Shown piece after piece: positions 1 through 45,625 of a stretch of 45,625 nucleotides of DNA (its first letter is position 1; every line of letters begins with the position of its first letter). The DNA lies in the NCBI GenBank assembly GCA_021806005.1, contig JAJZDM010000015.1, positions 1 to 45,625 on the forward strand, written 5' to 3'. The translations under genes were made by a program, and so were the position numbers. Source of the DNA: Acidobacteriota bacterium. GTDB taxonomy: Bacteria; Acidobacteriota; Terriglobia; Terriglobales; Acidobacteriaceae. The notes below the pieces were generated by a model. That model searched no databases. It worked only from the letters and a program-made list of their open reading frames with translations, and was not told the origin of the DNA.

Positions 1-433
1 GAGCGATCGCCCCCAGCGCATCCATATCCGCCGGGACACCAAATGTGTGAACCACCAGGATGGCCCGCGTCTTCGCAGTCATCACCTGCTCCACAGATGC
101 CGGATCCAGATTGAGGCTCACCGGATCGATCTCCGCAAACACCGGTGTGGCATTTACCTGAATCACGGCATTGGCAACCGCTATGAATGCGAAGGAAGGA
201 ACAATCACCTCGTCGCCCTTGCCCACCCCCAGAACCAGCAGCGCCAGATGCAAGCCGGCCGTTCCGGAGCTGACCGCCACCGCATGATCCACACCGTGGT
301 ACTCCGCCAGCGCTCTTTCAAAAGCTCCAAGTTCCGGTCCAAGGCTAAGCTGGGAGGTGCGCAAAACGGCCGTCACCGCGTTGATCTCTGCTTCTGTAAT
401 ATCCGGCGCAGCCAGTGGAATGCGCATTGTCAT
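1..433 (-). CDS. DegT/DnrJ/EryC1/StrS-family sugar aminotransferase (N-terminal part, runs off the left edge)
   Basis: PLP-dependent transaminase that would aminate a keto-sugar nucleotide at C4 during surface amino-sugar synthesis. About 144 N-terminal residues are visible. They begin MTMRIPLAAP and continue through a family-typical stretch with SLGPE near residue 31, SSGTAGLHLAL near residue 56 and DEVIVPSFAF near residue 77. The PLP-binding lysine lies in the missing part. The ATG at 433 overlaps the stop of the upstream epimerase gene (ATGA), so the two are probably translationally coupled. With the dehydratase and hydrolysing epimerase upstream, the order resembles the legionaminic acid or bacillosamine route. 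The exact sugar is an inference. Confidence 0.88.
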   Translation of the reverse strand, partial: MTMRIPLAAPDITEAEINAVTAVLRTSQLSLGPELGAFERALAEYHGVDHAVAVSSGTAGLHLALLVLGVGKGDEVIVPSFAFIAVANAVIQVNATPVFAEIDPVSLNLDPASVEQVMTAKTRAILVVHTFGVPADMDALGAIA

Positions 434-1623
434 GCCTCTCCTCTCGCATCTGAGACTGGAGCGGGTTGCTTCATCAGCAGACCGTCAAGCCGGACGGTCG
501 CAAGCACGGAAACAATCGCCTCAGCCGCGGTCCCATCGCCATAGGGATTCGTCATCCCGGCAAGGCCTTTGCGAAAGTCAACGCTCAGGGCGCGCTCAAT
601 GGCCGCGCCAATTGCTCCAGCATCCGCAGAAACATCCATCACGTTGCGGGCCCGCTCGCGGCCTTGCTGCCGGATGCCGACATTCACCACCGGCAAAGCA
701 AAGGACGCTGCTTCCATGATTCCGCTCGACGAGTTACCAATCATCGCGTCCACTTGCTGCAGCAGGCTCCAATAAGTAACAGCATCGAGATTGACAAAGA
801 TATGCGTATCAGCCCGTACCGTCGCGAGCTCCCTCGCGCGCTCGATCAGCGCATAGCTGCCGGCATCTGTATTGGGATACACAAAGATCAACTGTCCCGG
901 AGCCTGCGCAAGCGCCTCAAACAGAGCCTCGGCCTCTGCATTCGTGTCGCGCAGTATGGTAACCGGATGCCATGCCGCCAGCAGCGTTGGCGAGCTGAGC
1001 GTGACGCCAAGACGCTCTTCCAGCGCGGAACGCGTAAGGAGCTTCGACCTCCGAAGATGATCCAGGGAAGGTGCGCCCGCATGATGGACACGCCAGGATT
1101 CTTCCCCCATCGCAATCACGCGCCGGCGTGCAGTTTCGGTGGAGGTGAAATGGATGTGAGCAAGCTTCGTAAGTGCATTGCGCACCGCGTCGTCGATAGC
1201 TCCCTGGCTGATCTCGCCGCCCTCAATGTGCGCCATCGGAATGCGCAGCGCCAGAGCCACAGCCGCCGGCGCCAGCATCTCATAGCGATCGGCAATCACC
1301 AGCAAGAGATCCGGCCGCCACGCCGTGAGCGCATCCGCAAGGCTCAAAATGGCAAGCCCGATCGTCTTGGCCATTCCCGTATCCGTATCGGAGCTGAGCA
1401 GACACTCAATGCGGCCCAGAACAGGAAAACCGTCTCGTTCGATCTCCGCGATGGTCGCGCCAAAGTTGGGAGAGAGATGCGGGCCCAGCGCAAAGACGCC
1501 GAGTTCCACATCGGGTTGGTTGTTCAGTTCGCGCAGCGGCCAGTAAAGATGGCTGTAATCCGCGCGAGAGGTGGTAATCACGCCTATCCGCCGTTTGCCC
1601 CGCATAGCCTCGCCCCCAATCAC
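430..1623 (-). CDS. neuC: UDP-N-acetylglucosamine 2-epimerase, hydrolysing (NeuC/LegG type)
   Basis: A 397-residue Epimerase_2-family enzyme, expected to hydrolyse a UDP-sugar with inversion at C2 and release a free ManNAc-type sugar for nonulosonic acid synthesis. The N-terminus has the family-typical GVITTSRADYSHL (near residue 14). Further motifs are HIEGGEIS (near residue 132) and GNSSSGIMEA near residue 296, which is the nucleotide-sugar binding region. The start could be the GTG at 1623, whose GTGA overlap couples it to the dehydratase gene, or the ATG at 1605, which has a GGGGGCGAGG stretch just upstream. The neighbours support a nonulosonic acid or related pathway. ManNAc versus a 6-deoxy-diamino sugar cannot be decided from sequence. 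Confidence 0.9.
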   Translation of the reverse strand: MIGGEAMRGKRRIGVITTSRADYSHLYWPLRELNNQPDVELGVFALGPHLSPNFGATIAEIERDGFPVLGRIECLLSSDTDTGMAKTIGLAILSLADALTAWRPDLLLVIADRYEMLAPAAVALALRIPMAHIEGGEISQGAIDDAVRNALTKLAHIHFTSTETARRRVIAMGEESWRVHHAGAPSLDHLRRSKLLTRSALEERLGVTLSSPTLLAAWHPVTILRDTNAEAEALFEALAQAPGQLIFVYPNTDAGSYALIERARELATVRADTHIFVNLDAVTYWSLLQQVDAMIGNSSSGIMEAASFALPVVNVGIRQQGRERARNVMDVSADAGAIGAAIERALSVDFRKGLAGMTNPYGDGTAAEAIVSVLATVRLDGLLMKQPAPVSDARGEA

Positions 1624-2717
1624 GCCGTTACCCGCGCAGAACGTTCAGCGGCTAGCGATAACAGCGTCTGGCTCGGTCTGTACTCCGGAACCAGGGCCTG
1701 CAAGTGCCTCAGCGCTTCCATAACGTCGCGCGCATCGAGCGCCATGCGCAGCCGGGCAAGCGCAGTGCGCAACTTGTCGTTAGCCAACGCCGGCGATGCA
1801 ATCGAAATCATTCCCTTTGCCGGTGCGGGTCCTGCCGTCTCCGCCCTGGACAAGAACTGCTCTGCCTCTTTGTCGCCCGCGCGCAGCCCTGTGAAACACA
1901 CGGAAATGGAACGGTCCGGAGCCAGCTCGCGAATCATGAAGCTCGCCAGATCCGTAATTCGATGCGCTGCAGGCAAAGCGGGGGCCAGCAGCACAGGCGG
2001 TTCCGCCTCCAGCGCTGCAAAGAGCAACATGTTCACCGCTTCATCCAGCGTAACAAAGTACCGGCTGACAGCCGCTCCCGTCACGGAGAGCGGACCGCCG
2101 GTCGCGATCTGCCTGGCGAATACCTCGACGACACTGCCGCGTGAGGCCAGCACGTTGCCCAGCCGCAGCGCCGTCCCACCTGCAGAGAGCACAATCTGCT
2201 CAGCTATCCGCTTCGTCGCGCCCATGATGGACGCTGGAGCAACGGCTTTATCCGTGGAAAGCAGAATGACGCGTGCACCGGCAGCCGCCTCAACCAGAGT
2301 AAGCGTTCCGAAGACATTGTTCTCTATCGCCGCCAAAGGCTGGTCTTCGAGCAGCGGAACGTGCTTGAAAGCACCGGCATGAAACACCAGCTTCGGTGAG
2401 CGCTGGGCAAAGATGTCCTCCAGGAGTGCGCGATCTCCCACGCTTCCCAGCCAAAACTCCGTCGGTACGTCTACACCGGCTTCATCCCATTGGCGCTGCA
2501 GCGTATAAAGATTGCTCTCTGAGGCATCCAGGAGCACGAGCCGCGGTGGTTCAAGCGCAGCCAGACGCATCGCAAGCGCGGAGCCGATCGACCCTCCCGC
2601 GCCAACCACAAGAACTGGCGTCTGGTGCAATCGTTTGAGGGTGTCATCCGCCGGCGGCTCTATCTCCGGACGAGCCAGAAAATCGCCCCAGTCCAGCATT
2701 TTGGTGCACGAGATCAT
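1620..2717 (-). CDS. CapD/FlaA1-type NDP-sugar 4,6-dehydratase (short SDR, no membrane domain)
   Basis: Extended short-chain dehydrogenase expected to convert UDP-GlcNAc to a 4-keto-6-deoxy sugar. The Rossmann motif GAGGSIGS lies about 40 residues into the protein. STDKAV and MGATK follow, where Met takes the place of the usual SDR Tyr, as in WbpM/PglF-type enzymes. The start ATG at 2717 gives 365 residues, and an ATG at 2699 is also possible. The frame stays open to 2933, but that part would overlap the divergent gene at 2876 and has no family similarity. WbpM/PglF enzymes carry N-terminal membrane helices that this protein lacks. It is the first gene of a minus-strand operon with neuC and the aminotransferase. 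Confidence 0.85.
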   Translation of the reverse strand: MISCTKMLDWGDFLARPEIEPPADDTLKRLHQTPVLVVGAGGSIGSALAMRLAALEPPRLVLLDASESNLYTLQRQWDEAGVDVPTEFWLGSVGDRALLEDIFAQRSPKLVFHAGAFKHVPLLEDQPLAAIENNVFGTLTLVEAAAGARVILLSTDKAVAPASIMGATKRIAEQIVLSAGGTALRLGNVLASRGSVVEVFARQIATGGPLSVTGAAVSRYFVTLDEAVNMLLFAALEAEPPVLLAPALPAAHRITDLASFMIRELAPDRSISVCFTGLRAGDKEAEQFLSRAETAGPAPAKGMISIASPALANDKLRTALARLRMALDARDVMEALRHLQALVPEYRPSQTLLSLAAERSARVTA

Positions 2718-2875
2718 GCCCGCAGTATAAATTGATGCCAGCTGCGCGATGGCGTCTCCAGCCAGGCTTCCTGCCGCCGCAGCGATCTTTGGGATCCGTA
2801 TTCCGCATATACTGGGCCCTGACGTGATTCCAGGGGTGCCATCTGCCGCGCCACCGAAGAGAGTATCCGATAACA
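2718..2875. promoter_or_regulatory. Divergent intergenic region with candidate promoters
   Basis: This 158-base gap separates the minus-strand sugar operon from the plus-strand TPR/CRTAC1 gene, so it should carry both promoters. On the plus strand TATACT occurs at 2808-2813, with no good -35 at 17 bases (ATCTTT at 2785-2790). On the minus strand TATACT occurs about 8 bases before the ATG at 2717, which would suit the alternative start at 2699 better. Both are judged by eye only. Confidence 0.3.
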
Positions 2876-5800
2876 ATGCGGGTTCGAATTGCTTGGTATT
2901 TCTTGCTTGTAATCTCTGCCGCAACGCCTGCACATGCGGTGACGGAAAAGCGTGACAACCTGGAAGCGATCCAGCTGAACAATCAAGGTGTTGCGTTCAT
3001 GGGTCAGCAGTCCACGGAACGCGCTGCTGGGGCTTTTGCAGCAGCTTTCAAGATGGATCCCGGTTTCGCCCAAGCGGAGATCAACGAGGGAATCGCACTC
3101 TACACGCTGCAAAAGCTGAATGACGCCGAGCAGGTGCTGCGCAAGGCCATTGATATCGATCCCGATAGCGCGCAAGCCTGGTACAACCTGGGCTTGACGC
3201 AACACTCGAAATACCAGTTAGCTCAGGCGGCGGCCAGCTTCGAGCACGCGATGACCCTTGATCCTCACGATGCGGATTCGCTCTACTTTGAAGGAGCCTG
3301 CTACGAAGAGATGGGCCAATTCGCCAAGGCCATCCCGCTCTTCCAGAAGACACTTGAAATCAATTCCTATCATGCCTCGGCGGAGTTCGGCCTGGCCAGG
3401 TCCCTGATGCGTATCGGACATACGTCGGAGGCCAGGGAGGACTTCAAACGCTTCCAACACTTGACCAGCGCCAAACTCGGCACGCCGATGGGTCTGGCCT
3501 ATGGAGAACAAGGGCACTACTCGATCGTTACGGCAGTCAAAGGGCCACAGACAGGTGCACACAAGATGATTCCCGTGCACCTGGTGGCCATGCCAATGAT
3601 CTCTGGAAACGAGCAATCCGCCTGGACGTCCACCGGTGGCGCTTGCATGATCGATGCCACCGGTTCCGGGCAGATGGATCTGGTGCTGATGCAGTCTGGA
3701 CCCCAGGCCATTCGCATCCTGCACCGGCGCGGCGATGGGAGCTTTCAGCAGCTTGACGCAGTGGCCATGGGCCTCAACGCCAGCGGCCACGCTGAAGCCT
3801 GCACCGTGGGAGACGACACCGGGGACGGACGAAACGATCTCGCGGTGGCCATGGACGATGCGGTCCTTCTCTTTCGCAACCTGGGTCACGGCAAGTTTCA
3901 GAACGTTACGGCGGAAGCAGGCCTGACCCCGCGCAACAAACCCATGGGAATCACGTTTGTCGACTACGACCACGACGGCGATCTGGACCTCTTCCTCACT
4001 GGATCACCATTGAACCCTGGAAGCGAGTCCGACGTTCTTTGGCACAACAACGGCAACGGCACGTTTACTGAGCGAACCCGGGAGACCGGATTAGCTGGAA
4101 GCGGCACAACTGTTGGCGCAACCCTGACCGACTTCAATAACGATCGCGCCGTGGACCTTGCGGTGACCGGCGACGGAGCAGCGCCTGTCTTGTACATCAA
4201 CCCGAGGGATGGCAAGTGGCCGACTCAGCCGTTATATCAGGGGGAAAATCTCCCCCCCACCACAGGAATCGCCGTCTTCGACTACAACAAGGATGGCTGG
4301 ATGGACATCGCCGTCACCCACTCCGGCGCGCCGGGACTCACCCTGTGGCGCAATCGTGCAACTCCCGATCATGTGTCCCGGAGATTTGAGCGTGTACCTC
4401 TGCCCCTGCATGGCGCCTTGCGCGGCTGGGGCGTGACCCCCATCGACATTGACAACGACGGTTGGATCGATCTCGCAGCGATCGTGGATACAGGCTCCGG
4501 ACCGGAGGTGCGGGTCTTCCGCAACCGTGGGGATGGCACGTTTCAGGATGTGAGCAAGACGCTCGGACTTGACAACGTGAAGCTCAAGAACCCGCGCGGA
4601 CTGCTTGCGGCTGATCTGGAAGATGATGGCGCCACGGACCTCATTGTCACCCAGCTTGATGCGCCGCCCGTGCTGCTGCACAATGCAGGCGCAAACAAGA
4701 ACCACTTTGTGCGCCTCGACCTCACGGGCAACGCTGACAACAAAACTGGATTGGGTGCCAAGGTAGAGGTCTTCGCCAACGGCCTCTGGCAGAAGTGGGA
4801 GCTGCCCGGCGCCTCCGGTTACCAGACGCAAGGCCCACCGCAGATTCTCATTGGACTGGGCAAGGCCGAAGGCATCAATCTGCTGCGCATCCTTTGGCCC
4901 ACCGGCGTCTTGCAGGACGAGATCGATCTGCCCCATACCGAAACCATCACCGAAACAGAGGTTGACCGGCGCGGCAGCTCTTGCCCGGTTCTGTTCGTCT
5001 GGAACGGAAGCAAGTACAAGTTCATCACCGACGTCCTTGGCGCAGGCGTTGTTGGTCACTGGTTTTCGCCTACGCTGCACAACATTCCCCGCCCCAGCGA
5101 GTGGGTCAGGATCGACGGCGCCGATGTTTCTCCGGTGAATGGAAAAGTGAGTGTTCGTTTCATGGAACCGATGGAGGAGGTGAACTACATCGACCAGCTG
5201 CGGCTGGTTGCCGTGGACCACCCCGACAACGTAGAGGTCAATCCCAGTGAGCGATTCCTCGACGATCCCCCGTTCGCTTCGGGCCGCGTGGTGGCCAGTA
5301 TGGAAGCGCGTCCGCCCGTGGCAGCGTGGGACGGCAACGGCCTTGATGTGCTGCATAAGCTTCTCCAGCGCGATCACCAGTTCGCAAGCGGATTCACGCC
5401 GCTGCAGTATGACGGCTTTGCCAACCTTCACGCGCTGACACTGGATCTGGGCAGGATCGATCCCAAAGCTCCCTTGCGGCTGCTCATGACAGGCTACGTC
5501 GATTACTTCAGCGCCACTTCTCTCTACGCTGCCTGGCAGGCAGGCGTACGACCGATCGCCCCTTACGTCGAGGCACAACTTCCTGATGGCAAATGGCAGC
5601 GCATCACCGGCGAGGCCGGATTCCCCGCCGGCCTGGAGCGCACCATGGTCTTGAACCTGACGGGCAAGCTACCGCCCGGCGCCCAACGCATCCGGCTCAT
5701 GACGAATCTCCAGATCTACTGGGATCAGGTACTCATCGACAACCAGGCGCCAGGCAGCTTCCGCACCACAGAGTTGCCGCTCGACTTCGCCACGGAGCAG

Positions 5801-6346
5801 TTTCAAGGCTATCCCAAGGAGATCGACGGAGCCAGCCCTGGGGATCTCAGTTACAGCTACAATCTCGCAAGCCTCACCGGTCCCTTCCAGCACGAACGCG
5901 GCGACTACACGCACTTCGGGGATGTAACTCCTCTTCTCAAAGGCGCCGATGACCGCTTCGCCATCTTTGGCAGCGGCGAAGGCATCGCGGCGGAGTTCAA
6001 TACATCCAATCTGCCCTCACTTCCCACAGGCTGGAAGCGTGATTACTTCTTCTATGCAAACGGATATGAGAAGGACATGGACTGGTGGGACTCCTCACCG
6101 TTTACCGTGACGCCGCTTCCCTTCCATGAGATGGTCTCCTATCCGTATCCCGTCCAGCAAGGCTTTCCAACCAGTGCCGCCGCGCTTCGGTACCGACTGA
6201 ATTGGAACGATCGGTATGTCTCGGGAGACCCCACGGGGCTGCATCAGTTCCACTATCAATGGCTTCCTTCCACCCCGCAGGACGATCGCTCCACGGATAT
6301 ACGGAAGCACGCGCCTGCTTTCACCAACCAGCAGCAGGTCCCGTAG
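2876..6346 (+). CDS. Secreted TPR + FG-GAP/VCBS + ASPIC/UnbV (CRTAC1-type) protein, 1,156 aa
   Basis: Large exported protein of unknown function. A signal peptide ends at THAHA-type residues PAHA-V (about residue 22). Roughly four to five TPRs follow (about 29-195). Then come about seven FG-GAP/VCBS blades, each with an acidic calcium-type loop such as DYDHDGDLDL, DYNKDGWMDI and DIDNDGWIDL (about 250-590). An ASPIC/UnbV domain with GLGAKVEV and LRILWPTG spans about 610-690. The remaining 450 residues, from SSCPVLFVWNG on, match no domain I recognise. TPR plus ASPIC architectures are common in acidobacterial and planctomycete secretomes. It may share a transcript with the gene at 6436 (89-base gap). 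A second ASPIC protein lies at 10961. Confidence 0.88.
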   Translation: MRVRIAWYFLLVISAATPAHAVTEKRDNLEAIQLNNQGVAFMGQQSTERAAGAFAAAFKMDPGFAQAEINEGIALYTLQKLNDAEQVLRKAIDIDPDSAQAWYNLGLTQHSKYQLAQAAASFEHAMTLDPHDADSLYFEGACYEEMGQFAKAIPLFQKTLEINSYHASAEFGLARSLMRIGHTSEAREDFKRFQHLTSAKLGTPMGLAYGEQGHYSIVTAVKGPQTGAHKMIPVHLVAMPMISGNEQSAWTSTGGACMIDATGSGQMDLVLMQSGPQAIRILHRRGDGSFQQLDAVAMGLNASGHAEACTVGDDTGDGRNDLAVAMDDAVLLFRNLGHGKFQNVTAEAGLTPRNKPMGITFVDYDHDGDLDLFLTGSPLNPGSESDVLWHNNGNGTFTERTRETGLAGSGTTVGATLTDFNNDRAVDLAVTGDGAAPVLYINPRDGKWPTQPLYQGENLPPTTGIAVFDYNKDGWMDIAVTHSGAPGLTLWRNRATPDHVSRRFERVPLPLHGALRGWGVTPIDIDNDGWIDLAAIVDTGSGPEVRVFRNRGDGTFQDVSKTLGLDNVKLKNPRGLLAADLEDDGATDLIVTQLDAPPVLLHNAGANKNHFVRLDLTGNADNKTGLGAKVEVFANGLWQKWELPGASGYQTQGPPQILIGLGKAEGINLLRILWPTGVLQDEIDLPHTETITETEVDRRGSSCPVLFVWNGSKYKFITDVLGAGVVGHWFSPTLHNIPRPSEWVRIDGADVSPVNGKVSVRFMEPMEEVNYIDQLRLVAVDHPDNVEVNPSERFLDDPPFASGRVVASMEARPPVAAWDGNGLDVLHKLLQRDHQFASGFTPLQYDGFANLHALTLDLGRIDPKAPLRLLMTGYVDYFSATSLYAAWQAGVRPIAPYVEAQLPDGKWQRITGEAGFPAGLERTMVLNLTGKLPPGAQRIRLMTNLQIYWDQVLIDNQAPGSFRTTELPLDFATEQFQGYPKEIDGASPGDLSYSYNLASLTGPFQHERGDYTHFGDVTPLLKGADDRFAIFGSGEGIAAEFNTSNLPSLPTGWKRDYFFYANGYEKDMDWWDSSPFTVTPLPFHEMVSYPYPVQQGFPTSAAALRYRLNWNDRYVSGDPTGLHQFHYQWLPSTPQDDRSTDIRKHAPAFTNQQQVP

Positions 6347-6435
6347 AGATGCGCCGCATCTGCCGGCATACATCGAATCAGTGCGGGCAGGTCACGCCAC
6401 ACTGCACCACAATCAAGAAATAAGGAGAAGCGAGC

Positions 6436-6957
6436 ATGATAGCGCGATCCATAGCAAACCGGGTTACAAAAGGAATGTTGATCCTGGCGATTGCAGTTGC
6501 ACCCCTCGCAACCAGGGCACAAGTGAAGGGGGCGGTTCTGCAACCCACAGCGCTACAAAGTCTGATCCCGGCAACCGTCTTCTATCGCGGTCAGACAGCA
6601 ACCACTCAGTTGCGCAACTCCGGGGGAGTGAAGTTTGAAGACGGCTACTACATTCTTGCGGCCCTTGTGGATACATCAGGGTACTCCAACGCCATCCAGG
6701 ATGACTTTCAAGCTTATTTCATTACCGAGGTTCCGATTCGTATCAATGGAATGAAACTGGGGGCCGGTGTCTACGGTATTGGCTTTGTGGCCGGCAGAAA
6801 GTTCGTAATAACCGATGTGGGCGGCCATAAAGTGCTCACTGTCGATTCTGTTACAGACAGCAGCCTCAAGCGGCCCAGGCCTCTGAACGTCCTCGCCGAA
6901 CCAGGCGGGAAGTTCCACCTGTGCGAGGGGCGCGATTATGTGGTCCTGAGCAGGTAG
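6436..6957 (+). CDS. Small secreted protein of unknown function
   Basis: A 173-residue protein with a clear signal peptide: basic N-terminus, the core GMLILAIAVAPLA and a likely cleavage after TRA (about residue 28). The mature part is about 145 residues, beta-rich in appearance, with one cysteine near the C-terminus (HLCEGRD). AAGGAG sits 10 bases before the ATG, a strong ribosome site. It follows the large TPR/CRTAC1 gene on the same strand and precedes an amidase. I do not recognise the family. Proteins of this look (FYRGQTATTQLRNSGG, DGYYILAALVDTSGY) seem typical of acidobacterial periplasmic hypotheticals, but that is an impression rather than a search result. Confidence 0.8.
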   Translation: MIARSIANRVTKGMLILAIAVAPLATRAQVKGAVLQPTALQSLIPATVFYRGQTATTQLRNSGGVKFEDGYYILAALVDTSGYSNAIQDDFQAYFITEVPIRINGMKLGAGVYGIGFVAGRKFVITDVGGHKVLTVDSVTDSSLKRPRPLNVLAEPGGKFHLCEGRDYVVLSR

Positions 6958-7073
6958 AACCTGGAACATATCGAGATGATTGCGGTTGACTTGCCCTTGC
7001 CGGGCAAAGCTCCTTTCCTGCCCCTGCAAGCTCTCTGCTCTCCAGCGCCGGAGTGGACTTGAGAACCAACATC

Positions 7074-8495
7074 ATGACCGAATCTGACTCCAACCTGCAT
7101 CTCACACCAGCCGTAGCGCAACTGGAGCTGCTGCGCACCGGCAGGCTCGCCGTCGCGGAACTGGCTGAGGCGCATCTACGGCAGATCCAGCGGCTCAATC
7201 CTGCGCTGAACGCATTCGCAGACTTTGATGCGGAGCGCGTACGTGCTCAGGCCCGGCGCATGGACGCATCGACAGGCGTCCGAGGGCCGCTTTACGGGCT
7301 ACCAGTTACGGTCAAGTCGTCGATTGCCGCCGCAGGCTTTCGTTGTGAGATGGGCAGCCTGCTCCATCGCGGCGACATCCCTCGCGAAGACGCCGTCGTG
7401 GTGGCGCGACTGCGCGCTGCCGGAGCCTTGATTCTCGGCACCACCAACTGTCCCGAGTTTCTGATGGCCTACGAGACAGCGAACCTGCTCCACGGGCGGA
7501 CGCATAACCCCTGGGACCTGGAACGGACGCCCGGAGGATCGAGCGGCGGCGAATCAGCTGCCATCGCCGCCGGGCTCTCGGCGGCCGGGCTGGGCAGTGA
7601 CAGCGGCGGATCGGTGCGCGTACCCGCGCACTTCACCGGCATCTGCTCACTGAAACCCACTCCGGGACGCATTCCCGGCATGGGTCACCTGCCGCCATGC
7701 GTGGGGCCATTTTCAATCCTCGGAGCCATCGGCCCCATGGCGCGCACCATAAGCGACGTGACCCTGCTGTTTCAGACTTTGAGCGGGCAGGATCCGGGTG
7801 ACCCATGCAGTCCTCCGCTGCCGCTGCTTGAGACCAACCGCCAGCAATTATGCGCCCGACCCATCGGCTACTTTGAGGACGACGGGCTGATTCCTGTCAC
7901 GCCGGAGACGCGCGCCGCCGTTCGGGCTGCCGCTCAAGCCATTCGCGAAGCGGGATTTCGTGTTGAACCCTTCCGGCCCAGCACACTGGAGGCCTTGCGC
8001 CGCCTGTGGTGGAAGTTTTTTGTGCAGTGCGGGGCCATGTTTTATGAGCCCGCAATCCGCGACAGACGCGAGCAACTGAGCCCCATCTTCACGGAGTTCC
8101 TCGGCATCGCGGAATCAGCCCGGCCGCTCACCGCAGCGCAGTTGCTGGACACCTGGGCTGAACTGGATATCACTCGCGCCAGAACGTTGGCCGAGATGCG
8201 CAACTACACGGCTCTGCTCTGCCCTGTGTCCAGCATCCCGGCCTTTCGCCACGGCGAGCGGCAATGGAATATCGAAGGCCAGACCGTCGAGTATCTCGAT
8301 GCCGTGCGGCACACCCAATGGTTCAATGCGCTGGCCGCACCTGCCGCAGTGGTTCCCGTGGGCAAATCCGCGCAGGGTTTGCCGATCTGCGTGCAGATTG
8401 CGGCCAGGCCCTTCGAAGACGAGACGGTTTTGGGCGTCGCCGCAGTGCTGGATGCGGCATTCGGATACAGCCCACCTCCCATCGCAACGTTGTAA
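7074..8495 (+). CDS. Amidase signature family hydrolase (GatA/FAAH-like)
   Basis: Ser-cisSer-Lys amidase. Counting from an in-frame GTG at 7053, the triad is Lys88 (GLPVTVKSS), cis-Ser163 (GGSSGGE) and nucleophile Ser187 (SDSGGSVR). The 24-residue spacing between the two serines matches fatty acid amide hydrolase. No signal peptide is visible, so it is probably cytoplasmic. No gatB or gatC lies nearby and the C-terminal half is diverged from GatA, so a catabolic amidase is likelier than tRNA amidotransferase. Its substrate is unknown. The start is either the GTG at 7053 or the ATG at 7074, and neither has a strong ribosome site. A hairpin follows the gene. Confidence 0.87.
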   Translation: MTESDSNLHLTPAVAQLELLRTGRLAVAELAEAHLRQIQRLNPALNAFADFDAERVRAQARRMDASTGVRGPLYGLPVTVKSSIAAAGFRCEMGSLLHRGDIPREDAVVVARLRAAGALILGTTNCPEFLMAYETANLLHGRTHNPWDLERTPGGSSGGESAAIAAGLSAAGLGSDSGGSVRVPAHFTGICSLKPTPGRIPGMGHLPPCVGPFSILGAIGPMARTISDVTLLFQTLSGQDPGDPCSPPLPLLETNRQQLCARPIGYFEDDGLIPVTPETRAAVRAAAQAIREAGFRVEPFRPSTLEALRRLWWKFFVQCGAMFYEPAIRDRREQLSPIFTEFLGIAESARPLTAAQLLDTWAELDITRARTLAEMRNYTALLCPVSSIPAFRHGERQWNIEGQTVEYLDAVRHTQWFNALAAPAAVVPVGKSAQGLPICVQIAARPFEDETVLGVAAVLDAAFGYSPPPIATL

Positions 8496-8590
8496 TCCAA
8501 TCGCCGTCGATCCAGCTCTCCAGGCAATCTCGATCCCTTCTCTGCACCAAGAGAGGAAGAGAAACAGCAGCAGCCTTGCGATCGACTCCA

Positions 8591-8612
8591 ACCTCCATCT
8601 TTTGATGGAGGT
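8591..8612. promoter_or_regulatory. Perfect 9-bp inverted repeat with TTTT loop upstream of DAHP synthase
   Basis: ACCTCCATC (8591-8599), TTTT, GATGGAGGT (8604-8612) is a perfect inverted repeat 95 bases after the amidase stop and 20 bases before a consensus TATAAT. No T-run follows on either strand, so it is a poor intrinsic terminator. Position and symmetry fit an operator or an RNA hairpin equally well. Confidence 0.5.
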
Positions 8613-8632
8613 AAGACGATAAACGACCACCG

Positions 8633-8638
8633 TATAAT
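8633..8638 (+). promoter_or_regulatory. Candidate -10 element (TATAAT) for the DAHP synthase operon
   Basis: An exact TATAAT lies 30 bases before the GTG start at 8668. The sequence 17 bases upstream (GGTAAG) is not a good -35. TTGATG at 8602-8607 resembles one but is 25 bases away and lies inside the inverted repeat. An activator-dependent promoter is possible. Confidence 0.45.
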
Positions 8639-8667
8639 TCAATCTCTCCCAGAATGGAGCGTGCTAC

Positions 8668-9549
8668 GTGCGCGCAACGCGGCAAGATTGTTTTGCCGGA
8701 ACCCCGGATGTTTTAAAGGACGAGCGGCGGCAACAGACGGTCATCCGGGTTCTGGGAATCGAAGTTGGCGGAGAGGACTTTGTCACCATGGCAGGGCCGT
8801 GCTCGGTTGAGACCGAGTCCCAGCTTATGGCCACCGCTGATCACGTTCGCCGCTGCGGTGCTCGCATCCTGCGCGGCGGCGCCTTCAAGCCACGCAGCTC
8901 TCCGTACTCCTTCCAGGGGCATGGCCTCAAGGGTCTCAGAATGCTTGCGCGCGCCCGCGCGGAGTACGGACTGGCCATCGTCACCGAGGTCATGTCAGAG
9001 TGTGATGTGCCCATGGTGGCCGAGTATGCCGACATACTGCAGATCGGCTCGCGCAGCATGGAAAACTTCTCCCTGCTGGAGGCTGCAGCCCGATCGGGGC
9101 GACCTGTGCTTCTCAAGCGTGGAATGGCTGCCACGGTTACCGAGATGCTCCAATCTGCGCAGTTGATCCTGGAAAACGGAAATCCCAATGTCATTCTTTG
9201 CGAACGAGGCATACGCACCTTCGAAACCTCGATGCGCAACACCTTCGATGCCGCAGCCATCGCCCTGCTCAAGCAGATCTCGCACCTGCCGGTGATCGCC
9301 GACCCCAGCCACGCGGCCGGGTATCGCGACCTGGTTCCCTCGCTGGCGCGCATCGCCGTAGCCGCAGGCGCTGACGGTCTGCTGGTTGAAGTTCACCCCG
9401 ATCCCGATCAAGCCTGGAGTGACGGGGAACAGTCCCTGGATTTTGTGGAATTCCAGACAATGATGGTCTCCCTTGAACCTTATCTTTCGCTGCGCTCGTC
9501 TGTACGCAGCACATCCATGGACGCAGAGTTGACGGAGGTCGGTGGGTGA
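8668..9549 (+). CDS. aroF: 3-deoxy-7-phosphoheptulonate (DAHP) synthase, type I-beta, catalytic domain only
   Basis: Condenses phosphoenolpyruvate with erythrose 4-phosphate, the first step of the shikimate pathway, in the cytoplasm. Motifs in order are [50 protein letters not shown] and [10 protein letters not shown]. The Cys, His, Glu and Asp in these stretches are the metal ligands known for the family. At 293 residues it has neither the N-terminal ferredoxin-like regulatory domain nor a chorismate mutase domain seen in some relatives, which suggests no feedback control of those types. The start is GTG, with GGAG 8 bases upstream. It heads a seven-gene operon of mostly exported redox and propeller proteins, an unusual setting. 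The next gene starts inside its stop codon. Confidence 0.92.
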
Positions 9550-10964
9550 GGGGTCCTCTCTTCTTGTTTTTAGCTGCACTGTATGCCGGCATCCCTGCGC
9601 CCTCGCGCGCCTTACCGCCCGGCACGGCGGCTCCATTGGGCGCGGACTTTATTGTCACAGCCGCACCGGTCTACGTTCCCCTGGCAGAGATGCACGGACG
9701 AGAACGCTTCCCCCACGGAGCTCAGTTACTGCTGGTCCATGACGGCAAGGCAACACCACTCGTGGCCGGCTTCGCAGAGACCGCGGACGCCGATATCTCC
9801 TTCGACGCAAAAAGGGTGCTCTTCGCCGGCAAGCGTACCACCGGCGATCCATGGCAGATCTGGGAGCTCACACTCCAGGATGGTTCGGTGCGAAACGTCA
9901 TCCAAACGGAAGGCGACGCCGAGAGGCCCTTCTATCTGCCGGGCGGACGCATGGTCTGGGCGCAGCGCACCGCCTCCGGATTCCGGATCGAGTCCGCTCC
10001 GGATGGCCATCCGCCAAAGGTTCCGTTCCTGAACCCGACCGCGGGTCCCGGCATCCTCCCCCTCACGTACATCCAGACCAGCACCTTTCCCGCCACCATC
10101 CTGGCCGACGGACGCATTCTCTTTGAGTCCGGCTACCCGCTCGGCGAGGGTGCAACTCCTGAGCTATATGTGGTCTACGCTGACGGCTCGGGGGTGAGAG
10201 CTCTCCGCCCGTTTCAAGGTCGCGCCCGCTGGGGAGGTTCGGAGCTGGCCTCCGGCGACGTCGTGTTCACCCAGGGAAGCTCGCTGGCGCGCTTTACCTC
10301 TTCACTGCTGCAGCAGACTCCCATCGCTGCTCCCCATGCTGAATACGCCGGAGCAATTCAGGAGACGGCTTCGGGCGCATGGCTGCTCAGCGCTCGCAGG
10401 ACCGGCGAAGCGCACGATGCGATTGACCGATGGATACCCGGAGCGGCAGCCCTTGAAACTGTCCTGGCACAGCGCGGTGATGATCTTGTCGAACCCGTGC
10501 TGCTGGCGCCGCGCACTCCCCCGCGGCGCTTCCCCTCAGACCTGCACCCGTGGAAGTACGCCAATCTCCTTGCCCTCGACTCTCGCTTGTCCCTCGAAGG
10601 CAACTTGAAGCAGACGCCCGCGTCGGTCCGCTTGGAGACCCAGGACCCGAATGGCCGTGTCCAGGTCAACGGCACGGCGCCGGTCGCCCCCGATGGCTCC
10701 TTCTTTGTGAAGGTACCGGAGAACCGTCCGATTCGCTTTCTTGTGCTCGACAGAAACGGCGCCGTACTGCGCCGTGAGCGCGGTTGGTTCTGGAGCCGCG
10801 GCGGCGAACAGCGCGCCTGCATCGGTTGCCATACGGGACCGGCGCTCTCTCCTGAAAATCGCACCCCTGAAGTGCTGCTGCGCACCACCACCCCGGTTGA
10901 CCTCACCGGGGATTCACCCCTCACAGCAACGCGCACCGATGTGCAGAAAGGCAATACGAGATGA
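9546..10964 (+). CDS. Exported HzsA-like propeller protein with one c-type haem motif
   Basis: A 472-residue exported protein. Its signal peptide ([17 protein letters not shown]) probably ends near residue 23. Residues 40-330 show PD40/TolB-like repeats ([38 protein letters not shown]). Near the C-terminus a single CIGCH lies at residues 425-429, followed by PENRTPEVL. This layout resembles the hydrazine synthase alpha-subunit-related family found widely outside anammox bacteria. No hydrazine chemistry is implied, because the second haem domain and the partner subunits are absent. Its GTG start at 9546 overlaps the aroF stop, and its own stop overlaps the next ATG, so translation is coupled both ways. 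Function unknown; a periplasmic electron-transfer role is inferred. Confidence 0.8.
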
Positions 10965-12727
10965 TCCTTCGCTCTCTGCTCCTTTTCTCTGTGGCCGTCT
11001 CGATTGCCACTGCGCAAAACGCCGCACCACCGGCGCAGCCCAACCCGGATGCCGCAAAAGCGCTGGGACAATCGACGATCCGCTTTGAAGATGCCACCCC
11101 CCAGTCCGGAATCCACTTCGTCCACAGCTTTGGATCCGCCAAGCTGAGCTCTCTGCTGGAAGGCACCGGCGCCGGCTGCGTCTGGTTCGACTACAACAAC
11201 TCCGGCCGCAAGTCGCTCTTTGTCGTCAATGGAAGCACCCTTGACGCGGGCATGACGCCCAATCCCCTGTCGCCCCAGCCTGACCCAGCTCCGCACGCCC
11301 ATCTGTATCGCAATGACGGTAACGGTCATTTTACTGATGTAACCGCGCAGTCGGGCCTCGATCCGGATCTGTACGGCGACGCCGTCACCGTCGCAGACTA
11401 CGACAACGACGGCTATCAGGACCTGCTGGTCACCGGCTACGGCAAGGTCATTCTCTATCACAACAACGGCAACGGCACATTTACTGACGTCACCCGGCAA
11501 AGCGGCATCAAGGTAAACGGCTGGGCCATCAGCTCCACCTGGCTTGACTACGATCGTGATGGCTGCGTGGATCTTTTCGTCGGCCGATACGTCAAATTCG
11601 ACCCCAAATATCGCTCCTACTATGCGGCGGACAACTACCCCGGGCCGCTCAGCTATGCGGGCGAGTCGAACATGCTCTTTCACAACAACTGCAACGGCAC
11701 GTTCACCGACGTCTCCGACAAGTCCGGAATCAGCGCGTCCATCGGCCGGACCATGGGAGTCACCGCAGCCGACTTCGACAACGACGGCTGGGATGACATC
11801 TACGTCACCAATGACGACACTCCAAACTTCCTCTTCCACAACCTGCACAATGGAACCTTCCAGGAGATCGCCAACATCACCGGCGCGGCCTATGGAGAGG
11901 ATGGCGAAGCCACATCCTCCATGGGTCCGGTCGCAGCCGACCTCTGGAACCGCGGAGTGCTGGACCTCTGGGTGACCGATGGAAGCTACAACCGTCTGCT
12001 GAAGAATCTGGGTGCTCCGCAACTCGGATCTCCCCCGACCAAATCAGACTGGCAGGGCTTTCAGGATGTTACCGCTGCCAGCAACATCTCCCAGGTCGAG
12101 GGGCAATACGTCAGTTGGGGCAGCGGCGTCTACGACTTCGACAACGACGGCCTGCTGGATATCCTGGTCCTTCACGGCGGGCTCACCCACATGATTCCGA
12201 TGGAGCACACCCTCTTCCGCGGAATGGGCGACGGCAAATTCGAGGATGCGTCGCGCCAGGCAGGCCCCGTGCTGAGCGTGCGCACCGTAGCGCGCGGCGC
12301 CTGTTTTGCCGACTACCTGAACGATGGCAAAGTTGGCGCCTACGTGGTCAACCTCGGATCGGAGGGGACGCTGCTTCACAACGTCTCCTCCGGCGCCGGC
12401 CACTGGGTTGACGTCCAACTCGTCGGCGCCATGAGAAAGGGCGATGCGGGTGTGGCCGCCGGCGATCCTCTGGCAAGGAGCAACCGCGACGGCATCGGCG
12501 CGCGTATCGAAGTCTACACCAGCAGTGTGCGCCGGACGGCGGAACGAGTGGCCAGCTCCGGCTACCTCTCGCAGAATCAAGGACGCGTGCACTTTGGCTT
12601 GGGCAATGCTCCGGTCATCGACAAATTGGTCGTCCGTTGGCCAAGTGGAATTGTTCAGACGCTCCCGAATCAACCGGTGGATCGCGTGCTCACGGTGCAG
12701 GAGCCGGGAAGAGGGGGGCCGCAATGA
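10961..12727 (+). CDS. Secreted CRTAC1-family protein (FG-GAP/VCBS repeats + ASPIC/UnbV)
   Basis: A 588-residue exported protein. The signal peptide is [19 protein letters not shown], with likely cleavage near residue 18. About six FG-GAP blades follow, carrying calcium-type loops DYDNDGYQDL, DYDRDGCVDL, DFDNDGWDDI and DFDNDGLLDI. The C-terminal ASPIC/UnbV domain contains GIGARIEV, GYLSQNQGRVHFGLG and LVVRWPSGIVQT. Bacterial CRTAC1 homologues have no settled biochemical role, although the fold suggests calcium-dependent binding of protein or glycan. The ATGA overlaps at both ends tie it to the HzsA-like and cytochrome genes. It is a shorter cousin of the TPR-containing protein at 2876. Confidence 0.88.
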   Translation: MILRSLLLFSVAVSIATAQNAAPPAQPNPDAAKALGQSTIRFEDATPQSGIHFVHSFGSAKLSSLLEGTGAGCVWFDYNNSGRKSLFVVNGSTLDAGMTPNPLSPQPDPAPHAHLYRNDGNGHFTDVTAQSGLDPDLYGDAVTVADYDNDGYQDLLVTGYGKVILYHNNGNGTFTDVTRQSGIKVNGWAISSTWLDYDRDGCVDLFVGRYVKFDPKYRSYYAADNYPGPLSYAGESNMLFHNNCNGTFTDVSDKSGISASIGRTMGVTAADFDNDGWDDIYVTNDDTPNFLFHNLHNGTFQEIANITGAAYGEDGEATSSMGPVAADLWNRGVLDLWVTDGSYNRLLKNLGAPQLGSPPTKSDWQGFQDVTAASNISQVEGQYVSWGSGVYDFDNDGLLDILVLHGGLTHMIPMEHTLFRGMGDGKFEDASRQAGPVLSVRTVARGACFADYLNDGKVGAYVVNLGSEGTLLHNVSSGAGHWVDVQLVGAMRKGDAGVAAGDPLARSNRDGIGARIEVYTSSVRRTAERVASSGYLSQNQGRVHFGLGNAPVIDKLVVRWPSGIVQTLPNQPVDRVLTVQEPGRGGPQ

Positions 12728-14775
12728 ATCGTATCGGGCCAGGTGGACGCGGTACATCCTCCCACCGCATCGCGACGCTCGCTGCGCTGATTGCGGCACT
12801 GCTGATCGTCGCGCCGTGGCGCGGCCAGACCGTCCACGCCGCCACCGCTCCTCAAACCGGCGAAGTTCTGGGCTACGCCTCGCCCGTGGAGTTGCTGTTT
12901 TCGCCGGACGGCACACGGCTCTATGTACTCTGCCAGGATAGCGGCGAGGTGCGCGTGCTGAATGCCACAACCTACGCTCCCATCCAGACCATCGTCGTTG
13001 GCCACGTGCCGCGCGGATTCTTTCTCACTCCAGACGGGAACAGGCTGTTCGTAGCCAACTCCTGGGATGACACCATCTCGGTGATCGACACCCGGGCGCT
13101 GAAGGTGGCCGCCACCTGGCATGCAGGGATGGAACCCTCCAGTGTCGTTGAAGACTCCGCCGGCAAGTATCTTTACGTCGCCAACCGCATCAGCAACGAC
13201 GTCGCGGTGCTGGACGCCCACACCGGGAGCGAGGTCAAGAGGCTGGCCGCCGGACGCGGGACGAGCTATATGACGCTCTCGCCCGATGGCCAGCGAATCT
13301 ACGTCACGCATGTCTATCCCAATCCCGCACCCTTGGGCTCGCAGCCGGAGTCGGAGATCACGGTCATCGACACGGCCAGCGCCGAGGTGATCAATCGCAT
13401 TCCCCTGCCAAGCATCGCCGGCGCCTTTCACATAGCGGTCACCTCCAATAGCCGGTTGGGTGTGGTAGCCGAACTGCATCCGAAGAACCTGTTGCCGATG
13501 ACGCAGGTCGAGCAAGGCTGGGCCTTTGAAGATACACTCACGTTGTTCGGCTCGGGTGTACAGAACAAGACGGTCGAAGTGCCGCTCGACGATCTGGACA
13601 GCTACGCCGTGCGACCCTTCGGAGTGGCTATTACGCCGGATGGTTCGCACCTCTACGTGAGTTCCGGCGGCTCGGACATCGTCACCGCCATCAACCTGCC
13701 GCACCTGCAACGTTATGTCCATACCCAGCACGGCCCCATCGTGTATAACCTGGCTGCCGGCGCCCATTACGTGGTGGCGCGCATCCCCGTGGGCAAGGAT
13801 CCGCGTGGCATGGCCGTCAGCGCCGATGGCCGTCGGCTGCTGGTAGCCAACCGGCTCGACGACACCATCAGCGTCATCGACACGCCCACCAGCAAGGTGG
13901 TCACCACAATTGCTCTGGCTCCATCCAGGCGCCTGTGGACGGAGAACTTCGGCCTGCAGATGTTCTCCGAGATGACCATCGCCACGCCGGGGCAGAGGCG
14001 CTGCCCTGCCTGTCATATCGATGAGCGGCATCGTAACGCCAAAAGGATGAAGCTGACCCCACAGCAGCAGGTGGAGGCTCTGCGGCGCGGCCAACAGGCC
14101 TTCTATACCGCGAGCTACTCCTTCCATGGCGGCATGGGCTGCACCAACTGCCACATCGACACCACCATGGACGGGATGCGGTGGAACTTTGAACCAGCAG
14201 GCCTGGGCCGAAACATCGTGGAAAATATGCTGCTGGAAGACATACGAAACACTACGCCCTACGATTGGAGTGGCATCAATCCCAATCTGCCCACCCAGGG
14301 CGGGCCGCGGACGGAACAGTTCATCTGGCGCTCACAGAACTTTGACGTCCGCACACTGGCCGATCTATCCGCCTATATCAACAGTCTGCCGGCGCGGCCT
14401 AACCGCTGGCGCCTGCCCAACGGCGAACTCACGCCGTCGCAGCAGCGCGGCAAGCAGATCTTTGATCGGACGGTCGACGACTTCGGCAAGCCCATCCCGC
14501 TCGCCAATCGATGCAACTTCTGCCACAGCGGCCCGCTGGGAACGGATCACCGGAAGGTTGACGTCGGAACCAGGGGCCCAAACGATGATTCGGGGCTATT
14601 CGTAACGGCGCAGTTGACCAACATCGCGCTCACCGCGCCTTACCTCCACGACGGCTCGGCGGCCACGCTCGAAGAGATATGGACCATCTACAACCCTCAC
14701 GACCAGCACGGTCGCACCAATGACCTGACCAAGGACCAACTGAACGACCTGATCAACTACCTGCGGACCCGCTGA
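12724..14775 (+). CDS. YVTN beta-propeller multihaem cytochrome c with CcP/MauG-like C-terminus
   Basis: A 683-residue exported protein. The N-terminal hydrophobic segment is IATLAALIAALLIVAPW. Residues about 40-415 form a YVTN-type seven-bladed propeller (LLFSPDGTRLYVLC, FLTPDGNRLFVANSWDDT, VSADGRRLLVANRLDDT). The C-terminal part has three haem c motifs: CPACH (427-431), CTNCH (473-477) and CNFCH (597-601). It also has NIALTAPYLHDGSAATLEE, which matches the conserved tail of di-haem cytochrome c peroxidase/MauG proteins. It may pass electrons or oxidise a partner protein; the substrate is unknown. The frame is open from 12637, but the ATG at 12724 overlaps the previous stop and begins the signal peptide. 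Confidence 0.86.
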   Translation: MNRIGPGGRGTSSHRIATLAALIAALLIVAPWRGQTVHAATAPQTGEVLGYASPVELLFSPDGTRLYVLCQDSGEVRVLNATTYAPIQTIVVGHVPRGFFLTPDGNRLFVANSWDDTISVIDTRALKVAATWHAGMEPSSVVEDSAGKYLYVANRISNDVAVLDAHTGSEVKRLAAGRGTSYMTLSPDGQRIYVTHVYPNPAPLGSQPESEITVIDTASAEVINRIPLPSIAGAFHIAVTSNSRLGVVAELHPKNLLPMTQVEQGWAFEDTLTLFGSGVQNKTVEVPLDDLDSYAVRPFGVAITPDGSHLYVSSGGSDIVTAINLPHLQRYVHTQHGPIVYNLAAGAHYVVARIPVGKDPRGMAVSADGRRLLVANRLDDTISVIDTPTSKVVTTIALAPSRRLWTENFGLQMFSEMTIATPGQRRCPACHIDERHRNAKRMKLTPQQQVEALRRGQQAFYTASYSFHGGMGCTNCHIDTTMDGMRWNFEPAGLGRNIVENMLLEDIRNTTPYDWSGINPNLPTQGGPRTEQFIWRSQNFDVRTLADLSAYINSLPARPNRWRLPNGELTPSQQRGKQIFDRTVDDFGKPIPLANRCNFCHSGPLGTDHRKVDVGTRGPNDDSGLFVTAQLTNIALTAPYLHDGSAATLEEIWTIYNPHDQHGRTNDLTKDQLNDLINYLRTR

Positions 14776-14788
14776 AAGGACACGGAAC

Positions 14789-15898
14789 ATGGGAGGGATG
14801 CTCAACAAGCTTTGCCTGGGTATGGTGCTTGCGGCCATAGCGGCGCCGGCATTTGCCGCAGCGCCTCCATCGGCCCCATTGCCTCCATCGCCCCGGATGC
14901 CTCATTACCGCTTTGTCAACTACACCACTGCGAATGGACTGCCCAACAATCACGTCTACTCCGTTCTGGTGGATGGAAGCCGCATCTGGGCGGGGACCGA
15001 TGATGGGTTGGGCCTGTATGAAAACGCCAGGTGGCGGACCTTTACCACCAGGGATGGCCTGGCTCAGCAAGCCGTGCTTTCACTTGCGCTCGACAAACGA
15101 ACTGGCGACGTGTGGGCAGGAACCATGGGCGGGCTGAACCGCATCTCCGGCGGGCGCATCATCGCCACCTACAACCAACTGAACTCAGGGCTGAGTAACG
15201 ATATCGTCTACGGCGTATCGGTAGAAGGAAAAAATGTTTGGGTCGCCACCGCCGCAGGAGCCTGCCGGCTGAACCTGGATACGAACCAATGGTCGATTTA
15301 TACCGATACCAACACCCCCATGAAGGAGATCTGGGCCTATGGCGTCTCCGCCGCGCCCGACAAGGTGTACTTCGCCATCTGGGGTAGCGGCCTGCTCGAG
15401 TACAACCAGCAAACCAGGCTATGGGACATCTACGAAGATCCCGACCACCAGACCGACATTGTGCTCTTCAAAGACCAGGGGCTCATCCACGACATCGTCT
15501 CTTCCGTCAGTTATGTGGAGAAGACCGTCTGGGTGGCCACTTACTTCGGCGCCAGCCGCTACGATGGCCGCTATTGGCATAACTTCCTCACCAAGGACAG
15601 CGGTCTGCCGTCGAACTTCATCAACTACGTGAAGGCGGTGGACGCCAACCACGCATGGTTCTGCACCGACAAGGGGCTGGCTTACTACGACGGTGCCAAC
15701 TGGGCCGTCTACACACCGTCACTCACCAACGGCAAGCCGGAGATGTGGGTCAGCAACGCCCAGGGTCATGCGGCCCATATCCCCGTCACCACCGCACCGG
15801 CCAACAACTATATGCTCGGCATCGACTTCCAGGGCCGCGATATCTGGATCGCGACGGCCGGGGGGTTGAGCCACGGAATCTTCGAACCACAACCATAA
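14789..15898 (+). CDS. Exported Reg_prop-type (two-component-regulator-like) beta-propeller protein
   Basis: A 369-residue protein with a signal peptide, MLNKLCLGMVLAAIAAPAFA, cleaved near AFA-A. The mature part contains repeated ligand-binding propeller blades of the kind found in the sensor part of hybrid two-component systems: GLPNNHVYSVL...IWAGTDDGLGLY, GLAQQAVLSLA...VWAGTMGGLNRI and GLPSNFINYV...AWFCTDKGLAYY. No kinase, transmembrane or response-regulator part follows, so it would act as a free periplasmic or extracellular binder. Starts at 14789 or 14798 are both possible, with GAAAGGA upstream. It sits 13 bases after the cytochrome and 12 bases before the RidA gene. Confidence 0.82.
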   Translation: MGGMLNKLCLGMVLAAIAAPAFAAAPPSAPLPPSPRMPHYRFVNYTTANGLPNNHVYSVLVDGSRIWAGTDDGLGLYENARWRTFTTRDGLAQQAVLSLALDKRTGDVWAGTMGGLNRISGGRIIATYNQLNSGLSNDIVYGVSVEGKNVWVATAAGACRLNLDTNQWSIYTDTNTPMKEIWAYGVSAAPDKVYFAIWGSGLLEYNQQTRLWDIYEDPDHQTDIVLFKDQGLIHDIVSSVSYVEKTVWVATYFGASRYDGRYWHNFLTKDSGLPSNFINYVKAVDANHAWFCTDKGLAYYDGANWAVYTPSLTNGKPEMWVSNAQGHAAHIPVTTAPANNYMLGIDFQGRDIWIATAGGLSHGIFEPQP

Positions 15899-15910
15899 GG
15901 AGCCACCACC

Positions 15911-16414
15911 ATGAGTTCATCTACTGCAAGTCTTGAGACCATCACCCGCGCGCCGATCGAGAAGCACGCCGTCACCAACTACGGCGTGCTCAACGAGGCC
16001 TACTGTTATGACAAACCGAGTTCCTTTTCGCGAGGCATGAAGATCGACCTCGGTCAGGTGACCATCCTGTTCATCTCAGGCACCGCATCGATCGACGAGC
16101 ACGGCAAGAGCGTGCACATCGGCGACTTCCGCGCACAGATGCGACGCACGCTCTCCAACATCACCGGACTGCTGGAGAGTGAGGGTTGCACCTGGCGCGA
16201 CATCGTCAGAACCACCTGCTATCTGCGGGACATCGAACGCGATTACGAGGCCTTCAACGAAGAACGGACGGCCTTCTACAAAGAACAGGGGCTTGATCCC
16301 CTGCCCGCATCAACTGGCATTCAAGCCATTCTCTGCAGGCCGGAGTTGCTGATCGAGATCGAGGCTATCGCCATGTTCCGCAGCAACAAGGCGGAGATCA
16401 GCAAGGAGCAGTAA
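15911..16414 (+). CDS. RidA/YjgF/YER057c/UK114-family protein
   Basis: A 167-residue RidA-fold protein. The family hydrolyses reactive enamine/imine intermediates to ketones and ammonia, but many subfamilies have other or unknown roles. Visible features are ILFISGTASIDEHGKSVHIGDF, a QMRRTLSNITGLLESEGCTW helix region, DIVRTTCYLRDIERDYEAFN and a C-terminal LLIEIEAIA. The canonical catalytic Arg of RidA sits in a C-R-[PE] region, and ILCRPELLIEIEA fits that position. No signal peptide is seen, so it is one of the two cytoplasmic products of an otherwise exported operon. AAGGAG lies 7 bases before the ATG. It follows the Reg_prop gene by 12 bases and precedes the binding protein by 2. Confidence 0.85.
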   Translation: MSSSTASLETITRAPIEKHAVTNYGVLNEAYCYDKPSSFSRGMKIDLGQVTILFISGTASIDEHGKSVHIGDFRAQMRRTLSNITGLLESEGCTWRDIVRTTCYLRDIERDYEAFNEERTAFYKEQGLDPLPASTGIQAILCRPELLIEIEAIAMFRSNKAEISKEQ

Positions 16415-16416
16415 TC

Positions 16417-18477
16417 ATGATCAAGGGATGGTTGACGGCCGCCGCCTGTCTTTGGGCGACGGCCGTAGCGGGCACGGTTCTGTGCCAGACGCTCAAAGAG
16501 GGTTCGGTTGCACCTTCGGACCGGAACACGACGAACTCCTGGTGCTCCTGCGGCGCCCATCCCCCGGGACCGGAGCCCGTATGGACCGCCAAACCGTATG
16601 CCAACGTACCGCAGGATCTGGAGCCCTATGCCAGGTTCGTCAAGCCATACAACTTCTATTACCTTCAACCGACGATCTGGAACGGGCCCGGACGAGATGT
16701 ACCCCCTCCCCGGAATCTGACCGAAGTACGTATCGGTTTCGTGGGCCCCATCTCTCCGCACGATCCTGACTACGTCATGGGCACGCACATGCTGCAAGGC
16801 GTGCAACTGGCGATAGATGAAGCGAACACCCGTGGCGGGTACGGAGGCAAACCGTTCCGCCTGATGCTGCACGACGACTACAACAACTGGCAGGCGGGTG
16901 CGGCCAGCGGCAACATCCGTCCCACCAACCCTGCCATCTGGGGGGCCGGCCTGGATCCAGCCGTCCAGTGCATCTACGACGACAAGGACTGGGCCATCTT
17001 CGGCTCCATCAGCTCTGAGACCACGCATGAGATGTTGCGTCTGGCGCTCAAAGCCGAGATCCCCATCGTCAATTCAGCCTCCACGGATCCCACCATCCCG
17101 GAAACCTCTGTCCCCTGGTACTTCACGGATCTGCAGGATGACCGCGTGCAGGGCTACACACTGGCGCGCCGCATCTATACCGAACTTGGCCTGAAAAACG
17201 TTGCGATCCTGCGCGTCAACAACCGCTATGGCCGCATGGGCATCGTCAAATTTCACTCCGCCTCGCTTCGCCTCGGCCATCCCGTCGTCCTCGAACAGAC
17301 GTTTGTGGCTGGGACCACCGATTTCTCGCGGGCGCTGAGAAACATCCAGGACTCGCGTGCCGACGCCGTCGTCTTGTGGGCCGACGAAGCTCCCGCAGCC
17401 ATGATTTTGAAGCAGATGCGCGCTATGGGAATGAAACAGCGCGTCTTTGGCTCCTATCGCACGCTTGGCTCCACGCTTCTGGCCCAGGCAGGCCCGGCGG
17501 CAGAGGGATTTGAAGCTGTGTTTCCATACGATCCCACCCGCACAGACCCGCGCTGGCTCGCCTTCAATCGTCGTTTCGATTCCCGCTTCCACGAGCCTCC
17601 CGATCAGCTTGCGTCCCTTGCCTACGATGCCATGAACATCCTGCTCGACGCCATCTGTAGAGCTGGCTTGAATCGGGTCCGCATTCAGGACGCCCTGGAC
17701 GATGTGCGGCAATATGACGGCGTGACCGGGCCCATGCTCTTCGATCCCAACCGGAAGAATGTCGCGCCGATGTATCTGGGCACAGTGCACCATGGGACGA
17801 TCACCTACCGGCTCGCTCCCATGTCGAAGCCGCAGGGCACAGCGCAGAAGTCAGCGCAGAAGTCAGCGCAGCCCACCACCGCAAACAACGGTGCCGGCCA
17901 ATCTCCCGCTGCGACTCCTGCGGCAGAACCCACTCCCTATGCACGCGTGGGTGAGGATGGCATCCGTTACTTTGGACCGGCACAGCCCAGCGTTCCGCGT
18001 GGCGCCTTGCGCGCCGTTCTCTTCGGCCCCCAGGCCGCCAAACTGGCGCAGTCGCCCGCCATCAGGGAGCAGTTGGCCGCAGCCGGGCAAAGGGGGCGCG
18101 CATGGCTGCTCCTGCCCGTGGACAGCGACCAGCAGTGGGGCATAGCCTCCACCCAACTGGTTCGTTTCTTGTGGAACGAACACGCTCTGGCCATCATTGC
18201 TCTGGGCAGCAAAGCCGGTCATCTGTCGGAACAACTGGCACTGAAGACCTTCGTCCCGGTTGTGGCTGTATCCAACGACCAGACGCTCACCTCGGCGGCG
18301 GTGCCCTGGATCTTTCGCCTGCCCACCGGAACCTCCGCCGTGGCGGCCCTGCGCCTGCTCACCGACGCCGAAGCACGCGGCGGACCGAACCCCGAACGGG
18401 TAAGGGACGTGCTGGCCTCGGGTGAACCAATCTCCGGATTCGCCTTTCTTCCCAGCGGAGATCCACGCGTGCAGTAG
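16417..18477 (+). CDS. Periplasmic binding protein (type I, Leu/Ile/Val-like) with an extra C-terminal half-domain
   Basis: A 686-residue exported protein with signal peptide MIKGWLTAAACLWATAVAGT. An unusual segment, about residues 25-100, contains the CSC pair in NSWCSCGAHPP. A full type I periplasmic binding domain (about 103-468) follows: IGFVGPISPHDPDYV, GVQLAIDEANTRGGYGG, FGSISSETTH, IPIVNSASTDPTIPE and NRYGRMGI. After an Ala/Gln/Pro-rich linker (about 469-510), residues about 520-660 resemble a single lobe of a second such domain (TFVPVVAVSNDQTL, AAVPWIFRLPTGTSA). No LivHMGF permease or ATPase gene is nearby, so it may sense or present a ligand rather than feed a transporter. It is the last gene of the operon and converges on hpnE. 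Confidence 0.84.
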   Translation: MIKGWLTAAACLWATAVAGTVLCQTLKEGSVAPSDRNTTNSWCSCGAHPPGPEPVWTAKPYANVPQDLEPYARFVKPYNFYYLQPTIWNGPGRDVPPPRNLTEVRIGFVGPISPHDPDYVMGTHMLQGVQLAIDEANTRGGYGGKPFRLMLHDDYNNWQAGAASGNIRPTNPAIWGAGLDPAVQCIYDDKDWAIFGSISSETTHEMLRLALKAEIPIVNSASTDPTIPETSVPWYFTDLQDDRVQGYTLARRIYTELGLKNVAILRVNNRYGRMGIVKFHSASLRLGHPVVLEQTFVAGTTDFSRALRNIQDSRADAVVLWADEAPAAMILKQMRAMGMKQRVFGSYRTLGSTLLAQAGPAAEGFEAVFPYDPTRTDPRWLAFNRRFDSRFHEPPDQLASLAYDAMNILLDAICRAGLNRVRIQDALDDVRQYDGVTGPMLFDPNRKNVAPMYLGTVHHGTITYRLAPMSKPQGTAQKSAQKSAQPTTANNGAGQSPAATPAAEPTPYARVGEDGIRYFGPAQPSVPRGALRAVLFGPQAAKLAQSPAIREQLAAAGQRGRAWLLLPVDSDQQWGIASTQLVRFLWNEHALAIIALGSKAGHLSEQLALKTFVPVVAVSNDQTLTSAAVPWIFRLPTGTSAVAALRLLTDAEARGGPNPERVRDVLASGEPISGFAFLPSGDPRVQ

Positions 18478-18537
18478 GTCTCGGATGCTTGCGGCCGATC
18501 CGCACGCCCCCTCCGGGTACGCAGCAGTAGCAAACAG

Positions 18538-20010
18538 CTACAACCACTTCATCCAGCCCGCAGGGGGCAGGCCTGGAGCCAGGAAGTTCGCGGCGTTCCC
18601 GGTGGCGCGGGCCACAGCCTCGGCGGCCAGGCGGCCGCTGCGCACGGCCCCTTCCATCGTCGCGGGCCAGCCGGACTGAGTCCAGTCCCCGGCGAGGTAA
18701 AGATTGCCTCCGGGAGCCTCCGCGGCGGGGCGGAAGCGGTCCAGCCCGGGGGTTACCGAGAAGGTGGCCCGAGCCTCCTTCAGCACCGCGGACTTAAGCA
18801 CTTTGGCCTGGCGAAACTCTGGAAAAAACCTCGCCAGCTCGTCCGTGGCGGAGTGAAGAATCTGCTCCGGCCTCTGCCCAAGCTCGGCGTGCGAGGCGCT
18901 GATGACCAACTCAAGGTAGTGGCTGCCGGTCGGAGTTTGCTCAGAGTCTCTGATCTCCACGCTGCGGCTCGCGGTCTCCAGACTGCGGATTCTTGTCTTG
19001 TTGAAGAGCCACTGGATGCGGGTGTCCAGTAGGGCTGCGTGATCCAGATCCGTGATCGCGCGGTCCAGCCAGAGGTGAACGGTGGTGATGGGCGCGTGGA
19101 TGAAGTGGGAGAGCAACGGCAGGATCCGCTGGCGCTGCGGAGACTCTTCAGGGAGCGTCGCCAGCAGGCGCGCCGTCTGCTCAAACGGCAGGGCAAGGAT
19201 CAGGCTGGGCGCCGTGTGTCTGGTCACCCCTCCGGAGCCGTCCGAGGCCACGGCCTGCCACAGGCCGTCGGGCAGCACCTCAATGCTCTCCACGCTGGAG
19301 CGATAGTGCAACACCGTTCCCTGCTGCACAGCCAGTCGAGCCACAAGACCATAAAACTCTGAGAGCGGCTGGGAGGGTATGCCGAAGCGGCCACCCGCCG
19401 CGGATCTCAGAAACGACTCATAAAAAACCTGCCCGGCGTAGCGGGTGGAGCAGCGCTCGAAGGTGTCATTCAGGGTGCCCACAATGATGGGCTCCCAGAA
19501 GTGACGTATCGCGCGTTCGGTCTGGCCTGTGCGCTTGAGCCAGGCTGAGAAGGGTTCGTCGTCACGGACGGGATAGCCGCGGAGAAAGCCAAGCAGACCG
19601 AGGGCGATGCGGGACTTGTCCACCAGGGAGAGCATGGGTGCACGCAGAAAACTGAGCGTGTTGTGAGCCGGAGCAGGAAGCGATCCTGCCGCAATCTCGC
19701 TGCGGCGAGGCGGGTTCTTCGCTCCGGACGGTTCAAGGAAAGTGATGCTGTCGTACCAGCGAATGTGCTCCGCTGCGCCGCACAGCCGACAGAGATCCAG
19801 CAGATTGGTACAGCAGCCCAGCAGAACATGCTGAGAGTCGACGACCTCGTTGAGCGCGGGGTGGGTGTAGGAGTAAGCTCGGCCTCCGGCGAAGGGTCTG
19901 CGCTCCAGCAGCGAGACCGTTGCTCCGGCTCCGGAGAGAGCCACCGCGGCAGCCAGGCCCGCTGCCCCGGCGCCGAGAATCAGAACATCGGGCGTGGTCG
20001 GTTGGCTCAT
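18538..20010 (-). CDS. hpnE: Hydroxysqualene dehydroxylase (squalene-associated FAD-dependent desaturase) HpnE
   Basis: Flavoenzyme that reduces hydroxysqualene to squalene, the last step of the three-enzyme bacterial squalene route. The FAD-binding motif VLILGAGAAGLAAAVALSGAG lies near the N-terminus, with an acidic end of the second strand at SLLERRPFAGGRAYSY. The C-terminal NLYLAGDWTQSGWPATMEGA is the typical second FAD-contact motif of phytoene desaturase-like proteins. At 490 residues it is of normal size. The ATG at 20010 overlaps the hpnD stop (ATGA). It is the last gene of the hopanoid operon, and no squalene-hopene cyclase follows within the window. Confidence 0.93.
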   Translation of the reverse strand: MSQPTTPDVLILGAGAAGLAAAVALSGAGATVSLLERRPFAGGRAYSYTHPALNEVVDSQHVLLGCCTNLLDLCRLCGAAEHIRWYDSITFLEPSGAKNPPRRSEIAAGSLPAPAHNTLSFLRAPMLSLVDKSRIALGLLGFLRGYPVRDDEPFSAWLKRTGQTERAIRHFWEPIIVGTLNDTFERCSTRYAGQVFYESFLRSAAGGRFGIPSQPLSEFYGLVARLAVQQGTVLHYRSSVESIEVLPDGLWQAVASDGSGGVTRHTAPSLILALPFEQTARLLATLPEESPQRQRILPLLSHFIHAPITTVHLWLDRAITDLDHAALLDTRIQWLFNKTRIRSLETASRSVEIRDSEQTPTGSHYLELVISASHAELGQRPEQILHSATDELARFFPEFRQAKVLKSAVLKEARATFSVTPGLDRFRPAAEAPGGNLYLAGDWTQSGWPATMEGAVRSGRLAAEAVARATGNAANFLAPGLPPAGWMKWL

Positions 20011-21044
20011 CCCTGGCGCCTTGCCTGCAGCGACCCGATCATCCCCCGGGCCAGGATGGCGAGCTTGCGTCCCGTGGAGACGGAGACCCGCTCCCGGAAG
20101 ACCGCCGATGGATCCTCGGCGATCCGGTCCAGCAGTTCGTGATAGATCTGGACCAGAACGCGCATGGCGGGACGAGCCTCCGGATCCAGCAGCGGAATCA
20201 GATCCTCAGCACTGCGGTAGTACTGTTGCGCTCTGTCGATCTCAAGCTGCAGCAGAGCCCCGGTCGCAGCATCGATCGGCGAACCCCAGCAGGCCGCGCA
20301 GATGGACTCCACACTGCTGCCCGTCCGCCGCAGGTCCTCCGCCGGCAGATAGATGCGCCCGCGCTCGGCGTCTTCACGCACATCGCGCAGAATATTGGTG
20401 AGCTGAAACGCGATGCCGGTGCGCTCCGCCAGCTCCTCGGCACGCGGATCGGTGTAGCCGAAGATGCGGATGCAGACCATGCCCACCACCGAGGCCACCA
20501 GATAGCAGTAACGGTAGAGATCGTCAAAGGTATCGTAGACGTCAAACAATCCGCCGCTGGCAGTCTGGCCAACCTTGGTCACGCTATGGCTCCCCGCCTC
20601 ACGGCCAGGGCCCTGCGAACGGACTGCCATGCGCGTTACGCCGGGCTGAACCGGCTGCAGGTCAAGTGTAGTTCCCTGTACCAGCTTTTCCAGCAGTTCG
20701 TCGGAGATGGAAAAGCGCCGCTGGGTATCGTTGAGCGCCAGGAAGATAGGATCGGTCACCGCGGCTGCGGCACGTGCCACTCGCCAATCGGCCGTCCAGG
20801 CAGCCATCGCCTCGCGGCGCTGCTCCAGGGAGAGGCTCTCATCATCGGCCAGGTCGTCCGCCCTGCGCATGAAGGCGTAAACAGCGCACATGGCATTGGA
20901 TTTGTCTCGCGGCAATACCCGAAAGGAGTAGTAAAAGTTCTTGGCCTCCCGCCTGGCAATCGCGCGGCAGTGCGCATAGGCCACCTCCAGCGCTGGAGAT
21001 TGCGGCTGGGGAGTGTGCGGCTGAGAAGTGGATGCAGCACTCAT
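20007..21044 (-). CDS. hpnD: Presqualene diphosphate synthase HpnD
   Basis: Condenses two farnesyl diphosphates to presqualene diphosphate. Squalene/phytoene synthase fold of 345 residues with both aspartate-rich motifs: RRADDLADDE near residue 89 and NILRDVREDAERGR near residue 215. Also seen are KNFYYSFRVLP near the N-terminus and YCYLVASVVGMVCIRIFGY in the middle. The ATG at 21044 overlaps the hpnC stop. Assignment to HpnD rather than phytoene synthase rests mainly on the neighbouring hpnC and hpnE. Confidence 0.93.
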   Translation of the reverse strand: MSAASTSQPHTPQPQSPALEVAYAHCRAIARREAKNFYYSFRVLPRDKSNAMCAVYAFMRRADDLADDESLSLEQRREAMAAWTADWRVARAAAAVTDPIFLALNDTQRRFSISDELLEKLVQGTTLDLQPVQPGVTRMAVRSQGPGREAGSHSVTKVGQTASGGLFDVYDTFDDLYRYCYLVASVVGMVCIRIFGYTDPRAEELAERTGIAFQLTNILRDVREDAERGRIYLPAEDLRRTGSSVESICAACWGSPIDAATGALLQLEIDRAQQYYRSAEDLIPLLDPEARPAMRVLVQIYHELLDRIAEDPSAVFRERVSVSTGRKLAILARGMIGSLQARRQG

Positions 21045-22057
21045 GCGGTGCGGTCCTTGCCGGCCGCGGAACCACTTGCGCCAGAGCCGTGGAGCGTCGC
21101 CATCAGCTTGCCGGTCAGTGCCCCGGCCAGCAGCCTCAGCTTCGCCGCTTTGGAAACCACCGGGCGCGACTGAAGCGTGTTGTACCCCTGCGCGGCAATG
21201 GCGTCCAGGATGGCGTTACCGCCCTTGACGAACAACCGCAGGCTGGAGGCCAGGTCCGCTGCCACCAGCGTGGTCAGCCGTCCTCCGCGGTCGAGCCGGG
21301 CGCGGGCGTCGGCCACGAGAAACTCCATCATTGCCCGGACGTTGGCGTCGAAGCGGCGCTCGATCAACTGTTCGTCGGATACATGGAAGCGCCGCATGGC
21401 GTCCTCGGGGATGTAGCGGCGGCCGCGGGCCCGGTCTTCCACAATGTCCTGATAGAAGTTGGCTAGTTGCAGACCCGTACAGATCTCATCGGAGAGCTGC
21501 AGGCGTTCCTCTGAGTGATAGCCGCAGAGCATCAGCACAAGGCGGCCCACGGGATTGGCGGAGTAGCGAGAGTAGGCCTCCAGGGTCTGCAGAGACTCAT
21601 GATGGGTATAAACCTGGTCCTGCTCAAAGGCGGAGATCAGGTCGTCAAACGGTTCGATGGGAAGATTGCACTGGGCGATGGTGGGCTGCAGAGCGACGTA
21701 GACAGGGTGCCTGGAGCGCTCCGGCTGCAAAAAGCACTGCTGCAGCATCGACCTCCAGGTGGAGAGCAGACGGGTGGCCGTGGCCCTGTCGGCCACCTCA
21801 TCCCCCAGGTCATCCGAGGTGCGGCAAAAGGCGTACACGCTATGAAAGTGGGGGCGCAGCGCGGAGGGAAGCACAAAGGCGGCGACGTGAAAGTTCTCGT
21901 AGTGCGTCGTGGCCAGGCGCTTGCACCAGGCCTGGGCCTCGGCCAGTGACGGACGAACCGCCGGAGTAAGATACACCGCAGGCGCACCCGGAAGCCGGTC
22001 GTCCCACTCCCGGGAAGAGTTGGCAGGGTTCGAAGCTGAACTGGAAAGCGACGTCAT
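21041..22057 (-). CDS. hpnC: Hydroxysqualene synthase HpnC
   Basis: Converts presqualene diphosphate to hydroxysqualene. A 338-residue squalene synthase-fold protein with THYENFHVAAFVLP near residue 50, the first Asp-rich motif in CRTSDDLGDE near residue 80, and LANFYQDIVEDRARGRRYIP as the second near residue 200. NFYQD with DIVEDR is typical of HpnC, whereas HpnD here has NILRD. The ATG at 22057 overlaps the stop of the upstream alcohol dehydrogenase gene, so all four genes of this unit appear translationally coupled. Confidence 0.93.
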   Translation of the reverse strand: MTSLSSSASNPANSSREWDDRLPGAPAVYLTPAVRPSLAEAQAWCKRLATTHYENFHVAAFVLPSALRPHFHSVYAFCRTSDDLGDEVADRATATRLLSTWRSMLQQCFLQPERSRHPVYVALQPTIAQCNLPIEPFDDLISAFEQDQVYTHHESLQTLEAYSRYSANPVGRLVLMLCGYHSEERLQLSDEICTGLQLANFYQDIVEDRARGRRYIPEDAMRRFHVSDEQLIERRFDANVRAMMEFLVADARARLDRGGRLTTLVAADLASSLRLFVKGGNAILDAIAAQGYNTLQSRPVVSKAAKLRLLAGALTGKLMATLHGSGASGSAAGKDRTA

Positions 22058-23274
22058 CGCTGCCGCCCTCCCACGCTCCCTCCAGCCATCCCTGCAGAAA
22101 CCTCGCCCTCAACACGGCCTCCGGTCTGCGCGCCAGCGGTCTGGCTGCCAGTCGCCTCCGCACCATCGGAGGAGCCCTCGGGAAAGATGATCGTCTTGAT
22201 CTCTGCCACAACGCCCTCCGTCGGGCGAGTCAGCATCGCCCGGAAGACTCGGGGCAGATCTTCAATCGTGGCGGCTCCGGTATGGAAGTCCTTGGCCCGG
22301 AAGCGCCCCGAGACAATGAGATCGAAGGCCCGGCGCGCACTGGCTGGAGTGTGGTGGAAGCTGGCCTTGAGGGTCAGGTCAGAGTAGTGGATCAGATTGG
22401 TGTCCAAAGCGACGGTCGTGCCGCTGGGAGGTCCGCCGAAGAGATTGACCATACCGCCCTTGCGCGCCATCTGCACCGCCCACTGCCAGGCCTCGGGTGT
22501 GGCCACAGCCTCCAGCACGATGTCCGCGCCACGCCCCTCCGGAGTGAGCGCACGAGCAGCGGCAATTGGGTCCGGGACCTCCGAGATGCGTACCACCTGC
22601 TCCGCGCCGAAGTGCTGCGCGGTGGCAACCTGGTCTCTGCGCTTCACCACGGCGATAACCCGCAGACCCGCCAGCGATGCTGCGTGGATGAACAGCAGGC
22701 CAATCGGTCCGGCGCCCAGCACGATAGCCGTCTTGCCGGCAGAACTTCCCGCATCGGGTGCGAAGGAGACGCCCGACTCCTCCAGTCCGCGGATGACACA
22801 GGCCAGCGGCTCCGTCAGAGCGGCGTCCTCAAAGCGGACACCCTCCGGAATGCGGAGGGTATTCTTCTCGACGATCCTGGCCGGAATGCGGATGAACTCC
22901 GCGTAGGCCCCGTTGTTGAACAGCAGATCGTCGCACAGGTTCTGTTGCTGATTGCGACAGAAAAAACACTGGTCGCAGGGTGCCGAGTTGAGCGGAAGGA
23001 CGCGGTCGCCCACCGCGAAGGCCGTGACGCCCTGGCCCCGCTCCACGACGGTACCGGCCAGCTCATGGCCGAACAGGCGGTCCAGCGTCAGCATCTTGGC
23101 GTGATACCCGCGGCGGTAGACCTTCAGATCCGTGCCGCAGGTCAAGGCGGCGCCAACCCTCAGCACCAGCTCCCCAGGGCCGGCCGCGGGGATTGGAACG
23201 TCCTCTATCCGCAGGTCTTCCTTGCCACGCAGAACGGCGGCTCTCATGGTGCGGCGAAGGCTTCCGTCCTGCAA
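22054..23274 (-). CDS. Zinc-dependent medium-chain alcohol dehydrogenase, first gene of the hpnCDE operon
   Basis: MDR-family NAD(P)-dependent dehydrogenase. The catalytic zinc region is TCGTDLK and FGHELAG. The structural zinc cysteines lie in APCDQCFFCRNQQQNLC, and the cofactor motif is VLGAGPIGLLF. Family similarity begins at MRAAVLRGKEDL (ATG at 23247). However, AGGAGG lies 5 bases before an in-frame TTG at 23274, a far better ribosome site than those at the ATGs at 23301 or 23247, so I place the start there. The stop overlaps hpnC. The substrate is unknown. A role in hopanoid tailoring or in supplying an isoprenoid aldehyde/alcohol is conceivable but rests only on position. Confidence 0.88.
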   Translation of the reverse strand: MQDGSLRRTMRAAVLRGKEDLRIEDVPIPAAGPGELVLRVGAALTCGTDLKVYRRGYHAKMLTLDRLFGHELAGTVVERGQGVTAFAVGDRVLPLNSAPCDQCFFCRNQQQNLCDDLLFNNGAYAEFIRIPARIVEKNTLRIPEGVRFEDAALTEPLACVIRGLEESGVSFAPDAGSSAGKTAIVLGAGPIGLLFIHAASLAGLRVIAVVKRRDQVATAQHFGAEQVVRISEVPDPIAAARALTPEGRGADIVLEAVATPEAWQWAVQMARKGGMVNLFGGPPSGTTVALDTNLIHYSDLTLKASFHHTPASARRAFDLIVSGRFRAKDFHTGAATIEDLPRVFRAMLTRPTEGVVAEIKTIIFPEGSSDGAEATGSQTAGAQTGGRVEGEVSAGMAGGSVGGRQR

Positions 23275-23447
23275 TCTTCCCTCCTGGGCAACTCGTACCA
23301 TCTCTCTATCTTCTCATCCCGTGCCTCCCGCAGGAGTCGTCAGAGCAGGTTTTGCCACCAGCACAATTGCCCGTTGGAACGGCTCCGAAACCTGCGAACC
23401 GAGGTATGGATCTGGCGCATCTGATACCCTGAGCGAAGCGCGAACCC

Positions 23448-24227
23448 ATGAGACTCCTCTCGCCAGAGGCCTACGCTAAATCCATCGTCGCTTCCGTGCA
23501 GGAGTACTCCCTGCTGTGCGCGCGCGCCGTCGCCAACCTCTTCACCAGGCCGCGGTACATGGCCGACATCTATGCCCAGATGGACCTGATCGGTGTCGGC
23601 TCACTGCCCATCGTGGTACTGACCGGCTTTTTTACCGGATGCGTGCTCGCGCTGCAGTCCGCTGTCTCCCTCAAAGAGTTTGGCGCGGTCAACATGACCG
23701 GCGAGTTGGTAACGCTGGCCATGATCAAGGAGCTGGGCCCTGTATTGACCGGGCTGATGATCTCCGGGCGCAACACCTCGGGCATGGCCAGCGAACTCGG
23801 TTCGATGAACGTCACAGAGCAACTCGACGCCATGCGCGCACTGGGAACCGATCCGATACGCAAACTCGTGACGCCCCGGCTGGTGGCGGCCGTGTTTATG
23901 GTGTTCTTTCTCACCATCATCTCGGACGCCTGTGGCATCGGAGGGGGAGCCTTTGTCGCCGTGGCCATGCTGAAGCTCAACGCCGGGCAGTTCTTCCACA
24001 CCGGGTATATGTCGTTGGAGCATGGCGACATCGTTGAGGGCCTGGTGAAGCCTCTCTTCTCCGGATTCATCATCGCAACCATCGGGTGCTTTTACGGACT
24101 CAGAACGAAAGGTGGAACCCGTGGTGTGGGCCAGTCGACGACCCAGGCCGTGGTCTCCTCCTCGGTTCTGATCATTCTGGTCGACTTCATGGTCACTCAA
24201 CTCATGATTGGCATCTTCGGAAGGTAG
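23448..24227 (+). CDS. mlaE: MlaE-family ABC transporter permease
   Basis: Inner-membrane permease of the lipid-transport (MCE) ABC family, which moves phospholipids between the inner and outer membranes. At 259 residues with about five to six hydrophobic segments it is of normal size. Typical stretches are VLTGFFTGCVLALQ, ELGPVLTGLMISGRNTSGMASELGSMNVTEQLDAM and ALGTDPIRKLVTPR. The MlaE 'EQxDAxxxxGxDP' region is therefore intact. mlaF follows after 3 bases. An mlaD/MCE substrate-binding gene is not present on either side. The ribosome site is weak (GAGCGAAG). Confidence 0.92.
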   Translation: MRLLSPEAYAKSIVASVQEYSLLCARAVANLFTRPRYMADIYAQMDLIGVGSLPIVVLTGFFTGCVLALQSAVSLKEFGAVNMTGELVTLAMIKELGPVLTGLMISGRNTSGMASELGSMNVTEQLDAMRALGTDPIRKLVTPRLVAAVFMVFFLTIISDACGIGGGAFVAVAMLKLNAGQFFHTGYMSLEHGDIVEGLVKPLFSGFIIATIGCFYGLRTKGGTRGVGQSTTQAVVSSSVLIILVDFMVTQLMIGIFGR

Positions 24228-24230
24228 CCA

Positions 24231-25067
24231 ATGACGGCAACGGCTGAGAACCCATGGATGGCGGAGCTTCTCTCCAGGGGCGGCCCCATGGTCGAATTCG
24301 AAGACGTCTCCATCGGCTTTGAAGGAAACCCGGTACTGAAAAAGGTAAGCTTTCGGGTCGAGCCGGGCGAAACTCGGATCCTGCTGGGGCCCGCAGGCGG
24401 CGGCAAGAGCGTTCTCATGAAGCTGGTCAACGGGCTGCTGGTGCCTGACAGCGGCCGAATCCGCGTCTTCGGCCGCTTGCTGAGCGAGATGACCGAACGG
24501 GAGATCTTCCAGATGCGCGCTCACATTGGAATGGTCTTCCAGGAGAGCGCCCTCTTCGATTCCCTCAAGGTGGAGGACAACGTCGCCTACCGGCTGGAAG
24601 AAGAGAACGTCGATCCAAAGGAGATCCGTGAGCGTGTGCTCGAGGTGCTACGCTTCGTGGACCTCGAAGAGGCCCTCGAAAAGTTCCCCGCCGAGCTGAG
24701 TGGCGGCATGCGGCGACGCGTCTCCATCGCGCGCGCAATCATTGGGCGGCCGGAGTTGCTCCTCTATGATTCGCCCACCGCCGGCCTGGACCCGATTACC
24801 TCTTCCACCATCATCGAACTGTTGGTCAAGCAGAGAGACGTCTCCCATGCAACCTGTCTGCTGATTACCCACCGCCTGCAGGATGCTTTCACCCTGGCCA
24901 CCAATCGCTACAACCTTCGTGAGAATCACATGGAGCCCATGCTGAATCACCGCATCGACCCCAGCACCCGGTTCCTGGTGCTCAACGAGGGGCGAGTGAT
25001 CTTTGACGGCACGACGCTGGAACTAACCCACACCAGTGACCCATGGTTGCGGGAGTATATCGAATAG
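24231..25067 (+). CDS. mlaF: MlaF-family ABC transporter ATP-binding protein
   Basis: ATPase partner of the MlaE permease, 278 residues. Walker A is GPAGGGKSV near residue 62. The Q-loop region is IGMVFQESALFDSL, the signature is ELSGGMRRRVSIARAI and Walker B is LLLYDSPTAGLDP; the switch His lies in LLITHR. GPAGGGKS is slightly unusual, since MlaF proteins often have GPSGxGKS. The gene follows mlaE by 3 bases. Transcription then runs towards a convergent minus-strand gene, with repeat copy A in between. Confidence 0.92.
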   Translation: MTATAENPWMAELLSRGGPMVEFEDVSIGFEGNPVLKKVSFRVEPGETRILLGPAGGGKSVLMKLVNGLLVPDSGRIRVFGRLLSEMTEREIFQMRAHIGMVFQESALFDSLKVEDNVAYRLEEENVDPKEIRERVLEVLRFVDLEEALEKFPAELSGGMRRRVSIARAIIGRPELLLYDSPTAGLDPITSSTIIELLVKQRDVSHATCLLITHRLQDAFTLATNRYNLRENHMEPMLNHRIDPSTRFLVLNEGRVIFDGTTLELTHTSDPWLREYIE

Positions 25068-25092
25068 GCAGTCCGTGGCCCGGCGCAGCTAT

Positions 25093-25191
25093 GGCATTTC
25101 AGTGTAGATGTAGCGGGACGCCTCGACATCTATGGGCGTTTTCCCTCAATGAAAATGCCGCTGCAAACCCTCTTCGGGATACCCGGCAACA
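25093..25191. repeat. Dispersed structured repeat, copy A
   Basis: About 99 bases that align by eye to 42537-42634 over their whole length with few gaps; roughly three quarters of positions match. The best-conserved blocks are GTGTAGATGTAG, CTCGAC, GGGCGTTTTCCC, AATGAAAA and CTTCGGGATACCC. A stem, GGCGTTTTC (25135-25143) with GAAAATGCC (25151-25159), closes a 7-base loop and includes one G-U pair. The copy lies between the 3' ends of mlaF and the convergent acidic-protein gene. Confidence 0.75.
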
Positions 25192-25239
25192 GGGATACTC
25201 CGGGAACGGCAGTACATTCCACACACACTCCGGACGCGC

Positions 25240-25623
25240 TCAGGCAAAGAGATGGATCGGATGCGCCGCCGCCCGCCCTCCGCTGCCGTCCGCCTCTGAC
25301 GAGTCCTCTGGCTCTTCACCACCGGAGCCCTCCAACCCGCCAGACGCTTCGAAGCTACCAGACGCATCGGAACGGCCAGACTCTTCAGGCGTGCTTGCAT
25401 CGTCCTCACTGGCCGGCTCGCCGGATCCTCCTGCGTCGTCCGGGTCGACACCCTCGCCCGGCTGGCTGGGCCAGTAAACAGCAGCCACGTCGCGGTCTGA
25501 GTCCGGCGGAGGGTTCTCCATGGCGCTCTCGGCGCGAACCACGGGCTGGGGTGGCTCAATCAGGGACTCATCCGCCCGCGCTAGGGACAGGCCGGGGACA
25601 TCCGGGGTAGGAACAGTGGCCAT
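25240..25623 (-). CDS. Acidic low-complexity protein of unknown function
   Basis: A 127-residue, strongly acidic protein rich in Ser, Gly, Glu, Asp and Pro. The C-terminal two thirds are nearly all low-complexity (for example DPDDAGGSGEPASEDDAS), so it is probably disordered. It has no signal peptide or membrane segment. GAGGTGA lies 6 bases before the ATG at 25623, a good ribosome site that supports translation. It lies 100 bases downstream of the FtsB/DivIC-like gene on the same strand. GC-rich DNA can keep such frames open by chance, so the gene call is moderate and the function unknown. Confidence 0.55.
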   Translation of the reverse strand: MATVPTPDVPGLSLARADESLIEPPQPVVRAESAMENPPPDSDRDVAAVYWPSQPGEGVDPDDAGGSGEPASEDDASTPEESGRSDASGSFEASGGLEGSGGEEPEDSSEADGSGGRAAAHPIHLFA

Positions 25624-25723
25624 ACGAGCTCACCTCTGCCTCAAAATCTGCCAGAGATCACAGAATCTCTCGGAATCAAGGGAGTCTATCGGCAATGCCA
25701 CTCGGCTGCTCAAGAGGGAGCGC

Positions 25724-26212
25724 TTACGGTTGGGGTGCGGATGAGCTTCCAGCCCCGGAATCAGATGAGGCTGCACTGCCCGCTGCGGCGTCGCTCGCGC
25801 GGGGAAGGGTGTAGATCACCTCACCGGAGCGGGTATAGTGAAGCTCCGCGCGCGCTGCGTGCTCAATGGCGTCAGGGTCGTTCTGCAGATGGTCAATGTG
25901 CTCGCGAAGACGCTCATTCTCTGTCTGCAACTGCTGCATCTGCTGCTCCAGCACCTTGGCCTCTTCCCGCTTCTGCATATAGGCTGTGATGCCATTGTGC
26001 CCGAAGATCACCCCATAGGCCATGAACACGGCCAGCGTTCCGGTGCCAACCGTCGCCGCTCGACGCCGCCAGCGATAGACGCACTCCCTCGCGGCCTCCG
26101 CCAGTTCCGGAAGCCTCAGGCCAGGTCTCGTCTTGTGTGGCGCCTTTGCCACCCTTTGCCTCGCAGGTTGATCAGAAGCCCCGGCTTCTGAATCGGTAAG
26201 GATTCGGCTCAA
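25724..26212 (-). CDS. ftsB: FtsB/DivIC-family septum formation initiator
   Basis: Bitopic division protein expected to join the FtsQLB-type divisome complex. About 65 cytoplasmic residues precede one membrane segment (TGTLAVFMAYGVIFG, about 57-71). A coiled coil (YMQKREEAKVLEQQMQQLQTENERLREHIDHLQ) and the conserved DPDAIEHAARAELHYTRSGEVIYTLP follow; the last resembles the family's 'hyARexlgyvrpGE' motif. A short Ala/Ser-rich tail ends it. The start is uncertain: TTG at 26212, or GTG at 26152, which has an AGGCAAAGG stretch just before it. The family is usually 90-130 residues, which slightly favours the shorter form. Confidence 0.87.
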   Translation of the reverse strand: MSRILTDSEAGASDQPARQRVAKAPHKTRPGLRLPELAEAARECVYRWRRRAATVGTGTLAVFMAYGVIFGHNGITAYMQKREEAKVLEQQMQQLQTENERLREHIDHLQNDPDAIEHAARAELHYTRSGEVIYTLPRASDAAAGSAASSDSGAGSSSAPQP

Positions 26213-26463
26213 TCTTCTTCCCGGTCAGGATTCGGCCCGATGGCTGGCAGTACCCTGCTCGCATCAAGCCTCGGAACCTCCGCCGGAAGGGTGCGGATTC
26301 CAGACCTTCCCTATGAGTATCGCCCATTTTTGCATAGACATGAGGCCGCTTCGGGCAGGAGAATCAGATTCGGCTACAGACGCCCTGCGGAGTCGGCGGT
26401 TGGATTTTGCTCAGGATCGGCGTCGTTGGACCTCTTCGGCTTTGTTATCCTAAGACGTACCTC

Positions 26464-26613
26464 ATGCGCGTCCTATTCTGCATCTCGACGGCGGCCTTGT
26501 TCGCGCTCCTCTGGGCCTCGATCGCAATCGCGCGGCATGTCTGGCAGGCGCGCCGAAGCCAGTTCCGTCCGCTGCAAGGCGAAGCAGCCGTAAAGACGCA
26601 AGGTAGAACCTGA
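26464..26613 (+). CDS. Possible 49-residue single-pass membrane protein
   Basis: MRVLFCISTAALFALLWAS begins a 49-residue frame with one hydrophobic segment (about 3-24) followed by a basic tail (RHVWQARRSQ). The ribosome site is weak. Composition is consistent with a real small membrane protein, and the antisense and other-frame readings here look less protein-like. I recognise no family. It lies in an otherwise empty stretch between ftsB and bioY. Confidence 0.35.
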   Translation: MRVLFCISTAALFALLWASIAIARHVWQARRSQFRPLQGEAAVKTQGRT

Positions 26614-26675
26614 CTCCCCATCGCTGCCCTGCGAGCCCACTCACCGAGTGAACACGGCATGCAGAACACCCGACG

Positions 26676-26689
26676 GAGTTCTGGAACTC
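26676..26689. promoter_or_regulatory. Palindrome GAGTTC-TG-GAACTC upstream of bioY
   Basis: A perfect 6-base inverted repeat with a 2-base centre lies 31 bases before the bioY ATG, at operator distance. It does not match the BirA or BioR operator consensus as I know them. Confidence 0.35.
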
Positions 26690-26720
26690 AAGAGATCGCC
26701 CCTGAAAATTGGAGACCCCT

Positions 26721-27323
26721 ATGCAAACCATCACCCTGCGCCGTTCCCCGGCAGAAAACCTGAGAGACCTCTCCGCCACGCTTCCCGGCAGGGTTGTTCT
26801 CGGCATCACCGCCACCGTGGCGGTCGCCCTGGCAGCGCATGTGGCCGTTCCCCTGCCCTTTACCCCTGTGCCGTTGACGCTGCAGCCCATGGCTGTGCTG
26901 GGCGTCGGCCTGGCGCTGGGACCGCTCGATGGCCTGCTGGCCATGCTGGCCTATCTTGCCGAAGGCGCCATGGGACTTCCGGTCTTCAGCCCGGCCGGCC
27001 TCGGTGGGGTCGCGCAGTTGCTGGGGCCAACCGGCGGCTTCCTCATGGCCTATCCGCTGGTGGCGGCCATCGCCGGCGGCCTGACTCGCAACTGGAGTCA
27101 GCGTGCCGCTCGTTTTCTGGCTGCTTCCATGGCCGGAGCCCTGGCCATGGCTGTCCTCTACCTGTTCGGTGCAGCATGGTTCATGCACTACACCGGCAAC
27201 CAACTTCACGCCGTATGGATTGGCGCGGTAGCTCCGTTTCTGCCCAGCGAACTCATCAAGGTGCTTGTGGCAGCGGGCATCTACTCCACACTCACCGCCA
27301 CTACCCGCTCGCGAGAGGCGTAA
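26721..27323 (+). CDS. bioY: BioY biotin transporter (ECF S-component)
   Basis: Membrane substrate-capture protein for biotin uptake, 200 residues with about six hydrophobic segments. Family motifs are PLPFTPVPLTLQPMAV, GPLDGLLAMLAYLAEGAMGLPVF and GPTGGFLMAYP. GGAG lies 6 bases before the ATG at 26721, which fixes the start there rather than at an upstream TTG. No ecfA or ecfT gene is adjacent. BioY can work alone or with shared ECF modules, so the partners may lie elsewhere. A short palindrome precedes it. Confidence 0.92.
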   Translation: MQTITLRRSPAENLRDLSATLPGRVVLGITATVAVALAAHVAVPLPFTPVPLTLQPMAVLGVGLALGPLDGLLAMLAYLAEGAMGLPVFSPAGLGGVAQLLGPTGGFLMAYPLVAAIAGGLTRNWSQRAARFLAASMAGALAMAVLYLFGAAWFMHYTGNQLHAVWIGAVAPFLPSELIKVLVAAGIYSTLTATTRSREA

Positions 27324-27470
27324 CCAAGGTTCACCGGCTCCGGCATCACCAGAAAGCGAAACAAACGGAGCTTCACACCATCGTTCCTGTCCCCCGGCAA
27401 AAGATCCCGGAGCAGGGGTAAAGATCGACTCACCAGCAAAGACAGACTTTGCAAAGCAATTGGGAACCAG

Positions 27471-28325
27471 ATGACGACTGCAACATCAGAAGTACGCGAA
27501 ATCAAGATTGCCCACAGCCCCGACTCCGACGATGCCTTCATGTTCTATGGGCTCGCCACCAACAAGGTACGGGTGCCGGGCTACAAGTTCACTCATACCC
27601 TCACCGACATCGAGACCCTGAATCGTCGCGCCATCGACGATCAGTTCTACGATGTAACCGCCATAAGCTTCCACGCTTACCCCTATATTCAGGACAACTA
27701 CACGCTGATGGCCTGCGGTGGTTCCGTGGGCGAGAACTACGGACCCATGATCGTCGCGGCGAAGAACTACACGCTGGACGAGGTGAAGAAGCTCAAGATT
27801 GCCGTACCAGGAACGCTGACCACCGCCTACCTGACGCTGAAGCTCTTCGCTCCCGAGGTGGAGACCGCGACGGTCAGCTTCGACAAGATCATTCCGGCGG
27901 TGCTCTCCGGAGAGTACGATGCCGGCCTGATCATCCATGAAGGCCAGCTCACCTACAGCCGCGACGGGCTCACCAAGATTCTGGATCTTGGCGTGTGGTG
28001 GCGTCAGCAGACCTCGCTCCCCCTGCCTCTCGGTGGCAATGCCATTCGCCGCTCTTTGGGCCCCGAGGTACAGTTGATCACCACCAATGCCCTGCGCGAG
28101 AGCATTCAGCATGCACTCGATCATCGCGAGGCGGCCCTGGAGTACGCCATGCAGTTTGCTCGCGATTTGGACACCTCGCTGGCCAACCGCTTTGTGGGCA
28201 TGTACGTGAATGAGCGCACACTGAACTACGGCGACGACGGCCGCGAGGCCATTCGGCGCCTGCTGGATATGGGTTACGAGCGCGGAGTCATCCCGCACAA
28301 GGCTCATGTGGACTTTGTAGGCTAA
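27471..28325 (+). CDS. mqnD: 1,4-dihydroxy-6-naphthoate synthase (MqnD), futalosine pathway
   Basis: Converts cyclic dehypoxanthine futalosine to 1,4-dihydroxy-6-naphthoate in menaquinone biosynthesis. A 284-residue periplasmic-binding-protein-like fold, acting in the cytoplasm. Recognisable stretches are IAHSPDSDDAFMFYGL at the N-terminus, ETLNRRA, YDVTAISFHAY, GPMIVAAK, VPGTLTTAYLTL, GLIIHEGQLTY and LPLPLGGNAI. The conserved His in IIHEGQ is the family's proposed catalytic base. It stands alone, as often happens with scattered mqn genes, and follows bioY by 147 bases. It implies that the organism makes menaquinone by the futalosine route. Confidence 0.92.
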   Translation: MTTATSEVREIKIAHSPDSDDAFMFYGLATNKVRVPGYKFTHTLTDIETLNRRAIDDQFYDVTAISFHAYPYIQDNYTLMACGGSVGENYGPMIVAAKNYTLDEVKKLKIAVPGTLTTAYLTLKLFAPEVETATVSFDKIIPAVLSGEYDAGLIIHEGQLTYSRDGLTKILDLGVWWRQQTSLPLPLGGNAIRRSLGPEVQLITTNALRESIQHALDHREAALEYAMQFARDLDTSLANRFVGMYVNERTLNYGDDGREAIRRLLDMGYERGVIPHKAHVDFVG

Positions 28326-29001
28326 AACAGATCCGGAGCTCCCGTATCGCGAGCGAAGTATCTTTCCATGTGGCCGCTCTTGAGCAGAACACCGCTCCGG
28401 GCGGCCAATATCTTTGGATAGCACCGCCCGGCTTCCGCGAACCGCTCACACCGACGGCGAGGTCCGGGTAAGCTCGCAGATCCGGGAGATCTCTGCAGGA
28501 GATCTCTACGCTTCTGTTCCTCCCACCCCGCTGGCGCCCCGCCGTTCTCCAACCGGGGCGCCGGTGCCGCCTCAGACTCCCGCTGCCACCTGAAGCGAAG
28601 CCTCCGAATATGAGCCCGGAGCCAAAGCTCCCAAGGTTGCTCCGGAGGTAAATCTCCGGATATGCCTCGGGAGCTTTACCTTCGGCCCATCCATCTCCCT
28701 CCTGAACTTCCCTCTCCGTCTGGCCTCATCCTCGTCGGCAGCCCGGGCTCTGCGCTCACCGCCCCTGCCGCATTCCCGAGGAACGCCGAGGCGCGTCTGC
28801 GCTCCGGTACGGCAGAGCCGGAGAGTGTGCGATAACAGCATCCGATACAGGCAGGAGACCGGAGCGGGTGATTGAAGTCACATACAGCCCAAAGGCCTGG
28901 TTATTCAATGAAAGGCATAAGCAACGAACACACGATGCTGTCTGAGTAGTTCGACAGCAATGGCGGCGCCCGGCCATACGGTAGCACCCGAGGAGTAAAA
29001 A
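28326..29001. other. Long intergenic region without a convincing gene
   Basis: This stretch of 676 bases holds only short open frames that lack ribosome sites and protein-like composition. It contains the nested inverted repeat described at 28602-28677. Near its right end, GAGGAG at 28989-28994 is the ribosome site for the lipoprotein gene. I could not identify a promoter with confidence. Confidence 0.5.
28602..28677. repeat. Nested inverted repeat and imperfect direct repeat
   Basis: AAAGCTCCC (28624-28632) pairs with GGGAGCTTT (28669-28677). Inside lies CCGGAG (28642-28647) with CTCCGG (28654-28659). In addition CTCCGAATATG (28602-28612) recurs as CTCCGGATATG (28654-28664) at a 52-base interval. 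The element could fold as a stem-on-stem RNA or be a degenerate repeat unit. It is intergenic. Confidence 0.5.
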
Positions 29002-30453
29002 ATGAAACGTCCCATGACTCCATCCCTGCAAAAAGCCTCCCAGCACAGATTCATAGCCAGCGCAGCAACCGCAGTTTTCACCTTCTTCCTGGCATCCCTG
29101 TTGACGGCATGCAGCGGGAGCGGAAGCACGTCCAGCACCGGATCGACCACCACCACCCCGGCGACGACATCTCTCGTGGTGAATATGGGAGATTCGCCGG
29201 CTGACTGGATGCTCGGGTTTTCGATGAACGTCACCTCCATGTCCCTGACCGGAAGCAACGGATCGACCACCGTCGTCTCCACATCTACACCCATGGAGAT
29301 GATGCACCTCATGGGAACCATGCAGCCGCTATCAATGATCTCCGCCCCTCAGGGGACCTACACCGGCGCCTCCGTCACCATTGGCTCCGCAACCGTGATG
29401 TATATGGACCCAACCACCAAAGCTGCCGTCCAGACGACCATCTCCGGCCCGATAACGACGAGCGTCTCCTTCAGCACTCCCATCACGGTTGGCTCCACGC
29501 CCATGGCGATGAGCTTCGATCTCAATCTCGCCAGTTCCGTCACCGCTGACTCCAACGGCAACCTCAGCATGAAGCCAGTCTTCAATGTCAGCTCCGGCAC
29601 AGAGGGATCGGGAAGCGCTCTGGATACCGCCGATGGCGGGGTTCAGCAGATGATGGGTAGCGTTTCGAGCGTCTCGGGCAGCTCCTTCGTAATGACTTCC
29701 ATGCAGGCGGCGCAGAACTTCACCTTTGCCACCAACTCCTCAACCGAGTTCGAAGGTACCAGCATGAGTTCGATGGCGAGCGGAATGCTCGCCATCGTTG
29801 ACGCCGCACTGCAATCCGACGGTACGATGCTCGCTACGAAAGTACAGTCGATGATGGGCTCGGGCGGCGTCATGGGCGGGGGCATCATCACCGCCGTCGC
29901 GGGCCAGCCACTCACTTCCCTCTCCATGGTGATGCAGAACGGAACCGGCACTGGAATGATGTCGTCTTATTTCGCAGAGGGAGCAACGGTCGATCTGAGC
30001 AGCAGCACCACCTATCAGATCGACGAAGACAACATGGACATGTCCGGGCTGCCCTTTTCGCCGGTCTTCGATGCGAACAATATCTACGCCGGTCAGAGCG
30101 TCATATCGGTCAGCTCCGGCGGAATGATGAGCAGCAGCGGAATGATGGGCGGAAGTTCGATGGCTGGCACACTGACTGCCTCAACCCTCGAGTTGCAGCC
30201 GCAGGGTGAGAGCGGAACGGTTGCGACGACGATCACGAGCGGCTCAACCTCAAGCTTCACCCTCACCCTCCCCGCCGACTCCGCGTTCGCTACCATGACA
30301 GGAGCGACCACAATAACGGTCTACCAGCAGTCCGGAACGACCATCTCCAGTGGATCATCCATCGCAAGCGGCTCTACGGTTGATGTGTTTGGGCTGTTGT
30401 TCTTCGATGGCGGCCAATGGAAGATGGTGGCCTCTCAGATCAGTGCCAACTGA
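29002..30453 (+). CDS. Methionine-rich lipoprotein (DUF4382- and DUF5666-like domains)
   Basis: A 483-residue exported lipoprotein. The lipobox LTAC follows a hydrophobic stretch (FTFFLASLLTA) near residue 36. After a Ser/Thr/Gly linker, about residues 57-190 resemble DUF4382 (LVVNMGDSPADWM...VTSMSLTG). About residues 210-300 resemble DUF5666 (MGSVSSVSGSSFVMTS...STEFEG), and similar sheets may repeat to the end. I count about 41 methionines, many in clusters such as GGMMSSSGMMGGSSM, far above normal. Met-rich exported proteins can bind Cu(I) or Ag(I), but that role here is inference. GAGGAG lies 7 bases before the ATG. A strong hairpin follows the stop. Confidence 0.82.
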   Translation: MKRPMTPSLQKASQHRFIASAATAVFTFFLASLLTACSGSGSTSSTGSTTTTPATTSLVVNMGDSPADWMLGFSMNVTSMSLTGSNGSTTVVSTSTPMEMMHLMGTMQPLSMISAPQGTYTGASVTIGSATVMYMDPTTKAAVQTTISGPITTSVSFSTPITVGSTPMAMSFDLNLASSVTADSNGNLSMKPVFNVSSGTEGSGSALDTADGGVQQMMGSVSSVSGSSFVMTSMQAAQNFTFATNSSTEFEGTSMSSMASGMLAIVDAALQSDGTMLATKVQSMMGSGGVMGGGIITAVAGQPLTSLSMVMQNGTGTGMMSSYFAEGATVDLSSSTTYQIDEDNMDMSGLPFSPVFDANNIYAGQSVISVSSGGMMSSSGMMGGSSMAGTLTASTLELQPQGESGTVATTITSGSTSSFTLTLPADSAFATMTGATTITVYQQSGTTISSGSSIASGSTVDVFGLLFFDGGQWKMVASQISAN

Positions 30454-30459
30454 CTCTCC

Positions 30460-30494
30460 CGCGCCCTGCCCCGGCAGGGCGCGATGATTTTAAT
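30460..30494 (+). terminator. Intrinsic terminator after the Met-rich lipoprotein gene
   Basis: CGCGCCCTGCC (30460-30470), CC, GGCAGGGCGCG (30473-30483) is a perfect 11-base inverted repeat starting 6 bases after the stop. It is followed by ATGATTTTAAT, a weak T-run. This is the best terminator candidate in the window. Confidence 0.65.
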
Positions 30495-30671
30495 CGTGAA
30501 GATTGTCGTGTCTACCTCGCCCGACTGCGTCACGGACCTGACTGGAATCAGCACCATCAACTCCCTTCCCGCTCTTCCGCCACCAAAGACCAGCCCCTCC
30601 GGCTCCTCCTTGCGAGGATGCAATACCGGGATGCGAACAGCGGGCGTCAGGAACGATAGACTGAGAGAGAC

Positions 30672-31739
30672 ATGATTCCAACCTTTGAATGGACGCCGGC
30701 AGGCATCAACTTCCTCGACCAGACCAGACTTCCGCTTGAAGAGAGCTACGTTCTGGCCACCGACTACCAGCAGGTAGCCACCATCATCCGCGACATGATC
30801 GTCCGCGGAGCCCCAGCCATCGGTGTCTCGGCCGCCATGGGCGTCGCCATCGGCATCGAACGCAGCACCGCCGGCGATCTGCCAACTCTCTCCGCCGAAG
30901 TCGAGATCATCTGCAAGACCCTGGCGGAGACCCGTCCCACGGCCGTCAACCTCTTCTGGGGCATCGCCCAGGTACGTGACCTCTACACCCGCCTGGCCGG
31001 GTCCGGCACGCCCATCCCGCAGATCAAGCAGGAGGTGGTCGCCCTGGCCAACCGTCTCTACGACGAGGACATCGCGCAGTGCAAGGCTCTGGGCGCCCAC
31101 GGAGCCAGCCTCCTGCCCCAACAGGGCACGGTGCTCACCCACTGCAACGCCGGAGCGCTCGCCACCTGCGGCTACGGAACCGCCCTGGGGGTCATCCGCG
31201 CCGCCGTGGAACGCGGCCATCGTCTCGAAGTCCTGGCCGACGAGACCCGCCCCTACCTGCAGGGTGCCCGGCTCACCGCCTGGGAGCTGATGAAGGACTC
31301 CATCCCCACGACCGTGCTGTGCGACAACATGGCCGGCCACCTGATGAACAAGGGCCGCATTCAGGCGGTCATCGTCGGCGCGGACCGCATCGCCGCCAAC
31401 GGCGACACGGCCAACAAGATCGGCACCTACAGCGTCGCCATTCTGGCCAAAGAGCATGGCATCCCCTTTTATGTCGCTGCTCCCTTCAACACCATCGACC
31501 GGGAGACCGCCAGCGGCGAAGGGATTCCCATCGAGCAGCGCAATCCCCGCGAGGTGACCCACTCCAACGGCAGGCAGATGACCCCCGACGGCGTGGGCAT
31601 CGAAAACCCCGCCTTTGACGTCACCCCGGCCCGCTACATTACGGCGATCATCACCGAGCGCGGCGTTCTGCGCGCGCCCTACACCGACTCCATCCGCTCA
31701 ATGGCTTCCGCCTCCGGCAGCACCCCGGCCGCGGTTTAG
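30672..31739 (+). CDS. mtnA: S-methyl-5-thioribose-1-phosphate isomerase (MtnA)
   Basis: Isomerises 5-methylthioribose 1-phosphate to the ribulose form in methionine salvage. A 355-residue member of the eIF2B-alpha-like family. [15 protein letters not shown] binds substrate near residue 46. The catalytic pair is Cys158 in [10 protein letters not shown] and Asp238 in [34 protein letters not shown] follows. GAGAGA lies before the ATG. No other mtn gene is next to it. A perfect hairpin 37 bases after the stop may end the transcript. Confidence 0.95.
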
Positions 31740-31775
31740 CCACTCCGCGAAAGATCCTTCTAAAAGTCCTTCAAA

Positions 31776-31807
31776 CCCTTCGCCTGCAACACCGGACAGG
31801 CGAAGGG
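31776..31807. terminator. Hairpin downstream of mtnA, possible terminator
   Basis: CCCTTCGCCTG (31776-31786) pairs perfectly with CAGGCGAAGGG (31797-31807) around a 10-base loop. No T-run follows on the plus strand; on the minus strand a broken T-run (TTTGAAGGACTTTT) follows, but no minus-strand gene ends here. Confidence 0.4.
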
Positions 31808-31933
31808 CCGGATGCTTCCGCCTCCTCAGAGGTGGTGCGTCCACTCACTGCGCGTTCGTAGAGCACCGCGAGCAGGACACGCAGCCATCTTCTGATCTAA
31901 AATCTTTCCCCAGCAAAGACGTTCTCCCCGTCG

Positions 31934-32236
31934 ATGACTCCTGCCCTCTTCAATCCACGAGTTCCGTCCCTGATACGCGGCAATCTGTTGGTGCTTGCCA
32001 GCCTGGCCTTGGCCACGCTGGTCTCGCACTTTCCTGCGTTGCGGGAAACTCTCTGGCTGCTGCTTCCTCTTCTGGGCTGCCTGACCGGCACCGCAGACAC
32101 CCTGCGCTGCATCCAGAAGCGCTGGAACCTCTATCACGGCGGGGTGCTGTTCTGCCTCTACATGGACCTGATGGCCATCACTCTCGTGCTCTTCTTCCTG
32201 CTCTACCCCTACCTCCAATGGGTGGGCGAGGCCTGA
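31934..32236 (+). CDS. Small integral membrane protein of unknown function
   Basis: A 100-residue protein with about three hydrophobic segments: LLVLASLALATLVSHFP (about 18-34), LWLLLPLLGCLTGTADTL (about 40-57) and LFCLYMDLMAITLVLFFLLYPYL (about 72-94). A short basic loop, CIQKRWNLYHG, lies between the last two. It sits between mtnA and metG on the same strand. I recognise no family. The hydrophobic pattern and near-normal codon use make it more than a chance frame. Confidence 0.6.
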   Translation: MTPALFNPRVPSLIRGNLLVLASLALATLVSHFPALRETLWLLLPLLGCLTGTADTLRCIQKRWNLYHGGVLFCLYMDLMAITLVLFFLLYPYLQWVGEA

Positions 32237-32405
32237 GGGCTCGCTGAAACAGAGAACTTCGACCAGGGATCTACCCCGCCTTCTCCCGGGACTTTGTCTG
32301 CCGCTGCATCCTCTTCCGCGCCGCGCTGGATCCCTCCGCGCATCTTCAGGAAACTTCCTCAGGGTCGCAGCGCGGGTTATTCAACCTGTAAACTGGCATT
32401 TGGCA

Positions 32406-34610
32406 ATGTCAGACAGAACGTTTTACGTCACCACTCCGATCTACTACGTCAACGCGCGCCCCCACATCGGCCACGCCTACACCACCATCGTCGCCGACGT
32501 ACTGGCGCGCCGGCACCGCCTGCTGGGTGAGAAGACCTACTTCCTCACCGGCACCGATGAGCATGGGCAGAAGATCGAGCGCTCCGCCGCCGCCGCCGGC
32601 GTCCATCCCCAGGCCTTCGCCGATCAGGTCTCCGGATCCTTTCAGGATCTCTGGCGCCGCATGGGGATCACCCACGACGCCTTCATCCGCACCACCAGCT
32701 CCCGGCACAAGCTTGCGGTGCAGCATCTCTTCGCCACCCTCTACGAGCGCGGCTTCATCGAACTGCGGACCTACACCGGACAGTACTGCGTCTCCGATGA
32801 GGCCTTTGTCGAGGTCGCCCCCGGCGAACCCTGCCCGGAGTGCGGCCGCATCACCGAGACCCTCTCGGAGGAGAACTTCTTCTTCAAACTCTCCGCCTTC
32901 CAGCGCCCGCTCATCGATCTCATCGAATCCGGCCAGCTCTCCGTCACTCCAGAGACCCGGCGCAATGAGGTTCTGAGCTTCCTGAAAGGTGGCCTCAAAG
33001 ATCTCAGCATCTCGCGCAGCTCCTTCACCTGGGGCATCCCGGTTCCCGAACCTGCGGCCAGCGCCGCCAGCCAGAAGCACGTCATCTACGTCTGGATGGA
33101 CGCTCTGGCCAACTACATCACCGCACTGGGCTACGGCAGCAGCGACGATACGCTCTTCCGCACCTTCTGGCCGGCCGATCTGCACCTGGTGGGTAAAGAG
33201 ATCATCCGCTTCCACTGCATCTACTGGCCAGCCTTCCTTCTGGCGCTCAACCCCAGGCTGCAGCACAACAGCAGCGAAACACCGCCAGTCCTGCCTGCGG
33301 AGGAGCACAGCGCATGGGCCCGGACGTGGCTGCCCCAGGCGGTCACGGCGCATGGATGGCTGCTTTTTGAAGAGTCGAAGATGTCCAAGTCCCGGGGCAA
33401 CATCGTCCGCACAGAGACCATCCTCGATGCCTTTGGCCCGCTCTGCCCGCAGCCGGAGGGCGCAGCGGACGCCGCCGCCGCGCCGCCGCAGCGCGATCTC
33501 TTCGCTGCCGATATCCTGCGCTACTTCCTGCTCCGCGAGATCCCCTTCGGCCAGGACGGCGGCTTCAGCTTTGACGCGCTCATCACCCGCTACAACGCCG
33601 ACCTGGCCAACGGCTACGGCAACCTCGTCAGCCGCACGCTGAACATGGTCGCCCAGTACTTTGGCGGATCCATCCCTGAGCCCTCGCTGGATTCCCCCGC
33701 CGGAGATGACCCGGCGCGGAGCGAGCGCCGCGCGATGGCCGCCGCCATCCGCGACGACTTCCATACCCTCCAGGAGCGTCTGCATCCCCTCTTCGATCGC
33801 TACGCCTTCTCCGATTATCTGCTGGAGGTCATGCGCCTCATCTCCCGCGTCGACAACCTCCTCTCCACCGCCGCGCCCTGGAAGCTGGCCAAGTCCAGCC
33901 AGCCGGAAGATCAGCGGGACCTCGCCACCATCCTCTTTGTCTCCGTTCAGGGAATCCGTCTCGCCACAGCGCTCCTCTATCCCGTCCTTCCCTTCGCTAC
34001 GGCCAGAGCGTGGGCCCAGCTTGGACTGGGCAGCCTCGAAGAGGCCGCGGCCAGCGGCGAACTGAAGCTCCTCCAGTGGGCCGACCTCAAGCCCGGCGCT
34101 TCCCTTGGCCCCCTGGGCGCCATCTTCCCCCGTGCCGACAAAGGACTCGCACAGAAAATGACCGATATGGAAACCCCCGTCGCCCCCGCCTCCACACCAG
34201 CCGAACCGGTGCCCGCGCCCGTGGCCGCCAGCGCCGCGCCGGAACAGCCTGCCGCGCAGCCCACAGCGCAGCCCACAACGCCCTCCTCCATCAGCATCGA
34301 CGACTTTGCCAAAATCGAGCTGCGCGTCGCGCAGATCGCCGTCGCCGAACGCATTCCCAAGGCCGACAAGCTGCTGCGTCTGGAGGTGGATCTGGGAACC
34401 GAGCGGCGCCAGATCCTCTCCGGCATCGCCGAGTGGTACACCCCGGAGGATCTCCTCGGCCGCCGCATCATCGTGATCACCAACCTGGCCCCGCGCAAGA
34501 TGCGCGGCCTGGAGTCGCACGGCATGCTGCTTGCCGCCAGCCAGGACGGCGGCAAGCCCCATCTGGCCACCGTTCCCGATGAGGCTCCCATCGGCTCCCG
34601 CCTGAAGTAA
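32406..34610 (+). CDS. metG: Methionyl-tRNA synthetase with C-terminal tRNA-binding domain
   Basis: Charges tRNA-Met in the cytoplasm. At 734 residues it has the class I catalytic domain with HIGH (in NARPHIGHAYT near residue 17), the TDEHGQKI methionine-site stretch and SKMSKSRG near residue 328. A Pro/Ala-rich linker (about 585-625) leads to an EMAP/Trbp-like OB domain (DFAKIELRVAQI to the end), which promotes dimer formation and tRNA binding. In the zinc knuckle I see Cys in QYCVSD and CPEC. The fourth usual Cys appears as Asp (CVSD), so metal binding may be altered or lost. The ATG at 32406 is preferred over the TTG two codons earlier. Confidence 0.95.
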   Translation: MSDRTFYVTTPIYYVNARPHIGHAYTTIVADVLARRHRLLGEKTYFLTGTDEHGQKIERSAAAAGVHPQAFADQVSGSFQDLWRRMGITHDAFIRTTSSRHKLAVQHLFATLYERGFIELRTYTGQYCVSDEAFVEVAPGEPCPECGRITETLSEENFFFKLSAFQRPLIDLIESGQLSVTPETRRNEVLSFLKGGLKDLSISRSSFTWGIPVPEPAASAASQKHVIYVWMDALANYITALGYGSSDDTLFRTFWPADLHLVGKEIIRFHCIYWPAFLLALNPRLQHNSSETPPVLPAEEHSAWARTWLPQAVTAHGWLLFEESKMSKSRGNIVRTETILDAFGPLCPQPEGAADAAAAPPQRDLFAADILRYFLLREIPFGQDGGFSFDALITRYNADLANGYGNLVSRTLNMVAQYFGGSIPEPSLDSPAGDDPARSERRAMAAAIRDDFHTLQERLHPLFDRYAFSDYLLEVMRLISRVDNLLSTAAPWKLAKSSQPEDQRDLATILFVSVQGIRLATALLYPVLPFATARAWAQLGLGSLEEAAASGELKLLQWADLKPGASLGPLGAIFPRADKGLAQKMTDMETPVAPASTPAEPVPAPVAASAAPEQPAAQPTAQPTTPSSISIDDFAKIELRVAQIAVAERIPKADKLLRLEVDLGTERRQILSGIAEWYTPEDLLGRRIIVITNLAPRKMRGLESHGMLLAASQDGGKPHLATVPDEAPIGSRLK

Positions 34611-34640
34611 ACAACCCTCCACCCGGTACACTCTGCCCTG

Positions 34641-35492
34641 ATGCTCATCGACTCCCACTGCCACCTCGACAGCTATGACGATCTCCCCGGAGTGCTCGCC
34701 CGCGCCCGCCAGGCCGGCGTGGGCAAACTTCTGGCCATCGGTATCGGCGACGGCCCGGAGACCATGCATCGCGCTCTGGATCTGGCCCACGCTCACAGCC
34801 AGGGCCTTCCCGAGGTCTGGGCCTCGGTCGGCATCCATCCCCAGGAGGCGCACCGCGCCACTCCCGACGCCCTGGCCCGACTCAGGACCCTGGCCCAGGA
34901 CCCGCGCTGCCTGGCCATCGGCGAGATTGGTCTGGACTACTACCACCTGGACAATCCCGATATTTCCATCCAGCAATCCGCCTTCATCGCCCAGATGAGG
35001 ATCGCCGCGACGCTCGGGAAGCCTATCCTCATCCACTGCCGCACCTCGGAGCTCGCCACCCCGGCCGCCAGGGCGAAGTTTGCTCCCGCTGACGCCTGGG
35101 AGGATCTACTCGCTCTCATCCAGCAGCATTGGACACCCACCGGCCTGCCCGGCATCATGCACTGCTTCTCCGGCAACCAGAAGCAGGCGGAGCGCTCGCT
35201 CTCCGCCGGCTTCTATCTCTCCTTTGCGGGCAACGTCACCTACCCGAAGTCCACCGTCATCCAGGCAGTGGCCGCCGGCGCGCCCGTCGATCGTATCCTG
35301 GTCGAGACCGACGCTCCGTTTCTGGCTCCCGTCCCGCTGCGCGGAAGCACCAACGAGCCCGCATTCGTGGCCCATACGGCGCAGTTCGTCGCCGCGCTGC
35401 GCGGGGTCTCTGCCGCTCAACTCGCGGCAAGTACCACAGCAAACTTTGGGGCGCTGTTCCCAGCGTCACAAGCAGGGTCGCAGCATGTCTGA
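34641..35492 (+). CDS. tatD: TatD-family metal-dependent hydrolase/DNase
   Basis: A 283-residue TIM-barrel metalloenzyme of the amidohydrolase superfamily. Members have 3'-5' exonuclease or D-aminoacyl-tRNA deacylase activity. The metal ligands are visible in order: DSHCHLD, GEIGLDYY, ILIHCR, MHCFSGN and VETDAPFL. The N-terminal ASVGIHPQEA is also typical. It follows metG by 30 bases, a common bacterial arrangement (metG-tatD), so cotranscription is likely. The first ATG gives the standard start. Confidence 0.93.
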   Translation: MLIDSHCHLDSYDDLPGVLARARQAGVGKLLAIGIGDGPETMHRALDLAHAHSQGLPEVWASVGIHPQEAHRATPDALARLRTLAQDPRCLAIGEIGLDYYHLDNPDISIQQSAFIAQMRIAATLGKPILIHCRTSELATPAARAKFAPADAWEDLLALIQQHWTPTGLPGIMHCFSGNQKQAERSLSAGFYLSFAGNVTYPKSTVIQAVAAGAPVDRILVETDAPFLAPVPLRGSTNEPAFVAHTAQFVAALRGVSAAQLAASTTANFGALFPASQAGSQHV

Positions 35493-35546
35493 GAAAATGG
35501 CGCTATCGCCGGACAGACGTATCTCATGGACAAGAGGGAGCAAATT

Positions 35547-36047
35547 ATGGCGGCTGAAAACAGCTTCGATATCGTCAGCAAGGTAGAGATTCAAGAGGTC
35601 AAGAACGCCATCGACCAGGCGAGCAAGGAGATCCATGCGCGCTTTGACCTCAAGAACTCCAAATCCTCCATCACCCTGGAGGGACAGGACACCGTACAGC
35701 TCGCCTCGCAGGATGAGTACACCCTCAAAGCGGTCATCGAGATCCTGGCGCAGAAGTTCGTCAAGCGCAGCGTCTCGCTGAAGAATCTGGACTACGAGAA
35801 GATTGAACCGGCCTCCAACTCCTCGGTCCGCCAGAAGATCAAGCTGAAGCAGGGCGTCTCCTCGGAGGCCGCAAAGAAGATCGTCGCCGCCATCAAGGAC
35901 TCCAAGCTGAAGGCTCAAGCCAGCATCCAGGGAGACATGGTGCGGGTCACCAGCAAGGATCGCGACACCCTGCAGCAGGTCATCGCTCTGCTGCGCGGCA
36001 AGGATCTTGGCCTCGAACTGCAGTTTACAAACTATCGCTCCAGCTAG
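35547..36047 (+). CDS. yajQ: YajQ-family nucleotide-binding protein
   Basis: A 166-residue YajQ/UPF0234 protein. Some members bind cyclic di-GMP and others bind RNA or nucleotides, so the ligand here is not settled. Motifs are SFDIVSKVEIQEVKNAIDQA at the N-terminus, RFDLKNSKSSI, SQDEYTLKAVIEIL and a C-terminal VRVTSKDRDTLQQVIALLR with LGLELQFTNYR. GAGGGAG lies 8 bases before the ATG at 35547, so that start is preferred over the ATG at 35526. It follows the tatD-like gene by 54 bases on the same strand. Confidence 0.92.
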   Translation: MAAENSFDIVSKVEIQEVKNAIDQASKEIHARFDLKNSKSSITLEGQDTVQLASQDEYTLKAVIEILAQKFVKRSVSLKNLDYEKIEPASNSSVRQKIKLKQGVSSEAAKKIVAAIKDSKLKAQASIQGDMVRVTSKDRDTLQQVIALLRGKDLGLELQFTNYRSS

Positions 36048-36376
36048 GGCAAGGCCAGAGTTTCTGCACCCAGAGTCCCTGCACTCAGACCAGCACCGTC
36101 AGTCAGGCAAAGCGCCCAGCCTTCGAGAAATACCGTCTTGCTCCTGCCGCAAAGACGCTCGATCGTTGCCCAGACATCGCCCCCGCGCGCGGTAATCGAA
36201 TGAGAGCGAGCGTCTTCGCCCTTCGATCCGGGGTCTTCACTCTCCCGGCTGCTTGGTCCTGAATGGAAACCGCAGAGCGACTCGTACTATTTTGGAGCTT
36301 CCACCACAGCCCGGCCCGTCAACACGTTGCCCGGTCTCACCGTAGAACTCCATCACCTGCTAATCTTGAATCAGTT
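36048..36376. other. Intergenic region with no gene recognised
   Basis: These 329 bases between yajQ and the prenyl synthase show no protein-like frame, no strong hairpin and no clear consensus promoter. The frame of the prenyl synthase is open back to about 36263, but that extension shows no family similarity. The real promoter of the next gene is presumably here. Confidence 0.4.
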
Positions 36377-37381
36377 ATGAGCACCCTCTCCATCGCGAGC
36401 GCCGCCGAGGTCTTTGATCTTCTCAAAGACGATCTCGCTGCGATTGAAGTCGAGTTCGCTCGCCAGTCAGGCTCTCCGGTTGCCGTCGTCACCGACATCG
36501 CGAACTATCTGATTGCGGGCGGCGGCAAGCGCATTCGCCCGCTGCTCCTGCTGCTCTCTGCCAAAAGTCTGCAGTGCCAGAGTGAGGCGCGCATCCGTTT
36601 GGGCGCGGTAGTGGAGATGCTCCACACCGCTACGCTGGTGCACGACGACATCATCGATGAAGCGAACCTGCGCCGCGGCCGTCCCTCCTCCAACACCACC
36701 TGGGGAAACGCCAAGTGCGTGCTGGCTGGCGACTGGCTCTACATGCAGGCCTTCCGCACGGCCCTGGATGAACGCAACTTCCGCATCCTTGATCTGCTGA
36801 TCTCCCTCACCCAGGAGATGGTGGAGGGTGAACTGCTGCAGATGGAGAAACTGGGGCATCTCATCAACGAGGAAGAGTACTTCGACCTGATCTATCGCAA
36901 GACAGCCTGCCTCTTCAAGGTGTCGATGCAGTTGGGAGCGGTGATCGCCGACCCCGCAGCTGACTCTTCCACCATCCCCTTTGAGGACGCCCTGGGTGAG
37001 TATGGCCGCAACCTTGGCCTGGCCTTCCAGATCGTCGACGATGTACTGGACCTGACAGCGAACGATGAGGTACTGGGCAAGCCCGCCGCCTCCGACCTGC
37101 GCGAGGGGAAGGCGACTCTGGCGGTGATCCATGCCTTGGAGCGCGGCACGGGAGCCGACCGCGAAGCCATCCGCACCGTACTGGCGGACCGCAGCTTTGA
37201 GCGCGTCGCCCACGCCGAGATCCTGGAGGTTCTGCAGCGCCATGGCTCCCTCTCCTACGCCATGGACACAGCCTGCGCCTACGCCGAAGCGGCCCGCCAG
37301 TCCGTCACCGACCTGCCGGAGAGCGACTACAAGCGAGCTCTGCTCTGGGTTCCAGGGTTCGTCACCAGCCGCGACCGCTGA
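36377..37381 (+). CDS. ispB: Long-chain (hepta/octaprenyl-type) polyprenyl diphosphate synthase
   Basis: Trans-prenyltransferase that makes the isoprenoid tail, here most likely for menaquinone. At 334 residues it shows GGGKRIRPLLLLL (about residue 50), the first Asp-rich motif LVHDDIIDE (about 92), the chain-length region just before it, RKTACLFK and the second motif FQIVDDVLD (about 217), then GKPAASDLREGK. The ATG at 36377 is chosen because family similarity starts there. Small residues before the first Asp-rich motif suggest a long product, but length cannot be fixed by eye. The implied menaquinone role agrees with mqnD at 27471. Confidence 0.92.
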   Translation: MSTLSIASAAEVFDLLKDDLAAIEVEFARQSGSPVAVVTDIANYLIAGGGKRIRPLLLLLSAKSLQCQSEARIRLGAVVEMLHTATLVHDDIIDEANLRRGRPSSNTTWGNAKCVLAGDWLYMQAFRTALDERNFRILDLLISLTQEMVEGELLQMEKLGHLINEEEYFDLIYRKTACLFKVSMQLGAVIADPAADSSTIPFEDALGEYGRNLGLAFQIVDDVLDLTANDEVLGKPAASDLREGKATLAVIHALERGTGADREAIRTVLADRSFERVAHAEILEVLQRHGSLSYAMDTACAYAEAARQSVTDLPESDYKRALLWVPGFVTSRDR

Positions 37382-37529
37382 TCGATCTCCATCTCACCCT
37401 TCTAAAACTCGGTCTGCTTTGCGGCTCACGGCCTCCACGAACCCGTGAAGCGCTCTCACTGCCTTCCAGCAAGATGCCGCTGCTGGTCCTCACTGGAAAG
37501 TCTCTCCGAGAGCCAAACGCTCTGCCCTC

Positions 37530-37805
37530 TCACCGCTCCTCATCCTCATCGAAGCTCTCTTCCTCCGCATCAGCCTCACCAGAAGCGGGTTCAGGGAGTT
37601 CCTCAAGACGCACCGGCCCAGCCCGCTCCGGCTCCAGCAGCACCTGGACACGGCTCTCCGCCCTGGCAAGCTGTTCCTTGCAGGCGCTGGATAACTGCAT
37701 TCCTCTCTCAAAAAGGCTGACGTTCTCCTCCAGCGAAAGATCGCCGCGCTCCAACCGCTCCACGACCTTCTCCAACTCCGCCATCTGCTCTTCAAAGCTC
37801 GCCAT
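37530..37805 (-). CDS. xseB: Exodeoxyribonuclease VII small subunit (XseB)
   Basis: Small helical subunit that binds XseA; together they degrade single-stranded DNA. The first 60 residues carry the family pattern FEEQMAELEKVVERLERGDLSLEENVSLFERGMQL. A 30-residue acidic tail follows (EADAEEESFDEDEER), longer than in many homologues. The start ATG at 37805 shares its A with the stop of the upstream methyltransferase/MTHFR gene (TGATG), so the pair is coupled. No xseA gene is seen in the window. Confidence 0.9.
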   Translation of the reverse strand: MASFEEQMAELEKVVERLERGDLSLEENVSLFERGMQLSSACKEQLARAESRVQVLLEPERAGPVRLEELPEPASGEADAEEESFDEDEER

Positions 37806-39754
37806 CACTCACCCTCTTTCCCGAGCCCCAGCACCTGGGTGGCCAACCCATACCGGCCAAACGGAGCGCTCACCTGCACACCCTGTACCTCGTTGCGTAC
37901 GCTGTCCAGCATCTGTCGGGCGATTGCCAAACCTTCGGCCACAGCCGCATCCTTGTCCGGCGCCGCCGCCATGCGTCTCAGGATCTCTTCCGGCATGGAG
38001 ACACGCAGATCGTTCTTCATGAACTCCGCATTGCGCAGGCTGGTCAGCGGCCAGATTCCCGCAATCACTGGAATCCGGAATCCCTCAATGCGGCGCAGAA
38101 ACGTCTCCAGCAGCTTCAGGTCGAAGACCGGCTGGGTAATGGCGTACTCCGCACCGACCTCCACCTTGCGGGCAAACCGTCGCACCTCCCGATCGATATC
38201 GTGCACCCCTGGATTGGCCGCCACCGCGATGGTAAAGCCGGTCGATCCACCGATCGGATTGCCACCGATATCCAACCTGTGATTCAGGTCGTCCACAATC
38301 ATCGCCAGGCCAATGGCATCCACGTCAAACACCGCGGTCGCATCGGGATAGTTGCCCATCTTGGGAGGATCGCCGGTGAGGCAAAGAATGTTCTTCAGCC
38401 CCAGAGACGCGGCCCCCAGAAGATCACTCTGAATGCCCAGCACATTGCGGTCTCTGCAGGTGAAGTGCAGGATCGTCTCGATACCCACCTTCTGCTGAAT
38501 CTGCAAACACAGGCTCTGGGCGCTCATCCTTGCACTGGCGCGCGGCGAATCCGGAACGTTGATCGCATCCACGCCGAACTCCGCCAGCAGCGCCGCGCCG
38601 GCCAGCTCCCTGCTGCAGTCGATTCCCTTGGGCGGAACGATCTCCACCATGGTCACAAACCTGCCATCGGCCACTGCGGCTCCAATGCGGGATCGCTCAC
38701 TCAGCGGTTCCGGCGCGACCGCCTCGTCCTTCCGCCCCGCCCGTGCGCCGCCAACTCCCGGGAAAGCGACACTCAGCCGCGCTGCGGAGCGCTCACCCAC
38801 CTCCTGCGGTGCGGCCTCGCCTGCGCCGCGTGTTGCCCCCTCGCCAGCGTCCTGGGCCGCCATGGCCCGCAGGGCGCCGTGCATCGCGCGGATGTGCTCC
38901 GGCGTGGTTCCACAGCAACCTCCCACCCAGCTTGCCCCGGCGCGCACAAACTTGCGCGCAAAGCTGCCCATATACTCCGGCGAGGTCAGATAGATGTTGC
39001 GCCCCTCGACGCTGCGCGGCGTCCCGGCGTTGGGCATGGCTACAATCGGCAGCCGGGTCACCGCTCTGACCTTCTCCACGGCGTTCAGGACAACCGCCGG
39101 TCCGGTGCTGCAGTTGCACCCCACCGCTTCGGCGCCCAACGCCTCCATCCGGCGGGCTGCCTCCGCTATACTGCTTCCGTCAAGGCAGTTGGCACTCTCA
39201 TCCACCGTAAACAGCACAGCCACCTTCAACTGCGGCGCAACCTGCCGCGCGGCCAGCAGCGCCTGCTCCGCCTCACCAACGGACATCATCGTCTCCAGCA
39301 GCAGAAGATCCACGCCACCCTCGGCGAGCGCCTGAATCTGTTCAGCATAGGCGGCACGCGCCTCCTCCGGCCCGCTCTCTCCCAACTGTTCCAGCCGCAG
39401 CCCCAGCGGTCCCACCGCTCCAGCTACAAACGCCGGCGCCCTCCGCTTCTCCCGGATGGCGTCCACGCACTGCCGTGCGATCGCCGCCCCGGCAAGATTG
39501 AACTCCCGCACCTTCTCACCCAGGCCAAAGCGCGCCAGGCGAAGGCGGTTGGCGCCAAACGTATTCGTCTCAATCACCTCAGCGCCGGCCTGCAGGTACT
39601 GCTGATGAACGGAGCGCACCATCTCCGGCTGCGTGACGTTCAGTTCGTCATAACACCGGTCGATGAAGACCCCACAGGCATACAACATCGTGCCCATCGC
39701 GCCGTCGCATAATACCGTCCCACCCTCAAAAAGCCTCTCGACCTCGGACGTCAT
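37805..39754 (-). CDS. Bifunctional homocysteine S-methyltransferase / methylenetetrahydrofolate reductase
   Basis: A 649-residue fusion. The N-terminal half (about 1-290) is a zinc/thiol homocysteine methyltransferase with CDGAMGT, ETNTFGANRLRL, the zinc cysteines GCNCS and GGCCGTTPEH. A Gly/Ala/Arg linker leads to a MTHFR TIM barrel (about 345 to the end) with MVEIVPPKG, TCRDRN, LCLTGDPPK and TQPVFDLK. It resembles YitJ-type proteins that both reduce methylene-THF and methylate homocysteine. The ATG at 39754 has AGGAG 4 bases upstream. The frame is open further to 39946 but without similarity. It is followed by xseB. The 5' leader may be structured. Confidence 0.92.
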   Translation of the reverse strand: MTSEVERLFEGGTVLCDGAMGTMLYACGVFIDRCYDELNVTQPEMVRSVHQQYLQAGAEVIETNTFGANRLRLARFGLGEKVREFNLAGAAIARQCVDAIREKRRAPAFVAGAVGPLGLRLEQLGESGPEEARAAYAEQIQALAEGGVDLLLLETMMSVGEAEQALLAARQVAPQLKVAVLFTVDESANCLDGSSIAEAARRMEALGAEAVGCNCSTGPAVVLNAVEKVRAVTRLPIVAMPNAGTPRSVEGRNIYLTSPEYMGSFARKFVRAGASWVGGCCGTTPEHIRAMHGALRAMAAQDAGEGATRGAGEAAPQEVGERSAARLSVAFPGVGGARAGRKDEAVAPEPLSERSRIGAAVADGRFVTMVEIVPPKGIDCSRELAGAALLAEFGVDAINVPDSPRASARMSAQSLCLQIQQKVGIETILHFTCRDRNVLGIQSDLLGAASLGLKNILCLTGDPPKMGNYPDATAVFDVDAIGLAMIVDDLNHRLDIGGNPIGGSTGFTIAVAANPGVHDIDREVRRFARKVEVGAEYAITQPVFDLKLLETFLRRIEGFRIPVIAGIWPLTSLRNAEFMKNDLRVSMPEEILRRMAAAPDKDAAVAEGLAIARQMLDSVRNEVQGVQVSAPFGRYGLATQVLGLGKEGE

Positions 39755-39850
39755 CGATCTCCTGCCCCGCTCCTCAAAAAGTGCCTGATCTTCAATCGTA
39801 TAACGCCGATCCGCTCCGGCTCCTGTCTCCTCCGCATTGCGCTGATGCCC

Positions 39851-39900
39851 GCTCTGCACCGGGAGGCCAGGGCTCATCCCGGCGACCGCTGGAGCAGAGC
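39851..39900 (-). promoter_or_regulatory. Nested hairpin in the leader of the methyltransferase/MTHFR gene
   Basis: GCTCTGC (39851-39857) pairs with GCAGAGC (39894-39900), and CCGGGA (39859-39864) pairs with TCCCGG (39877-39882) inside it. The element lies about 100 bases upstream of the methyltransferase/MTHFR start. On the minus strand TATAAC (39954-39959) could serve as -10, which would put the structure in a leader of roughly 190 bases. Confidence 0.4.
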
Positions 39901-39954
39901 CCCGGACCCAGCCCCGGGAAGCGGAGAACACCCACTCGCTCCCCATCGCCCTGT

Positions 39955-39960
39955 TATACT
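39955..39960 (+). promoter_or_regulatory. Candidate -10 (TATACT) for the propeller lipoprotein gene, overlapping a minus-strand TATAAC
   Basis: TATACT lies about 65 bases before the lipoprotein start and overlaps the minus-strand TATAAC. The two divergent transcripts may therefore compete. No good -35 is visible for either. Confidence 0.3.
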
Positions 39961-40024
39961 TGGCTGAAGATATCGCAGACCCCGCCCGCGTGGCGGTTAC
40001 CGCTTGGAGTGGTTCAAATTGAAG

Positions 40025-41614
40025 ATGAGAAGTTTTCCTGCCCTGGCTGCTTCGGGCATCCTCTTGGCGGCCTCCCTGCTCGCTCTCTCTGGTTGTGGTG
40101 TGGTGGTGCTCTACAAGGTGCCTACGTCGACCTACTCCGGTCGTCCCGTACCCCCCAGCGGTCTCCTGCAGCGCGTGATGGCAGCCTACACCGCCAACGG
40201 AACAACGGGGGGTCTTGAAATTCTCGACGGCCTGCGCGATCTGCGCGGCAACCTGCAGAACACCACCCTGCAGTGGAAGATCTCCGGCTACTCCGAGGCG
40301 AACCCCGTCAACATCATCAACTTCCCGGAAGAGACCACTGGGTATGCGCTCGCCTATAACGACGGCAACCTGACCGAGATCAACTACAGCAAGGAATCCT
40401 CCGTCGGGGTGGTCCTGAACGCTGGGGCCTCTACGCCTTCCGCCGCCGCCGCTCCCTTGGGCACGATGTTCGCCGGCGCCGACGAACAGGCCGGACTGCT
40501 GATCTTCAACACTGAAGGAGTCACTTACTACCTGAACCTTCCCTCCGTCAACAAAGTCGTGGTCAACCCCGGCGCCAGTGTGGTTCTGGCCATGACGGCG
40601 GACTCCAACACGCTCTACCGCATCGTCAAGCTGCCCGCTACCTCCACGCCCGTCTATCCGCCAGGCTATGTGGACTGCGAGCCGCTGCTGTTGCCGGCCT
40701 ACTGCGTCGTCCCGGTCGCAGGGAAGTATGACCGCCCGGTCAACGTGACCTTCTCCATCGATGGCAGCACCGCCTACGTGCTCAACTCCGGCCCGGAGAA
40801 CGGCGGAACCACTGCCAGCGTCGAGTTCCTGCAGACCTCGCAGCTCAACATCAATCTTGTCCCAACGGTAAATCCGCTCAGCTCTGACGCGCCCTCGCCC
40901 CTCTCCACCCTCCCCGGCGGCGTTCCGAACCCCATTCCGGTTCCTGGCGGCGTAACCGACGCCATCTCGGATGGTACCTACCTGTACACATCAGGCCAGC
41001 AACTCCAGTCTTCCGGTGCGTACAAGGGTCTCTGGGCCGGCAACCTGACCACCATCAATCTGAGCACCTACAGCGTCAGCAATCCGATCTCGATCTCCGA
41101 CGGCACCCACACCAAGATGCTCCTCGCCGATAGCAACACGCTGTGGGTTGGCTCCTCCAGTTGCGCCAATGGAGTTCGCTACGCTACCGCGCAGGCAGAA
41201 CTGGCCTCGCAGGGCTACACCGATCAGGCTGGCAACTACAACTGCCTGACCATGCTGACCACCGGCACGGCCACTCCGCCAGCCACCATCATCCCCCAGG
41301 TCGTGCAGTCAAACGTCTCTTCCGTTACGGCGGTCACGGTGCCCTATCCCAACACCGATAACAATCTGTACTACTATGGCAGCCTCACCGGCCTCTGCTG
41401 GGTGCAGGACTACTACAAGGTCTATACCGCCTACGGTGGCCAGATTCACGCCTTCTATACCGGCCTGAACCCCAGCCCGGTTCTTCCCGTGGAACAAGGC
41501 ATGGACGGAAACGGTGGCACCCCGGGCACGGAGATCGACAACATCAACGTCACGGTACAGGGCACGGTGAACGATGTGGCCTACATTGATGCCTTGACCG
41601 ACGCCGCCAACTAG
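40025..41614 (+). CDS. Exported lipoprotein with propeller-like repeats
   Basis: A 529-residue lipoprotein. The signal peptide MRSFPALAASGILLAASLLALSGC ends at the lipobox LSGC. The mature part shows repeats of propeller type (VMAAYTANGTTGGLEILD, PVNVTFSIDGSTAYVLNSG, DGTYLYTSGQQL, MLLADSNTLWVGSSSC). One Pro/Ser-rich loop lies near residue 285. It has several cysteines (DCEPLLLPAYC, SSCANG, YNCL, GLCW) that could pair. I recognise no named family. The start could also be the TTG at 40019, which has GGAG 8 bases upstream, adding only Met-Lys. A strong hairpin follows the gene. Confidence 0.8.
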   Translation: MRSFPALAASGILLAASLLALSGCGVVVLYKVPTSTYSGRPVPPSGLLQRVMAAYTANGTTGGLEILDGLRDLRGNLQNTTLQWKISGYSEANPVNIINFPEETTGYALAYNDGNLTEINYSKESSVGVVLNAGASTPSAAAAPLGTMFAGADEQAGLLIFNTEGVTYYLNLPSVNKVVVNPGASVVLAMTADSNTLYRIVKLPATSTPVYPPGYVDCEPLLLPAYCVVPVAGKYDRPVNVTFSIDGSTAYVLNSGPENGGTTASVEFLQTSQLNINLVPTVNPLSSDAPSPLSTLPGGVPNPIPVPGGVTDAISDGTYLYTSGQQLQSSGAYKGLWAGNLTTINLSTYSVSNPISISDGTHTKMLLADSNTLWVGSSSCANGVRYATAQAELASQGYTDQAGNYNCLTMLTTGTATPPATIIPQVVQSNVSSVTAVTVPYPNTDNNLYYYGSLTGLCWVQDYYKVYTAYGGQIHAFYTGLNPSPVLPVEQGMDGNGGTPGTEIDNINVTVQGTVNDVAYIDALTDAAN

Positions 41615-41654
41615 CGCCTCTTCCCCGCAGGTCAAACGCGGAGCCTCGATCTGC

Positions 41655-41686
41655 CAGCGGAGCCTTCCCCCGGGAAGGCTCCGCTG
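41655..41686 (+). terminator. Strong hairpin after the propeller lipoprotein gene
   Basis: CAGCGGAGCCTTCCC (41655-41669), CC, GGGAAGGCTCCGCTG (41672-41686) is a perfect 15-base inverted repeat 40 bases after the stop. The tail CCTTCAGG has no real T-run, so termination is likely but not certain. Confidence 0.55.
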
Positions 41687-41755
41687 CCTTCAGGAACCTT
41701 CAGCGGGCAGGCTCGTCAACGGATAAACTGGATATCGCCGGAACGTCTACCCTCC

Positions 41756-42523
41756 ATGAGCACACCCCAGGCGGTACCCGCTTCACACTCCGCGCTTCAC
41801 AACGGCCAGATCGACGTCCTGGCCATCGCCGCGCACCGCGATGACGTCGAGCAGACCTGTGGCGGAACGCTTCTGGTGCAACAGGCTCAGGGCTGGCGCA
41901 CAGGCATTCTGGATCTGACCCGCGGCGAGATGGGCACACGCGGCACAGCCGAAGAGCGCGCTGCCGAGGCGGCAGAGGCCGCCCGCATCCTGCGCGTCTC
42001 TCATCGCGAGGCCCTGGATCTGCCCGACGGCAACGTCCAGAACACCTTGGAGAACCGCCTCAAGGTTGCAGCCGTGCTGCGCCGTCTTCGTCCCCGGGTG
42101 GTGATTCTCCCCTATTGGCAGGGTCGCCATCCCGACCACTACACCGCCTCCACACTTGGGTACGAGGCCTGCTTTGTGGCCGGTCTGACCCGTCTGGATC
42201 TATCCCCGGAGCACGGCGCTCCCCATCGCCCATTCAAGATCCTCTACGCCTCGCTCTACGCCGACGTCCGTCCCACCTTCGTAGTCGACATCACGGCCCA
42301 CATCGAGACGCGTCTGGCCTCTCTGCTCGCCTACCGCTCCCAATACGGCAACCAGACCACCGGCGCGGGCCTTTTTGTTCCCGAAGAGGAGATCCGCGAG
42401 CGCACCTTCTCCACGGCCCGCCACTACGGTCTGCTGGCCGGCATTCGTTACGCCGAACCCTTCGTACAGCGCGAGGTAGCCTGCGTCACGGACCTGATGA
42501 CCCTGCCCGTACAGAGCATCTAA
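41756..42523 (+). CDS. bshB1: Bacillithiol biosynthesis deacetylase BshB1
   Basis: Removes the acetyl group from GlcNAc-malate to give GlcN-malate, the second step of bacillithiol synthesis. A 255-residue LmbE/PIG-L fold with the zinc motif AHRDDVE near residue 27, where canonical family members have AHPDDxE. The second zinc His is in GRHPDHYTAS near residue 124. TRGEMGTRGT and RSQYGNQ are typical of BshB1. The family's first Pro is Arg here (AHRDD), which also occurs in homologues. No bshA or bshC is adjacent. The gene converges on the GH92 gene, with repeat copy B between. Confidence 0.92.
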   Translation: MSTPQAVPASHSALHNGQIDVLAIAAHRDDVEQTCGGTLLVQQAQGWRTGILDLTRGEMGTRGTAEERAAEAAEAARILRVSHREALDLPDGNVQNTLENRLKVAAVLRRLRPRVVILPYWQGRHPDHYTASTLGYEACFVAGLTRLDLSPEHGAPHRPFKILYASLYADVRPTFVVDITAHIETRLASLLAYRSQYGNQTTGAGLFVPEEEIRERTFSTARHYGLLAGIRYAEPFVQREVACVTDLMTLPVQSI

Positions 42524-42536
42524 CCAACAGGGGCTA

Positions 42537-42634
42537 GGCAGTTTTGGTGTAGGTGTAGAGAGCGACTCGACTTCGACGGGCGTTTTCCCCTAATGAAAAC
42601 GCACTGCAAGCCCGCTTCGGGGTACCCATCAACA
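42537..42634. repeat. Dispersed structured repeat, copy B
   Basis: About 98 bases aligned to copy A. GCGTTTTC (42580-42587) pairs perfectly with GAAAACGC (42595-42602) around the same 7-base loop length. The G-U pair of copy A is G-C here, so the stem is preserved while the sequence changes. CCCG-CTT-CGGG (42611-42621) could form a second small hairpin. The copy lies between the 3' ends of bshB1 and GH92. Confidence 0.75.
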
Positions 42635-42696
42635 CCCAAAATGCCATAACCCACCGTGCGGGCCGCTGCACCCAGACGGGCATGCAGCGGACTCCC

Positions 42697-42727
42697 GCCT
42701 GGCCGAGGGGAACCCTCGGGACCAGGC
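42697..42727 (-). terminator. Hairpin downstream of the GH92 gene, possible terminator
   Basis: GCCTGG + CCGAGGG pair with CCCTCGG + CCAGGC around a GAA loop, with a 2-base GA bulge. This 13-pair stem lies about 30 bases beyond the GH92 stop. It has no T-run. Confidence 0.4.
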
Positions 42728-42755
42728 TCCGCACGCCATCGGCAGGACGGCAGCT

Positions 42756-45179
42756 CTATACCTTCACCAGGCCCGAAGGCGGCCGATCCCCGGGTGCGGT
42801 GGCCCAGGTCTTGTTTGGTTCCGGTCCCATCTGGAAGTGCAGCGTTCCCCCGGCCAGGATATCGGCGTGCGTGAACCAGGAGCGAGCCAGCAGCTTTCCG
42901 TTCAGCGTCACACGCTGCACATAGATATTCGTCTCCGAGTTGTTCTCGGCCACGATGGTAAACGTGGTGCCCGCGGCGGAGTTGCGCAGCGTGGCATGGT
43001 TCACCAGAGGGCTGCCGATCACGTACACCCCGGTAACCGCGTTGACCGGATAGAATCCCAGCGCAGCGAAGTTGTACCAGGTGGAGATCTGACCGCAGTC
43101 ATCGTTGCCGGGCACACCCTGCGGCGTGTTGCGATACAGCCGGAGCACCTCGCGCACACGTTCCTGCGTCTTCCAGGGAGCGCCCGCAAAGGTGTAGAGG
43201 TACGGTATATGGTTGCTGGGCTCGTTGCCCTGCGCATCCTGGCCCACCATGCCGCTGATGTCCGGTGGAGAGTCCAGCACATCGGATCCGGCGGCGTAGA
43301 GCGCGTCCAGCTTCTCCATGAAGGGCTGGTCGCCACCAAAGAGATCGATCAGTCCTTGCACATCCTGCATCACGTTGAACGTAGCCTGCCAGGCATCGGA
43401 CTCGGTGTAATCCTCCCAGTACTCGCGATCGGGCAGGAAGGGCGTTCGCCATCCGCCATCCGCATTCTTGCCCCGCATGAACCCGGTGGACGGATCAAAG
43501 AGGTTCTTGTAGTTCTTCGCCAGCTTGTAGAACATGGCGGCGTCCTCCTGCTTACCCAGCAGCTCCGCCATCGCTCCCACACACCAGTAGTCGTAGGCAA
43601 AGTCCAGGGTGCGCGAAACAGACTGCCGCTGCGGACCGGCCGCCACATAACCCAGGGTACGGAACTGCTCCTGCAGCGCCTTGTTATCATTCGCAGTGGC
43701 GCCCACCATGGCGGTATCGCGCATCGCCGCGTAGGCGGCCTCCACATCAAAGTCGCGCAGGCCGCGCGTATACGCCCCCACAATCAGACCGACGACGTGA
43801 AACCCGGTCATGCACCAGGTCTCATTGCCCCACAGCGGCCACACCGGCAGCGAGTGTTGCCCGAGCTGCTGATAATCCGCCAGCATCGTCTTCACGATAT
43901 CGGCGATGCGCTGCGGTTGCGTTAGAGTCAGGAACGGAAACTCCCCGCGGTAGATGTCCCAGATGGAGAGTGTCGTGTACTTGGTGAAGCCCGGGTTGGG
44001 ATAGTTCTTCTGATCCTGCCCGCGGTAGCTCCCATCCACGTTGTTGAAGGTGGCCGGCGCCACCAGGCCGTGATAGGCGGCGCTGGCGAAGGTCTGCTGC
44101 ATCGCCGTGTCTGGCAGTTTGGCCTGCAGCACCCCAAGCGCCTGGCTCCACTCCTGCTGGCTGCTGCGCCGCAGAGCCTCGAACTCCCAGTGCGGGATCT
44201 CCGCGGCCAGATTCATCGCCGCGCCTTCCACCGCCGTGCCAGAGATGCCCACCCGCACCGTGAGCGGTCCACTGAGTGCCCCAGGCGTCATAATGGCCCG
44301 GATCTCCTTGCCGGAGATGCGATCGCCCACGGCGGCAGAACGTACCGCCCCATCCACCTGAACCTGCAGCGTCGCAAACGGCTGCGAGAACTCAATCACA
44401 AAGAAGACATGCTTGTCCGCCGCCCAACCATGCGTGGAACGCACCCCGGAGATCCGCCGGGCGCTCTCCACGTGCAACTCGGCAGCATAGACGTTACAGC
44501 CGATGCCATGCACCAGATCCACCATCAGGCCGCAGCGCGCCGGCTTCGCAGGATAGCGATAGCGGTGCATGGCGCACCGCGTCGTCGCGGTCATCTCGGC
44601 CGTAACATCCGGCGTATCCAGATGCACCGCATAGTAGCCGGGCTGCGCCGTCTCGCGCTGGTGCGAGAAGGCCGACCGGTAGCCGCTCTCCAGCGGGTCA
44701 AACACCCACCCCGAGTTCGTTCCCAAAGCACCGATCTGAGACTCCGCCTGCCCGCCCGGCTCCCCCGAACTCCAGCTCCAGTTGCGGCCTTCCACCAACG
44801 GCATCAGCAAAACATCGCCCAGATCCGCTCCCCCGGTGCCCTGCAGATGCGTGTGGCTGAAGCCGAGGATAAAGTCATCGTCATAGTGGTAGCCCGAACA
44901 ATGGTCCCATCCGGTAATATCCCACTGACCGTTCCACTTCGCCTCCGTCGCTCCGCTGCTGTCCGGACTCACCTGGACCATGCCGAAGGGCGCCACCGCA
45001 CCCGGGAACATATGTCCGTGCCATCCCGTGCCCACCATCGGCAGCACATCCTCCAGCACGCCCCCAGCTCCGGCCCAAGCAACTCCGGCACGCTGCTGGG
45101 CGTTGGCCAGCCGGTAGGCAGGCGTCATCGCGCCAGCGGTAAGCACTGCACAGTTCTTCAGAAACTCGCGTCTACGCAT
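42756..45179 (-). CDS. GH92-family exo-alpha-mannosidase, probably Tat-exported
   Basis: An 807-residue glycoside hydrolase family 92 protein; members are calcium-dependent alpha-mannosidases acting on N-glycan or mannan ends. The N-terminus MRRREFLKN has the RRxFLK twin-arginine pattern, with a hydrophobic stretch to about residue 27. Family marks are VGTGWHGHMFPGAVAPFGMV near residue 49 and FSHTHLQGTGGADLGDVLL near residue 107. Later come LSIWDIYRGEFPFL, NETWCMTGFHV and GNDDCGQISTWYNFAALGFYPV. Its size is normal. It is divergent from a GH29-like gene across 149-161 bases, so the two may be coregulated for host or fungal glycan breakdown. Confidence 0.93.
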   Translation of the reverse strand: MRRREFLKNCAVLTAGAMTPAYRLANAQQRAGVAWAGAGGVLEDVLPMVGTGWHGHMFPGAVAPFGMVQVSPDSSGATEAKWNGQWDITGWDHCSGYHYDDDFILGFSHTHLQGTGGADLGDVLLMPLVEGRNWSWSSGEPGGQAESQIGALGTNSGWVFDPLESGYRSAFSHQRETAQPGYYAVHLDTPDVTAEMTATTRCAMHRYRYPAKPARCGLMVDLVHGIGCNVYAAELHVESARRISGVRSTHGWAADKHVFFVIEFSQPFATLQVQVDGAVRSAAVGDRISGKEIRAIMTPGALSGPLTVRVGISGTAVEGAAMNLAAEIPHWEFEALRRSSQQEWSQALGVLQAKLPDTAMQQTFASAAYHGLVAPATFNNVDGSYRGQDQKNYPNPGFTKYTTLSIWDIYRGEFPFLTLTQPQRIADIVKTMLADYQQLGQHSLPVWPLWGNETWCMTGFHVVGLIVGAYTRGLRDFDVEAAYAAMRDTAMVGATANDNKALQEQFRTLGYVAAGPQRQSVSRTLDFAYDYWCVGAMAELLGKQEDAAMFYKLAKNYKNLFDPSTGFMRGKNADGGWRTPFLPDREYWEDYTESDAWQATFNVMQDVQGLIDLFGGDQPFMEKLDALYAAGSDVLDSPPDISGMVGQDAQGNEPSNHIPYLYTFAGAPWKTQERVREVLRLYRNTPQGVPGNDDCGQISTWYNFAALGFYPVNAVTGVYVIGSPLVNHATLRNSAAGTTFTIVAENNSETNIYVQRVTLNGKLLARSWFTHADILAGGTLHFQMGPEPNKTWATAPGDRPPSGLVKV

Positions 45180-45340
45180 CTAGATCTCTTTCTCCTCGGA
45201 GTCGGATGGCTGCGCGGCCAGACATCTGGGCACAGTTCTGGGCACAACCCTGGCTAGCCGGCGGCGCTGGCCCATATGCAGTCCATCTTACAGCCAAACA
45301 ATCATTTCAATGACTGATCTCTACAGGTATGATTGCTTCC
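45180..45340. promoter_or_regulatory. Divergent promoter region between two glycosidase genes
   Basis: The region should carry promoters for both GH92 (minus) and the GH29-like gene (plus). It contains TCATT-TC-AATGA (45302-45313) and a wider AATCAT...ATGATT pair (45300-45305, 45329-45334). These are possible operator half-sites, but short enough to be chance. No consensus -35/-10 pair was found. Confidence 0.3.
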
Positions 45341-45625
45341 ATGCAAAGACGAACCCTGCTCATGCTCGCCGCCCAGGCGGGTGTTGCGTCCACCGCTTCG
45401 GCATCGCTTCGCTGGTTGGGGCCACTGCCCCGCTCCCTCGCCGCTCTCCCCGCCCCTGACTCCGATCATCCGCCCGCATCGCCACGCGCCATCGCCCGAC
45501 CCTCGCCCGATCAGAGCGCGTGGCAGGACCTGGAGATGGGCATGTTTCTCCACTTTGGGCCGCACACCTGGCAGGACAGCCGGGCCGCCAACCAGCCGAC
45601 GCCGCTCTCCGCGATGAACCCGCAT
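45341..45625 (+). CDS. GH29-like alpha-L-fucosidase family protein (N-terminal fragment, cut by the right edge)
   Basis: Ninety-five codons are visible and no stop is reached. MQRRTLLMLAAQAGVAS is a Tat-like signal (RRTLLM). After a Pro-rich stretch, WQDLEMGMFLHFGPHTWQD resembles the start of the GH29 catalytic domain, where the pattern is W..xxfGmFiHwG.yt. An in-frame ATG at 45329 would add four residues. The catalytic residues are beyond the edge, so GH29 is a tentative family call. It is divergently arranged with the GH92 gene. Confidence 0.6.
   Translation, partial: MQRRTLLMLAAQAGVASTASASLRWLGPLPRSLAALPAPDSDHPPASPRAIARPSPDQSAWQDLEMGMFLHFGPHTWQDSRAANQPTPLSAMNPH

Follow-up and report, generated by a model that had tools for sequence, protein, structure and literature searches.

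Hydrazine synthase-like proteins in a conserved acidobacterial operon with a DAHP synthase, a Rid protein and a periplasmic binding protein

The operon at positions 8668..18477 of the plus strand of an Acidobacteriaceae contig (JAJZDM010000015.1, assembly GCA_021806005.1; the whole stretch of 45,625 nt studied is hereafter the window) encodes proteins that, judging from profile, fold and alignment comparisons, are homologous to the alpha, beta and gamma parts of hydrazine synthase (HZS), the key enzyme of anammox bacteria, and from which the HZS-specific catalytic residues are missing. The recurrence of this gene set in other genomes is more than chance. We tentatively read the operon as encoding an exported multi-haem oxidoreductase of the HZS family together with ligand-handling and supply parts, an interpretation that we regard as plausible, although not yet as probable.

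Operon architecture and conservation

The ORF list agrees with a first-pass annotation of this DNA on seven plus-strand genes: aroF (gene 1, 8668..9549), the HZS alpha homologue (gene 2, 9546..10964), a CRTAC1-type protein (gene 3, 10961..12727), the HZS beta-gamma fusion homologue (gene 4, 12724..14775), a Reg_prop beta-propeller (gene 5, 14789..15898), a Rid (YjgF) protein (gene 6, 15911..16414) and a type I periplasmic binding protein (gene 7, 16417..18477). For gene 4, the list starts from an upstream TTG (12637), and the ATG at 12724 is the choice of that annotation, which also described the junctions correctly: three 4-base overlaps, followed by gaps of 13, 12 and 2 bases. Every gene has at least one Pfam match above cut-off (7/7), and a motif scan found C-x-x-C-H once in gene 2, three times in gene 4 and in none of the remaining five. 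In a crude hydropathy scan, genes 2, 3, 4 and 5 and, less strongly, gene 7 have export-type hydrophobic N-termini; those of genes 1 and 6 are not export-like. The TATAAT (8633..8638, plus strand) and the 9-bp inverted repeat (8591..8612) reported ahead of aroF are both present, but neither is a conserved signal: across the 34 loci compared, TATAAT occurs in the window alone (1/34), and a like repeat is otherwise found only in locus L039, in a 7-bp version. Consensus scans for promoters (1 found versus 2.0 expected) and terminators (7 versus 6.7) performed at chance rate.

Immediately upstream of the operon lies an amidase gene (7053..8495, plus strand; PF01425, 333 bits), a conserved neighbour in the sublineage of the window, upstream of aroF in many loci (5/29 genomes overall), and before it a second CRTAC-type gene, for a TPR, FG-GAP and UnbV_ASPIC protein (2876..6346, plus strand). 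CRTAC-type matches upstream of the amidase were also found in L151, L195, L196 and L197.

Twenty-nine genomes other than that of the window have the beta-gamma gene, cases cut by contig ends included, and among them the linked genes are HzsA in 28, Reg_prop in 28, CRTAC in 27, the binding protein in 26, Rid in 21 and aroF in 19. The gene set also recurs beyond the family of the window, both in further families of its class and outside that class. In a beta-gamma tree of the sequences gathered here plus Kuenenia, with SH-aLRT support only, five sublineages are seen, each with its own gene order: aroF may open or close the locus or stand after Rid, between binding proteins or before CRTAC, while Rid takes several places, still within the locus. 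The conserved co-occurrence and order expected of a single module were recovered: 10/10 non-window loci compared have matches to all seven genes, although L027 has only a fragment of aroF and a broken Reg_prop, and other sublineages show regularly rearranged orders. Collectively, these results support a conserved module in which haem, propeller and binding proteins are exported and two enzymes are devoid of an export signal.

Homologues of hydrazine synthase subunits

Gene 2 corresponds to a shortened HZS alpha, with propeller, middle domain and a single c-haem motif. It matches PF18582 (58.7 bits, cut-off 26.6) and chain A of the HZS structure 5c2v (5c2v_A) in a profile search (E 3.8e-30), 5c2v_A being also its best Foldseek match (E 1.6e-17); the score against NF052339 is far below the cut-off (43 versus 800 bits). 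The haem alpha-I motif CIGCH lies at 10818..10832 on the plus strand (residues 425-429). According to the available text of PMC12758564, alpha-Tyr591 is the haem alpha-I ligand of HZS and His587 sits on zinc; gene 2 has no Tyr591 counterpart, its sequence reading CIGCHTGPA with no Tyr four residues past the His. Haem alpha-II, located in HZS in the C-terminal domain of alpha, is likewise absent from its 472 aa, which contain only one CxxCH.

Gene 4 combines a YVTN propeller with a di-haem CCP/MauG-like domain, i.e., HZS beta and gamma fused (profile search: 5c2v_B, E 2.6e-55; 5c2v_C, E 1e-34). It scores 151 bits against NF052342, under the cut-off of 1250, and 31.7 bits against PF03150, just above the Pfam cut-off of 25.6. 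The first-pass label of a YVTN three-haem protein is corrected accordingly, and genes 2 and 4 are parts of one HZS-like system. All its features are on the plus strand. The haem gamma-I motif CTNCH (14140..14154, residues 473-477) and the haem gamma-II motif CNFCH (14512..14526, residues 597-601) are preceded by the third, CPACH (residues 427-431), within a 46-residue insertion in the beta-gamma linker (13912..14049). Among 11 aligned beta-gamma rows, this insertion is present in the window and L018 only and missing from 9; a linker haem at equal spacing occurs in L029, L030 (same contig as L018), L031, L032 and L033. At the place of gamma-His144 stands Trp515 (14266..14268), as in CCP/MauG, and Trp occupies this place in 39/39 aligned rows, which fits a MauG/peroxidase-like character. 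The place of gamma-Cys165, which in HZS provides the third haem thioether, holds C in 27, D in 10, A in 1 and G in 1 of the 39 rows, the G being that of the window alone (Gly526, 14299..14301). The beta-loop Glu of HZS is replaced by Gln in the window.

We therefore rejected the operon as a true hydrazine synthase. Anammox-like chemistry in Acidobacteriota would accord with the overall subunit homology and with the one Multi-haem_cyto cytochrome of the window genome, but it is extremely improbable given the missing alpha-Tyr591 and haem alpha-II, the substitutions at gamma-His144, gamma-Cys165 and the beta-loop Glu, and both curated cut-offs missed.

In addition to the linker, relatives have gained haems in three other ways: at the N-terminus (one), in N-terminal c554 domains (eight) and at the C-terminus (four); the linker adds one. 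These haem-rich extensions in several sublineages would suit a respiratory-type conduit, in which the HZS-like cytochromes take electrons from a partner dehydrogenase and hand them on, the propellers serving as scaffold and aroF and Rid being side matters. The candidate dehydrogenase, confined to one sublineage, is a GMC flavoprotein accompanied by Gluconate_2-dh3: a GMC match comes after the second binding protein in 6/29 genomes, with Gluconate_2-dh3 in 4 of the 6 (checked against Pfam for L022 only). However, no GMC gene was found next to the window-type locus or in the remaining sublineages, and the invariant CCP/MauG-type Trp of the gamma part would be unneeded for pure electron transfer. 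We consider such a conduit unlikely.

The same Trp bears on whether the beta-gamma protein is a MauG/MbnH-like maturase that oxidises CRTAC, Reg_prop or the binding protein to yield a protein-derived cofactor. MbnH-type models do give hits in the gamma part (TIGR04039, 44 bits; 6e1c_A, E 3.7e-10). Gene 3 is a CRTAC1-type FG-GAP/UnbV_ASPIC protein (PF13517, 147 bits; PF07593, 77.9 bits; 9etn_A, E 6.8e-12), and gene 5 a Reg_prop protein (PF07494, 42.4 bits) for which no kinase domain was matched in Pfam. Over 24 rows, Reg_prop has 39 invariant columns, 8 Trp and 2 Tyr columns among them, as might befit a target. Yet the TIGR04039 score is far under the cut-off of 363, Trp is conserved in propeller repeats anyway, no single target emerged, and aroF and the binding protein are left unexplained, making a maturase decidedly doubtful. 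More generally, the protein shares the di-haem domain and conserved Trp with MauG, MbnH and cytochrome c peroxidase and differs in the fused HZS-beta propeller and in NCBIfam scores far under the cut-offs.

HZS was previously thought to be without homologues (PMC12758564). The claim of the first-pass annotation that no such system had been described does not stand: Hagglund et al. 2025 (PMC12758564) describe HZS alpha, beta-gamma, CRTAC1 and two substrate-binding proteins together, with no function assigned in the available text. As in their clades I-III, alpha and fused beta-gamma genes lie near a CRTAC1 gene, Trp replaces gamma-His144 and alpha-Tyr591 has no equivalent; the order alpha-CRTAC-beta-gamma is that of clades I and II, and haem alpha-II is missing as in clades II and III. 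Two substrate-binding proteins downstream are common to both sets, the relevant sentence of PMC12758564 being placed after clade III. Unlike clade II, the window beta-gamma protein has the extra linker haem, which most relatives in its sublineage lack. Beyond the clusters as described there, the present analysis adds aroF, Rid, Reg_prop, the linker haem of the window group, the Acidobacteriota-wide spread and a permease search; the terms RidA, DAHP and Acidobacteri are absent from the text of PMC12758564, which names, in the portion available, few species beyond the PVC group, including Paludibaculum fermentans. Compared with Kuenenia stuttgartiensis HZS (5c2v), the operon shares the alpha propeller and middle domain, beta propeller and gamma di-haem unit; it differs in its missing catalytic residues and haem alpha-II, beta-gamma fusion and neighbours. 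It also differs from the hzs-like genes of Phycisphaerae MAGs, some of which were considered possible new anammox bacteria and which, in the available text, are described without CRTAC, aroF or Rid (PMC10732223).

DAHP synthase and Rid protein

The aroF product is a type I-beta DAHP synthase (PF00793, 246.8 bits; TIGR01361, 362 bits versus a cut-off of 267.75), with a KPRS motif fitting the KPR(T/S) of that type. Its N-terminus is short, with at most 52 residues ahead of the GPC motif versus 101-190 in 16 housekeeping frames; 6/21 cluster aroF frames, read stop to stop with the start unknown, are of housekeeping length or nearly so. All 15 other aroF-bearing genomes tested have at least 3 PF00793 genes, and 12/15 have an additional DAHP synthase frame with the KPR(T/S) motif; by these motifs, the cluster aroF is a second DAHP synthase copy in 12 or more related cluster genomes. 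The window assembly (97% complete, 212 contigs) has one other PF00793 gene, a KDO8P synthase by motif, and the PF00793 search found no DAHP synthase in it besides aroF; hence, aroF may serve general metabolism there. None of the seven operon genes plainly converts chorismate into a product.

Gene 6 matches PF01042 (67.7 bits). Arg is essential in the active site of imine-hydrolysing RidA, according to the available text of PMC4433059; here it is replaced by Ser134 (PAS for PAR), invariant in 11 aligned rows. Because Ser stands in for this Arg, the suggestion of the first-pass annotation that imine intermediates are handled is weakened. The overall interpretation of that annotation, a periplasmic electron-transfer and ligand-sensing module with a cytoplasmic arm for aromatic or imine intermediates, is supported in part. 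An FkbO/Hyg5-type chorismatase was rejected as a candidate for gene 6: TIGR04444 gives 32 bits versus a cut-off of 325, and 167 aa is not a two-domain length. Similarity between Rid and chorismatases is weak (30-47 bits versus 325), and the 50 best of 705 Foldseek matches are RidA-type, with no chorismatase among them.

Both enzymes might be passengers, ordinary metabolic genes that lie in an HZS-like operon by chance. In the c554-type group, aroF was found in 0/3 loci with both flanks covered (L140+L206, L146+L207 and L199), Rid was not found in L140+L206 or L146+L207, and no aroF occurs in the covered parts of L094, L097 and L103, where little sequence is available upstream of HzsA. This absence indicates that the HZS-homologue family can do without the proposed supply arm. 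It favours passengers, as do the occurrence of the gene 6 Rid subfamily away from HZS-like loci in 16/80 loci and the role of aroF as the only DAHP synthase found in the window genome. Nevertheless, aroF is retained in 19/29 genomes despite its place varying by sublineage, and 12 of the 15 tested among these showed an additional DAHP synthase frame; we deem a passenger origin rather unlikely.

Phenazine operons likewise contain their own DAHP synthase gene (PhzC; PMC6435475, PMC8772962). PhzC differs in being type II and tested (PMC6435475, available text), and the window has no phenazine genes; we regard the parallel as analogy, not kinship.

Binding protein

Gene 7 (PF13458, 169.9 bits) has a second, partial binding-protein half, matched by relatives at residues 498-685. 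It is the sole PF13458 match of the window genome at E 1e-8, and at the same threshold, locus copies are the sole matches in 14/15 cluster genomes; 34 columns are invariant over 24 rows spanning all five sublineage groups. The permease family searched, PF02653 (BPD_transp_2), gave no match in the window genome, and a branched-chain amino-acid-type ABC importer with such a permease is not supported. No PF02653 match above cut-off was found in 12/15 cluster genomes tested, whereas 12/14 control genomes have one.

Conclusions

In the reading that we prefer, alpha, fused beta-gamma and CRTAC1, laid out as in the published clade I/II loci, would constitute a multi-haem oxidoreductase, and the operon proteins would assemble into a complex. 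The gamma di-haem unit would perform peroxidase/MauG-like redox chemistry, the grafted haems may provide a route for electrons out or in, and the binding protein(s), rather than serving import, would hold a small polar ligand and present it to the complex. With less assurance, we suggest that the ligand or a bound mediator might be a shikimate-pathway aromatic and that aroF and Rid might be its dedicated supply arm, by analogy with PhzC in the phenazine operon. It is quite improbable, in our view, that the complex is a new class of haem enzyme with the two-site architecture retained, in which gamma-haem and alpha-haem would be joined through the beta subunit, as in HZS, for an undescribed two-step periplasmic reaction on a small shikimate-derived molecule made with the help of the DAHP synthase and Rid and delivered by the binding proteins; HZS itself would then have arisen from a wider family of HZS-like enzymes.

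New here are the wide spread in Acidobacteriota, the retention of aroF and Rid at places that vary by sublineage (the c554-type group showing no aroF), the lack of a PF02653 permease match above cut-off in 12/15 cluster genomes and the four ways of adding haems. One carrier of the HZS-like locus is Occallatibacter savannae (L055), for which a cultured type strain exists (PMC12935467). Handles on substrate identity come from the genetic association with a DAHP synthase and with binding proteins for which no fitting permease was found, and a diverse Acidobacteriota family, with many soil and peat genomes according to their records, makes a wider function of the HZS family testable.

Hydrazine synthase-like proteins encoded by the operon

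The seven plus-strand genes at 8668..18477 encode a DAHP synthase (aroF), an HzsA homologue, a CRTAC1-type protein, a fused beta-gamma homologue, a Reg_prop propeller, a Rid protein and a binding protein, with overlaps, gaps and family assignments all as the first-pass annotation described them. The products of genes 2, 3, 4 and 5 have hydrophobic N-termini, that of gene 7 less strongly so, and C-x-x-C-H motifs number one in gene 2 and three in gene 4. Residues 53-388 of the gene 4 product match residues 14-350 of 5c2v_B, nearly the whole beta chain of Kuenenia hydrazine synthase (HZS), and the match then runs into 5c2v_C, the gamma chain; a profile built from 11 relatives gave E values of 2.6e-55 for beta and 1e-34 for gamma. 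Since the generic YVTN protein 1l0q outscores HZS beta for gene 4 through repeat matches, the specific evidence is the collinear match to beta and gamma. The gene 2 product matches HZS alpha in the propeller and middle domain (PF18582, 58.7 bits; profile E 3.8e-30). Confidence in its structural model is modest (mean pLDDT 67; haem segment below 50); in a Foldseek search with this model, 5c2v_A was the top match (E 1.6e-17) and the next different protein reached 1.5e-8. Genes 2 and 4 are HZS-like alpha and fused beta-gamma genes, with the CRTAC gene in between.

Hydrazine synthesis by the operon was nevertheless rejected on residues of alpha, beta and gamma, with roles taken from PMC12758564. 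Tyr591 has no counterpart in the haem alpha-I motif, haem alpha-II is absent, and the beta-loop Glu of HZS aligns with Gln in the window protein. The gamma-His144 place holds Trp in 39 of 39 aligned rows, a residue to which the same paper ascribes an important catalytic role in cytochrome c peroxidase and MauG. At the gamma-165 place, where the Cys of HZS makes a third bond to haem, the window protein instead has Gly (the remaining rows of the 39 being Cys in 27, Asp in 10 and Ala in 1). This Gly, encoded at 14299-14301, occurs in the window row only, and Cys stands there in the nearest relative, L031 (L numbers denote loci fetched from relatives, G numbers genomes), and in 26 further rows. 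All 39 rows conserve His106, as well as the His in YFHDG and that in D-x-HGxT.

Beyond the two gamma haems, additional haem motifs are found at the N-terminus (one in L147-L150, eight in c554-type proteins), at the C-terminus (four in L142) and in the beta-gamma linker (the window and L029-L033); Pfam confirmed c554 domains in L103 and L142. That haems were added in four different ways suggests that electron transfer into or out of the gamma unit has been selected for. Elsewhere in the window genome, L212 (G000:C133:1222-1716) encodes a multihaem cytochrome with several CxxCH motifs (Multi-haem_cyto, 81.5 bits).

Distribution and gene order

With the beta-gamma protein as query (E 1e-60), 11 of 61 near genomes matched, and with the beta-gamma profile 21 of 396 genomes across the phylum did, the window's own being counted in both; as the three best candidates per genome were scored, the latter count may be low. 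PF18582 was found in 29 of 297 genomes versus 0 of 14 control genomes. Among the 30 short PF18582 loci returned, 16 had a beta-gamma or CRTAC match nearby, the other 14 being weaker hits. A scan with the Rid alignment uncovered 375 relatives in the genome collection; among the best 80, 64 have other cluster genes beside them and 16 lack such neighbours, so Rid was dropped as a locus marker and neighbours were counted from genomes anchored on beta-gamma. Record titles of these best 80 name Acidobacteriota or their subgroups, except that of L103, titled Arcobacter sp. This locus has the layout of the Bryobacteraceae locus L097 and groups with it; its title may be a label error. In L070 (4652-10498), TPR-CRTAC, amidase and Rid genes stand together without the remaining locus, possibly as a deletion remnant.

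All seven genes were matched in 10 of 10 near loci other than the window, which bears out the co-occurrence that the first-pass annotation had proposed as a check. Across the 29 non-window genomes with beta-gamma, drawn from the near-genome and phylum-wide searches, the neighbours were HzsA (28), CRTAC (27), Reg_prop (28), a binding protein (26), a second binding protein (16), Rid (21), aroF (19), amidase (5), GMC (6) and Gluconate_2-dh3 (4), counts that are lower bounds, since several loci are cut by contig ends (including those of G162, G221, G267, G298, G358, G156 and G210, where an absence is no proof). Counted in the table were matches on the same strand as the beta-gamma gene and no more than 11 kb from it, all matches on HzsA contigs lacking beta-gamma (L138, L139 and L144), and matches in the extension loci L206-L208. 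The exception is G069 (L205), where a distant beta-gamma protein has only a long Rid nearby.

The beta-gamma tree divides the loci into five groups, each with its own gene order. Group (I), c554-type with ten haems, reads HzsA-CRTAC-beta-gamma-Reg_prop-PBP-PBP2 (PBP, binding protein) with Rid variable; aroF was found in 0 of its 3 loci with both flanks fetched, and the sequences of L094, L097 and L103 reach only a short way beyond HzsA on the upstream side. CRTAC comes first in groups (b) and (c): the former has three haems, with aroF lying between the binding proteins or behind them; the latter has six haems, with aroF upstream in L142, and no aroF was found in two partial loci, L145 and, within the 4 kb seen upstream of CRTAC, L201 (G358). 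Group (d) is HzsA-CRTAC-beta-gamma-Reg_prop-Rid-aroF-PBP-PBP2, often with GMC next, and group (e), the window type, is aroF-HzsA-CRTAC-beta-gamma-Reg_prop-Rid-PBP; its binding-protein halves are fused, and an amidase often precedes it. In L027 of the near loci, aroF is fragmentary and Reg_prop split into two frames. Genes that have been reshuffled and still lie together are a stronger argument for functional linkage than an unchanging order would be.

The beta-gamma tree (quick search, SH-aLRT support) includes 39 of the 86 places that remained after 5 of 91 were dropped as more than 98% identical; it excludes fragments below 600 aa and most of the close relatives. Its root is a single long Kuenenia branch meeting L205, and we therefore make no claim from it on the origin of HZS.

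The TATAAT and inverted repeat reported upstream of the operon are present but not kept across relatives: among 34 loci compared, TATAAT occurs in the window only and a similar inverted repeat in the window and L039 only, and a conserved operator or promoter was rejected on this comparison. Promoter- and terminator-like sites in the region show no excess over shuffled sequence. Upstream, at 430-2717 on the minus strand, lie nonulosonic-acid genes (NeuC above the cut-off, a PseB-like dehydratase below it), and in L021 and L151 genes resembling this set lie ahead of the locus. After the operon, on the opposite strand at 18538-21976, are squalene/hopanoid genes (hpnE and hpnC above the cut-off, hpnD-like below it).

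DAHP synthase, Rid and binding protein

AroF carries the KPR(T/S) motif of DAHP synthases, and its Cys, His, Glu and Asp, which we take to be metal ligands, are invariant in the aroF alignment A4. Counted stop-to-stop, 52 residues precede its GPC motif, compared with 101-134 in 15 of 16 housekeeping frames and 190 in the other; presumably the missing N-terminal part is a regulatory domain. Among 21 cluster copies, 15 have at most 80 residues before GPC and six (starts unknown) at least 98. No type II DAHP synthase was found in any of 27 genomes, each of which has at least two PF00793 genes (two to five in 16 cluster genomes). The second PF00793 gene of the window genome is by motif a KDO8P synthase, leaving aroF as the sole DAHP synthase found there. 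Fifteen other aroF-bearing genomes were tested, and 12 of them have a further KPR(T/S) DAHP synthase frame; G029, G228 and G444 contain additional PF00793 genes that may or may not encode this enzyme. In the best aroF tree the cluster copies do not form one group, but a single clade of all of them is not rejected (p-AU 0.223), and we do not claim repeated recruitment.

Rid has Ser in place of the catalytic Arg, as do approximately 10% of RidA proteins according to PMC4433059. This substitution weakens the role in handling imines suggested for it earlier, though the catalytic function of the Arg is known from published work on other members. Tested with family models, solved structures and a fold search, the likeness to chorismatases is real but weak, and a chorismatase role is at most a lead. 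Rid proteins of 378-398 aa, built of three modules and bearing PASTG and SGTAS motifs, are encoded within the locus or close to it in L148 (1974-3170), L199 (14301-15485) and L205 (16021-17157); the one tested, from L148, falls far below the chorismatase cut-off. Genes with a c-type haem motif near the start adjoin a single Rid of the same subfamily in L095 (10502-11743) and are second neighbour to a single Rid in L054 (11720-12097).

The gene 7 product belongs to the ABC substrate-binding protein family. A BPD_transp_2 permease was found neither in the window genome nor, above the cut-off, in 11 of the 14 other cluster genomes. With a threshold of E 1e-8, PF13458 matches nothing but the locus copies in 14 of 15 genomes; G398 has one weak extra match. 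An alignment of 24 rows from all five groups has 34 invariant columns, including His, Asp, Arg and Trp. On the simplest reading, the protein would hold a conserved ligand that is not imported via the BPD_transp_2 route.

Discussion

Acidobacteria include Paludibaculum fermentans. This organism is named in PMC12758564, one of the two papers to which searches of open-access text for HZS-like genes led, the other being PMC10732223. The former already describes HZS homologues alongside CRTAC1 and a pair of binding proteins (clades I-III), and the remark of the first-pass annotation that it knew of no described system is not supported. The text of that paper has no match for Acidobacteri, RidA or DAHP.

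Collectively, the locus encodes a haem system resembling HZS, together with CRTAC, propeller and binding proteins, linked to DAHP synthase in 19 and to Rid in 21 of the 29 genomes. We propose that the haem, CRTAC, propeller and binding proteins are exported and may form a complex, in which the gamma unit would carry out peroxidase- or MauG-like chemistry on a substrate presented by the binding protein, while the cytoplasmic pair, aroF and Rid, would supply a shikimate-derived molecule.
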